Positions 1-64,000 of a stretch of 64,000 nucleotides of DNA are shown here, in pieces. A program made the position numbers and the translations under genes. Each line of letters opens with the position of its first letter. Position 1 is the stretch's first letter. Source of the DNA: Aquilaria yunnanensis (Eukaryota; Streptophyta; Magnoliopsida; Malvales; Thymelaeaceae); assembly GCA_039654915.1 (NCBI GenBank), contig CM077597.1:60292001-60356000 (forward strand), given 5' to 3'. The notes under the pieces are model-generated. The model worked only from the letters and a program-made list of their open reading frames with translations. It searched no databases and was not told where the DNA came from.

Positions 1-296
1 ATAAATACTTGACAGGAGGTTGGTAGGCCGGAGATACAGCTCCCACACTCTGAGAAAATACCAGGCGAGACTTTTCTGCCTTTCTCTTTGAGCTAGTGAC
101 TTTCTCCTTTTTCCGGCCACCACTGACTTGGGCGTCGGAGGCTCCCCCCCCGGAAAAACACTCCGGGGGCCTCCTAACCCTGTTTTCCAGCTTTTCAGGT
201 ACTCTCCTTGGGGCGATCAACCTTCCAGGCGTTCTTCCTCCTAGAAGTCTCCTCAGCAGTCATCATGACTCACCACGATGAGGCCCCAGGACATCA
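1..296 (+). repeat. 3' part of a Tat-lineage LTR (TatA/TatB type)
   Basis: These bases match the last third of the TatA LTR (15974-16269) with few differences, from just downstream of the TATA box to the terminal CA at 296. The conserved GGAGGC...GCCTCC hairpin lies near 138-176. An ATG at 265 sits 32 nt before the LTR end, as in the other Tat LTRs here. The next base belongs to the antisense gene of TatF, so this is the end of an LTR (solo, or the 3' LTR of an element lying left of the window) that inserted into TatF. Which of the two it is cannot be decided from the window. Confidence 0.88.
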
Positions 297-2084
297 GCTT
301 CGCTGCCCAAGCTCTGAAGTAGCCACTATACGCCACGAGCTGCAAAAATAAAGACTCCAAGTTAGGACCAAAAGGCTATGAAAGCTTGGAAAATTTTTCC
401 TAAGTCCCAAGAAGCTTAAACCTCACCTGGGCAGCATGTTCAGACATCCTCGCGATGAGGACCTCTTGATTTAGGCACTCCTCAGTCAAGGACTTGAAGG
501 TGGCGTTGGTAACGATCCCCTTCGCCATCTGAGGGGCCATTCGCTGGCTGTCCTTCGTGAATGACCAGAAAGGCTACCTCGGAACCTTGTCCGTCAGAAT
601 TTTGGAATCTCGAAGCGCCTGCTTTCAAGCATGGTCCACCATCCACGCTACAGGCGTCTGCTTTTTTGCAAAATAATGCAAAAATTCTGTTAGTACGTTA
701 TCCCTTAGCCATTCGTCCATAAGATCTAAAATACCAAAAATTCCCAAAACTTACAGAAAAATGGCTAAAGGAAAAACCTGATGGAACCTCGGCTACATCC
801 CCCTCAGAATCACCGACTTCCAGTACTTCAGCGAGACCTGTTTGCCCTTTCTTCGTTGGCGCTCTTCGAGCTCCGCTCCCGGAAGGCCCCCTGCCGAAGT
901 TTACAAAGCATCTGCCTCAGCAGTGGGGCTGAGTGGAGTCAGGCTGATAGCCAGCTCCGAATGTGGACTAGGGTGAACCAGGGACTGGTTTTGCACCTCC
1001 AAATTGTCTTCCGGTGGGGAGGAGGAAGAGCTTTCTTGGACTTCTTTGCTGAAGACGGCCTCGCCCCTAGTGTCTTCTTCCCCTTCAGGGCTGCCTTCTT
1101 CCGCTGCCGCTCTCCCTTCTCAGCTTGATCGAGGAAAAGGGACCTGTAGAAGGCCCCATATTAGTCAGCCGTCTCTGAAAACGGGAAGACATCAGTGTAA
1201 GTCTAGAGGAGTATAAACAGCAAAAATCTGGAAGATTACTTACTCTCCACAAGCCTTTCGTAAGTGAGGTCATGCCGAAGGAGCACCGCTAGCCATGCCT
1301 TTTTTCCGTCAAAGGCAGGTTTTGGCATGGCCAGGTCGGTTTTATGCTGGTTGACTACACCTAACTCCCGAAGAACCTCTTCAGTCATGAAGTTCCACTT
1401 TAGGGGAAAGGGGTACAGGGAACGACGAGGGACCTTGGGGTCCCAGTCCGTGACTGCGCAGATACGGCTGTCGAAGTCATCAAACTTCACTTCCAACTCC
1501 GGGGTTAGTAGCCGTCTGGGATCCACTACATCTATGGGCAGGGTTCGTTATGCCTAGTTTGTCAAAACGTCCTTGCAAGCCTCAGCTACCTTCAGGAAGA
1601 AGAAACTCATCTGTGAACCCCACTAGCTGTCCCTCGTGTCGAAGGTAAAGGTGTATTTTTTGGACCCCAAACCCCGAGGAAGCAAAAAATTTAACACCAC
1701 CCTTCGGGACGGGATGGAATTTGTAGTATTGCATAAAAAAATGAAGTGGGGCTCTATATTGAAGTCCCCACACATGCAAAGAAAAGCCTTGAAATAGGAG
1801 TAAGAATTGGGTGGAAGCTGAGTTACGCATATGCCATGAAAATGGCAGAAGTCACAAACAACCTTCGGCGGAGGAAACCAAAGTCTGGCCTTCAGTTGGG
1901 CCCCAAAGACGGTTACCTCATCCGTGTTATTCATATAACTGAATAGGCCAGGTTTGGGTAGCCTAATAACCGAGTAAGAAGGAAGAAAAAATTTTATTGT
2001 CCACTTCGCTAACTTCTCTAAAGTGGTACAAGTTGGATGAGAATTGCGAGGAAGCCAGCTCTTGGGGATAGTTTGGACGGACAT
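297..2084 (-). pseudogene. TatF antisense gene (PF04195-like), four exons, last one truncated
   Basis: Homologous to the antisense gene of TatA, TatB, TatC and TatD. Exon 1 is 2084-1244 (841 nt, the same length as in TatA and TatB), exon 2 1174-778, exon 3 657-427, exon 4 from 339 down to the break at 297. Introns are 1175-1243, 658-777 and 340-426; all keep GT at the donor and AG at the acceptor. Exon 1 encodes the PF04195-type block (FCHFHGI, QLPPNSY, MCGDFNIEPHF) and the EVLRELG segment, but no single frame crosses it, so it contains frame errors. Exon 3 is 29 nt shorter than the 260 nt of the other copies. Exon 4 still shows a match to the LLEYAGYLRVWVA start of the others. The protein's function is unknown. 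This is the most divergent copy, so its conserved splice sites are the strongest evidence that the introns are real. Confidence 0.82.
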
Positions 2085-2397
2085 GAGCGGAATGGGGGAA
2101 CACATTCGGAAAAGGGAAACCTAACTTTGATAAGGTGAAAAGAAAAGACGGAAAGAACACTGAGGAATGACTTCAGAAGAAAGAGATGACTTCAGAGAAG
2201 AAGAAAAGGCTAGAAACATAGAAAATCGAAGAACTTCGAGAAGTAAAACCCACCAAAACTTTTGTCGAAGTCAGGATTTGTGAACGCTGTCATGAAAACT
2301 TGTTGGGAATCGCACCACCGCAGAAAAAGGAGAAAATCTTGAGAGGAAATGAGAGCAAAACAAAAGCAAAAGAAAGCAAGTAGGAACTCCGAGGAAA

Positions 2398-2843
2398 ATA
2401 AAGGTTTATATAGGCCGACGGGGGTAGGCGAATCATCGCCATAATTATCCCTTGAAGGCGAATCATCACCATAATTACCCATCGAAGGTGAAAAGACGCG
2501 GTTGAAGTAACCGACGCAACTGTCCCCCAATTACCACATGACATGTGTCTCCCAGCACAGGAAATGAGGGCACACCTCCTAACAGCTTGAAGCCCTAGGC
2601 AAGCCTATCCGAAGTGACGTGCCTATCTGATTACGAGACGTGATGATCCACTGACCTGCAACAGAAATGTAAAAGAGGGATACACACTTCAAAAAGACCG
2701 AAGGACTAGCTAGGAGGCGAAAAGTGACACTCATAAGCTACCTCGGCTGAGGAAGCACACCTTTGGAGAATGAAGTGTCCCCTACCTAGCATCCACAACG
2801 AGTCCCACGAAGTGCTCTCAAAAACTCTACATACCAAAGTTAC
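2398..2843 (-). promoter_or_regulatory. Putative promoter and upstream region of the TatF antisense gene
   Basis: A TATA-like TATATAAA lies on the minus strand at 2405-2412, about 320 nt upstream of the antisense ATG at 2084. It occupies the same relative position as the TATAAATA of the other copies and has the same GGCC-TATA context. Upstream sequence is alignable only in patches with the other copies (for example around the GGTAATTATGG segment). No open frame is visible. Confidence 0.55.
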
Positions 2844-4259
2844 TGTTGGGTTTCAGGAGCCAAACAGTGTAGTGGAATTTAACCGAAACCCTCTAGGATC
2901 CAAGTGAAACGGGGTAAACCGGGTGTTCAAAAATTTTCATACCTAATTTTCGATTGAGATCTCTCACTCAACTGTAGAGTTGAATCACAAAACTTGAATA
3001 GTTTACGTGTTCAAGCTGTCTATGGTATCCACACGAGCCTCTCGGGGTCACCACACTTCCATCGCGTCCCGGCAGATGCGTTTCTCTTGCGCTCGTAGTG
3101 CTAGCTTGCGTCCTTCAAGGAATTGCAAGAGAAGAGTGCAGCTGTCCTTTTGGGAGGCTAGGGCAAGGAGACCTGTGAATTTCTCACTAAAAGTTGTATA
3201 TATAGTGAGACTCAACTTCCAGGCCTAATAGGTTTCAAAGCCCTAATCCAATTAGGCTTTAATTTCGGCCTTAATAATGGCTCAACTATTGGGCCCATTA
3301 TTAATACAAAATTATTGTGAAACCAAAAACCAAATTATTGGCCCATGTACTCTAATGATCCAAATAGCTCTATGTGTGTGACCCGATAGGCTCTTACCAC
3401 GTTGGCAATGATCATAAATCAAATTTATGATCATAAGCATTGAGCGGTGTCTAGCAACACATCATTGCTACCCAAGTGATAAAATTGTCGATGATTCGAC
3501 TAAACCTTTGTGATCATCATTGATATATGCTATTGTCCCTTTGTCCAAGATATCAAGACTAAGCATGAGACATGGAATGTGTCACTCTCACATAGCCCAA
3601 TTTTTGGTTTCTTGATTACTGAGTAGACCAACTTAAACTGATGACATTGATATCGTATATCAACTCATCCGAGCATGGCCATGCATTTTTCTAAGTCTCA
3701 CTCTATCAAGGGGCCCGGAGATATCACTCCCGTTACATAGGAGGGACAAATCCCATCTTGATCATACAAATCCCTCCGCATGATATGTGGCATACCCAAT
3801 AACCTCCTTGAAGTTCACTTAGTTACGAGTAACAAAGGAAATTATCAAAGTATGTGACTCAGATGTAGGGAACCTTGATGATCTTAGGTCGAAGGACTAC
3901 ATATACCTTGATCACTATGAGAATCAGTTATGACACTCATATAACAATCCATGTAGTGTTCTCATGGTGAGTTAGTCCAGTGCACAAGTTCTCCAACTTG
4001 TACCCATATGTAGACTACATATCTCATATTAGTCTCTACATATGCTAGTCGTTATGTATTATTACAACCCGCTCCACAATAATACTAACCAGGGACATTT
4101 GAGAATATCATTATTTTAGGGTTACAATTATGTTTATTACGTTATGCAGAAACAAAACAAGAAACATAATTGCTGGATTAATGCCTTAATAAAATATCAT
4201 GACTCAATGTGCAAAAAATACAATCATCTCACGATTGGCTTTTGGGCACAACACTAACA
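2844..4259 (-). mobile_element. Solo LTR-E (1416 bp) with perfect TSD GTTAC
   Basis: In the orientation of the 49917-51333 copy this LTR starts TGTTAGTGTTGTGCCC and ends GAAACCCAACA; here it is reversed. The five bases before it (2839-2843) and after it (4260-4264) are both GTTAC, a perfect target-site duplication. It therefore arrived as a retrotransposon and was reduced to a solo LTR. It interrupts TatF between the antisense promoter and the polypurine tract. A TATA-like box lies about three quarters along the LTR. There is no internal coding region, and I cannot assign it to Ty1/copia or Ty3/gypsy. Confidence 0.92.
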
Positions 4260-4278
4260 GTTACCACTTTGGCTTTTT

Positions 4279-4290
4279 GAGGGGGGCATG
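4279..4290 (+). other. Polypurine tract of TatF
   Basis: GAGGGGGGCATG lies directly before the 3' LTR. The same tract precedes the 3' LTRs of TatA (plus strand) and TatB, TatC and TatD (minus strand). It would prime plus-strand DNA synthesis. Confidence 0.85.
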
Positions 4291-5159
4291 TGATAGCCAA
4301 ATGGCTATCACACTTGGATAGCTTCTATGGATGACTGACAAGTACCATCCTCGAATGTACATCTGAGCAACCTCGGGAAAATGGATCCTCACCACCTTCG
4401 GCTGATAAAACTACCACCCTCGGAAGGACATACTGCGCCCTTCTCGGTCAAGTGATTTGCTAACCTTGGGAGGCCATCTCCCCATCGTCGGAAAAATATT
4501 TCTTTTGCTGAAGGTCCTCCACCTGGCCGAGGAGCCTCCCTCTATGGTCCTCGAGAGCGAAAATCGGACCGAAGGAGACTCGTCTGCAGAAGGGGTATTA
4601 CCCCCCGAAGAGGGCCCATCACCAATGGGGTTCTCACCCAGATGAGACAAAGATAGTAAGGAGCCTCTGACACGGAGACCTCGCAATGCCCCTAACACAC
4701 AGACCTCCCACGGCTCTGACTTATGGCCAAAACGGCCTATGGCTAGCTAGAAATACCCATCCCTGAAAGTATGAACCACATTTAGCCGAACACGTGTCAT
4801 GATCTGAGCGGGCAGTGTCAAACGGAGTTCCCCCAATAGCCTCCTATAAATACCTTGTGAACAACCCTGGTAAGAACAATGAAACACAACAGACAGAAAA
4901 CCCTAGTTGTCTTCTACTTTCGTTCCCCCTTTCTTACCTTCATTCTCTAAAATACTAACTTAAGCGTCGGAGGCTCCTCCCCCGAAATCATACTCTGGCG
5001 AGTCTCTAACCTCTGTTTTACTGAGTTTTGTAGCCACATTCTTATTGGAAGTCCCTTAAAGGCACCTTCACACCAGAGGTCTCTTTCCAGGCATCTTCAT
5101 ACCAGAAGATCAGCTCAAAACTGCACCATGTCATACGACGAGGATGTTGCTTGGCATCA
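4291..5159 (+). repeat. 3' LTR of TatF
   Basis: 869 bp, starting TGATAGCCAAATGGCTATCA (a terminal inverted repeat) and ending GGCATCA. The ACACGTGTCATGATCTGA motif lies about 50 nt upstream of a TATAAATA box at 4845-4852. The GCGTCGGAGGCTCC block common to all Tat LTRs here is near 4964. An ATG at 5128 is exactly 32 nt before the LTR end. Confidence 0.88.
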
Positions 5160-6561
5160 CTAGGTTTATTACATTCATAGTGCATAATTTAACATTCATA
5201 GCTTTAATGATAAAACAGACAAGGATGCACCAGTATAAAATAAAATTGATAATTCAAAACCTTTACAAGAAATGGTACATTTCAGAGCTTTCTTAGTTAG
5301 ACTAGCTTGGCTTGAACCTTCCTCCCATGACTCAGGTTCTTTAGCTTCCTAGGTCTTCCTTTAGGTTCCTAACTGGAATACCCTTCTAGGACCTAGATTA
5401 TGCTTATTCCTATCCAAAGGCATATTGGGGCCTCGATCTTTCTTCAGTGGAGTCACATTCTGCCTTTTCATGGGGCAGTTGCCCCTGTACCCATGTATTA
5501 CCAAACCTTCCTATCAACTTCTGCTCTTCCTTCCTGATGGGGTGATCTCTCACCCAATGATCCTAGGCTCCACACGTCAAGTATCCCCAGTCAGCCTGTA
5601 ACATGGCTTTTGCCCATCATACTTGCCATAGGTTCTACACTGTGGTCCATAATGGCTTAACCTCTTCTCCTTCTTGGTCTCTTTTCTTGGATTAGATACT
5701 AACTCTTCTTGGCCTCTCTTCTTGGATGGCTTCTACACCCTACTTGCACCTCTTGCGTCACTCTGAACTTGGCCCCTAAGCTCTTACTCCTAGGCCATAG
5801 CTTTCTGCACAACCTTATAGTACTCTTGGGCTTCTACTGCCTTGAGTATCTACCTTAGCTTAGGTCTGAATCCCTTAAGAAATCTCTTTGTCTTCAACTC
5901 TTCTCGACCTTTAGACTAAGGAGCATAGCATATGAGGTTGTTAAACCTCTGCTCATACTCCAAAATCGAGAGCTTTCCATGCTCAAGCAGGTTAAACTTG
6001 AACTTTTTTTGGTCCTTCAATGCCTTCCTAATGTATTGTTGTTGGAAGACTTGTAGAAACTTTACCCATCTCATAGATCTCCTCCTAGATGCTGGCCTCC
6101 TTGCATTCTTGCTATTACAGTTCCTCTACATTACTCTCCACCACAGTTCTACAATGCCCTCCAACCTAAATGTGGCAAGCAGAACCTTTTGGGAATAGAA
6201 AACCTATATTCTCTCAAAAATCTTCTCTACTTGATTGATCGAGAACTCAGCTTCTTCTGGGTCACATCCTTCTTTGAAAACTGGAGGTTTCAAGGCAGGA
6301 AACCCTTCTAGTTTTTGTTTTCTCAATCCTTCACTTCTCAGCCTAGCAACCCTTTCTTAGCCATCCTTGTGTTTCCCCCTGTGTGCCCTCTCTACTTTAG
6401 TGGTGATAGTGAGTTGGGTTGGCCTCTCAATCTCTTCTGTGTCTAGCTCTTCTACTTCTGGACTTACTTCCTTCTTAAGTGTTAATTCATGTCTCACTTT
6501 TGATCTTACCATTCTTGCTCTTAGGATCCTCATCTCTTCATCTATTACCACCTCACAAAAA
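5160..6561 (-). pseudogene. Degraded Ty3/gypsy gag fragment
   Basis: Minus-strand translation gives a recognisable Retrotrans_gag pattern with several stops: PPVFKEGCDPEEAEF near 6290-6250, a WW pair near 6150, YIRKAL, then LSILEYEQRFNNLI near 5960. A zinc-knuckle-like cysteine and histidine cluster follows near 5660-5580. The longest open piece is 6357-6551. Gag would bind and package genomic RNA in the capsid. Frames are broken by nonsense codons throughout. The right edge meets the start of the G LTR and the left edge the end of TatF. It may be the other half of the gag start at 48185-48462. About 5160-5400 holds no clear homology. Confidence 0.7.
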
Positions 6562-8974
6562 TGGGATAATTACAAGTGTGGCTAATGGTCAAAAAACCAT
6601 TATATTGTTCAATTCTCTTTATAGTGATTGAAGTATGAGAGGTAAAAGGTATAATGAATACCTCATTAAAAGTGTTTTAAGTTGGTAACTTGGCCCCCAA
6701 AAAAGGCCTTAAGGATTGCTTGTTTGTCAGGCAACCTATGGATTTTTTTGTAAGGTTTTGGAAATTCGGGTACTTAATTGCAAAACTCTCAAGAAAGAAC
6801 CGTGGAGAGTTGTGAGAAGGATATGAATGGTATGAAAGTGCTATTGGGTGACCAAATTGCTCATGGAGGAGAAGTTTGGAAAAAGGAAACACTAAGGGCA
6901 TTAAGGACCTAAATGTCTTAGTGTAAATCTTAAGGTGTTCAAGCTTTTGACTTAGGTCAAGCTTTTGACTTCAGTTAAAGGGTAGAATTGTGGGGTTATC
7001 GCACCATGGGGGAGGTGGCTATGGCTTTATAAATAGACAAAGAAATCATGCTTATGGGCAAAGAAAATGACAGAAAGCATGATTAAGGCTAATATGGGTG
7101 TTTAGTGTCCTAAAGCTAATTTAAGAAGTGAAACTTAATTTTTCTTCTCATATTCAACCCGACCAGCCATCGCCTTCCTCCACACTTCTTCCATAGCTCC
7201 TCCATAGCCACCATACCTCCATGATTGAAATTGAAGGCAAAAGGAAGCAATTGGAAGCAAACTAAAGCTATTGCTTGAATACTTCAAGGATCACACTTCA
7301 AAATTTGGCGTACTCATCTTGGTAAGGGTTCTCTTAATCTCATGGATTGTCTACTATATTTTCAAGCATCCATGGAGCTAGGGCTAATATTGCAACAGAG
7401 CCATGAGCTTGATGAGCCAAGCTAAGTGAGGCGAGTGCACTTATTGAAGGTTTTGTGACCTAGTGTGAAGTGGACAATGATGGCAATAAAGTGAAGGTTT
7501 TTAGAGCCCAAAGTTAGTTCTAACTAGTGTTAAAATCCTCCTAAGACCAAGACTTAGCTTGAGGAGGGCTTCCATAGTGATTTACATAAGTTTATTGCAA
7601 GTTTTATGGACTAACCTATGGTTTTTGTTGTTGCCGCATTTCATGTGTTTGTTGGTGTGAATGGCTGCTGCATTTGGTTGTTATATCTCGTATATATCCA
7701 CTATGGTTTTTGTGTTTTAGTGTCTTTGGATGCAAGTTTTAATGAGGGGCACATTTCCTTAAAAAACCAAGTGTTTCCCTTGATAAGTTTCACAATGAAA
7801 CTTACTCCCCTCAATTCTGCCATTTCAAGTCCAGCAGAAAGATCACATTCAAACTAACTATTGTCATTTGGGTTTTGATATGAAATTTCATGGATTTTAA
7901 TTTCCATGTATCTAGTTGTGATCTGTTAAGTTTCGTGATTTTGGGAGCATATTTGGTATTTTAGTGACAGTGTTTATTGTGTTATGCAGCAGTTGTCTAG
8001 CATCCTCTTTCTGGAGTCCATTGTGTGTCAGGCAAGCCTGTAACTTAGGGTGCATATTTAGCTCGTTTAAGACCATATGTAGTGCATGTATGCATGTACA
8101 TGTATTTTATGTAAAATGATACAATTATGTGAACATTTGAGTAATGTTTTGGCTATGTATGTGATACCGTGCAAACCAGCCTAAGTGTGAATGACAGGCT
8201 GCTTACTTGTAAATTATGTTTTGGCCACATAAAGTTTCTAGATGCAAGAGCATGTAATTCCTATGTCTATTAGACATGTATGGCATAGCCTTGGAGGGCT
8301 TAGTCCTCGTGAATGAAGTGTTTGCACACTTATGAAATTTTGTATGTGCAAAACGGTCATAAAGTCACTAGAATTTTGGCTCTACACTCAAAGTTCTATA
8401 TCTCCTTGTATGGAATGAATCTTGTTATGAAACTTTGACAACACCTAGAGCACATTCAAAGGTTGAACTAAGATTTGGAATTTCTAAATTTGGAGCCTTA
8501 TAACCAAAGATATAATGTTACAAATTTGGCTAAGTTACTGTTCATTTGGTCAAAATTTTGTAACCAACTTCAAAAATCCATAACTTGGTGCATAGGTGGG
8601 CTATTGATGTTAAATTGAATTCCTTGGTTTCCTTAAACTGTATAAGGGGTACATGGCTAGATTAATTCATTTTTTGGAAGAAGTTTCAAGTGCAGTGGCT
8701 AGTCACTAACAGTTAATAAGACTACCTAATGTGCGGTAGCCAAGATTAAGACTTGTGTTAGTGTTTTCCTTCCTTGTTGCCATGGTGTGCTTGAAATGTG
8801 AATATGTGTGTAATGGTTGGACCATATATAAATGCATTTACATAGTGCCCAAGAAGGCCACTTTGGTATGTACACTAAGGGTATTGTTTTAATGGCCTAC
8901 AGAACATACCAACCATGGGAGTTTTAAATGTACAATTTTGGCACCATAACTAGACTATCACGGTGCAGGTAACA
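6562..8974 (+). repeat. 5' LTR of chromovirus-like element G (start approximate)
   Basis: The end is set by GGTAACA followed five bases later by an initiator-Met-type PBS. The start is a guess, at the first TG after the degraded gag. A TATAAATA box lies at 7028-7035. From about 7318 to 8974 it matches 45718-48184 at roughly 85 percent by eye; the 757-bp segment from 8218 to the end is present once here but twice there. The sequence is AT-rich with no long frame. The ORF at 7618-7857 has a counterpart at 45960-46259 but no recognisable domain, so I do not call it a gene. Confidence 0.68.
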
Positions 8975-8979
8975 GATGT

Positions 8980-8992
8980 TGGTATTAGAGTA
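8980..8992 (+). other. Primer binding site of element G (initiator-Met type)
   Basis: TGGTATTAGAGTA is a two-mismatch form of the plant initiator-Met tRNA complement TGGTATCAGAGC used by many chromoviruses. It lies five bases after the LTR end. Confidence 0.7.
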
Positions 8993-9226
8993 AGGTTTAT
9001 ACATGTACAAAGCATATAGTTGCATTGCATGCTAGCTACATACATGAACTAAGTGTGGTCAACTACTAGTGTTAAGTACCATTGAAATACCTATGATCTT
9101 TATATGTGCTTTATGATGAATCATCAACGTAGGAAGTAAGCACGGTAGCCACAATGAGAGGGGAAGCACCCTGAAGGCTGCGTACTAATTCTGGGCAACA
9201 AAGAAACGCATAGAATAGAAGGAATC

Positions 9227-12200
9227 ATGGCCAACAGGGGGCACTAAACCCTAAAGTGCCACAGATTTGGTTAGAGCTTCAGACGAACTTAGCTCTAATC
9301 AGTGAAAACTTAGTAAGGCTAATTCAACCTCAACATCAAGGAGTCACAATATTACAAGCAGAAATAGTTTGGGATCCATAGCAGCAACTAGAAGAGGAAG
9401 CTAGGAACACATTTGAACAAGTTCCTTCTAGAAGAACAGGAAATTGAAATGATGAAGTTGATGTGGTGGAAGATGAGGATAGGGAAATCGGAGAGGCGAA
9501 AGAGTAAGATCTAAGATTGGTCAGGTGTCCAGGACCAACCCCTCAGTGTATGACCATTCTTCCATTAGGAATGAGATTGAGGAATATCATGAGAGAAGGC
9601 ACAGGAGAAGGCAAAGAGAGCATCACCATGCTGAGGAGTCTCAGATCCAGGAGAGAGAGAGTAGAGGATCTAGAAGTCGTAGATGAGGTCAAATTGCTGG
9701 AGAGGTTCCAAGTGCTCAGGCCTCCATACTTTGATGGTAGAGTTGGTCCTGATAGAGCTATGGAGTGGTTAATCTTCATTTAGAAGATGTTTGAGAGGAT
9801 GACACTCAGCTCCACTAAGAAGGTGTCGTTAGCTACATTCAACTTGGTAGGTAGTGTAGAAATGTGGTGGAGAAACACCAGAGATAGATATGCTATCTAG
9901 AAAGCAGAAGGGCAGGAAAAGATATTGAGATGAGCTGGCCAGAGTTCACTAATCTGTTTCAAGAGTAGTACATCAGTGATGCCATCAAGGATATAAAGAA
10001 AGTTGATTTTGATGCTATAAGGCAAGACAACCTCAATGTCCTAGAGTATGAGCACAAACCAATCAGTTGGTGAGGTATCCTCCTCAGTATCATGGACTGG
10101 AGGAGTTAAAGGCCAAAAGATTTGTCAGAGGCCTAAGGTTAGACATCAGAAAGGCTGTAAGACCTTTTGGAGTAGTCACCTACAATGAAGCAGTGCAGAA
10201 AGCTCTATTAGTATAGCAATAGGAGTATGAGACTAGGTACTTTCCTAGTGGACTAGGGGAAAGTAGCCAAGCAAGAGGCAACTAGAAAACACCACCACAT
10301 GGTAAGAGAATTGGCAAGAGTTCCCATCTTGGTGCTGAGGGCCAGGTTAAGGGGAAGCCCCCTGGACTAAGCTACCCTAAATGCAAGAAGTTTCATGGAA
10401 AGAAACCTTACTATTTTGATACTCAAGCTTGCCTAAAGTGTGGCACAGTGGATCATTGGATCAAAGTTGGCTACATATGCAAGGAAGAAGGTGAAAAGTC
10501 CAATGTCCAGTGTGACCCACTAGGGCAGGACCTAGAGAGGGCGCACCCAGGGAGGGACATCAGAGACCAGGTCATCCAGTGCAAAGAGCTAGCAAAGTGT
10601 TCCAAGTAGAGAGGCCAGAGGCATCATAGTAGGGAGGAGTACTAAGAGATAACATTCTCCTTAATGCTATGCCTGTTAATGTTCTATTTGATACTAGTGC
10701 ATCTGTGTCCATAATGGATAAGAAATTTGTTGATGACATGAAATTGCCTATTTAAATCATGCCTAGGATATCCTTAGAGAAACAGCAAGTAGTCAATGTC
10801 TTTTCACTAATGACCTAGCTAAGGATTGTGAGCTAGTAGTAGGAAAGACTAAGGTTACGACTAATTTGCTAGTGTTGGACATTCCTAAGTATGATATAGT
10901 GTTGGTTATGAATTGGCTTACTATGCATGACATAAGAATTGACTGTGCTAAGACAGAAATCACATTGCCTGATGGTGAAGTGTGCATTAGTGAATTCCAA
11001 GGAATTAGTGTATGAAACACATGGCATGGGCCTAAAGGTACTAGATGAGATACCTATTATTTCAGAGCATGATTATTGTTATGCATTTAACGAATTGTTT
11101 TGTGAAGAGGAAGTGGATATAATACCTATAGTGACAGACATTCTAGAAGTCTTTCCTAAAGACTCGCCAGGTATTCCTCCACCAAGGGAGATTGAGTTTG
11201 AGATCAAGCTGCAAGCAGGAGCTAGTCCAATATCCATTCCCGCTTATAGAATGCCTATCACAGAGATGAATGAGCTCAAGAAACAACTTGATGAACTTCT
11301 TGAAAAAAGGTTCATGAGGCCAAATGTTTCACCATGGGGTGCTCCAGTGCTCTTTGTGTAATAAGGTTGTATCATTGAAACTATGCATTGGCTATAAGAA
11401 GCTCAATGCGGTCACTATCAAGAACAAGTATCCACTTCCTTGGATTAAGGATCTATTTGATCAACTCAACGGAGGTAAGATCTTCTCCAAGATATATTTG
11501 CGATCTGGATACTTCCAGTTGAGACTAAAGGACGAGGACATTCCTAAGAGTGAATTTAGGACCAGATATGGGCATTATGAGTACGCAGTCATGCCATTTG
11601 GATTGACTAATGCCCTAGCTACTTTCATGGACCTAATGAATACTGTGTTCACGCCACATCCGGAGAAATTTGTGGTTGTGGTCATTGATGACATCCTAGT
11701 GTATTCCTAGGATGAAAATGAACATGAACATCATCTGAAGATTGTCTTAAAGACTTTGTTCGATCATCAACTTTCTGCTAAATTATCCAAGTGCAAATTC
11801 TCGTTATGGGAAGTGTTTTCCCTAGGACACATCATAGATACACAATGCCTTAAGGCAGACCCTGAAAGGTCAAGGTAGTGCAAGAATGGGAAGGGCCAAA
11901 GATTGTAAAGGAAATCAGAAGTTTCCTAGGATTAGTTGGCTACTAGAGAAGATTTGTACTAGGATTTTCCATGATTGCCTCAGTTCTTACTCATCTAAGG
12001 TCAAAGAGTTTAATGGATTAAAAAATGTGAAAATAGTTTCCAGGAGCTCAAGAAGAGGTTGATTGAAGCTCCAGTATTGATTCTTCTTAATCTAAGCAAG
12101 CCCTACATTATCTATACAGATGTATCTAGATCTGGGTTAGGTTGTGTACTTATGCAAGATAGAAATGTCATTGCTTACGAGTTAAGGCAGTTGAGAGCCC

Positions 12201-13213
12201 ATGAGCAAAATTATCCTACCCATGACCTAGAACTGGCGGTAGTGATTTTTTACTTTAAAGCAATAGGGACACCACTTGATGAGTAGTTCTTGTGTGATCT
12301 ACATTGACCATAAAAGCCTAAACTACTTGGTAACTCAGAAAAGAGTTGAACATGAGGCAAAGGAAATGGTTAAAGTACTTCAAGGACTATGACTGCAGTA
12401 TAGAGTACATAGAGGCCAAATGCAATCTAGAAGTAGATGCCTTGAGCAGGAAGTACACGGGTCTTCTGAAAGGAGGATCCATAGCTGATCATAATGAGCA
12501 AAGTAGTCTACTATGCCTATGGCATAAATTGGATAAATGGGAGGAACACAAATCTACACATTGACAATCCAATCAGAATGGATTGAAGAGGTCAGAAAGG
12601 CATAAGAGACAGATCATTTTCTGAAAAGGATATCAGGAAAGGAAAAAGGTTCCTTGTATAAATCCTTTGCCTATAAGCAGAGATTACTGTACTTCAAGGA
12701 CCAAACCTATGTGCCTAATGGACCAAAGCTCAGGGATGAAACACTTGAAGAAGCTTACACAAGCAAGTTGAACATCCATCCAGGAAGTGAAAAAATGTAT
12801 AAAGGCTTGAAGACTCACTTTTGGTCTCCAAATATGAGGAGAGACATACTTACTTATCTCTCGAAATGTGCCACAGGCCAAAGTGTAAAGGTAGAGCACC
12901 AGAAGCCAGCTGGTACCTTATAGACTCTACCTATACCGGTGAGGAAATGGGGCAAGATAACCATGGACTTTATGACTGGGTTGCTTACGACCAGGTTAAG
13001 GCATGATACATCTGGGTCAATGTAGATAGGCTAACCAAATGTGCCCACTTTTTACTTATGAAAGTCACAAATTCTCTAGAGAAGTCGGCTTAGATTTATA
13101 TCCAATAGATAGTGAGGCTACATGGAATACTAGATTCCATTGTATTTGATAGAGATCCAAAATTTACAACTCAATTTTGGAAACACTTGGTACCAAAATC
13201 CACCTGAGTATTG
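9227..13213 (+). pseudogene. gag-pol remnants of chromovirus-like element G, truncated in integrase
   Basis: Order is gag, protease, RT, RNase H, integrase. Gag starts near the ATG at 9227 and shows PPYFDGRVGPDRAMEWL (near 9720-9775), a WWRNT pair and an incomplete zinc knuckle, CLKCGTVDH, near 10434. Protease has the FDTSAS active site near 10687. RT covers about 11100-11710, with [20 protein letters not shown] and VIDDILVYS; the catalytic pair is intact. RNase H runs 12059-12460 (IYTDVSRSG, then DALSRKY). The integrase zinc domain starts near 12690 (HPGSEKMYKGL, CATGQ). Many stops and frameshifts make it inactive. It stops at 13213, where TatH inserted, so the integrase core end, chromodomain (if any) and 3' LTR are not adjacent. 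Tekay or a related chromovirus clade is my inference from Gag and the PBS. Confidence 0.82.
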
Positions 13214-13914
13214 TGATAGCCGAAGAGCTATCGCTCACAAGACCTCCTAAGTGGCTAACTTGACACCACCCTTGGGTAGTAATAGCACCAACCTCAAAAA
13301 GTTATATGGCCGACTTCGGGAAAAATGGCTCCTCACCACCCTCGGATTTGCGAGCTACCAAGCTGAAAAAAATATGTCCGTCACCCGATAAAGGAAAAGG
13401 TCCCTTAAGGGTGGATCACCCTTCTGAAATGCCTTCTCCAGTAGGCCTTGGGAAAATCTATGACCGAAGGGGTTTCATACCCCCAAAAGGGTCTTGTTCA
13501 TAAAATGACAAATACGATTGAGGAACCTTTGACAAAGAAGCCTCACACACGCTCATACCCTCTGGCTGGAACAACCTACGGTAGCAGCAAATGGCTGCCT
13601 TTGAAGTTATGGACCAGATCTGGCTAGACACATGTCATGATCTGGGTATGCTGTGCAAAATGGCCTCCTCCCTCCATCCTCCTATAAATACTTAGGAGGC
13701 TCCTTGGTAAGGACAACGGGACTCTCTCTTTCCTACTCTCTACTTTTAACAACTTTTCTCCCATATACTGACTTGGGCGTCGGTGGCTTTTCCCCCGAAA
13801 ACACAATCCAGGGAGCTCTTAACCCACGTTCTTCAAAGTCTTGTAAATATCTTCTCATCAAAAGTTTCCCATTCAGGCCAACATGTCGAACAATGAGGAT
13901 GCTGCTAGGCATCA
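13214..13914 (+). repeat. 5' LTR of TatH
   Basis: 701 bp, starting TGATAGCCGAAGAGCTATCG and ending GCATCA. The motif ACATGTCATGATCTGG lies upstream of TATAAATA at 13683-13690. The GACTTGGGCGTCGG block shared by all Tat LTRs here is near 13771. Confidence 0.88.
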
Positions 13915-14338
13915 TTTGGCGCCATCTGTAGGAAACCATTCTGAAGTCACTATTGTTGAGATCCGGTGTTCAAAGGACAAGGTACTACTGAGGTCCCAGT
14001 CCATGCTGGAAACTCAAGGAATGGCTGAACAGCCTGCAGGAGAGACTTCCCTGCTTGAGGATGAACATCCTCTGATGGTCATGAAGGACTTTCTACATGA
14101 TTTTCAGTGCTATATCATGGCTAAAATGATGCAACAGCTCAACCAAAGGTGGTCACAACCACCTCCAAGGGGAAGAGCCTCCTTTCTAGATAGCCGTCAA
14201 GGGAAAAGCCCTAAGTCACCTCGCCAGAGCTCTAGAGGAGGGAATTCTCACAATGAGTCCTCAACGGAGAACATACCATCCAAGGGAAGTCGCACTGGAG
14301 GGAAGGTGTCGAAAAGGACCAAGACTTCCTTCCAGTGA
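13883..14338 (+). pseudogene. gag start of TatH (151 codons)
   Basis: The ATG at 13883 is inside the LTR, 32 nt before its end. The frame runs through the PBS (13917-13935), translated HLAPSVG, and continues into a Gag N-terminus clearly related to TatB Gag (RHHLAPSVGNHSEV, RCSKDK, then a basic Ser/Arg-rich segment). The 13883-14338 frame is open; related sequence continues to about 14510 in disrupted form before homology is lost, so capsid, zinc knuckle and pol are absent. The divergence from TatA and TatB while keeping the same start and frame supports use of this ATG. Confidence 0.78.
13917..13935 (+). other. Primer binding site of TatH
   Basis: TGGCGCCATCTGTAGGAAA follows the LTR end after a TT spacer. 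It differs by a few bases from the TatA PBS. I could not assign the priming tRNA from memory. Confidence 0.8.
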
Positions 14339-14515
14339 AGTATGTCCTCAGAGGGGAAGTCCCAGTACCCCAGCCAACGAAGTTACTCACGGAAAAGAAG
14401 ACACTGCTCCCCGTTGCCGATGACTACCAGGCAATGAGGAGAGGACGGTGCCCCCATCCTCACGAGAAGTGTTATGGCTCTCCTAGCAGCAAGTACTCCT
14501 GAAGGAGGTAAAGTG

Positions 14516-15401
14516 TTCTAAATTAAGTTTGGAACCTTAATTCAAGTTTACATAGCAAGAATAGGAAAGTTTAGCAAAGTTCACTAAGTTCTGAGGAAGA
14601 TAAGGCACTAAATGAGGTTCAGGGACAAAATGGTAATTTTTCATCCTAAATAGCAGGGCATCCCAAGTGATTAAAATGAGTTTTTATAACTTAACCTTCA
14701 ACTTTAACCTAAACTTGAAGAAATAAACAAGAATTAATCAAGAATAACTAAGTTACCAAAAGATGGGGGTTTAATTGTATTAAGCTTAATACTTTGGTGG
14801 CTTAAAGGTTAAGTGAGGTTTAAGAAGGGGAAAATGAGGCTATGGCTGCCATAATCTCATTTCCAACCTTCTCACTCTTAGTTTGCTCTCAATTCAACCT
14901 TGAAATCAAGATTTCTTGGTGCTAAGAAGAGCTATCAAGAGTATATAAGGTAGGATGAGCTCATTTTAAGCATTAAACCATGGTTTGGAGCTTGGAAGTG
15001 TGTTTTCTCATATCCCCTATTTTTAGAACGAGGTAACCAATGTGTTCTTGATTGAATTCATGTTATTTCGTTAATTCGGAGCTTGGGTTTTTGTTAGGAA
15101 GCAAGGTTTTGATGATTGGAAAATAGGTTGATTCTTGCTTGTTACCTGAAATTGAGCTAAGGGAGATATGACTTGAAGACCAATTAATGCTATTGACATG
15201 AGTTTGCTTGAAGAATTTGAGTAATTCTAGCAATAGCATTAGTTAGAGGATTTGCTTGAATTGTGGTGGACTAATAGGTTTGAGAGGATTTGGATGGTGT
15301 TACGAGACATCATAGATTGGGTTGTGATAGTTGGTTATGTTTTATGCAACATGGTCTATGTGTGTGTGAAATTTGGAAGCTTTCCAAGCATGTTTACTAT
15401 G
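14516..15401. repeat. Unassigned AT-rich repeat J, left part
   Basis: This interval has no coding frame of note. It continues at 26340 beyond TatA, since the TSD CTATG marks a single interrupted sequence. Composition and A/T-rich pyrimidine blocks resemble the LTRs of element G and the 62-64 kb region, so it may be part of a long gypsy LTR. That is inference. The ORF from 15290 is broken by the TatA LTR and is not a gene. Confidence 0.5.
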
Positions 15402-16269
15402 TGATAGCCAAAGGCTATCGCCTCAATCTGGCCGAACACCCTGCCACAACAATGGCCAGAAGAACTGGCGCTTCCCGGGAACAGGTGCAGTCATGCACCT
15501 CGGGAGATAGCCGGAGAGCTCCGAGCCTCGGCACGCCAGTAAAACTTGAGGACTCTATTTGCCCCCCAAGGTTGTGAACAGCGCGCCTTCGGAAAAGTGG
15601 CACCAGACATTGCTGCCCGAACATGATATCCCCGAAGGCGGAACCCCCTAGAACTGGCAACCCCCGAACTGAGGGTATGCTTCCCGAAGAGGCTCTGTCC
15701 GAACTAGAGGACGACCTCGCCCAGGGACCTCGGGAGTACGGCAGGAGCATTTATGGAAGCATTTAAGGAAGCCTTTGACACGTCCCACCACAGACGTAAA
15801 AAGCCGCCCTGACGCGCAGACGCCATCAGAATCACATCATGGCCCGTCTCAGCACAAGGCTCGAGGCGAGCTGGTTACCAACTATCTGTCCCCTACGCCC
15901 AGAAGTTCAGGAGCATCCGACCGCACACGTGTCATGATCTGAACGGGCTAGGTATTCCTATATATACAGGAAATAAATACTTGACAGGAGGTTGGTAGGC
16001 CGGAGATACAGCTCCTACACTCTGAGAAATTACCAGGCGAGACTTTTCTGCCTTTCTCTTTGAGCTAGTGACTTTCTCCTTTTTTCCGGCCACCACTGAC
16101 TTGGGCGTCGGAGGCTCCCCCCCCGGAAAAACACTCCGGGGGCCTCCTAACCCTGTTTACCAGCTTTTCAGGTACTCTCCTTGGGGCGATCCACCTTCCA
16201 GGCGTTCTTCCTCCTAGAAGTCTCCTCAACAGTCATCATGACTCACAACGATGAGGCCTCAGGCCATCA
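15402..16269 (+). repeat. 5' LTR of TatA
   Basis: 868 bp, TGATAGCC...GGCCATCA. The first 19 bases form an imperfect copy of the terminal inverted repeat TGATAGCC-AAA-GGCTATCA. The hairpin GGAGG...CCCCCGGA / TCCGGGGG CCTCC lies at 16110-16147. The gag ATG is at 16238. Confidence 0.95.
15925..15966 (+). promoter_or_regulatory. LTR promoter of TatA
   Basis: ACACGTGTCATGATCTGA (15925-15942, containing a CACGTG G-box core) lies 16 nt upstream of TATATATA (15959-15966). The same pair occurs in every Tat LTR in the window, including the divergent TatF, TatH, TatC and TatD, which argues for function. The start of transcription would be near 15990. Confidence 0.75.
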
Positions 16270-19200
16270 TTTGGCGCCGTCTGTGGGAACCCGCTCGCAA
16301 ATCGCCGTCGTTGAGACTCGGCGTTCTAAGGACAAGGGACTCCCAAGGTCCTCGTCCGCGCCTGAGATACAACCGGCCGCAGAGCAGACACTCCAAGAGA
16401 CTTCTACGCCCGAGGAAGACCGCCCTCTGGTAATCACCATGAGCTTCTTGAGGGACTTTCAGCGCTCGGTCGTTGCTGAAATGACTCAGTAGATCGACCG
16501 AAGATGGCCACAGCAGTCACAGGCCCAGAAACCCTCCTCATCAGCACGCCCTCGGGAGAGAAGCCCCAAGTCTACACACCGCAGTTCAGGAAGTGGAGAG
16601 CCTCGCGGAGAATCATCCACAGAAGATATAGCCCTCGGGAAACGGCTTGTGGGACAAACCGGGTCCAAGCGACCGAGAGTCTCACAGCGAAGCAGTTCGT
16701 CGCCCGAGGCGAGGTCCCTGACCCCTCCGCGCCGAACTCGCTCACCGAAGAGGCACCGTCGATCTCTCTCCCGCGAAAATGGTCCTAGCGCCACTGCGCT
16801 TATGGAAAGGATATTGGCACGGTTGGACAGAGTGGAGAAGCAAGTGACCAGAAAACCCGTTTGGGACAGGCTGTCGGGGGCATTATGCGAAGATGGCTCC
16901 CCGTTTATTCGCGCCGTCGTTGAGGCAGCTATGCCAGGCGAGTTCAGAGTGCCTAGGCTGGAGATCTATGATGGCCGGACTGATCCACAGGCCCATCTGA
17001 CGAAGTACAGACGGAGCATGATAATGCACGGAGCTGATGACGCTACCATGTGCAAATGCTTCGAAGTCACCCTCACGGGCCCAGCAACAGCATGGTACAA
17101 TTCCTTGCCCCCAGGGACTATCACTGAGTTCCAGGAGTTGTCCACAGCCTTCACCCAGCAGTTCATTGGGAGTAGGCAGACGGCCAAAATGCCTGTGCAG
17201 ATGTTCGACATAGAGCAGAGAAACGGAGAGACAATCCGAGACTATGTCGAACGATTCAACAGGGAAGCACTCAGCGTCCCAGACTTCCGGCCCGAAATCC
17301 GCATCCTCGCTATGACACGGGGCCTTCGGTGTGACTCACAGCTGTTCTACGAGTTCTCAAAGGACCCCCCGGAGACCCTCGGAGAATTTTACCGAAGGGC
17401 AGAGCAGCACATGACAGCCGAGGAATTGAGGATGGCGGGGCCGAAGTCTGATCATCACCGCGCCGAAGGGTCCAGTCAGCAAGCTCGGCATCTTTCTGAA
17501 CACACAGGCTGACCACGGCGAATGCGAGGAAGGAAACCTCAAAGTTTCACGCCCTTGAGCACGACACGGACCAACATTCTCATGGCGCTGGAAAGGCAAG
17601 GGACGCAGATTCGGCGGCCAAAGGCCATGGCCGCCGATAATAAGAAGAATGCCAAGAAGTTCTGCCAGTTTCATCGCGACCACGGTCATTACACCGAAGA
17701 CTGCTTCCAGCTGAAGAAGTACATAGAGTCGCTGATCAAACAGGGCCAGCTTCGCAAATACCTGCGGATGCCCTCCCCAAAAGGCAGAAAAGAGGAGGAA
17801 GAGAGGGCCGAAAATGAGGACTATGACTCCGACAGGCGGAGAAACAGAAGTCCAAAAAGGCGCCTTCCCCCTCCAGTAGGGGTCATCCAAACCATCACCA
17901 CGGGGCTCCCATCCTCGGAAAGAAAGCGGAAGGCCAGAGAAATTGCAGTTATGGAGTATCAAAGTCCATCAAAGAAACTGGCTCGCAAAGATGGCTCCAC
18001 CGTCGTCTTCCCCCACGACGACCCGCTGCTGATAATGGCGAGAATAGGGAACTGGGACGTCAAGAGAGTGTTGCTTGATGATGGCTCAAATGCTGACGTC
18101 CTATTCTCGCACTTACTGCCGAGCTTGGGCATCTCCAGCAGCGAGCTCCCGTCCTCGGCGTTGGGGCATCCGAACTACCCGTCCTCGGATGGATCGACCT
18201 CCCCTTGATGATGAAAGGCACTTCGGTAGATGGAGCAGCTGAGTTGTATGCGTCCACAATGGCAAGATTTATCGTCATGGACGTCCCGTCTTCGTACAAC
18301 GCCATCCTTGGAAGGCAGACTCAGGGGAACCTGCACATTCGCCCCGATGTGAAGTACTTGACTGTCACATTCGCCACCAAGGATGGAGATGCAGAGGTCT
18401 TCATCGACCAAGCCGAGGTAAGAAAGGTGTTTGTAAAAGCACGAAAGGCTCCGGCAAACAACTCTACACAAACGGTGGAGGCAAAGGCGCAGGAGAAAGG
18501 CAAAGATCCCGCAGAAGCAGAAACAGAAGCAGTAGATCTTGTCCCAGGACAATCTACCCGAATAGGGAAGAGCTTGGCCAAAGGTGATAAGGAAAATCTT
18601 GTATCCTTTCTGCTGAAAAATAAAGATCTGTTTGCCTACTCGCCGAAAGACATGCCAGGAGTAAACCCTGGCATAATACAGCACAGCCTCAAAGTAAGCC
18701 CGGAAGCAAAACCTATCAGGCAAAAGAAACGAAGCATCTCAGCCCACAAAAGCAACTTCGTGAAAATCGAAGTCCAGCGCCTATTGGATGCTGAAGTTAT
18801 CAGGGAGGTAAAATACCCCGAATGGTTAAGCAACGTGGTCATCGCCACAAAAGAAGGTAGCAGCAAACTCCGGATGTGCATTGATTTCAGAAACTTGAAC
18901 GATGCTTGCCCGCAAGACTCATTTCCCCTCCCGCCAATAGATCAACTGGTAGATTCAACGGCCGAATACGGGCTCCTGAGCTTCCTAGATGCCTTTAGCG
19001 GCTACCATCAGATAAGGATGGACCCCGAAGATGAAGAGAAAACTGCCTTCATCACCGAGGGAGGACCAAATGGGGAGAAACATGGAGGTATATGTTGATG
19101 ATATGATAGTCAAAAGCAAGCTACCCGGCTACCACGTTGCAGATTTGGAAGAAACCTTCCAAAAGCTCAGAGCCTTCGGGATTCGCCTTAATCCCGAGAA

Positions 19201-21569
19201 GTGTATCTTCGGCGTGACCTCGGGAAAATTCCTTGGGTACATGGTATCCAAAAGAGGCATCGACGCCAATCCTGAGAAGATTAAGGCTCTGCTTGAGTTC
19301 CGAACTCCTGCCACAGTCAAAGACGTGAAGAGACTAACCGGAAGAATAACCTTTCTTCAAAGTCCTCACAAAGGCAGCAAAGATGGAAGGTGACCTCGGA
19401 AGAAACAATCATCCTTGGGATGAAGATTGCCAAAAGGCCTGGGAAGAACTCAAAGTCTACCTGGCCAGCCTGCCGACTCTGCGACAACCTCGGGAGGGAG
19501 AACCCCTCGTACTGTACCTCGCCGTCATAGAAAAGGCCGTGAGCTCGGTCCTGGTGAAAGAAGAAGGGCCGAAACAATGGCCGGTCTACTACGTCAGCAA
19601 GTCCCTACATGGCGCCGAAGTCAGGTACCCTTTGCTTCAAAAAGCTATATACGCCTTGGTGCTTGCAGGAAGAAGACTGCGACCATATTTCCAGGCTCAC
19701 CCCATCATCGTCCGAAGTAGTCTACCACTACGGGATGTTATGAAGAGAGTTGATCAGTCGGGAAGGCTCTCCAAGTGGTGCATAGAGCTTGGCGAACACG
19801 AAATCACGTATGAGCCTCGGAAGGCCATAAAAGCCCAAGCATTGGCAGATTTTATCGCCGAAATACCCACCACTGAGGAGAACCACCTAGATCCGAAAAA
19901 AGGTGAGCCAGAATGGACCTTGCATGTTGACGGAGCCTCGGGGTCCGAACACCAGGGAGCTGGAATAGTTATAAGAGGTGATGAAGGCTATCAAGTTCAG
20001 CTTCAAGGTCACCAATAATGTGGCTGAGTATGAAGCCCTCATAGCGGGATTACGCTTGGCCAGAAAGATTGGCGTGAGAAACTTAAGCGCTCACAGCGAT
20101 TCCCAGCTGGTAGTTTGGCAGACGGCAGGAGATTATGGGGCGAAGGACCCAATCTTGGCAAAATACCACGAGCTGGTAACAAAACTCATCCAAGAGTTTG
20201 ACGCCGTGCGAATCGAAAATGTACCCCGGTGGAATAACACTGAGGCAGATTGCTTAGCGAAGTCCAAAACATACACCGAGGTGCTAGACCATCCAAGCAT
20301 CTCCGTGCTAAGCGTAACGACCTCGGGAACAGGGTGGAAGGACCCCATAAAGAGATAATCGTAGAGAATGAGCTTCCCGAAGACGCCGGCAATGCTGCAA
20401 GACTGCGAAGACGCGCCGGAAGATTCTTCCTAATTGGTGAAGAGTTATATCGGCAAGGATATGCAAATCCGTTGCAGAGATGTGTGGGTGAAGAGGATAC
20501 TGAGATGGTCCTCGAAGAAGTTCACGAAGGCATGTGCGGCTCGCACATTGGAACTGATGCCCTTGTAGCAGTGATACTCTGCCAAGGATACTTCTGGCCT
20601 ACCCTGAGAAAGGACGCAAGACAGTTCGTCCAGAAGTGCGGTAGTTGCCAGAGACATGCAAAAATCAAGAGGATACCCTCGGAAATGGTAACGTCGACAG
20701 ACTATCCTTGGCCCTTCGCAGTCTGGGGTATAGACCTTATTGGGCCACTCCCCACAGCGCCCGGAGGCGTGAAATTCTGCGTGGTAGCAGTGGACTATTT
20801 CTCAAAGTGGGTAGAGGCAGAACCACTAGCAACTATCTCGGCAAAAGAAGTGCAGAAGTTCGTATGGAAGAACATCGTATGCAGATTTGGCATACCGAGG
20901 GTACTAGTAGCTGATAATGGATCCCAGTTCATAGATAAAGGATTCCAGGAATTCATCAGCGACCTCGGAATAAAGATGCACTTCGCCCCAGTAGCTCACC
21001 CCCAAAGCAATGGGCAGGTGGAAGTATCAAACAGGACCATAAAAGATGGCCTGAAAAAGAGACTTGGGGAAGCCAAGGGGAAATGGCCAGGAGAACTCCA
21101 AAGTGTATTATGGAGCTACCGAACGAGGCCACGAAGAGCCACAGGGGAAACTCCGTTCTCACTCGTCTTCGGAACAAAGGCCATTATCCCAATAGAGATA
21201 GTTCAGCCTTCAATACGGGTGCAAGTATTTGATGAAGGCGGAAACGACCTCGGTCTGAGAACTAAGCTCGACCTTGTGGCCGAACACAGAGAAATAGCCG
21301 AGCTGAGAAGAAAAGCTTTCCAGCAAAGAGTGGCCGCGGCTATCAACTTAAAAGCCAGGCCAAAAGAAATCAAAAAAGGAGACCTCGTTCTCCGAAAGGC
21401 CGACTTTGCACCCCGAAGGCCATCTCACGGAGTACTTCGCGGAAATTGGGAAGGACCTTATCTGGTTCTCGCCGAAGTACGAAAAGGCGTGTACAAGCTT
21501 GGCGACGCCGAAGGCGTAGAATTGAAAAACACTTGGCATTCAGACGCCTTGAAAAAATTCTACGCCTAA
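16238..21569 (+). pseudogene. TatA gag-pol, inactivated by stops and deletions
   Basis: Collinear with the nearly intact TatB polyprotein. It starts at ATG 16238 inside the LTR and ends at the conserved KKFYA stop. Gag: TAG at 16490-16492 and a CGA-to-TGA change at 17510-17512 interrupt an otherwise single frame to 18150. Then come a small deletion after SSSEL near 18147 (protease end), a deletion of about 85 bp near 19064 removing the RT segment with the MPFGLKN motif (the downstream YVDD remains), one of about 45 bp near 19350 (end of RT), one of about 17 bp near 19977 between the two RNase H domains, and a frame change near 20357. From 20360 to 21569 the integrase frame is open: CGSCQRH zinc motif, WGIDLIGP, ADNGSQF and GQVEVSN catalytic blocks. 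Products would be capsid, protease, RT, RNase H and integrase. Confidence 0.93.
16272..16290 (+). other. Primer binding site of TatA
   Basis: TGGCGCCGTCTGTGGGAAC follows the LTR after a TT spacer. Its 5' TGG pairs with a tRNA CCA end. The same site is present in TatB and TatD. The tRNA identity is not assigned. Confidence 0.88.
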
Positions 21570-21727
21570 GGTTGAGCGGAAGAGATATATTGTACAAGAA
21601 ATATTCTAAGTACAGAATGGTCTGGAGAAGAATGGTCTTGAGAAAAATTTTTCAAGTATACCAAATTGTCCAAGACAGAATTCCGCGAAGGTGCTCGCCA
21701 CGAAAAAAGCAGATGTGACTTCCCGAA

Positions 21728-22212
21728 GTCCCTTGAGCCACTATGCTCGGGAAAAATGGGAATTAAGAATCTTGCAAAGGTACTCGGCATAATCAGTGCA
21801 GAGAAAATTTTCCGAACACCCTTGAGCGAACATGCTCGGGAAAAAGGGAAAGCAAGAATCTCGCAAAAGTACACGCCAAAACAAAAGCAGAGGTAATTTC
21901 CGAACACCCTTGAGCGAACGTGCTCGGGAAAAAGGGAAATGAGCAAACTCGTGAAAATTTTCCTAAGTCCCTTGAGCAAATATGCTCGGGACAATAGGAA
22001 GACAGAAAAATTTGGCTGAAGGTTTTCCGAAGTCCCTTGAGCGAACATGTTCGGGATAAAAGGGAACAAAAAGCCTGCAAAAGACTTAGCCAAATTTTTA
22101 CAAACTTTCCAGAAAGTCTCTTGAGCGAGCACACTCGGGACAAAGGAAGGTAAAAAGTTTCTTTGGTTGCAGGTTTTTCGAAAGTCTCTTGAGCAAACGT
22201 GTTCGGGACAGT
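21728..22212 (-). repeat. Short interspersed-motif array between pol and antisense gene, TatA
   Basis: Seven copies of a motif close to TTGAGCGAACATGCTCGGGA start at 21733, 21822, 21910, 21972, 22037, 22121 and 22189, spaced 62-89 nt. Most contain the dyad GAGC-N6-GCTC. The spacers are AT-rich and partly similar. The array sits where the two convergent genes end, 3' of both the gag-pol stop and the antisense stop. Confidence 0.85.
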
Positions 22213-22340
22213 GGAAATGAAGAAACTTGCAAGAAAGGACCTAGCCAAAAGATTGTTCATTAAGAGCAAACGCTGCCTTACAAAAGAAGTGCCCAAAGAA
22301 GGAGCACAAAGGAGAAAAATAAGAGGAGCCCTAAAGCAAA

Positions 22341-24690
22341 CTAGGGAGAGCCGGGTGGACGAAGAGCAGGAAGCTTCAGATGCTCGACCTTGGACCACTG
22401 CCACCGAGGTCCCTCAGGAATATTTAGGCCCTCCAGAAAAGAGAGGTCCAAATCTGGGAACCTCTGCAGGACTTGGTGCCGAACAAGGCAGAAGCCGTCC
22501 TGAAAGGCGACCTTGGCCATTTGATCAGAAGTATGTTTTTTAACGCCAAGGTCGTTGAGCTCGTCCCTCAGCTCAGCAATCTCCTCCTCCAGCTCGCTTA
22601 TCTCCAGCGTCCCTCCGGACTCATTCTTCAGAGCCTCGACCTCGGCTCGGAGAGGATTGTTCTCATCCGTCAATCTCGCCGCAAGACTATCAGAAACAGC
22701 CTTGTCCTTGACAAGATCTCCGTTGGCGGCTAGCAGCCCCTTTACTTGGTCGCTGAGGTCGGCAATCTTCCGGGAGGAGTCCTTTTCAAGTTATTCTCTC
22801 TTCTTCGAGAACTCCTCCCAAACGGCGGCGATTTGCTGAGAACAATCCGCTGCCAGCTGCTGGTTGCTGGCGACCAGGTTCGCAAGCGAAGCCTTCGCTT
22901 CACTGAGTTCCCGCGAAGTCGCATCCTTGGAGGCAGCCTCTCTGGCCACCCGAACTCGGAGGTAACCAGCGTACTCCAGCAGCTACGGCAAGGCAAAAGT
23001 CCAGGTTAGTACAAGTCTAAACACTTAGAAAATTGAGGAAAAAGAGTGTAAAGACTATACCTGAGCAGCATGCTCGGTGACTTTTGCGGCGAGGGTATTA
23101 TCCCTCGGGTGAGCCGCCGCAATGGCCCGGAAGGAGGCGTCAGTGGTCATCCCCTTCCAAATCTCCTTTGTCATTTTCGGACAATCATCGGAGAACAAAT
23201 TCATATCCTCCGTGATTGTCCAAAAGGGCTCCAAGGGGATCTTCCCCTCAGGGATTGTGGCATCGCGCAGGGCCCGTTTCCTCTCATGAATGGCCCTCCA
23301 GCCGGTAGTATGAGGCTCCTCTGAAAGTGAGAAGGAAGTTAGGAGTAGAAGAAAAATTCGTGAAAAGTAAAGGAGCTGAACTTCGCCTGAAGGCATACCT
23401 GGAGGAACCTCGGAGACAGTGTCCTCGGGATCCTCGGGCCCCTCGGAAGAAAGACCCTTACCCTTCTGCCGGTACCGCTCCTCGGCAGTAGGTACTTCTA
23501 CCACTATAGTGTTTCTGGGGGCCTCGAGGTCGAGAGGAGGCACCTCGGCGGAAGTAGCGGGGGCCTCGGCCGGTGGAATTTCAACAAGACCAGCCTCTTC
23601 GCCAGCTTCTTCTTCCGAAAGCTCTGGCTGAGGAGGCTGGACAGCCTTCCTAGCTCACTTCACCGAGGGCCCCACCCCTGTCGTCTTCCTTCTTCGGGAA
23701 GCCGCCTTCTTTGTCTGCTCCCCCTTCTCCACTTGGCCAGAAAAGAGGGCCTTGTAGTAGGCGGCAGCCCCATCGCCCATATCTGACAAAGAGAAGAAAT
23801 ATCAGCGTAAGTCCGAGGAAAAAATTTAAAGGGGTGGAAGATTACTCACTTTCGGCAAAAGATTCGAAAGAAGTCTCCCCCTTAAGGAGCTTGACCAGCC
23901 AGGAGTCCTTCCCGGCGATGGCGGGAGCAGGCATATTGAGGTCAGTCTCGTGCTCCTTAACCACTTTCAGCTCCCGAAGGACTTCTTCGGTCATCAACCT
24001 CCAGTTGATAGGAAAGGGGTAAAGAGCACGAGGAGAGACCTCGGGAGCCCAGTCAGCGACTGCCCGAATGCGGGCGTCGAAATTCGTGAACACGGAAGCC
24101 AACGGTGGGGTCAGCAGTATCCTCGGATCAACGACGTCTGCGTTCAACACTCCCTGAGCCCATCTGGTCGGGACATCAGACCATTTCTTATCCACCTTCA
24201 GGAAAAAGAACTTAGGCTGCCAGCCCCGCCAGCTATCCTTCGTGTCGAAGGTGAAGGTGAATTTTTTGCTCCCGGATCCCCGAGGCAGCAGAAAATAGAA
24301 GCCACCCTTTGGGACCACATAGAGCTTGTAGTACTGCATGAAAATGATGAAGTGGGGCTCTATCCCGAACACGCCACACATGCAGAGGTAGGCGTTAAAA
24401 TAGCAGTACGCGTTCGGGGGAAGCTAGTTCATAGCAATGCCATGGAATTGGCAGAACTCGCAAACCACCTTCGGGGGAGGATACCGAAGTCCGGCCTTCA
24501 GTTGGGCTTGGAAGACGGTAACCTCGTCGCCGCGGTTTGAAAAAGCAAAATGGCTAGAACGAGGCAGCCTGGTCACAGCGTAAGAGGGAAGAAAGAATTT
24601 TTTCTTCCACCTCCCTAGTTTTTCGGGGGTGGTATAGCAAGGATGGGCCAGAAGAGGTTTCCAGCTCTCGGGAACAGGCATCGTAGACAT
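22341..24690 (-). pseudogene. TatA antisense gene: four exons, PF04195-like domain plus coiled coil
   Basis: Exons: 24690-23850 (841 nt), 23782-23399 (384), 23320-23061 (260), 22982-22341 (642). Introns 23783-23849, 23321-23398 and 22983-23060 all have GT donors and AG acceptors. The spliced length is 2127 nt, exactly 709 codons. Exon 1 opens with VPESWKPLL and carries the PF04195 (Transposase_28) pattern: LRYPPPKVVCEFCQFHGI, MCGVFGIEPHFIIFMQYYKL, then LMTEEVLREL. Exon 2 is basic, then acidic and Pro-rich, probably disordered. Exon 3 holds the FWTITEDMN block. Exon 4 is heptad-rich coiled coil ending FLEGLNIPEGPRW. Three nonsense codons break it (24424 TAG, 23655 TGA, 22791 TAA), with no frameshift. 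Function is unknown; the family is known only from gypsy elements. Confidence 0.87.
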
Positions 24691-24978
24691 GAAAAAGAGT
24701 TTGAGATGGAAAAGAAAATAGTTTCCAGAAAAAACTCAGAAGACGAGTTTGGAAAAAAACAACAGTTTTCCAGAAAAACTCAGAAAAACAGAGGAATCAG
24801 AGTACTCTGGAAATCAAAATCCACCAAAAGATTTGCCTGAGGACGCCGTCGTGAAAGTTGGTAGGAAAAGCTCTGATTAAAGAAGCTCCGCCACAGAAAG
24901 CGAGATAAAACGCAAGAACAGAGGGCAAAGCAGACAGAGAGCAGAAAAACAGTAAGTGGGACTTATGATAGGATGGGC

Positions 24979-25458
24979 TATTTATAGGCCAAAAGTGGGT
25001 AGCCGAAAAGAGATCATAAGTACCCATTGGAGGCGAACCGTCGCCGTAACTGCCCACTGCACCCGAAAAGGCGCGCAGAAATAGGGGACACGCCTCCCCA
25101 AACATCCCTGGAAAACCGGGACACACCTCCTAATTGGGACACGTCGTTTGACATCCCTGAAAAGTGGAGACGCGCCGCTCAGTCTGACACACTTGGCCAT
25201 CAGACCTGCAGAAATAAAAAGCGGGCCACCTCGAGGACACCAAGAGACAGGCTATGGCTGAACAGCCCATGACTTTTGGGCAAGAGGTGTATCTTTGGTA
25301 CAGGCTTTGCCTCGGAGACACCAAAGAATAGGCCAAGGTAGAACAGCCCAGACCCTCGGGCAAAAGGTGCGACCTCGGAACAGGTTATGCTTCCCAACAA
25401 GACTCCCAACGACAACCTCGGAAAGAGATGCAAACCGAAGTCTTCACTTCGGCTTTCC
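24979..25458 (-). promoter_or_regulatory. Antisense promoter region of TatA, lacking the G-box segment
   Basis: TATAAATA is on the minus strand at 24979-24986, about 290 nt upstream of the antisense ATG. Compared with TatB, 59 bp containing GACACGTGGC are missing at a GCGC microhomology near 25070. Further upstream (about 25230-25390) lies the 80-bp direct-repeat pair also seen in TatB and TatD. Confidence 0.65.
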
Positions 25459-25471
25459 AGAGGGGGGCATG
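25459..25471 (+). other. Polypurine tract of TatA
   Basis: AGAGGGGGGCATG directly precedes the 3' LTR, as in the other Tat elements here. Confidence 0.88.
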
Positions 25472-26339
25472 TGATAGCCAAAGGCTATCACCTCAATCTG
25501 GCCGAACACCCTGCCACAACAATGGCCAGAAGAACTGGCGCTTCCCGGGAACAGGTGGAGTCATGCACCTCGAGAGATAGCCGGAGAGGTCCGAGCCTCG
25601 GCACGCCAGTAAAACTTGAGGACTCTATTCGCCACCCAAGGTTGTGAACAGCGCGCCTTCGAAAAAGTGGCACCAGACATTGCTGCCCGAACATGATATC
25701 CCCGAAGGCGGAACCCCCTGGAACTGGGAACCCCCGAATTGAGGGTATGCTTCCCGAAGAGGCTCTGTCCGAACTAGAGGATGACCTCGCCCAGGGACCT
25801 CGGGAGTACGGCAGGAGCATTTATGGAAGCATTTAAGGAAGCCTCTGACACGTCCCACCACAGACGTAAAAAGCCGCCCTGACGCGCAGACGCCATCAGA
25901 ATCACATCATGGCCCGTCTCAGCACAATGCTCAAGGCGAACTGGTTACCAACTATCTGTCCCCTACGCCCAGAAGTTCAGGAGCATCCGACCGCACACGT
26001 GTCATGATCTGAATGGGCTAGGTATTCCTATATATATAGGAAATAAATACTTGACAGGAGGTTGGTAGGCCAGAGATACAGCTCCCACACTCTGAGAAAT
26101 TACCAGGCGAGACTTTTCTGCCTTTCTCTTTGAGCTAGTGACTTTCTCCTTTTTTCCGGCCACCACTGACTTGGGAGTCGGAGGCTCCCCCCCGGGAAAA
26201 ACACTCCGGGGGCCTCCTAACCCTGTTTACCAGCTTTTCAGGTACTCTCCTTGGGGCGATCCACCTTCCAGGCGTTCTTCCTCCTAGAAGTCTCCTCAAC
26301 AGTCATCATGACTCACAACGATGAGGCCCCAGGCCATCA
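25472..26339 (+). repeat. 3' LTR of TatA
   Basis: 868 bp, identical in length to the 5' LTR. It keeps the perfect terminal palindrome GTGATAGCC-AAA-GGCTATCAC when the flanking G at 25471 is included. Many of the differences from the 5' LTR are C/T or G/A changes, as expected from methylcytosine decay. Confidence 0.95.
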
Positions 26340-27071
26340 CTATGTTTTCTAAGTGTGCAAAGTTCGTAGCAGTAAAATGTGTGCCAATTCCACAGATTCA
26401 CAGATTGGCAACGCATCACAAATTTTGTTCACCAGTTCACGACGCGTTGCCAATTGTGAAAATGTGGCCCAAACATTACAAACTGTGGCAACCCGTCACC
26501 AACAGTTGGCGAAGCGTCGCCATAGGCAAGATGGCAGAATTTCTCACATTTTGCTGGGGATATTGAGGTGAGACCTAAAGGGGTTCTTAGGGTGCCTTGA
26601 GGCCTAAGTATGATGAGGGTACTCTGAGACTTCCAAAAGTCCCTCAAGACTTAAGCATTTCCCTAAGGTTTGAAAAATTTTATGGTTGCTTGAGCCATAA
26701 GCAAGGAAACTAGTTGCAAATGAGCATAACTAAGTACCATTAGCTCGGGTGAAAGTTTAAAACCCTTGGCGACCTAGCCGTGCCACAGTCACGAGGATGC
26801 AGGGTGAAACCTTAATGCACCTAGGCTACAAGGTCTAAATGACCTAGTCTACAATAGTCCCAGCATAATTCCCTTACATAACATACTAAATGAGAGGTTC
26901 AACTGGTGATTTATCACTAGTTAGGATGGCAAGCACAACTTCCTAGTAGGCAAGGCAATGCCTTGTAGTTTAAGGACAAAGATGAGGAGAGGTCTCAAGG
27001 GACCTAAATATATGCATATATTATACCCTCAGGATGTATGAGCTTACAGCGGGTTACATATGTTATCATAT
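26340..27071. repeat. Unassigned repeat J, right part
   Basis: Continuation of 14516-15401 after TatA. It contains a cluster of related words (GGCAACGC, GACGCGTTGCC, GGCGAAGCGTCGCC) at about 26405-26520, giving dyads of the kind seen in some long gypsy LTRs; that comparison is from memory. No open frame of note is present. Confidence 0.45.
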
Positions 27072-27425
27072 TGTTAGTGTTGTGCCCAAAAGCCAATCAT
27101 GAGATGATTGTATTTTTTCACATTGAGTCATGATATTTTATTAAGGCATTAATCAAGCAATTATGTTTGTTGTTTTGTTTCTACGTAACTTAACAAACAT
27201 AATTGTAACCCTAGAATAATGATATTCTTAAACGTCCCTGGTCTAGTATTATTGTGGAGCGGGTTGCAATAATACAGAACGACTAGCATATGTGGAGACT
27301 AATATGAGATATGTTGTCTACATATGGGTACAAGTTGGAGAACTTGTGTACTGGACCGACCCACCATGAGAACACTACATGGATTGTTATATGAGTGTCA
27401 TAAGTGATTCTCATAGTGATCATGG
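27072..27425 (+). repeat. LTR-E fragment (first 354 bp), cut by TatC
   Basis: Starts TGTTAGTGTTGTGCCC like the solo LTR at 49917 and follows it to CATAGTGATCATGG, where the TatC LTR begins. The remaining 1.06 kb would lie beyond the lost right end of TatC. Confidence 0.9.
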
Positions 27426-28281
27426 TGATGCCCAATAGCATCTTCGTCGGATGACATTGCGACTTGCGGAGGGACTTCCTGAGGGGGAGAATGCCCGAAT
27501 GCCAGATTGCCCAGGGGAGCGTGCCTGAAAAGCTCAAAGGAGAGGGTTAGGAGGTCCCCGGGATGTCATTCTGGGGAGGAGCCTCCGTCGCCCAAGTCAG
27601 TGTCCGGAGCGGTAAAAGAGGGGAACACCAGGAGGTTCAGGTGCCTTTCCTGTTTTTGTTTTCTCAAGGAGGAGGAGTCCAACCGTTTGCCAAGGTCTGT
27701 TCCCCGGTATTTATAGGGGTGCCCAGCCCATTCAGATGACGACACGTGTTCGATCAGATGTTCTCTGAGTTTCGGGGCGTAGGGGACAAGTAGTCGGTGG
27801 CAGGCTCCTTGAGCCTTTAACCGAGACAGGTCGTGACAAGACTTGGATGGCATGGGCTTGTCAGACCGTCGTTTGGGGCGGCATGTAACGTGTGGGGGCG
27901 ACATGTCAGAGGCTCCTTAAATGCTCATGCCATACTCCCGAAGTCCTCTGGGCGAGGTCGCCCTTTAGTATGGATGCCCTTCTTCGGGAGTTATGCTCGT
28001 AGTTTGGGGAGTCCTTTATTTCGGTGGTTCTACCTTCGGACGACTCTCTCTTCCTTGTAAGGGCTAGGCCTCTGTCCCGAAGACGATCCGTTTGGTCCCC
28101 CGAAGGAGCAGGCCATGCCTTTGGATTTCCTGGCGTATTAGCCGAAGTCCTGAGTTCGTGGTGCTTGACTTCACACATGCCGAGGTCAAATGACGGTGCT
28201 TCTTTCCGGGCTACGCCGAGCTTCCCAAACACACCTTCGGCAGGAAGTTCATACTGAGAGGCGATAGCCCTTTGGCTATCA
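27426..28281 (-). repeat. 3' LTR of TatC
   Basis: 856 bp, read on the minus strand from TGATAGCCAAAGGGCTATCG to GGGCATCA. TATAAATA is at 27708-27715 (minus strand), next to an ACACGTGTCGTCATCTGA-type motif. An ATG is at 27457, 32 nt before the LTR end. The polypurine tract (GGGGGGCATG) is at 28282-28291. Confidence 0.92.
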
Positions 28282-28359
28282 CATGCCCCCCTTCAGAAGG
28301 AAGAAGTTGAGACTTCGGTTTGTAGGCCTTCTGGGGGTGTCCTTCGGGGTCTTGGGTGT

Positions 28360-28711
28360 AATACCTGTGCCGAAGATGCACCCTTTGTCTGAAGACATAG
28401 GCTATTCAACTATAGCCTGTCTTTTGGTGTCTTCGAGGTAACCTACTGCTTTCCTTCTGCAGGTCTGCGAAACGTCGCGTTCCCTAACCAGGCGTGTCAG
28501 TTTAGAGTGGCGCGCCCAGGATTTAGGGGTGTCAGAAAGCGTGTCCCCCTTCTGGCGTGATCGCTGACACGTGGTGGGTTTGCCATTGGTGAGGGCTATA
28601 TCGGTTACAATAGGCGTGTCTTTTCGTGTGCAGTAATCAGTTACGGTGACTGTTCGCCTTCGTGGGGTATTTATGATGCCAGTTCGCCTATCCCCCCTCG
28701 GCCTATATATA
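28360..28711 (+). promoter_or_regulatory. Antisense promoter region of TatC
   Basis: TATATATA at 28704-28711 lies about 235 nt upstream of the antisense ATG at 28947. GACACGTGG with a CACGTG core (28568-28573) lies about 130 nt further upstream, at the same place as in TatB. Only one unit of the upstream 80-bp repeat is present. Confidence 0.65.
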
Positions 28712-28946
28712 CTCTTGTTCCCTCATAACCCCCCCTTTGCTTCTGCTTTTGCTCTCTTATATTTTTCAGCCATTTTTGTGTTTTTTCCTGCTCTTTGCGG
28801 TGGTGCTGTTTGATGGAGGTTTTTCCGGCCACCTTTCACGACGGCGTCCTCAAACCCAGATTTTGGCAAAGCATTTGGTGGGTTTTAACCTTCCGAGTTT
28901 TTCTGTTTTTCAAGCTCTTTTTCCCGAAGTCATTTTTCAGCCAATC

Positions 28947-31324
28947 ATGCCTATTCCCGAGAGCTAGAAAAATGGACGAAGAAATTCTTCCTTCCCTAGT
29001 ATGCCATTACAAGGTTGCCATGCCCTGACCAATTTAGCTTTTTGAACCGTAGTAATGAGGTTACCATTTTCCGAGCCCAGCTGAAGGCCGGACTTCGGTA
29101 CCCTCCTCCGAAGATGATTTGCAACTTTTGCCAATTTCAAGGCATTACCGTAAATCAACTTCCGCCGAACTCGTACTGCTATTTTAACGTCTTCCTCTAC
29201 ATGTGTGGCGTGTTCAGGATAGAACCCCACTTTGTTATTTTCATGCAGTACTATAAGCTCTTCGTGGTCTCGAAGGGTGGCTTTTATTTTATGCTACCTC
29301 GATGATCCGGCAGCAAAAAATATATGTTCACCTTTGCCACTAAGGATAGCTGGCGAGGGTGGCAACAAAAATTTTTCTTTATGAAGATGGAGGAGGCCTG
29401 GTCGCATGTTCCGACCAAGTGGGCTCGGGGAAAGCTGGAGATGGGCGTCGTCGATCCGAAGATAATGCTAACTCCAGAGTTGGCTCCTGTCTTCGCAGAC
29501 TTCGACGAACGTATCTGCGCTGTCTCGGACTGGGGTCCCGAGGTCCCCTCGTGCTCTCTCTACCCCTTCCCCATTAATTGGAGGTTAATGACTGAGGAGG
29601 TTCTTCGGGAGTTAGGGGTAGGGAAGGAGCACAAGACTGACCTGGAGATGCCAGCTCCTGCCATCGCCTGGAAGGATTCTTGGTTGGTGAAATTCCTTCG
29701 GGAGGAAGTTACTTTCAAAACTTTCTTCGAGAATAAGTTATCTCTGGCTCCCTTTGTTATGGTTTTCATCTTGGACTCACGCTGATATCTTCTTTCTTTT
29801 CCAGAGATGGGGGATGACACTGCTGCCTTCTACAAATCCCTTTTCACTGGTCAAGTTGAGAAGGGGGAGCAGACAAAGAAGGTCATCTCCCGAAGGCGGA
29901 AAATGACTGGGGCTGGGCCTTCTTCCAAACGGGCGAAGAAGGCCATTCCGCCCCCCCAGCCGAAAGTTGTTGAGGAGATAAGCGGAGAGCCCGAAGCTGC
30001 TGCCGTTCCGCCGGCCGAGGTCGCTGCCGAGGTCCTTTCGACCGACGTCCCTCCTCAGAGCCCCACTTCGTCACAAGCCCTTCTGGATGCCTTGGTAGAG
30101 GCCCCTTCTACCGAGGAGCGGCGCAAGATCAAAGGCAAGGGGATTTCTGCCGATGAGGTTTTGGGTTCGGACGACGACGTGGCGGAAGTGCCACCAGGTT
30201 CATTTTCTAGCGAACTGTGATGTCTTCACCTTTCTTGAATCTTTGAGATTGACTTGCGTTAACTATCTTTTTGTTTTGCCGCGTAGGGGAGTTACTTACT
30301 CCAGGTTGGGCAGCCGATCATGCCCGGAGGCGAGCCCTTCGGGATGCCCGTATCCCGAAGGGGAAGATCCCAAAGAAGCCTTTCTGGTCGTTTACGGAGG
30401 ACATGAATTTCTAGTCCGAAGACTGCCAGCAAATGGCTAAAGAAATCTCGAAAGGGATTCTTACCAAGGCCTCCTTCAGGGCCATTACGGAAGCTCACCC
30501 GGGCGACGATTCCCTCGCCGTGAAAGTTTCCGAGCACGCTGCCCAGGTATGGCTCATTCCTTTCTTTTTCCTTTTGATTTCTGCTAAGTATTTGACCCTC
30601 TTTTTTGCCTTGCTGATGTTGCCTTTACTTTTCTGCAGCTGCTGGGGTACGCTGGCTTCCTCAGAGTTCGGGTGGCGAGGCAGACGGCGTTCGAGCCTAG
30701 GCCTTAGAAGTTATAGAAAAACCTAAGGCCAGGTGCTCAAAGTTGGCTGTTCGGAACACGCAGCTGGCTGATGCTGCCGAGAAGGAGGTGGCTGCCCTTC
30801 GGGAGGAATTCCTGAAAGAAAAAGAAGAACTTTTGAAGGATTCCTCCCAGAAGATTTCTGACCTCGGCTCCCAAGTGGCGGAGCTGATCTCGGTGAATGA
30901 GGTGCATCAAAAGGAGAAGTCAGAGGCTGTGGCTCTCCTGGCGAAGGCGCTTGCTGAGAAGGCTACCCTCCAAGCCGAGGTTGATTCTTTGAAGAAGGAG
31001 CCAAAGAAGAAGAAGATGAAGGCACTGAAGAAGGAGGTCGCGGATCTGAAGAATGACCTTGAGGAGGTTGAGGTTGAGAAGGATAAATCCGACCAGATGA
31101 CAAAGGTCACTTTTCAGGACGGGTTTTGCCTTGCTCCTCACCAAGTTCTTTAGAGGTTTCCAGATCTGGACCTTTCTTTCTTGGAGGCTCTAAACATTTC
31201 CGAGGGGCCTCGGTGGTCTTGGTCCAAGATCGAGCACCTGAACCTGCCTTCTTCTTTCCCGATGCCAAACGTGGTGGAAAAGAACGGGGGAGCTGATGGC
31301 TCTCGGGACGCCGAGATTCCTTAG
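28947..31324 (+). pseudogene. TatC antisense gene: four exons, several lesions
   Basis: Exons: 28947-29732, 29805-30197, 30287-30546 (260 nt), 30639-31324. Introns 2 (30198-30286) and 3 (30547-30638) have intact GT and AG. Intron 1 has an acceptor TTCCAG but its donor has changed from GT to AT at 29733-29734. Exon 1 lost about 45 bp after PIPES, with a stop there, and has a TGA near 29304; the PF04195-type block (MICNFCQFQGI, MCGVFRIEPHF) is otherwise clear. Exon 3 has an in-frame TAG near 30413. Exon 4 is a Lys/Glu-rich coiled coil with a CAG-to-TAG change near 31152. Divergent from TatA and TatB yet with the same architecture. Confidence 0.85.
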
Positions 31325-31474
31325 TTTGTTCTTTAGGGTTCTTTGCCTTTTCTTCTACTTTTTTGTACTTCTTCTTTGGGCACCTTTTCTTCTCTGTAAA
31401 CAAATTCATATTAATGAAGACTCTTTTTAGAAAATTTGACTAAGTCTTTTTGCGAAATTTTTCATTTCCCATTG

Positions 31475-31501
31475 TCCCGAACACGTTTGCTCAAGAGACT
31501 T
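31475..31501 (+). repeat. Single copy of the intergenic dyad motif, TatC
   Basis: One TCCCGAACACGTTTGCTCAA unit lies between the antisense stop and the pol stop, at the position of the seven- and eight-unit arrays of TatA and TatB. Confidence 0.7.
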
Positions 31502-31634
31502 CAGGAAACCATATCTGCGCTTGTTGCGGCGATCACCTTCGCGGAATTCTGGCTTGTACTTAAGAATTTTTCTAAGAAACTTGTATACTTAGAATAGTTT
31601 TCTAATTTGCACAACACAATTCTTCCGCGACATC

Positions 31635-34515
31635 TTAAGCATAGAACTTTTTCAAGGCATCTGAGTGCCAAGTGTTTTTTAATTCTACGCCTTCGGGATC
31701 GCCAAGCTTGTATAGCCCTTTTTGCACTTCGGCAAGCACCAGGTAAGGTCCTTCCCAATTTGCATGAAGTACTCCGTGGGATCGCCTTTGAGGTGCAAAG
31801 TCAGCCTTTCGGAGGACGGGGTCTCCTTTTTTTATTCCCTTTGGCCTGGCCCGTAAGTTTATGGCCGCGGCCACTCTCTGCTGAAAAGCTTTTCTTCTCA
31901 GCTCAGCTATTTCTCTGTGTTCGCCGACGAGGTCAACCTTGGTTCTTAGGCCGAGGTCATTGCCACTTTCATCGAATACCTGTACCCGTACTGATGGTCG
32001 CACGACTTCGACTGGGATGATGGCCTCTATACCGAAGACGAGTGAAAAGGGGGTCTCCCCCGTGGCTCTTCGGGGTGTCGTTCGGTAACTCCATAATACC
32101 CTTTGGAGCTCTCCCGGCCATTTCCCTTTTGCTTCCCCCAGTCTCTTTTTCAGACCATCTTTTATGGTCCAGTTAGACACTTCTACCTGCCCATTGCTTT
32201 GGGGGAGAGCTACTGGCGCGAAGTGCATTTTTGTTCCGAGGTTACTGATAAATTCCTGGAATCCCATGTCTATGAACTGGGACCCATTATCAGCTACCAG
32301 TACCCTTGGTATGCCAAATCTGCATACAATGTTTTTCCAAATGAACTTCTGCACCTCTTTTCAGAGATCGTTGCCAGTGGTTCTGCCTCGACCCATTTGG
32401 AGAAATGGTCTACTGCTACCACGCAGAATTTTACGCCTCCAGGAGCTGTTGGGAGCGGTCCAATGAGGTCTATGCCCCAGACTACGAAGGGCCAAGGATA
32501 GTCAGCCTAAGTTACCAATTCCGAGGGTGTCCTCTGGATATTCGCGTGTCTTTCGCAATTACCGCATTTCTGGACGAACTGCCTAGCGTCGCTTCTCAGG
32601 GTAGGCCAAAAGTATCCTTGGCGAAGTATTACTGCTGCAAGGGCGTCGGTTTTGATGTGTGAACCACAAGCGCCTGCATGTACTTCTTCGATGACCATTT
32701 CAGTGTCCTCTTCATCAACACACCTCTGCAGTGGATTTGCATATCCCTGCCGATATAATTCCTCGCCAATTAGGAAGAATCGGCAGGAGCGTCTTCGCAC
32801 TTTGGCAGCTTCGCTGGGGTCTTCGGGGAGCGTATTGTCTGCAAGATATCTTTTTACCGGGTTTTTCAAGCCTTTTCCCGAAGTTTTTACGCTCAGCACT
32901 GTGATGCTTAGGTGGTTTAGCACCTCGGTGCATGCTTTTGATTTTGCCAAGCAATCTGCCTCGGCATTATCTCGTCGAGGCACGTTTTTGATTCGTACGG
33001 TGTCGAACTCCCGGATGAGTTTCACCACCAATTCATGGTATTTTGCCAAGGTTGGGTCTTTTACCCCGTAGTCTTCTGCCGTTTGTCATACTACCAGCTG
33101 GGAATCGCTGTGGGCATTCAAGTTTCTTATGCCAATTTTTCTGGCCAAGCGCAATCCTGCTATGAGGGCTTCATACTCCGCCATGTTGTTGGTGACGTTA
33201 AAGTCAAACTTGATTGCCTTCATTACTTCTAGGCCTTCAAGACCCCTAATGATTATGCCAGCTCCCTGGTGTTCGGACCCCGAGGCTCCGTCAACATACA
33301 GAGTCCATTCGGGCTCACCTTCGCCAGGATCTGGATGGCTATCCTCGGTGGTGGGTACTTGGGCGATGAAGTCCGCCAGTGCTTGAGCTTTTATGGCTTT
33401 CCGAGGTTCATATGTGATGTCGTGTTCGCCAAGCTCTATGCACCATTTGGAGAGTCTTCCGAAATGATCAACCTTTCTCATGACATCCCGTAGTGGTAGA
33501 CTACTTCGGACGATGATAGGGTGAGCCTGAAAGTATGGTCGTAGCCTTCTCCCTGCCAGCACTAAGGCATATATAGCTTTTTGCAACAAAGGATACCTGA
33601 TTTCGGCGCCATGCAGGGATTTGCTTACATAATAGACCGGCCATTGCTTCGGCCCCACTTCTTTCACAAGGACCGAGCTCACAGCTTTTTCCGTAACGGC
33701 GAGGTATAACACGAGGGGCTCTCCTTCGCGAGGTTGCCGCAGGGTGGGCAGGCTGGCCAAGTACGTTTTGAGTTCTTCCCAAGCCTTTTGGCAGTCTTCA
33801 TTCCAAGGATGATCATTCTTCCCGGGGTTGTTCTCCTCTTTTGTTGCCTTGGTGAGGACTTTGAAGAATGGTCGACACCGGTCTCCATACCTGGAAATGA
33901 ACCTGTTAAGAGAGGTTATCCTTCCGGTGAGTTTCTGCACATCCTTTATTGTGGCAGAAGTTCGGAACTCGAGCAGAGCATTAATTTTTTCTGGGTTAGC
34001 GTCAATGCCTCTTTCTGATACCATGTACCCAAGGAATTTTCTCGAGGTCACTCCGAAGGTGCATTTTTCGGGATTGAGACGTATCCCGAAGGCTCTGAGC
34101 TGGTGGAAAGTTTCCTTTAGATCTATGACGTGGTCGTCAGGTAGCTTGCTTTTGACTATCATATCGTCAACATATACTTCCATGTTTCTCCCTACCTGAT
34201 CGTTAAAGACCTTGCTCATCAGCCTCTGGTAGGTGGCTCCTACGTTTTTTAGCCCGAAGGGCATTCTGACGTAACAGTATGTTCCTCCCTCGGTGATGAA
34301 GGTGGTTTTCTCCTCATCTTCGGGGTCCATCCTTATTTGATGATACCCACTAAAGGTGTCTAAGAAACTTAGGAGCCCGTATTCGGCAGTTGAGTCTACC
34401 AATTGGTCTATCGGTGGGAGAGGGTATGAGTCTTTTGGCCAAGCATCGTTCAAGTTTCTGAGGTCGATGCACATTCAGAGCTTACTGCTTCCTTCTTTTG
34501 TGGCAATAACCACGT
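31635..34515 (-). pseudogene. TatC pol: RT, two RNase H domains, integrase
   Basis: Read from 34515 downwards. It begins inside RT just before LRMCID. A CGG-to-TGA change precedes MCIDLRNLND, then the frame is open to 33086: YCYVRMPFGLKN, YVDDMIVKSK, Ty3 RNase H, and the archaeal-type RNase H with VDGASGSEHQG and HSDSQLVV. TGA at 33086-33088 and TAG at 32507-32509 follow, then a 1-bp loss near 32365 (TCTGAAAAG instead of TCGGCAAAAG). The integrase core is open from 32354 to the KKFYA stop (ADNGSQFI, GQVEVSN). The dual RNase H is the Tat-lineage hallmark. Confidence 0.92.
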
Positions 34516-35381
34516 TGATGGCCTAAGGCCTCATCGTTGTGAGTCATGATGACTGTTGAGGAGACTTCTAGGAGGAAGAACGCCTGGAAGGTGGATCGCC
34601 CCAAGGAGAGTACCTGAAAAGCTGGTAAATAGGGTTAGGAGGCCCCCGGAGTGTTTTTCCGGGGGGGAGCCTCCGACGCCCAAGTCAGTGGTGGCCGGAA
34701 GAAGGAGAAAGTCACTAGCTCAAAGGGAAAGGCAGAAAAGTCTCGCCTGGTATTTTCTCAGGGTGTGGGAGCTGTATATCCGGCCTGCCAACCTCCTGTC
34801 AAGTATTTATTTCCTGTATATATAAGAATACCTAGCCTGTTCAGATCATGACACGTGTGCGGTCGGATGCTCCTGAACGTCTGGGCGTAGGGGACAGATA
34901 GTTGGTAACTAGATGGCCTCGAGCCTTGTGCTGAGACGGGCCATGATATGATTCTGATGGCGTCTGCGCGTCAGGGCGACTTTTTATGTCTGTGGTGGGA
35001 CGTGTCAGAGGCTTCCTTAAATGCTTCCTTAAATGCGCCTGCCGTACTCCCGAGGTCCCTGGGCGAGGTCGTCCTCTAGTTCGGACAGAGCCTCTTCGGG
35101 AAGCATACCCTCAGTTCGAGGGTTCCCAGTTCCAGGGGGTTCCGCCTTCGGGGATATCATATTCGGGCAGCAATGTCTGGTGCCACTTTTCCGAAGGCGC
35201 GCTGTTCACAACCTTGGGGGGCGAATGGAGTCCTCAAGTTTTACTGGCGTGCCGAGGCTCGGAGCTCTCAGGCTATCTCCCGAGGTGCATGATTCCACCT
35301 ATTCCCGGGAAGCGCCAGTTCTTCTGGCCATTGTTGTGGCAGGGTATTCGGCCAGATTGAGGCGATAGCCTTTGGCTATCA
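34516..35381 (-). repeat. 3' LTR of TatB
   Basis: 866 bp on the minus strand. It differs from the 5' LTR mainly by a small tandem duplication of the CTTCCTTAAATG segment near 35016-35040. Otherwise it is almost identical. Confidence 0.94.
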
Positions 35382-35393
35382 CATGCCCCCCTC
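35382..35393 (-). other. Polypurine tract of TatB
   Basis: On the minus strand this reads GAGGGGGGCATG, directly before the 3' LTR. Confidence 0.87.
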
Positions 35394-35464
35394 TGGAAAG
35401 CCGAAGTGAAGACTTCGGTTTGCATCTCTTTCCGAGGTTGCCATTGGGAGTCTCGTTGGGAAGC

Positions 35465-35933
35465 ATAACCTGTTCCGAGGTCGCACCTTTTGCCCGAGGG
35501 TCTGGGCTGTTCGGCCTTGGCCTATTCTTTGGTGTCTCCGAGGCAAAGCCTGTACCGAAGATACACCTCTTGCCCAAAAGTCATGGGCTGTTCAGCCATA
35601 GCCTGTCTCTTGGTGTCCTCGAGGTGGCCTGCTTTTTATTTCTGCAGGTCTGATGGCCAAGCGTGTCAAACTGAGCGGCACGTCTCCATTCCTCAGGGAT
35701 GTCAAACGACGTGTCCCAATCGGGAGGCGTGTCCCGGTTTTCCAGGCACGTTTGGGGAGGCACGTCCCCCATTTCTGCGCAGCGGTTGACACGTGGCTTC
35801 TTGCCATTGGAGGATAGGCGCGTCATTTACAGAGGGCGCGCCTTTTCGGGTGCAGCGGGCAGTTACGGCGACGGTTCGCCTCCAATGGGTACTTATGATG
35901 TTCTTTCGGTTACCCACCTTTGGCTTATAAATA
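35465..35933 (+). promoter_or_regulatory. Antisense promoter region of TatB with G-box and TATA box
   Basis: TATAAATA is at 35926-35933, 287 nt upstream of the antisense ATG. GACACGTGGC (35788-35797) holds a perfect G-box core about 130 nt upstream of it. Several ACGTGTC-like words occur at 35700-35770. Two 80-bp direct repeats start at 35471 (TGTTCCGAGG) and 35551 (TGTACCGAAG). The region is conserved with TatC and TatD. That it acts as a promoter is inference from motif position and conservation. Confidence 0.7.
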
Positions 35934-36219
35934 GCCCATTCCATCATAAGTCCCACTTACTGTTTTTCTGCTCTCTCTCTGCTTTGCCCTCTGTTCTTGC
36001 GTTTTATCTTGCTTTCTGTGGCGGAGCTTCTTTAATCAGAGCTTTTCCTACCAACTTTCACGACGGCGTCCTCAGGCAAATCTTTTGGTGGGTTTTGATT
36101 TTCAGAGTACTCTGATTCCTCTATTTTTCTGAGTTTTTCTGGAAAACTGTTGTTTTTTCCAAACTCGTCTTCTGAGTTTTTTCTGGAAACTATTTTTTTT
36201 CCATCTCAAACTCTTTTTC

Positions 36220-38567
36220 ATGTCTGCGATGCCTGTTCCCGAGAGCTGGAAACCTCTTCTGGCCCATCCTTGCTGTACCACCCCCGAAAAACTAGAGAGG
36301 TGGAAGAAAAAATTCTTTCTTCCGTCTTACGCTGTGACCAGACTGCCTCGTTCTAGCCATTTTGCTTTTTCAAACCGTGGCGACGAGGTTACCGTCTTCC
36401 GAGCCCAACTGAAGGCCGGACTTCGGTATCCTCCCCCGAAGGTGGTTTGCGAGTTCTGCCAATTCCATGGCATTGCTGTGAACCAGCTTCCCCCGAACGC
36501 GTTCTGCTATTTTAACGCCTACCTCTGCATGTGTGGCGTGTTTAGGATAGAGCCCCACTTCATCATTTTCATGCAGTACTACAAGCTCTATGTGGTCCCG
36601 AAGGGTGGCTTCTATTTCCTGCTGCCTCGGGGATCCGGGAGCAAAAAATTCACCTTCACCTTCGACACGAAGGATAGCTGGCGGGGGTGGCAGCCTAAGT
36701 TCTTTTTCCTCAAGGTGGATAAGAACTGGTCTGATGTCCCGACCAGGTGGGCTCAGGGAGTGCTGAACGCAGACGTCGTTGATCCGAGGATGCTGCTGAC
36801 CCCACCGTTGGCTTCCGTGTTCGCGGATTTCGACGCCCGCATTCGGGCAGTCGCTGACTGGGCTCCCGAGGTCTCTCCTCGTGCTCTTTACCCCTTTCCT
36901 ATCAACTGGAGGTTGATGACCGAAGAAGTTCTTCGGGAGCTGAAAGTGGTTAAGGAGCACGTGACTGACCTCAATATGCCCGCTCCCGCCATGGCCGGGA
37001 AAGACTCCTGGCTGGTCAAGCTCCTTAAGGGGGAGACTTCTTTCGAAACTTTTGCCGAAAGTGAGTAATCTTCCATCCCTTTATACTTTTTCCTCGGACT
37101 TACGCTGATATTTCTTCTCTTTTTCAGAGATGGGCGATGGGGCTGCCGCTTATTACAAGGCCCTCTTTTCTGGCCAAGTGGAGAAGGGGGAGCAGACAAA
37201 GAAGGCGGCTTCCCGAAGAAGGAAGACGACAGGGGCGGGACCCTCGGCGAAGCGAGCTAGGAAGGCTCTCCAGCCTTCTCTGCCAGAGCTTTTGGAAGAA
37301 GAAGTTGGCGAAGACGCTGGTCTTGTTGAAATTCCACCGGCCGAGGTCCCCGCTACTTCCGCCGAGGTGCCTCCTCTCGACCTCGAGGCCCCCAGAAACA
37401 CTGTAGTGGTAGAAGTACCCACCGCCGAAGAGCGGTACTGGCAGAAGGGTAAGGGTCTTTCTTCCTAGGGGCCCGAGGATCCCGAGGACACTGTCTCCGA
37501 GGTTCCTCCAGATATGCCTTTAGGCGAAGTTCAGCTCCTTTTCCTTTCGCGAATTTTTCTTCTGCTCCTAACTTCCTTCCTACTTTCAGAGGAGCCCCTT
37601 GCTGCTGGCTGGAGGGCCATTCATGAGAGGAAACGAGCCCTCCGCGATGCCATAATCCCTGAGGGGAAGATCCCCTTGGAGCCCTTTTGGACAATCACGG
37701 AGGATATGAATTTGCTCTCCGACGATTGTCCAAAAATGACAAAGGAGATTTGGAAGGGGATGACCACTGACGCCTCCTTCCGGGCCATTGCGGCGGCTCA
37801 CCCGGGGGATAATACCCTCGCCGCAAAAGTCACCGAGCATGCTGCTCAGGTATAGTCTTTACACTTTTTTCCTCAATTTTCTAAGTGTTTAGACTTGTAC
37901 TAACCTGGACTTTTGCCTTGCCGTAGCTGCTGGAGTACGCTGGTTATCTCCGAGTTTGGGTGGCCAGACAAGCTGCCTCCAAGGATGCGACTTCACGGGA
38001 ACTCAGTGAAGCAAAGGCTTCGCTTGCGAAGGTGATCGCCAGAAACCAGCAGCTGACAGCGGATTGTTCTCAGCAACTTGCTGCCGTTCGGGAGAGCTCT
38101 CGAAGAAAAGAGAAGAACTTGAAAAGGACTCCTCCCGGAAGATTGCCGACCTCGGCGACCAAGTAAAGGGGCTGCTCGCCGCCAACGAAGATCTTGTCAG
38201 GGACAAGGCTGTTTCTGACAGTCTTGCGTCGAGGTTGACGGACGAGAACAATGCTCTTCAAGCCGAGGTCGAGGCTCTGAAGAAGGAGTCCGGAGAGACG
38301 CTGGGGATAAGCGAGCTCGAAGAGGAGGTTGCTGAGCTGAGGGACGAGGTCAATGTCCTTGGCGTTCAAAAACGTACTTCTGATAACATGGCCAAGGTCG
38401 CCTTTCAGGACGGCTTCTGCCTCGCTCGGCACCAGGTGCTGCAGAGGTTCCCAGATTTGGACCTCTCTTTTCTGGAGGGCCTAAATATTCCTGAGGGACC
38501 TCGGTGGCAGTGGTCCAAGGTCGAGCATCTGAAGCTTCCTGGTCTTCGTCTGCCCGGCTCTCCCTAG
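36220..38567 (+). pseudogene. TatB antisense gene: four exons, PF04195-like domain plus coiled coil
   Basis: Exons: 36220-37060 (841 nt), 37128-37511 (384), 37590-37849 (260), 37927-38567 (641). Exon 1 is fully open (MSAMPVPESW to TFAESE); it holds WKKKFFLPSYAVTRLPR, the LRYPPPKVVCEFCQFHGI and HFIIFMQYYKLY blocks of PF04195, and DSWRGWQPKFFFLK. Intron 1 (37061-37127) starts GTGAGT and ends TTTTCAG. Intron 2 (37512-37589) has lost its donor: AT replaces the GT seen in TatA. Intron 3 (37850-37926) is intact. Exon 2 has one TAG (37466-37468) and exon 4 a 1-bp deletion near 38095. Exon 4 is coiled coil (EELEKDSSRKIADLG, ELEEEVAELRDEV). The unspliced exon 1 frame alone could give a 282-residue protein. 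Confidence 0.87.
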
Positions 38568-38694
38568 TTTGTTTTAGGGCTCCTCTTATTTTTCTCCTTC
38601 GTGCTCCTTCTTTGGACACTTCTTTTGTAAGGTAGCGTTTGCTCTAAATGAACAATCTTTTCGGCTAAGTCCTTTCTTGCAAGTTTCTTTATTT

Positions 38695-39255
38695 CCACTG
38701 TCCCGAACACGTTTGCTCAAGAGACTTTCGGAAAACCTGTAACCAAAGAAACTTTTTACCTTCCTTTATCCCGAGTGTGCTCGCTCAAGAGACTTTCTGG
38801 AAAGTTTGCAAAAATTTGGCTAAGTCTTTTGCATGCTTTTTGTTTCCTTTTATCCCGAACATGTTTGCTCAAGGGACTTCGGAAAACCTGCGACCAAAGA
38901 AACTTTTTACCTTCCTTTGTCCCGAGTGTGCTCGCTCAAGAGACTTTCTGGAAAGTTTGCAAAAATTTGGCTAAGTCTTTTGCAGGCTTTTTGTTTCCTT
39001 TTATCCCGAACATGTTTGCTCAAGGGACTTCGGAAAAGTTTCAGCCAAATTTTTCTGTCTTCCTATTGTCCCGAGCATATTTGCTCAAGGGACTTAGGAA
39101 AATTTTCACGAGATTGCTCATTTCCCTCTTTCCCGAGCATGTAGGCTCAAGGGTGTTTGGAAATTATCTCTGCTTTTGTTTTGGCGTGCACTATTACGAG
39201 ATTCTTGCTTTCCCTTTTTTCCGAGCATAGTGGCTCAAGGGCCTTCGGGAAGTCA
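38695..39255 (+). repeat. Eight-unit dyad-motif array of TatB
   Basis: Units close to TCCCGAACATGTTTGCTCAA start near 38700, 38769, 38853, 38920, 39004, 39069, 39131 and 39220. A 151-bp tandem duplication (from 38751 and 38902, both beginning ACTTTTTACC) has increased the number relative to TatA. The array lies between the stops of the convergent gag-pol and antisense genes. Confidence 0.87.
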
Positions 39256-39385
39256 CATCTGCTTTTTTCGTGGCGAGCACCTTCGCGGAATTCTGTCTTG
39301 GACAATTTGGTATACTTAAGAATTTTTCTCAAGACCATTCTGTACTTAGAGTATTTCTTGTACAAGATATCTCTTCCGCTCAACC

Positions 39386-42300
39386 TTAGGCGTAGAATTT
39401 TTTCAAGGCGTCTGAATGCCAAGTGTTTTTCAATTCTACGCCTTCGGCGTCGCCAAGCCTATACACGCCTTTCCGTACTTCGACGAGAACCAGATAAGGT
39501 CCTTCCCAATTTGCGCGAAGTACGCCGTGAGATCGCCTTCGGGGTGCAAAGTCGGCCTTTCAGAGAACGAGGTCTCCTTTTTTGATTTCTTTTGGCCTGG
39601 CTTTTAGGTTGATAGCCGCGGCCACTCTTTGCTGGAAAGCTTTTCTTCTCAGCCCGGCTATTTCTCTGTGTTCGGTCACAAGGTCGAGCTTAGTTCTCAG
39701 ACCGAGGTCGTTTCTGCCTTCATCAAATACTTGCACCCGTATTGAAGGCTGAACTATCTCTATTGGGATAATGGCCTCTGTTCCGAAGACGAGTGAGAGG
39801 GGAGTTTCCCCTGTGGCTCTTCGTGGCGTCGTTCGGTAGCTCCACAATACACTTTGGAGTTCTCCTGGCCATTTCCCCTTGGCTTCCCCAAGTCTCTTTC
39901 TCAGGCCATCTTTTATGGTCCTGTTTGATACTTCCACCTGCCCATTGCTTTGGGGGTGAGCTACTGGGGCGAAGTGCATCTTTATTCCGAGGTCGCTGAT
40001 GAATTCCTAGAATCCTTTGTCTATGAACTGGGATCCATTATCAGCTACTAGTACCCTCGGTATGCCAAATCTGCATACGATGTTTTTCCATACGAACTTC
40101 TGCACTTCTTTTGCCGAGATAGTTGCTAGTGGTTCTGCCTCTACCCACTTTGAGAAATAGTCCACTGCTACCATGCAGAATTTCACGCCTCCCGGTGCTG
40201 TGGGGAGTGGCCCAATGAGGTCTATACCCCAGACTGCGAAGGGCCAAGGATAGTCTGCCGATGTTACCATTTCTGAGGGTATCCTCTGGATTTTTTCATG
40301 TCTCTGGCAACTACCGCACTTCTGGACGAACTGCCTTGCGTCCTTTCTCAGGGTAGGCCAGAAGTATCCTTGGCGGAGTATCACTGCTGCAAGGGCATTA
40401 GTTCCAATGTGCGAGCCGCACATGCCTTCGTGAACTTCTTCGAGAACCATCTCAGTATCCTCTTCGCCCACACATCTCTGCAGCGGATTTGCATATCCTT
40501 GCCGATATAACTCTTCACCAATCAGGAAGAATCTTCCGGCACGTCTTCGCAGTCTTGCAGCATTGCCAGCGTCTTCGGGAAGCTCATTCTCTGTGAGGTA
40601 TTTCTTTATGGGGTCCTTCCACCCTGTTCCCGAGGACGTTACGCTTAGCACGGAGATGCTTGGATGGTCTAGCACCTCGGTGTATGTGTTGGACTTCGCT
40701 AAGCAATCTGCCTCAGTGTTATTCCGCCGGGGTACATTTTCGATCCGCACGGCGTCAAACTCTTGGATGAGTTTTGTTACCAGCTCATGGTATTTTGCCA
40801 AGATTGGGTCCTTCGCCCCATAATCTCCTGCTGTCTGCCGAACTACCAGCTGGGAATCGCTGTGAGCCCTTAAGTTTCTCACGCCAATCTTTCTAGCCAA
40901 GCGTAATCCCGCTATGAGGGCTTCATACTCAGCCACATTATTGGTGACGTTGAAGCTGAACTTGATAGCCTTCATCACCTCTAGGCCTTCGGGTCCTCTG
41001 ATAACTATTCCACCTCCCTGGTGTTCGGACCCCGAGGCTCCGTCAACATGCAAGGTCCATTCTGGCTCACCTTCTTTCGGATCTGAGTGGTTCTCCTCAG
41101 TGGTGGGTATTTCGGCGATAAAATCTGCCAATGCTTAGGCTTTTACGGCCTTCCGAGGCTCATAGGTGATTTCGTGTTCGCCAAGCTCTATGCACCACTT
41201 GGAGAGCCTTCCCGAATGATCAACTCTCTTCATAACATCCCGTAGTGGTAGACTACTTCGGACGATGATGGGGTGAGCCTGGAAATATGGTCGCAGTCTT
41301 CTTCCTGCAAGCACCAAGGCGTATATAGCTTTTTGAAGCAAAGGGTACCTGACTTCGGCGCCATGCAGGGACTTGCTGACGTAGTAGACCGGCCATTGTT
41401 TCGGCCCTTCTTCTTTTATCAGGACCGAGCTCACGGCCTTTTCTGTGACGGCGAGGTACAGTACGAGGGGTTCTCCCTCCTGAGGTTGTCGCAGAGTCGG
41501 CAGGCTGGCCAGGTAGACTTTGAGTTCTTCCCAGGCCTTTTGGCAATCTTCATCCCAGGGATGATTGTTTCTTCCGAGGTCGCCTTCCATCTTTGCTGCC
41601 TTTGTGAGGACTTTGAAGAAAGGTCTACACCTATCTCCGTACCTGGAAATAAACCTGCTCAGAGAGGTTATTCTTCCAGTTAGTCTCTGCACGTCTTTGA
41701 CTGTGGCAGGAGTTCGGAACTCAAGCAGAGCCTTAATCTTCTCAGGATTGGCATCGATGCCTCTTTCGGATACCATGTACCCAAGGAATTTTCCCAACGT
41801 CACCCCGAAGATACACTTCTCGGGGTTAAGGCGAATCCCGAAGGCTCTGAGCTTTTGGAAGGTTTCCTCCAAATCTGCGACGTGGTAGCCGGGCAGCTTG
41901 CTTTTTACTATCATATCATCAACATATACTTCCATGTTTCTCCCCATTTGGTCCTTAAAGACCTTGTTCATCAGTCTCTGGTAGGTGGCTCCTGCATTTT
42001 TCAGCCCGAAGGGCATTCTGATATAGCAGTACGTTCCTCCCTCGGTGATGAAGGCAGTTTTCTCTTCATCTTCGGGGTCCATCCTTATCTGATGGTAGCC
42101 GCTGAAGGCATCTAGGAAGCTCAGGAGCCCGTATTCGGCCGTTGAATCTACCAGTTGATCTATTGGCGGGAGGGGAAATGAGTCTTTCGGGCAAGCATCG
42201 TTCAAGTTTCTGAAATCAATGCACATCCGGAGTTTGCTGCTACCTTCTTTTGTGGCAATGACCACGTTGCTTAACCATTCGGGGTATTTGACCTCCCTGA

Positions 42301-44884
42301 TAACTTCAGCATCCAATAGGCGCTGGACTTTGGTTCTCACGAAGTTGCTTTTGTGGGCTGAGATGCTTCGTTTCTTTTGCCTGATAGGTTTTGCTTCCGG
42401 GCTTACTTTGAGGCTGTGCTGTATTATGCCAGGGTTCACTCCTGGCATGTCTTTCGGCGAGTAGGCAAACAGATCTTTATTTTTCAGCAGAAAGGATACA
42501 AGAATTTCCTTATCACCTTTGGCCAAGCTCTTCCCTATTCGGGTAGATTGTCCTGGGACAAGATCTACTGCTTCCATTTCTGCTTCTGTGGGATCTCTTT
42601 CTTTGCCTTTCTCCTGCGCCTTTGCCTCCACTATTTGTGTAGAGTTGTCTGCCGGAGTCTTTCGTGCTTTTACAAACACCTTTCTTACCTCGGCTTGGTC
42701 GATAAAGACCTCTGCATCTCCATCCTTGGTGGCGAATGTGACAGTCAAGTACTTCACATCGGGGCGAATGTGCAGGTTCCCCTGAGTCTTCCTTCCAAGG
42801 ATGGCGTTGTACGAAGACGGGACCTCCATGACGATGAATCTTGCCATTGTGGACGCGTACAACTCAGCCGCTCCGTCTACCGAAGTGCCTTTTATCATTA
42901 AAGGGAGGTCGATCCATCCGAGGACGGGTAGTTCCGATGGTCCAACGCCGAAGGTGGGCGTGGTGACAGGTTTAAGTTCGCTGCTGGAGATGCCCAAGCT
43001 CGGCAGTAAGTGTGAGAACAGGACGTCAGTATTCGAGCCATCATCGAGCAACACTCTTTTGACGTCCCAGTTCCCTATTCTCGCCATTATCAGCAGCGGG
43101 TCGTCGTGGGGGAAGACGACGGTGGAGCCATCTTTGCGAGCTAATTTCTTTGATGGACTTTGATACTCCATAACCGCAATTTCTCTGGCCTTCCGTTTTC
43201 TTTCCGAGGATGGGAGCCCCGTGGTAATGGTTTGGATGACCCCTACTGGAGGTGGAAGGCGCCTTTTTGGACTTCTGTTTCTCCGCCTGTCTGAGTCATA
43301 GTCCTCGTTTTCGGCCCTCTCTTCCTCCTTTTTTCTGCCTTTTGGGGAGGGCATCCGCAGGTATTTGCGAAGCTGGCCCTGTTTGATCAGCGACTCTATG
43401 TACTTCTTCAGCTGGAAGCAGTCTTCGGTGTCATGACCGTGGTCGCGATGAAACTGGCAGAACTTCTTGGCATTCTTCTTATTATCGGCGGCCATGGCCT
43501 TTGGCCGCCGAATCTGCGTCCCTTGCCTTTCCAGCGCCATGAGAATGTTGGTCCGTGTCATGCTCAAGGGTGTGAAACTTTGAGGTTTCTTTCCTCGCAT
43601 TCGCCGTGGTCGACCTGTGTGTTCAGAAAGATGCCGAGCTTGCTGGCTGGACCCTTCGGAGCGGTGATGATCAGACTTCGGCCCCGCCATCCTCAATTCC
43701 TCGGCTGTCATGTGCTGCTCTGCCCTTCGGTAAAATTCTCCGAGGGTCTCCGGGGGGTCCTTTGAGAACTCGTAGAACAGCTGTGAGTCACGCCGAAGGC
43801 CCCGTGTCATAGCAAGGATGCGAATTTCGGGCCGGAAGTCCGGGACGCTGAGTGCTTCCCTGTTGAATCGTTCGACATAGTCTCGGATCGTCTCTCCGTT
43901 TCTCTGCTCTATGTCGAACATCTGCACAGGCATTTTGGCCGTCGGCCTGCTCCCAATGAACTGCTGGGTAAAGGCTGTGGACAACTCCTGGAACTCAGTG
44001 ATAGTCCCTGGGGGCAAAGAATTGTACCATGCTGTTGCTGGGCCCATGAGGGTGACTTCAAAGCATTTGCACATGGTAGCGTCATCAGCTCCGTGCATTA
44101 TCATGCTCCGCCTGTACTTCGTCAGATGGGCCTGTGGATCAGTCCGGCCATCATAGATCTCCAGCCTAGGGACTCTGAAGTCGCCTGGCATAGCTGCCTC
44201 AACGACGGTGCGAATAAACGGGGAGCCATCTTCGCATAATGCCCCCGACAGCCTGTCCCAAACGGGTTTTCTGGTCACTTGCTTCTCCACTCTGTCCAGC
44301 CGTGCCAAAATCCTTTCCATAAGCGCAGTGGCGCTAGGACCATTTTCGCGGGAGGGAGATCGACGGCGCCTTTTCGGGGGGCGAGTTCGGCGAGGAGGGG
44401 TCAGGGGCCTCGCCTCGGGCGACGAACTGCTTCGCTGTGAGACTCTCGGTCGCTTGGACCCGGTTTGTCCCACAGGCCGTTTCCCGAGGGCTATATCTTC
44501 TGTGGATGATTCTCCGCGAGGCTCTCCACTTCCTGAACTGCGGTGTGTAGACTTGGGGCTTCTCTCCCGAGGGCGTGCTGATGAGGAGGGTTTCTGGGCC
44601 CGTGACTGCTGTGGCCATCTTCGGTCGATCTGCTGAGTCATTTCAGCAACGACCGAGCGCTGAAAGTCCCTCAAGAAGCTCATGGTGATTACCAGAGGGC
44701 GGTCCTCCTCGGGCGTAGAAGTCTCTGGGAGTGTCTGCTCAGCAGCCGGTTGTATCTCAGGCGCGGACGAGGACCTTGGGAGTCCCTTGTCCTTAGAACG
44801 CCGAGTCTCAACGACGGCAATCTGCGAGCGGGTTCCCACAGACGGCGCCAAATGATAGCCTAAGGCCTCATCGTTGTGAGTCAT
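39386..44884 (-). pseudogene. TatB gag-pol: one 1832-codon frame with only three nonsense codons
   Basis: From ATG 44884 (inside the LTR) to the stop at 39386 is 5499 nt, exactly 1833 codons with no frameshift. Rough residue positions: Gag capsid-like region 210-400, variant zinc knuckle CQFHRDHGHDTEDC near 475, protease LLDDGSNTDVLF near 611, RT 850-1010 with MCIDFRNLND and YVDDMIV (985), Ty3 RNase H 1090-1250, archaeal-type RNase H 1278-1395 (HVDGASG, NVAEYEAL, HSDSQLVV, EADCLAK), integrase zinc domain near 1486-1520, DDE residues in WGIDLIGP (1553), ADNGSQF (1615) and GQVEVSN (1650). Stops: TAA at 41135-41137 (codon 1250), TAG at 40007-40009 (1626), TGA at 39560-39562 (1775), each one C-to-T change from Gln or Arg. 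The single frame, without a gag/pol shift, means processing is by the protease alone. Confidence 0.95.
44832..44850 (-). other. Primer binding site of TatB
   Basis: On the minus strand TGGCGCCGTCTGTGGGAAC, identical to TatA, after a two-base spacer. It is translated in frame as part of Gag (HLAPSVGT). Confidence 0.88.
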
Positions 44885-45708
44885 GATGACTGTTGAGGAG
44901 ACTTCTAGGAGGAAGAACGCCTGGAAAGGTGGATCGCCCTAAGGAGAGTACCTGAAAAGCTGGTAAACAGGGTTAGGAGGCCCCCGGAGTGTTTTCCCGG
45001 GGGGGGAGCCTCCGACGCCCAAGTCAGTGGTGGCCGGAAGAAGGAGAAAGTCACTAGCTCAAAGAGAAAGGCAGAAAAGTCTCGCCTGGTATTTTCTCAG
45101 GGTATGGGAGCTGTATATCCGGCCTGCCAACCTCCTGTCAAGTATTTATTTCCTGTATATATAGGAATACCTAGCCCGTTCAGATCATGACACGTGTGCG
45201 GTCGGATGCTCCTGAACGTCTGGGCGTAGGGGACAGATAGTTGGTAACTAGATGGCCTCGAGCCTTGTGCTGAGACGGGCCATGATATGATTCTGATGGC
45301 ATCTGCGCGTCAGGGCGACTTTTTACGTCTGTGGTGGGACGTGTCAGAGGCTTCCTTAAATGCGCCTGCCGTACTCCCGAGGTCCCTGGGCGAGGTCGTC
45401 CTCTAGTTCGGACAGAGCCTCTTCGGGAAGCATACCCTCAGTTCGGGGGTTCCCAGTTCCAGGGGGTTCCGCCTTCGGGGATATCATATTCGGGCAGCAA
45501 TGTCTGGTGCCACTTTTCCGAAGGCGCGCTGTTCACAACCTTGGGGGGTGAATGGAGTCCTCAAGTTTTACTGGCGTGCCGAGGCTCGGAGCTCTCAGGC
45601 TATCTCCCGAGGTGCATGATTCCACCTATTCCCGGGAAGCGCCAGTTCTTCTGGCCATTGTTGTGGCAGGGTATTCGGCCAGATTGAGGCGATAGCCTTT
45701 GGCTATCA
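44853..45708 (-). repeat. 5' LTR of TatB with promoter
   Basis: 856 bp on the minus strand. ACACGTGTCATGATCTGA is at 45180-45197 and TATATATA at 45156-45163. The gag ATG at 44884 is 32 nt before the LTR end at 44853. Confidence 0.94.
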
Positions 45709-48184
45709 CCTACCCTCTTTGGTAAGGGTTCTCTTTCTCTCATGGACTATTTTCTGTAATTTTTAAACATCCATGGAGCTAGGGCTAAGCTTGGAAGAGA
45801 GCCATGTGCTTGATGAACCAAGCTTAGTGAGGGGAGTGCACTTATTGAAGGTTTTGTGACCTAGTGTGAAGTGCACAATGATGGCAGTAAAGTGAGGGTT
45901 TCTAGTGCCCAAATTCAGTACTAACTACTGTTAAAATCGTCCTAAGACCAAGCATTAGCTTGAGGAGGGCTGCCATAGTGATTTGGTTATGTTTATTATG
46001 TGGTTTATGGACTAACCTAGGGTATATGTTGCTGCGACATTTCATGTGTTTGTTGTTTGTGTTTGGCTGCTGCATTTGGTTGCTATATCTTGTATATATG
46101 CATTGTATTTTTTTTTTTTTAGTGTCTTTGGATGCAGGTTTTAATGAGGATCACATTACCTTAAGAAACCAAGTGTTACCCTTACTAAGTTTCTCCGTGA
46201 AACTTACTCCCCTCAATTCTGTCATTTCAAGTCCAGCTGAAAGATCACCTACAAACTAACCTTTTTGGTTTGATTTTTAATCTGACATTTCTGGTACATG
46301 AGCTTACGTATGTCTAGTTATGATCTGGAAATTTTGGTGATTTTAGGAGCACATTTGGTATTTTTAATGGTGGTACTTACTGTGTTGTGCAGCAGCTGTC
46401 CAGCATCCTGTTTCTGGAGTTCATTGTGTCTCAGGCACTACTGTAACCTAGGGTGCGTATTTAGCTGAGTTAAGACCATATTGTAGTGCATGTATGAATG
46501 TACATTTATTGTATGTAAAATGAGACAAGTATGTGAACATTTGAGTAATGTTTTGGCTATGTAAGTGATGTGGTGTAAAGCTGCCTAAGTGTGAATGATA
46601 GGCTGCTTACTTGTAAATTCTGTTTTGGCCACATAAAGTTGTTAAAAGAAATGGAATTTAATTCCTATGTGTAATGGACATATATGGGATAGCCTTGGAG
46701 GACTTTCCTCTTGTGAATGAAGTGTTTGCATGGTTTGGAAAATTTGTATGGGCAAAATGGTCCAAAAGTTGCCAGAATTTCGACCATGTACCTAAAGTTT
46801 AATATCTCCATGTGTAGAATGAATCTTGGTATGGGATTTTGACCATACCTAGATAACATCTAGAGGTTGAACTGGAATTTTGAATTTATGGATTTGGATC
46901 CTTGTAGCCAAAGATATGATGTTTCAAAATTGGCTGTGTTACTGTTTATTTGGTCAGAATTTTGTAACCAACTTAAAAAATCTATAACTTGGTCCATAGG
47001 TGGGCTATTGATGTAAAAAAAAATTCCTTGGTTTTCTCTAAGTATCTAATTCATAATGGAGCAAATAAAACAGGGGTGTATGAAGCTAGAATGATACATT
47101 TTATTCGTCGAAGTTACAGGTGCAGTAGCTGGCCACTAGAACTTAACAAGATTGCCTAATGTGTGGAAGCCAAAACTAAGACTTGTGCTAGTGTTTTCCT
47201 TCTTTGCTGCCATGGTGTGCATGAAATGTGAATATGTGCGTGATGGTTGGACCAATATGCATGTATTTACATAGTGCCCAAAAGGGCCACTTGGGTATGC
47301 ACACTAAGGGTAGTGTTCTGATGGCCTACAGAACATTACCAATCCTAGGAGTCTAAATGCACAGTTTTAGCACCATAACTAGACTACCCCGGAGTGGGTA
47401 ACAGTTTTGGCCACATAATGTTGCTAGATCCAAGAGCATGTAATTTCTATGTGTATTGGACATATATAGGATAGCCATGGAGGGCTTACCCCTAGTGAAT
47501 GAAGTGTTTGCACACTCATGAAGTTTTGTATGGGCAAAATGGTCATAAAGTGACCAGAATTTTGACTCTGAGCTCAAAGTTCTATATCTCCCTATGTTCA
47601 ATGAATCTTTGTATGAAATTTTGACCACATGTAGAAAACATCTAGGGGTTGAACTGGGATTTAGAATTTCGAAATTTGGATCCCTGTAGCCAAAGATATA
47701 ACATTGCAAAGTTGGCTAAGTTACTGTTTATTTGCTCAGAATTTTGTAACCAACTTAAAAAATCCATAACTTGGTCCATAGGTGGGCTATCGATGTAAAA
47801 AAAAAGTTCTTACTTTGCTTAAAGACTCTACTTGATAATGAAGGAATGAAAATAGGGGGTTACATGGCTAGATTACTATAGTTTTTAGAAGAAGTTTCAG
47901 GTGTAGTGGCTGGTCACTTACACTTAATAAGACTGCCTAATATGTGGTAGCCAAGATTAAGACTTGTGCTAGTGTTTTCCTTCCATGCTGCCATGGTGTG
48001 CATAAAATGTGAATATGTGTGTAATGGTTGGACCAATATCCATGCATTTACACAGTGCCCAAGAGGGCCACTTGGGTATGTATAATAAGGGTATTGTTCT
48101 GATGGCCTACAGAACACCCCAACCCTGGGAGTTTTAAATGCACAATTTTGGTACCATAATTGGACTACCCCATAGTAGGTAACA
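45709..48184 (+). repeat. G-type LTR with an internal tandem duplication, left end cut by TatB
   Basis: From 45718 it follows the G 5' LTR (from 7318). The segment 46622-47403 is repeated at 47404-48184 (period 782); the G copy has it once (8218-8974). It ends GGTAACA, the same LTR terminus as at 8974. After it the sequence changes to a minus-strand gag. It could be the 3' LTR of element G itself, or another copy. There is no coding region apart from the short shared frame at 45960-46259. Confidence 0.75.
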
Positions 48185-48462
48185 TCATCACGATCATCAT
48201 CATATCTTTCCTCATTTCTACTTGCTTGATCACCAAGGATTGGCTCCTTTACAGGGCACCTCCCCACCTCAGGTTCTTTAGCTTGCCTAGTAGGTTCTAA
48301 GACTTGTGCTGGGACTTGTGCTTGACCCCTGGTCAAAGCCTGTATGCCTACTACAAGTTGGGCTAAAGTAGCAAGCATCACCTCATTCCTTTGCTCCATT
48401 CTCCCTTGGCCATCCACACTTGGCCTAGGCATTGTAGCCCTATGGTCAGGCTCTATGGCCAT
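48185..48462 (-). pseudogene. N-terminal gag fragment of a chromovirus-like element
   Basis: Read from 48462 downwards: MAIEPDHRATMPRPSVDGQG, then LATLAQLVVGIQAL and an acidic RYDDDRDD end, where the G-type LTR begins. This pattern (a short helical segment followed by acidic stretch) is typical of chromovirus Gag N-termini. A PBS lies upstream at 48680-48694. The rest of gag may be the minus-strand fragment at 5160-6561. Codons 5' of the ATG lack homology I can judge. Confidence 0.6.
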
Positions 48463-48679
48463 AGCCTACCCCTTAGGCACAAGTTCTCGCTATTCTTCCC
48501 TTAGATGGGTAGCACTATTTTCATCTTGGCCTTTAGCCTCTCCTTCCATGTTTGGTGCTGGCATACTACACAAAGAAACTAGCAAGAAATACATATGCTC
48601 AATATTCATAAGTTTACTTAGCCTAATGTCAGAACAAGTCTATGCTTCAAGCAAACCAAAATTTGGTTCGAAGGGCAAA

Positions 48680-48694
48680 CCTACTCTGATACCA
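48680..48694 (-). other. Initiator-Met-type primer binding site on the minus strand
   Basis: The minus strand reads TGGTATCAGAGTAGG, close to the initiator-Met tRNA complement. It defines the 5' end of a minus-strand element whose LTR should lie to the right. Confidence 0.75.
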
Positions 48695-48703
48695 ACAAAA
48701 CAC

Positions 48704-49291
48704 TATCATGCCCAACTTAGTCCTTAGCCCATTCGAGAGATTTAGACCCAAATAAAAGGTTGAGACACTTAATTAAGTCTATCGAGTTTGATGTCCAAGG
48801 TGTACTAGACATATGGGCCTAAGTACCAAAATTATCTCATAGATGCTTGGAGATTAAATCTAGCACACCAGTACATAGTGGGAGGGGGCACCAGGGGGTG
48901 CCTAGAGATTACTAGGACATACACAGCACCTAAATTATTTAGCACACCAAAAACTAATGCTCATTCGAAACAAATTTAGGCACCTAGAAGGATTTTTATG
49001 CTCATTCATCAAAGATATCATTCAATCATCAAGGTAAATGCATGGCAACCAAAACACCATCTTGTGTTTGAAAATTTCAAGTTTTCATGTACATGCCACA
49101 CACGTTCAAGCCTCGATAAGCCTACCAATAACAAACCTGGTACACAAAACTTCCAAAAGTGCATATACATTTACTAATGCACTTAGTTGTATCTGATAGT
49201 GATAAAAAACAACTCAAGCAAGCGTATCCACTCAAAAACATGTTCAACTAGAATATATGCACATCTTGATGAACCTACTATAGACCATATA
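48704..49291 (-). repeat. Probable 5' LTR end of the minus-strand chromovirus-like element
   Basis: Sequence upstream (to the right) of the PBS. On the minus strand it ends in GGGCATGATA, which resembles a decayed TGACA LTR terminus. It is AT-rich without frames. Insertions break it from 49292 onwards; how far it continues (possibly into 62113-64000) is uncertain. Confidence 0.5.
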
Positions 49292-49768
49292 TGTAGGGTT
49301 TCAGGAGCCAAGCAAGCATAGCGGAATATAACTGAAACACTGCAAGATCCAGGTGGAGCGAGGTAAATCGTGTACTTAAAATTTTATACGTAGTTCAATT
49401 GAGATCTTTTACCCAACCATTGAGTTGAATCAAAAAACTTCAATAGTTGACATGTTCAAGCTCTGTATGGTATCCACACGAGCCTCTCATGATCACCATG
49501 CCTCCACCACTCCCTGGTAAATGCATTTCTCTTGTGCTCGCAGTGCTAGCTTGCATCCTCCAAGGAATGGCAAGGGAAGAGTGTGGCAAGAGTTGCGAAT
49601 TTTTCACTCTATGATGTATTTATAGCAAGACTCAACTCCCAAGCTTAATGGGTTTTAAAGCCCTAATCCAATTTGGTTTTAATTTCTATCCTAATAATGG
49701 CTCAACATTTGGGCCAATCATTAATATGAAATTATCATGAAACCGACAATTCGGCCCATGTGTTACAC
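49292..49768 (-). repeat. Diverged LTR-E fragment
   Basis: Starts TGTAGGGTTTCAGGAGCC and follows the solo LTR at 2844 for about 500 bp (including the CCACACGAGCCTCTC segment) to CGGCCCATGTG. Clearly more diverged than the two solo LTRs, so an older insertion or a sister family. Confidence 0.8.
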
Positions 49769-49916
49769 CTCACACAGGCCCCAGCCTGTGCACTCTCAGT
49801 GCCACTTACCACTCTGAGTGCCACTTACCATTTCTACCCAGAAGTTATTTAAACACTCTTATGTTCAAGTGTTATTGACTACCTTTAATTTCAGCCATTG
49901 TTTGTTAGGTAGCTTT
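49769..49916. other. Unassigned 148-bp segment between LTR-E copies
   Basis: Begins TGTTACACCTCACACAGG, which could be an LTR start. It continues after the solo LTR at 51334. No coding content. Confidence 0.4.
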
Positions 49917-51333
49917 TGTTAGTGTTGTGCCCAAAAAGGCCAATCATGAGATGATTGTATTTTTGCATATTGAGTCATGATATTTTATTGAGGCATTAAT
50001 CCAGCAATTTTGTTTGTTGTTTTGTTTCTGTGTAACGTAATAAACATAATTGTAACCCTAGAATAATGATATTCTTAAACGTCCCTAGTCTAGTATTATT
50101 GTGGAGCGGGTTGCAATAATACATAATGACTAGCATATGTGGAGACTAATATGAGATATGTAGTGTACATATGGGTACAAGTTGGAGAACTTGTGTACTG
50201 GACCGACCCACCATGAGAACACTTCATGGATCATTATATGAGTGTCATAAGTGATTCTCATAGTGATCATGGTATATGTAGTCCTTCGACCTAAGATCAG
50301 CAAGGTTCCCTACATGTGAGTCACATACTTTGATACTTTCCTTTGTTGCTCGTAACTGAGTGAACTTGAAGGAGGTCATTGGGTATGTCACATATCATGG
50401 GGAGGGATTTGTATGATCAAGATGGAATTTGTCCCTCTTATGTAACGGGAGTGATATCTTTGGGCCCCTTGATAGAGTGAGACTTAGAAAATGCATGGCC
50501 ATGCTCCGATGAGTTGATATATGATATCAATGTTGTCAGTTTAAGTTGGTCTACTCGGTAATCAAGAAACCAAAGATTGGGCTATACGAGAGTGACACAT
50601 TCCATGTCTCGTGCTTAGTCTTGATATCTTGGACAAAGGGACAATGGCATATATCAGTGATGATCATAAAGGTTTAGTCGATTCACTGACAATCTTGTCA
50701 CTTGGGTAGCAATGATGTGTTGCTAGACACTGCTCATTGCTTATGATCATAAATGTGATTTATGATCATTGCCAACATGGCAAGAGCCTATTGGGTCGCA
50801 CACATAGAGCTATTTGGATCATTAGAGTGCATGGGCTAATTATTTTGGTTATGGTTTCACTTTAATTTCGTATTAATAATGGGCCAAGGAGTTGAGCCAT
50901 TATTAAGCTCGAAATTAAATCCTAATTGGATTTGGGCTTTGAAACCCATTAGGCCTGGAAGTTGAGTCTCACTATAAATACAACTTTTAAGTGAGAAATT
51001 TGCAGGTCTCGTTGCCCTAGCCTCCCAAAAGGACAGCCACACTCTTCTCTTGCAATTCCTTGGAGGACGCAAGCTAGCACTGCGAGCGCAAGAGAAACGC
51101 ATCAGCCGGGACATGGTGGAAGCGTGGTGATCCCGAGAGGCTCGTGTGGATACCATAGAGAGCCTGAACACATCAACTATTCAGGTTTTGTGATTCGACT
51201 CTACAGTTGAGTGAGAGATCTCAACCGAAAATTAGGTATGAAATTTTTGAACACCCGGTTTACCCCGTTTCACTTGGATCCTGGAGGGTTTCGGTTAAAT
51301 TCCGCTGCGCTGTTTGGCTCCCGAAACCCAACA
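49917..51333 (+). mobile_element. Solo LTR-E (1417 bp) with perfect TSD GCTTT
   Basis: TGTTAGTGTTGTGCCC...GAAACCCAACA. The flanks 49912-49916 and 51334-51338 are both GCTTT. TATAAATA at 50973-50980 would place most of the LTR in U3. Same family, opposite orientation and near-identical length to 2844-4259. No internal region is present. Family assignment is unknown. Confidence 0.93.
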
Positions 51334-51557
51334 GCTTTAAGTCTTACTTTCTTAAGCTGAGGGCCTTGGAGGTGCCCTGAGAGGCTTATGAGTTGATTAG
51401 AACAATTACTTGCAGTTTAAGTAAGGCCGAACCACTAATTTGCAACACAAGGCAAGGCTGTAAATCAATAACTTGCATTACAAGCAAGGCATACACTTAG
51501 TCTTTTAAGTGTCTAGGATGTGTGCTCATCAAGTGTGCTACTCGAATGCATGTGAAC
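51334..51557. other. Unassigned segment between solo LTR-E and TatD
   Basis: Contains short direct repeats of AAGGCAAGG-type words. The TatD TSD shows that it continues at 62113. No coding content. Confidence 0.4.
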
Positions 51558-52416
51558 TGATGCCCAGGGGCTTCATCGTTGGTAGTCATGGTGACTGATG
51601 GAGGGACTCCCGGAGAGGAAAAATGCCTGGTGGCCAGTTTGCACAAGGGGGAGTGCCTAAGATGTTTAGAAAAAGTGGGTTAGGAGGTCCCCGGGGTGTT
51701 TTTCTGGGGAGGAGCCTCCGACGCCCAAGTCAGTGGTGCTGAGAGAATGCGGAGGAAATAGCACTGAGGGGTTCAGTGAACTCGCCTGGTCATATTTTCT
51801 CAGAGTGAGGAGTTAGGATATTTGCCAACCGTTTGCCAGGGTGTATTCCCTGGTAGTTATAGAGGTGTCCAGCCCGTTCAGATCGTGACACATGTTCGGT
51901 TGGATGTTCTCTGAATGTCTGGGCGTAGAGGACAAGTAGCTGGTGGCAGGCTTCCTTGAGCCTTGAGCCGAGACGGGCCATGATGTGACTTTGATGGCGT
52001 CGGCGTGTCAGAGTGCCGTTTGAGGCGGACTGTGATGTCTGTGGGCGACATGTCAGAGGCTTCCTTAAATGCTCCTACCGTACTCCCGAGGTTCCTGGGT
52101 GAGGTCATCCTCTAGTACGGACCGTGCCACTTCGGGAAACATGCCCCCAGTTTGGGGGTTCCCAGATTCAGGGAGTTCCGCCTTCGAGAAGATCATGTTC
52201 GGCCCGCACTAGCTGGTGCCACTTTTCTGAAGGCGGTCTGTTTACTACCTCGAGGGGGCTAATAGTATCCTCAAGTTCCCTGGTGTGCCGAGCTCGGGCT
52301 CTTCGGCTTTTCTCCGAGGTGTGTGATCCCACCTTTTTCCGGGTAGCGCCAGATCTCCTGGCCATTCTGGTGGCAGGGAGTTCGGCCAGGTGGAGGCGAT
52401 AGTCCTTCGGCTTTCA
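51558..52416 (-). repeat. 3' LTR of TatD
   Basis: 859 bp; plus-strand left end TGATGCCCAGGGGC, right end GGCTTTCA (one change from GGCTATCA). The polypurine tract follows at 52417-52427 (minus strand GAAAGGGGGCATG-like). Confidence 0.92.
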
Positions 52417-52499
52417 CATGCCCCCTTTCGGAAAGCCGAAGTGAAGACTTTGGTTTTTGTTTTCTTTCCGAGGATGTTCTTTGGAAGTCTATAGAGAGT

Positions 52500-52933
52500 A
52501 ACACCTGTGTCGAAGGTACACCTCTTGCCCAAAGGTGTGGGCTGCTCGGCCTTGGCCTGTTTTTTGGTGTCTCCGAGGGAAAGCCTGTGCCGAAGATACA
52601 CCTCTTGCCCGAAGGTATGGGCTGTTCGGCCATAGCCCATCTTTCGGTGTGTTCGAGGCAACCTGCTTATTTGCTTTTGCAGGTCTGTGAAGCGTCGCGT
52701 CTGATGGCCAAGCGCGTCAGTCTGAGCGACGCGTCCCAGTTTTTTAGGGATGTCAGAAGACGTGTCTCCTATTTTGGTGTGATGGTTGACACATGGCGCA
52801 CTGTCATTGGAGGAGACTCGCGTCGTTTACAGAGAGCGCGTCTTTTCAGGCGCAGAGTGCAGTTACGGCGACGGTTCGCCTTCAAAGGGCACTTATGACG
52901 TCATTTCAGTTACCCACCCTTGGCCTATAAATA
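52500..52933 (+). promoter_or_regulatory. Antisense promoter region of TatD
   Basis: TATAAATA at 52926-52933, about 260 nt upstream of the ATG at 53194. The G-box of TatB is changed to GACACATGGC near 52788. Two 80-bp direct repeats start at 52506 and 52586. The GCAGTTACGGCGACGGTTCG segment near 52858 is shared with TatA and TatB. Confidence 0.65.
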
Positions 52934-53193
52934 GCCCATTCCATCATAAGCCCCTTTTGCTTTTGCTTCTGCTCTTTCCCTGCTTACCCTTTTCTCTGCG
53001 CTTTCTCTTGCTTTTGCGGCAGAGCTGTTTTAATCTGAGCTTTTTCCGGTAACCTTTTACGACGGTGACCTCCGATTTTGGCAACTCTTTTGGTGGGTTT
53101 TTTCTTTCCAGAGTCTCTTAATACCTTTGTTTTTTCGATTTTTTTCCGGAAGTTGTTTTCTTGCCTCTTTCCGAACTCATTTTTCTGTCCAAA

Positions 53194-55583
53194 ATGCCTA
53201 TCCTTGAGAGCTGGCAGCCTCTTTTATCTCATCCTTGTTGTACCACCCCTAAAAAGTTAGAAAGGTGGAAGAAGAAGTTCTTTCTTCCCTCTTACGCCAT
53301 TACCCGGCTGCCACGATCTGACCACTATGCTTTTTCAAACCATAGTAATGAGGTTACCATTTTCCGAGCCCACCTGAAGGCCGGACTTCGGTATCCTCCC
53401 CCGAAGATGGTTTGCGAGTTCTGCCAATTTCATGGCATTGCTGTGAATCAGCTTCCCCCGAACTCGTACTGCTATTTTAACGCCTTCCTCTGTATGTGTG
53501 GTGTCTTCGGGATAAAACCCCATTTTGTAATTTTCATGCAGTACTACAAGCTCTTCGTGGTCCCAAAGGGTGGCTTCTATTTCATGCTACCTCGGGGATC
53601 CAGGAGCAAAAAATTCATGTTCACTTTTGCCACTAAGGACAGTTGGCGAGGGTGGCAACAGAAATTCTTCTTCCTAAGGATAGATGAGGCCTGGTCGTAT
53701 GTTCCGACCAAATGGGCTCGGGGAAAGCTGGATGTGGACGTCGTTGATCTGAGGATACTGCTGACTCCAGAGTTGGTTCCCGTGTTCGCGGACTTCGACG
53801 GACGTATTCGCGCCATCTCCGACTGGGCTCCCGAGGTCACTCGGTGCTCCCTGTACCCCTTCCCCATTAACTGGAGGTTGATGACCGAAGAGGTCCTTCG
53901 GGAGTTAGGGGTGGTCAAGGTGCATGAGACTAACCTCGAGATGCCAGCTCCTGCTATCCCCGGGAAGGACTCCTGGTTGGTGCAGCTCCTTCGGGAGGAA
54001 GTTTCTTTCGAAACGCTTTTCGAAAGTAAGTTATCTTCTACTCCCTTGTAGTTTTTCCCTCAAACTTACGCTGATGTCTTTTTTCTTTTTCAGAGATTGG
54101 GGACGGGGCTGCTGCATTCTACAAGTCCCATTTTTCCGACCAGGTGGAGAAGGGTGACCAGACAAAGAAGGTGGCTTCCCGAAGGCGGAAGTCTACTGGC
54201 GCTGGTCCTTCGGTGAAACGGGCAAAGAAAACTGCCCAGCTTCCTCAGCAAGAAATTTCCGAGGAGGCTGTCGAGGAGCCTGGGGCAGCCGAGATTCTGC
54301 CGCCCGAGGCTGCTGTCGAGGTCCCTGCCGCTGCCGAGGTTCCTTCCGCCGACATCCCTCCCCAAAGCCTTTCCATGCCACAGGCCCTTCTGGAGGCCGT
54401 GGTAGAGGCTCCTTCTACCGAGGAGCAGTGCAGGAAGAAAGGCAACGGGATTTCGACCGAGGACTCTCAGGACTCGAAGGACGTCGTGGTCGAAGTGCCG
54501 CCAGGTTTGTTGTTTTCAGAACAAGTATGGATCTTTTGTTTTTCTGAAATTTTCTTTGTCTCTGACTTGCTTCTCGTTTTTGACATGCAGGGGAGTTGCT
54601 TACTCCGAACTGGGCGGCCGAACACGCGAAGAAGCGGGCCCTTCGCGATGCCAAAGTCCCGCAAGGGAAGATACCTAAAGAGCCTTTCTGGACATTCACG
54701 GAGGACATGAACTTGTACTTCGAGGACTGTCCTCAAATGGCGAAGCAGATTTCGAAGGGGGTGCTTACAGAGGCCTCCTTCAAGGCTATTGCGGCGGCCG
54801 ATCCGGGCGATGACACCCTTACCGTGAAAGTTACCGAGCATGCTGCTCAAGTGTGCTCTTCACTCATTTTTCCCTTCAATTTTTCCTAAGTGCTTGGCTC
54901 TTACTGACCTTGCGTTTATCTTTTCCCAGCTGCTGGGGTAAGCCGGCTTTCTCCGAGTTCGGGTAGCCAGGCAGACGGCGTTCAGAGCTTCGGCCTTAGA
55001 GGCCTTAGAAAAAGCGAAAGTCACATGCTCGAAATTGACCGCCAAGAACCAGCAGCTGGCAGATGCTGCGAAGAAAGAAGTTGCTGGCCTTCGGGAGCAG
55101 TTTCGGAAGGAAAAGGAAGACCTTGAGAAGGACTCCTCCCAGAAGATTCCTGACCTCGGCGATCAGGTGGCGGGGATGCTTGCTGCCAACCAAGACCTTC
55201 TCAAGGATAAGTCAGATTCTGACAATCTCATACTGTCGTTGGTGGCTCAGAAAAGCGCTCTTGAAGCCGAGGTCAAGTCTTTGAAGAAGGAGCCCGACGT
55301 GAAGAAGAGAATGAAGGCGCTGAAGAATGAGGTTGCAGATTTGAAGGACGAGATCGAGGACCTTGAGGTTGAGAAGGACAAATTCGACCAAATGACCAAG
55401 GTCGCCTTCCAGGACGGGTTCTGCCTTGCTCGGCACCAAGTCCTTCAGAGGTTCCCAGGTCTGGACCTCTCTTTTTTGGAAGCTCTGAACATTCCCGAGG
55501 GGCCTCGGTGGTCTTGGTCAAAAATCGAGCACCTGAACCTGCCTTCCATAATTCCGGCGCCGAGAACTCTTAGGTTGTTTTAG
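53194..55583 (+). pseudogene. TatD antisense gene: four exons, one nonsense codon, best-preserved copy
   Basis: Exons: 53194-54025 (832 nt), 54094-54504 (411), 54591-54850 (260), 54930-55583 (654); together 2157 nt, exactly 719 codons. Introns 54026-54093 (GTAAGT...TTTTCAG), 54505-54590 (GTTTGT...ATGCAG) and 54851-54929 (GTGTGC...TCCCAG) are all GT-AG. Exon 1 opens MPILESWQPLL and holds the PF04195-type block (MVCEFCQFHGIAVNQLPPNS, MCGVFGIKPHF) and DSWRGWQQKFFFLR. Exon 2: Lys/Arg-rich, then Pro/Glu/Ala-rich. Exon 3: PNWAAEHAKKRALRDAK, FWTFTEDMN. Exon 4: long heptad coiled coil (LEKDSSQKI, ALKNEVADLKDEIEDL), ending FLEALNIPEGPRW. The only lesion I see is TAC-to-TAA at 54939-54941. The 53194 start is chosen because homologues begin at the same P-x-x-ESW position. 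Function unknown. Confidence 0.9.
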
Positions 55584-55717
55584 GGGCCTTTTCCTTTTTT
55601 TTTTGTTTTTCTCTTCATTTTTGTGCTCCTTTTTTGGGCACTTCTTCTTTGTAAGCCTGATCATTCTTAATGAATATTTTTTGGCTAAGTCTTTTTTGCA
55701 AGATTTTGCATTTCCAT

Positions 55718-55920
55718 AGTCCCGAACAAGGTCGCTCAAGAGACTTTTCGAAAAGTCAGAAAAATTTGACTAACTCTTTTTGCAAGATTTTGCATTTCCA
55801 TTCGTCCTGAACGCGTTCGCTCAAGAGACTTCGGAAAACTATTCTGCGCTTGTTACGGCGTGTACTTTCGCGAGATTTTTTCCATTTTTCCGAGCGTGAT
55901 GGCTCAAGGGACTTCGGAAA
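55718..55920 (+). repeat. Three-unit dyad-motif array of TatD
   Basis: Units at 55720, 55805 and 55889 (TCCCGAACAAGGTCGCTCAA and variants), about 85 nt apart, between the antisense stop and the pol stop. Confidence 0.78.
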
Positions 55921-56055
55921 ATCACATCTGCGCTTTATCACGGCGAACACCTTCGCGGAATTCTGTCTTGCACCATTTTGTACATTTAAGAATTTTTCTC
56001 AAGGACATTATGTACTTAGGATTTTTTTTGTACAACACAATCCTTCCGCTCCATC

Positions 56056-59000
56056 TTAAGCGTAGAATTTCTTCAGGGCGTCTGAGTGCCAAGTGTTTTT
56101 CAATTCTACGCCTTCGGTGTCGCCAAGTTTGTACACGCCTTTTCGTACTTCGGCAAGAACCAAATAAGGTCCTTCCCAGTTCGCGCGAAGTACTCCGTGG
56201 GATGGCTTTTGGGGTGCAAAGTCAGCCCTTCGGAGAACGAGGTCCCCTTTCTTGATTTTTTTTGGCCTGGCTCGTAAATTTATAGCAGCGGCCACTCTTC
56301 TCAGCTCAGCTATTTCTCTGTGTTCGCCGACGAGGTCGAGCTTCGTTCTTAGGCCGAGGTCGTTTCCACCTTCATCAAATACTTGCACCCGTACTGATGG
56401 TCTAACTATCTCGATAGGGATGATGGCCTCTGTTCTGAAGACGAGTGAGAAGGGAGTCCCCCTTGTGGCTCTTCGGGGCGTTGTTCGGTAACTCCATAAT
56501 ACGCTTTGGAGTTCTCCTGGCCATTTCCCTTTTGCTTCCCCCAGCCTCTTTTTCAGGCCATCTTTTATGGTCCTGTTAGATACTTCCACCAGCCCGTTGC
56601 TTTGGGGGTGAGCTACTGGGGCGAAGTGCATCTTTATTCCGAGGTCGCTGATAAATTCTTGGAATCCTTTGTCTGTGAATTGGGATCCATTATCAGCCAC
56701 TAGTACCCTCGGTATGCCGAATCTGCATACGATGTTCTTCCATACAAACTTCTGCACTTCTTTCACCGAGATAGTTGCTAGCGGTTCTGCCTCGACCCAT
56801 TTGGAGAAATAGTCTACTGCTACCACGTAGAATTTCACGCCTCCGGGCGCTGCGGGGAGTGGCCCAATAAGGTCTATACCCCAGACTGCGAAGGGCCAGG
56901 GATAGTCAACCGAAGTTACCACTTCCGAGGGTGCCCTGTGGATGTTCGCGTGTCTCTGGCAACTGCCGTATTTCCGGACGAACTGCCTTGCGTCCTTTTT
57001 TAGGGTAGGCCAGAATTATCCCTGGCGGAGTATCACTGCCGCCAGGGCATCGGTTCCAATGTGTGAACCACACAAGCCTTTGTGGACTTCTTCTAGGATC
57101 ATTTCAGTATCCTCTTCGTTCACACATCTTTGCAGCGGATTCACGTATCCTTGTCGGTATAGTTCTTCACCGATTAGGAAGAAACAGCCGGAGCGCCTTC
57201 GCAGTTTTGCAGCGTCACCGGGGTCTTCAGGGAGCACATTTTCCTCGAGGTACCTTTTTATTGCATCCCTCGATCCTTTTCCCGAGGTCGCTATGCTTAG
57301 TACAAAGATGCTCGGATAGTCTAACACCTCGGTGTAGGTCTTTGACTTTGCCAAGCAATCTGCTTCGGTGTTTTTCCACAGAGGTACGTTTTCAATCCGT
57401 ACGGCGTCGAACTCTTGAATGAGTTTTGCTACCAACTCGTGGTATTTTGCCAAGGTTGGGTCCTTCGCCCCATAGTCTCCTGCCGTCTGCCGAACTATTA
57501 GCTGGGAATCGCTGTGAGCCTTTAACTTTCTCACACCAATTTTTCTGGCTAGTCGTAATCCCGCTATGAGGGCCTCATACTCAGCCACATTGTTAGTGAC
57601 GTTGAAGCTAAACTTGATAGCCTTCATTACTTCCAAGCCTTCGGGGCCTCTGATAATTACCCCAGCTCCCTGGTGTTTGGACCCCAAGGCTCCGACAACA
57701 TGTAAGGTCCATTCTGGCTCACCTTCGTTCAAATCCGGATGACTGTCCTCAGTGGTGGGTATTTCGGCAATGAATTCTGCCAGTGCTTGAGCTTTTATGG
57801 CCTTCCAAGGTTCATAGGTGATGTCGTGTTCGCCGAGCTCTATACACCACTTGGAGAGCCTTCCCGAATGATCCACTTTCCTCATAACGTCCCGTAGTGG
57901 TAGGCTACTTCGGACGATGATGGGGTGAGCCTGAAAGTATGGTTGCAGCCTTCTCCCTGCAAGCACCAAGGCGTATATAGCTTTTTGCAGCAGAGGGTAC
58001 CTGACTTCGGCGCCATGCAGGGATTTGCTTACATAGTAGACCGCCATTGTTTTGGCCCTTCTTCTTTCACGAGGACCGAGCTCACAGCTTTTTCCGTGAC
58101 GGCGAGGTATAACACGAGGGGCTCTCCCTCGCGAGGTTGTCGCAGAGTCGGCAGGCTGGCTAGGTATATTTTGAGTTCTTCCCAGGCTTTTTGGCAGTCT
58201 TGATCCCAAGGATGATCATCCCTTCCGAGGTTGCCTTCCTTTTTTGCTGCCTTAGTGAGGACTTTGAAGAAAGGCTGACACCTATCTCCGTACCTGGAAA
58301 TGAACCTGCTAAGAGAGGTTATTCTTCCGGTGAGTCTCTGCACATCTTTTACTGTGGCAGGAGTTCGGAACTCGAGCAGAGCCTTAATTTTTTCGGGGTT
58401 AGCATCGATGCCTCTTTTGGATACCATGTACCCAAGGAACTTTCCCGAGGTCACCCCGAACATGCATTTTTTAGGATTGAGACGAATCCTGAAGGCTCTG
58501 AGTATTTGGAAGGTTTCCTCTAGATCTGCAACGTTGTTGCGAGGGAGCTTGCTTTTGACTATCATATCGTCAACATACACCTCCATGTTTCTCCCCATTT
58601 GGTCCTTAAAGACCTTGTTCATCAACCTTTGGTAGGTGGCTCCTGCATTTTTAAGCCCGAAGGGCATCCTGACGTAGCAGTATGTTCCTCCCTCGGTGAT
58701 GAAAGCGGTTTTTTCTTTATCTTCGGGGTCCATCCTTATTTGATGGTAGCCGCTGAAGGCGTCTAGGAAACTTAGGAGCCCGTATTCAGCAGTTGAATCT
58801 ACCAGTTGGTCTATTGGCGGAAGAGGGTATGAGTCTTTCGGGCAAGCATCGTTCAAGTTTCTGAAGTCGATGCACATCCGGAGTTTGCTACTGCCTTCTT
58901 TTGTGGCAATGACCACGTTACTTAACCATTCGGGGTATTTGACCTCCCTGATGACTTCAGCGTCTAACAGGCGCTGGATTTCGGTTTTCACAAAGTTGCT

Positions 59001-61285
59001 CTTATGGGCTGAGATGCTTCGCTTCTTTTGCCGGACTGGCTTTGCTTCCAGGCTTACTTTGAGGCTATGCTGTATTGTGCTAGGGTGCACCCCTAGCATG
59101 TCTTTCGGCGAGTAGGCAAAGAGATCTTTATTTCCCAGTAGAAAAGATACAAGGTTTTTCTTGTCACCTTCGGGCAAGCTCTTCCCTATTCGGGTAGATT
59201 GTCCTGGGACAAGTTCTACTATTTCCGTTTCCGCTCTCGTGGGATCTCCTTCTTTGCCCTTCTCTGGCACCTTTGCCTCCATTGCTTGTGCGGGGTTATT
59301 TTCCAGAGCTTTTCGCGCTTTTACAAACACCTTCCTTACCTCGGCTTGATCTATGAAGACCTCTGCATCCCCATCCTTGGTGGTGAAAGTGACAGTCAAG
59401 TTCTTTACGTCAGGATGAATATGCAGGTTTCCCTATGTCTACCTTCCAAGGATGGCGTTGTACGAAGAAGGAACATCCATGACAATAAATCTCGCCATTG
59501 TGGACGCGTACAACTCAGCTGTTCCGTCGACCAAAGTTCCTTTCATCATCAAGGGGAGATCAATCCATCCGAGGACAGGTAGTTCGGAAGGTCTAACCCC
59601 GAAGGTGGGCGAGGTGACAGGCTTGAGCTCACTGCTGGAGATGTCCAAATTCAGCAGTAAATGCAAGAATAGGACATCAGTATTTGATCTGTCATCAAGC
59701 AACACTCTTTTGACGTCCCAGCTCCCTATCCTTGCCATGATTAGCAGCGGATCATCATGGGGGAAGATGACAGTGGATCCATCCTTGCGAGCCAGTTTCT
59801 TTGCAGGACTCTGATATTCCATGACCGCAATCTCTCTGGCCTTCCGCTTTCTTTCCGAGGATGGGAGCCCCGTGGTGATGGTTTGTATCACCCCTGCAGG
59901 AGGAGGAGGGCACTTTTTCGGACTTCTGTTTCTCCGTCTGTCGGTGTTGTAGTCCTCTTCTTCGGCCCTTTCTTCCTTATCTTTTCTTCCTTTTGGGGAA
60001 GGCATCCGCAGATATCTCCGAAGTTGGCCGAGTTTTATCAGCGACTCAATGTACTTCTTCAGTTGGAAACAGTCTTCGGTATCGTGGCCGTGGTCACGGT
60101 GAAACTGGCAGAACTTCTTGATGTTTTTCTTGTTATCAGCGATCATGGCCCTTGGCCGCCGAATCTGCGTCCCCTGCCTTTTAGCGCCCTGAGGATGTTT
60201 GTCCATGTAGTGCTCAGGGGTGTGAAGCCTTGCAGTTTGCTTCCCCGCATCCTCCGAGGTCGGCCTGCCTGTTCAGTTGGATGCCGAGCTTGCTGATTGG
60301 ACCCTTCGGCACGGTTGTGATCGGACTTCGGCCCAGCCATTCTCAGCTCCTTGACGGTCATGTGCTGTTCGGCCCTTCGGTAAAATTCTCTGAGGGTGTC
60401 CGGTGGGTCCTTTGAGAACTCATAAAACAGCTGTGAGTGTCGCCGAAGGCCCCGTGTCATGGTGAGGATGCGTATTTCGGGCCGGAAGTCCGGGACGCTT
60501 AGAGCTTCCCTGTTGAATCTTTCGACATAGTCTCGGATGGTTTCTCCGTTTCTCTGCTCTATGTCGAACATCTGAACAGGCATCTTCGCCGTTGGCCGGC
60601 TTCTAATAAATTGCTGCGCGAAGGCCGTAGACAACTCTTGGAACTCAGTGATGGTTCCTGGGGCCAATGAGTTGTACCACACAGTTGCTGGTCCCGTGAG
60701 GGTGACCTCGAAGCATTTACACATGGTAGTGGCGTTAGGCTCTTCCTCTGGGAAGGGAGACCGTCAGCGCCTCTTCGGGGAGCGAGTTTGGTGCTAAGGG
60801 TATAGGGACCTCACCTCAGGCGATGAACTCCTTCGCTGTGAGACTTTCGGTCGCTTGGACCCAGTTTGTCCCATAGGCTGTTTCCCGAGGGGTATATTCT
60901 CCGTAGACGACTCTTCGCGCGGGTCTCCGCTTCCTGAACTGCGATGAGTCGACCTCGGGCTTTTCTCTCGAGGGCGTGCAGGTGAGGGAGGTCTTTGGGC
61001 CTGTGCCTGCTGTGACCACCTTCGGTCGATCTGCTGTGTCATTTTGGCCACGACCAAACGCTGAAACTCTCTCATAAAGCTCATAGTGATTACTAGAGGG
61101 CGGTCTTCTTCAGGCGCAGAAGTCCCTGGGAGTGCTTGCTCAGCAGCCGGTTGTGTCTCAGGCGCGGACGAAGACCTCGGGAGTCCCTTGTCCTTAGAAC
61201 ACCGAGTTTCAACGACGGCGATCTCAGAGCGGGTTCCCACAGACGGCGCCAAATGATGCCTAGGGCCTTCATTGTTGGTAGTCAT
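56056..61285 (-). pseudogene. TatD gag-pol, inactivated
   Basis: Starts at ATG 61285, 32 nt inside the LTR (MTTNNEGPRHHLAPSVG), and ends with KKFYA at 56056. Gag lost roughly 300 bp near 60735-60755, from the basic segment to just before MCKCFEVTL. Frame changes follow near 60200 and a stop at 59439 (end of protease region, YNAILGR). RT is intact from 59399 (MCIDFRNLND, YVDDMIVKSK) to a frameshift at about 58040 in the Ty3 RNase H. The archaeal-type RNase H and integrase zinc domain follow, TAC-to-TAA near 57017, then the integrase core to the end (WGIDLIGP, ADNGSQFTDKGF, LVEVSNRT). A short in-frame deletion removes RKAFQQ near 56297. More damaged than the antisense gene of the same element. 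Confidence 0.92.
61233..61251 (-). other. Primer binding site of TatD
   Basis: Minus strand TGGCGCCGTCTGTGGGAAC, identical to TatA and TatB despite LTR divergence, after a two-base spacer. Confidence 0.88.
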
Positions 61286-62112
61286 GGTGACTGATGGAGG
61301 GACTCCCGGAGAGGAAGAACGCCTGGTGGCCGGTTTGCACAAGGGGGAGTGCCTGAGATGTTCAGAAAAAGTGGGTTAGGAGGTACCCGGGGTGTTTTTC
61401 CGGGGAGGAGCCTCCGACGCCCAAGTCAGTGGTGCTGAGAGAAGGCGGAGGAAATAGCACTGAGGGGTTCAGTGAACTCGCCTGGTCGTATTTTCTCAGA
61501 GTGAGGAGTCAGGATATTTGCCAACCGTTTGCCAGGGTGTATTCCATGGTATTTATAGAGGTGTCCAGCCCATTCAGATCGTGACACGTGTTCGATCAGA
61601 TGTTCTCTAAATGTCTGGGCGTAGAGGACAAGTAGCTGGTGGCAGGCTTCCTTGAGCCTTGAGCCGAGACGGGCCACGATGTGACTTTAATGGCGTCGGC
61701 GTGTCAGAGCGCCATTTGAGGCGGCTTGTGACGTCTGTGGGCGACATGTCAGAGGCTTCCTTAAATGCTCCTTCCGTACTCCCGAGGTTCCTGGGTGAGG
61801 TCGTCCTCTAGTACGGAGCGTGCCACTTCGGGAAATATGCCCCCAGTTTGGGGGTTCCCAGATTCAGGGAGTTCCGCCTTCGGGAAGATCATGTTCGGCC
61901 CGCACTGGCTGGTGCCACTTTTCCGAAGGCGGTCTGTTTACTACCTCGGGGGGGCTAATAGTATCCTCAAGTTCCCTGGCGTGCCGAGCTCGGGCTCTTC
62001 GGCTTTTCTCCGAGGTGTGTGATCCTACCTTTTTCCGGGTAGCGCCAGATCTCTTGGCCATTCTGGTGGCAGGGAGTTCGGCCAGGTGGAGGCGATAGTC
62101 CTTCGGCTATCA
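61254..62112 (-). repeat. 5' LTR of TatD with promoter
   Basis: 859 bp on the minus strand, starting TGATAGCCGAAGGACTATCG and ending AGGCATCA. ACACGTGTCACGATCTGA lies at 61574-61591 and TATAAATA at 61550-61557. Confidence 0.93.
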
Positions 62113-62869
62113 TGAATAAAGAAGCCCATCTCATCAAGTTTTGGAAATCAATTTTCATGTTCATGAGCATTTGGTCAAGTAAAGAACACAAGAGGTTCCA
62201 TTCATAAAGGTACATCCATAACCACATAAGCATAGCATAACTTGGCATTCAAGCATCCAAAATACTTACACAAAATCATGGTCCATTCGAGGCTAAATTG
62301 CACAAAAGTAGCCCACATACAAGTACTGTTTACTTGGCAACATACCAAGAGTACCCATTATCCAAAACTAGCCAAAGTTATGCATTACAACCAAGTTCAC
62401 CTATAGTGTCCGAGAAGGATCTTAAAGACTATATACATGACCACAGTTTGAAGTACAAGACCTATGAATAAGTTCATAGTCATGAAAGCAAACCACCAAA
62501 CTAGTGCCCAAGAACACAGATCCATCTCCACTGCTAAACAAGTCCCACAATCTACTCAAAGCCTGCAAAACTTGTACCATAAGTTTTGGGCATAAACCAT
62601 AAACATAAGACTTGTAAGTATAATTCAATTAAGCCAAGTTTTGGTTGGCACACATACCTCAAGCAATAAGTGTAATACTAGCACACTACCAAGCAACCAA
62701 GCTCACTATTCTAGCTCAATACCCTTTCTTGAAAATTCAAACATTATGGGCATGAGTTTATACTCAGTAGGATTCACAAACGACCATATAAGGTCTATTT
62801 AGTTAAGTCTGAGACTTAACCTCCACTAGCTTAACTTAACCTACAAGAAAACATAAAAAACACAAAAAC

Positions 62870-62933
<64 letters not shown>

Positions 62934-64000
62934 GAATAACTGAGGCATTATATGAGCATAATAATAATACCCACAAGTGGTTAGCACACACAACAAAACA
63001 ATCAAGCACACAACTCACACACACACCACAAGTTCACAATCGGCCGAATACTAGCAAGCGTCCGTGTGCTGTAATTTGCACTTCACTTCCTCATTTGCAC
63101 ACACCAATCCACTAGAGCTCTGAATTACATAGTAAGTTTGCCCTACTCACTACGCATTCTAACACTTGCCATTAACTTGATTAGCTAATCAACAAACATG
63201 TAACCAAAATTCCTCAATATGCAAATCAAGCAAACTAAGATCATTTAGCATTATATAACCATCACTTAGTTGCCTTAACTACTTGATCATGGAAGAATTA
63301 CCAAGAACCCCAGTGAAATCATGAATCCTACCCAATTTTGAGCTTGAGTGCTCTCGGCCAACCTTGTACTCTTCAATATCAATCTTCAAACTTCAAGAAC
63401 AAGGTTGCCTTGTGCTAAAACTAGTTAATCTTCACCTCAAGCTTTAATCTTCATGTTCGCCATGAATCCTTCAAGAGCTTGGCCAAGAACTTCAAGAACA
63501 CTCATGAACACACATGAACACTCAAGGTTTCGGCTACCAAGACAAAGCACACACAATGGAAAAAAATGGTAGACACATTTGTATGTTTTGGCCAAGTACC
63601 CAAGACAATGGTCTTCATCATGATAAAAAATGATGGCTTAGCTCCTTAGTGGATGGCATGGGCAGCTGGCAATTGACTCATGTCCAAGAGTTGGCCTAAT
63701 GCTCCACTTAGCCTTATACTAATTTGCGTGGCCAAAAATGATAGTTTAGGTTTCATAGTTTCACTTATAGCACTAAGTTAAGTGTACAATAAGGCTCTTA
63801 AACTTTGTTTCATGCCATAAACAACATAGTCTATTTTTCATGTGCAATTAGAACCCAAACTTTCTTGGCTTTGCACTTACAACCTTATCCTCATTTTCAA
63901 TCAAGTCCCTCATGTTTATTTCCTCACCATAAGCTTCATGGCCATTTTCTTTGTGCATTTGGTACCCGAAAGTTCTCAAATTAACACATACACTATTATT
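62113..64000. repeat. AT-rich sequence right of TatD, probably part of a long gypsy LTR
   Basis: Continues from 51557 across TatD. No coding frame is convincing. Its style (AAGTTCAAG-type words, alternating purine and pyrimidine blocks, leaf-like resemblance to the G LTR when reversed) suggests the minus-strand chromovirus-like LTR whose PBS is at 48680, but I could not align it firmly. It may instead be host intergenic DNA. Confidence 0.4.
62873..62927. repeat. (TA)n microsatellite, 55 bp
   Basis: An uninterrupted AT dinucleotide run, followed by a short CACACA tail. Confidence 0.98.

Follow-up and report, generated by a model that had tools for sequence, protein, structure and literature searches.

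The window analysed here, a 64,000-nucleotide stretch of Aquilaria yunnanensis DNA (positions 60292001–60356000 of its contig), contains nested plant Ty3/gypsy elements in which Pfam recognised gag, reverse transcriptase (RT), RNase H and integrase domains. Five of these elements carry, between pol and the 3' LTR, a gene on the opposite strand that has four exons in a single frame. The copies were named in window order TatF, TatA, TatC, TatB and TatD. The host element TatD (51558–62112, gag-pol on the minus strand) has LTRs that are 95.2% identical and a possible target duplication in which four of five bases match. Its antisense gene (53194–55583, plus strand) is situated between the 3' LTR (51558–52416) and the integrase end of pol (PF00665, 56059–56922, minus strand; the end lies at about 56059), to which it is oriented tail-to-tail. 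Tandem repeats of 65–151 bp are found between the 3' end of the antisense gene and pol in TatD (55680–55838), TatB (38701–39108) and TatA (21705–22066). Searches of the window with Rfam at the gathering score and a tRNA scan using the bacterial code gave no matches.

Exon 1 was located at the five window sites by tblastn, and the exon boundaries were derived by aligning all five copies and compiling a boundary table. In TatD, exon 1 (53194–54025, 832 nt) contains the PF04195/TRP28 domain and is followed by a predicted GT..AG intron of 68 nt (54026–54093). Exon 2 (54094–54504, 411 nt) encodes a low-complexity linker with a motif resembling a nuclear localisation signal (NLS), RRRK-x8-KRAKK. A second predicted GT..AG intron (54505–54590, 86 nt) separates it from exon 3 (54591–54850, 260 nt), and a third (54851–54929, 79 nt) precedes the coiled-coil-like exon 4 (54930–55583, 654 nt), which has an internal stop close to its start and lacks 46 nt near its end. 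According to the same boundary table, the remaining copies, all broken, lie at 36220–38567 (TatB, plus strand), 28947–31323 (TatC, plus), 22341–24690 (TatA, minus) and 297–2084 (TatF, minus), the last being cut off early in exon 4 beside an LTR piece at 1–296.

The initial annotation of this DNA had proposed an antisense four-exon gene in five elements with introns at shared positions, and both the alignment and the splice sites bear this out. Its exon lengths are correct: exon 1 measures 841 nt in TatF, TatA and TatB and 832 nt in TatD, and exon 3 has 260 nt in four of the five copies. Intron lengths had been given as 67–120 nt; the lower end holds, while the boundaries of this analysis place the upper end at 112 nt across the window copies. 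At the same alignment positions, 13 of 15 donors are GT and 14 of 15 acceptors are AG, the non-canonical sites being donor 1 of TatC, donor 2 of TatB and acceptor 2 of TatF. Between these sites the introns have diverged; among inner columns with a letter in each of TatD, TatB, TatC and TatF, 24 of 55, 14 of 67 and 18 of 65 are identical in introns 1 to 3, respectively. The window introns also hold insertions and deletions whose lengths are not divisible by three.

Further copies were sought in the 842-Mb assembly with exon 1, whereby 140 of 16390 first-look candidates were scored and all 140 were listed as matches. Sixty of the 140 were examined, namely rows 2–41 and 20 lower rows picked by hand; since they were found through a well-kept exon 1, this sample is biased towards good copies. 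Across all 60, 170 of the 180 donor sites are GT and 164 of the 180 acceptor sites are AG. Seven fell below the homology cut over exons 3 and 4 and were excluded; one of these, L034, has an identity of 0.74, the cut being 0.75, and retains each of the six splice sites. In the 53 copies kept, GT is present at 158 of 159 donors and AG at 153 of 159 acceptors (GT in 52, 53 and 53 copies and AG in 52, 49 and 52 copies for introns 1, 2 and 3). Their divergence from TatD amounts to 6.6%, 5.8% and 10.0% at the first, second and third codon positions and to 9.0% in the introns. In these close copies, conservation is 0.92–1.0 at the splice dinucleotides and averages 0.82 over intron dinucleotides, but a value of 0.98 is likewise attained by 53 of the 218 ordinary dinucleotides in the introns. 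Close genome copies alone are thus weak support for splicing, and it is chiefly the diverged copies of the window that make the case for it. When the genome was searched for processed, intron-free copies with the junction-3 pattern, using a tool that skips very common words, there were no matches at up to two mismatches.

The same stretch might instead hold separate unspliced antisense ORFs (TRP28, linker and SMC-like) rather than one spliced gene. Exon 1 by itself indeed constitutes a long ORF and has an ATG, and an ORF-finder survey enters antisense ORFs of the TRP28 and Smc-like types as separate items (PMC11963269). Set against this are the GT and AG dinucleotides at matching positions, both in the five subfamily copies of the window and in 53 copies from the genome, the constrained frame that runs across every intron, and the intron indels just described; in addition, inspection of the alignment by eye showed no conserved start codons belonging to exons 2, 3 or 4. 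We therefore regard separate ORFs as rather unlikely. Splicing into one protein of about 730 residues is strongly implied by these features and is the likely outcome.

None of the five window copies has an intact frame. Read in the TatD register, TatF has eight internal stops, TatA three, TatC four, and TatB and TatD one each, that of TatD being codon 505 at the start of exon 4. TatC has additionally lost 46 nt of exon 1, and in both TatC and TatB the frame of exon 4 is changed by 1 nt. The window copies are broken relics of the antisense gene. When spliced, TatA has 2127 nt (709 codons) and TatD 2157 nt (719 codons), so that the exact multiples of three noted earlier are confirmed as lengths, but not as open frames in view of the three and one internal stops. 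An earlier estimate of about 710 residues for the protein also requires revision. The 46 nt missing near the 3' end of TatD are kept in 41 of the 53 genome copies, and hence 719 codons is not the usual length. Five of the 53 genome copies can be read openly over at least 690 codons, which extends the frame conservation to additional copies, and four of these five have 730–732 codons; the usual length is nearer 730. One further genome copy is stop-free across the stretch read.

Selection on the frame was assessed by dN/dS over the joined exons, with codons containing gaps or stops excluded. The nine between-subfamily pairs gave 0.21–0.27 in the gene frame, which is not near 1; many of the underlying dS values exceed 1 and are rough. 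With TatD, the values are 0.26 (TatB), 0.27 (TatA), 0.21 (TatC) and 0.24 (TatF); the other pairs gave 0.23 (TatB–TatC), 0.25 (TatA–TatC), 0.23 (TatB–TatF), 0.26 (TatA–TatF) and 0.22 (TatC–TatF). Between subfamilies, dS is 0.64–1.6 over joined exons or exon 1; for the pair TatD–TatF the dS of exon 2 was not finite, and the exon 4 remnant of TatF was too short for dN/dS. The close pair TatB–TatA gave 0.41.

A frame can stay open merely through constraint on the opposite strand, and all six frames were therefore compared for the pairs TatD–TatB, TatD–TatC, TatB–TatC and TatD–TatF. Forward frames 2 and 3 gave dN/dS of 1.08–1.41 and reverse frames 1 and 3 gave 0.90–1.72. Reverse frame 2 is also low, at 0.29–0.37 in the four pairs, as a shadow of a sense-strand ORF would require. 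It contains, however, 25–31 stop codons per pair versus 4–9 of 493–705 in the gene frame (33–51 in the other two forward frames), and the RT part of pol has the same effect in its mirror frame (0.16–0.22, three pairs). The low value of reverse frame 2 is a mirror effect common to pol. A shadow of this kind was rejected on the six-frame dN/dS and stop table and is very improbable. Pol in its own frame gave 0.08–0.14; the antisense gene is thus constrained, but less so than pol. Taken with the splice sites, the dN/dS values and the six-frame table uphold the proposal that the antisense gene codes for a protein under purifying selection.

The condition of the window copies, five of five being broken, would also suit an antisense unit that functions as a regulatory or silencing RNA with its protein a relic, and retrotransposon antisense transcripts can form double-stranded RNA and give rise to small RNAs (PMC7264820, PMC12786077). 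The exon dN/dS and the uninterrupted reading in five of 53 genome copies speak against this and indicate that the protein was kept until recently. An RNA role with a relic protein accordingly appears unlikely to us, and a protein-coding gene is the preferred reading.

The assignment of exon 1 to PF04195, already made in the initial annotation, stood up to a HMMER-type Pfam search, in which TatD exon 1 matched with 33.2 bits (E 6.4e-8) against a gathering cut-off of 26.2, and TatB with 27.7 bits. The N-terminal globular domain proposed earlier is a conjecture that AlphaFold did not bear out, its two models of exon 1 being unusable, with mean pLDDT values of 32.5 and 34.4 from 8 and 21 aligned sequences. 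A PDB sequence search with exon 1 gave no matches at E up to 10. Likewise, none of 7995 scored candidates in a protein database reached E ≤ 0.001 with the full spliced query. An alignment search with exon 1 found 13 proteins in public records; a wider alignment again found 13, with one new protein and one of the earlier ones dropping out. Two of them, P0001 and P0002 (86% and 84% identical), are uninterrupted through exon 1 and continue past its end, as is expected of unspliced ORF calls. Two other matches, P0003 and P0011, are labelled Agrobacterium sp. and Escherichia coli; these labels probably reflect plant contamination in the respective assemblies. No relatives were found in viral contigs, genome contigs, plasmids or phages.

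The linker predicted earlier is recognisable in exon 2, which is of low complexity with a P/E/K/S/Q/G/A fraction of 0.62–0.65 in four copies. Of the four copies scored for the NLS-like motif, TatD, TatB and TatC have it whole and in TatA it is interrupted by a stop. The C-terminal coiled coil, also proposed earlier, is weakly supported by a moderate signal in TatD exon 4: 7 of 500 shuffles reached its best heptad score, and 30 of 500 its count of high-scoring windows. HBZ of HTLV-1, an antisense product, is made from a spliced transcript and forms a bZIP dimer. The gene described here differs in having no bZIP family match above the cut-off; PF07716 scored 20 bits against 22.3 in a piece of TatA exon 4 and gave E 0.32 in TatD. 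The likeness to HBZ, which is named in PMC11963269, is at most functional: each is an antisense gene located 3' in a retroelement, with a nuclear regulator as its product, which for the present gene is a prediction.

Upstream of the gene, the sole TATAWAW between the 3' LTR and the ATG of TatD on the gene strand is a TATA-like box at 52926–52932 (plus strand). In every one of the five leaders, TATAWAW occurs once on the gene strand, 243–328 nt upstream of the ATG. Since shuffled leaders contain it in 55–301 of 1000 cases, the box alone is weak evidence. An inverted repeat, GGYGA-N4-TCGCC, occupies 52867–52880 (plus strand), 59 bp upstream of the TatD box. This distance is 59 bp in four copies and 58 bp (and 28 bp) in TatF, the other leader repeats being located at 35867–35880, 25032–25045, 28645–28658 and 2427–2470. 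Over the whole window and both strands the pattern has 12 matches at seven places, versus 0.17 matches expected, and six of the places fall within the five leaders. The seventh, at 26508–26521, lies outside them, just past the end of TatA.

Scored in 25-bp windows, conservation of the leader is highest around the inverted repeat (52859–52885, score 0.80–0.81), with those at 53077–53101 and over the TATA box close behind (0.79). A degraded second copy of the repeat is found 30 bp on, with 9–17 of 18 letters alike, a level reached by 0–26 of 2000 shuffles; in TatF the two clearly form a tandem repeat. Of the 60 genome copies, 56 retain TATAA, 35 have the inverted repeat unchanged and 54 have it with at most one mismatch. 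Over the 53 copies, divergence is 7.9% in the stems of the repeat, 10.8% in its loop and 11.2% in the leader after the TATA box. These patterns make the inverted repeat a candidate control site. Its position 58–59 bp upstream of the TATA box in all five copies appears not to have been described before.

By its PF04195 match and placement, the antisense gene is a member of the known PF04195/TRP28 antisense family. TRP28 antisense ORFs are reported in 97% of recently active Retand clusters, and the TRP28 protein is predicted to bind DNA, its function being given as unknown (Vicient 2025, PMC11963269). These ORFs share with the gene described here the antisense orientation, the location between pol and the 3' LTR, the PF04195 domain and the plant Ty3/gypsy host. 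They differ in that the survey used an ORF finder for single ORFs of at least 600 bp, listing TRP28 and Smc-like antisense ORFs apart, whereas here four exons form one gene; the word 'intron' is absent from the part of that text available. An earlier report covers an antisense ORF with an SMC domain and urges the study of antisense and spliced transcripts (Vicient and Casacuberta 2020, PMC7264820). The same source describes Grande gene23, likewise an antisense accessory gene, as having its own promoter and a nuclear product; the two genes may be likened by description. For Transposase_28, a frequency of 23% of Retand elements has been given, and for the plant mobile domain 57% of Ogre elements (Neumann 2019, PMC6317226). 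The Ogre ORFs with the latter domain (PF10536) are similar in supplying an accessory domain to plant Ty3/gypsy elements but differ from the present gene, in eight pieces of which Pfam detected no PF10536 even at E up to 10, the HMMER filters of that search dropping most weak matches.

No description of the four-exon structure was found in the searchable literature, which leaves most subscription journals outside its coverage. The structure thus appears to be undescribed, with the qualification that introns may have been described for gene23 (Gomez-Orte 2013). What is added to the known family is the four-exon model, the open genome copies of about 730 codons and the promoter module.

The gene may also have been captured from the host or from another mobile element and travel as a passenger that contributes nothing to the element life cycle. 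It is complete, with its own introns and a TATA-like box, and stands in the orientation in which introns survive; moreover, PF04195 is named after transposons. A captured origin is possible. A passenger without a role is unlikely, given the constraint between subfamilies at the dS values above and the retention of TRP28 in 97% of recently active Retand clusters, as reported in PMC11963269.

In our favoured reading, to which we assign a probability of roughly 0.6, a TATA promoter of its own probably drives transcription of the conserved four-exon frame, whose transcript is likely spliced and is predicted from its sequence to encode a nuclear, self-associating regulator of the element. RNA polymerase II would initiate about 240 nt upstream of the ATG, and the three short introns would be removed from the antisense transcript. 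In the genomic RNA, which is of the sense strand, the introns appear as CT..AC; they would therefore go unrecognised and outlast reverse transcription. This suggests a reason for the antisense placement, as splicing would remove introns lying on the genomic strand, and the element would lose them. The protein would return to the nucleus via the exon-2 signal and pair through exon 4, and exon 1 would contact DNA or chromatin, most likely the control region of the element itself, for which the inverted repeat is a candidate site. Through this contact, transcription or silencing of the element would be regulated. We thus favour, as a hypothesis, a nuclear regulator that also controls its own gene; both steps, regulation and autoregulation, are conjectural.

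A more far-reaching version, which we put forward tentatively and consider doubtful as a whole, would make the gene a complete spliced autoregulator of Retand elements. Its self-pairing protein would bind the inverted repeat before its own TATA box, the antisense direction would let the introns survive retrotransposition, and the separate TRP28 and Smc-like ORFs recorded across flowering plants would be its exons. Surveys of single ORFs would see the TRP28 gene in fragments. With the four-exon model, expression work can use the correct protein, RNA-seq can be screened for the correct junctions, and a conserved promoter module becomes available for testing.

Elsewhere in the window, Pfam recognised nothing at E up to 0.01 in an ORF at 47914–48462. 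An unidentified repeat occurs at 7319–8975 and 45719–48184, with a similarity of about 82% between the two; another, tandem copy of about 780 bp is present at 46622/47404.
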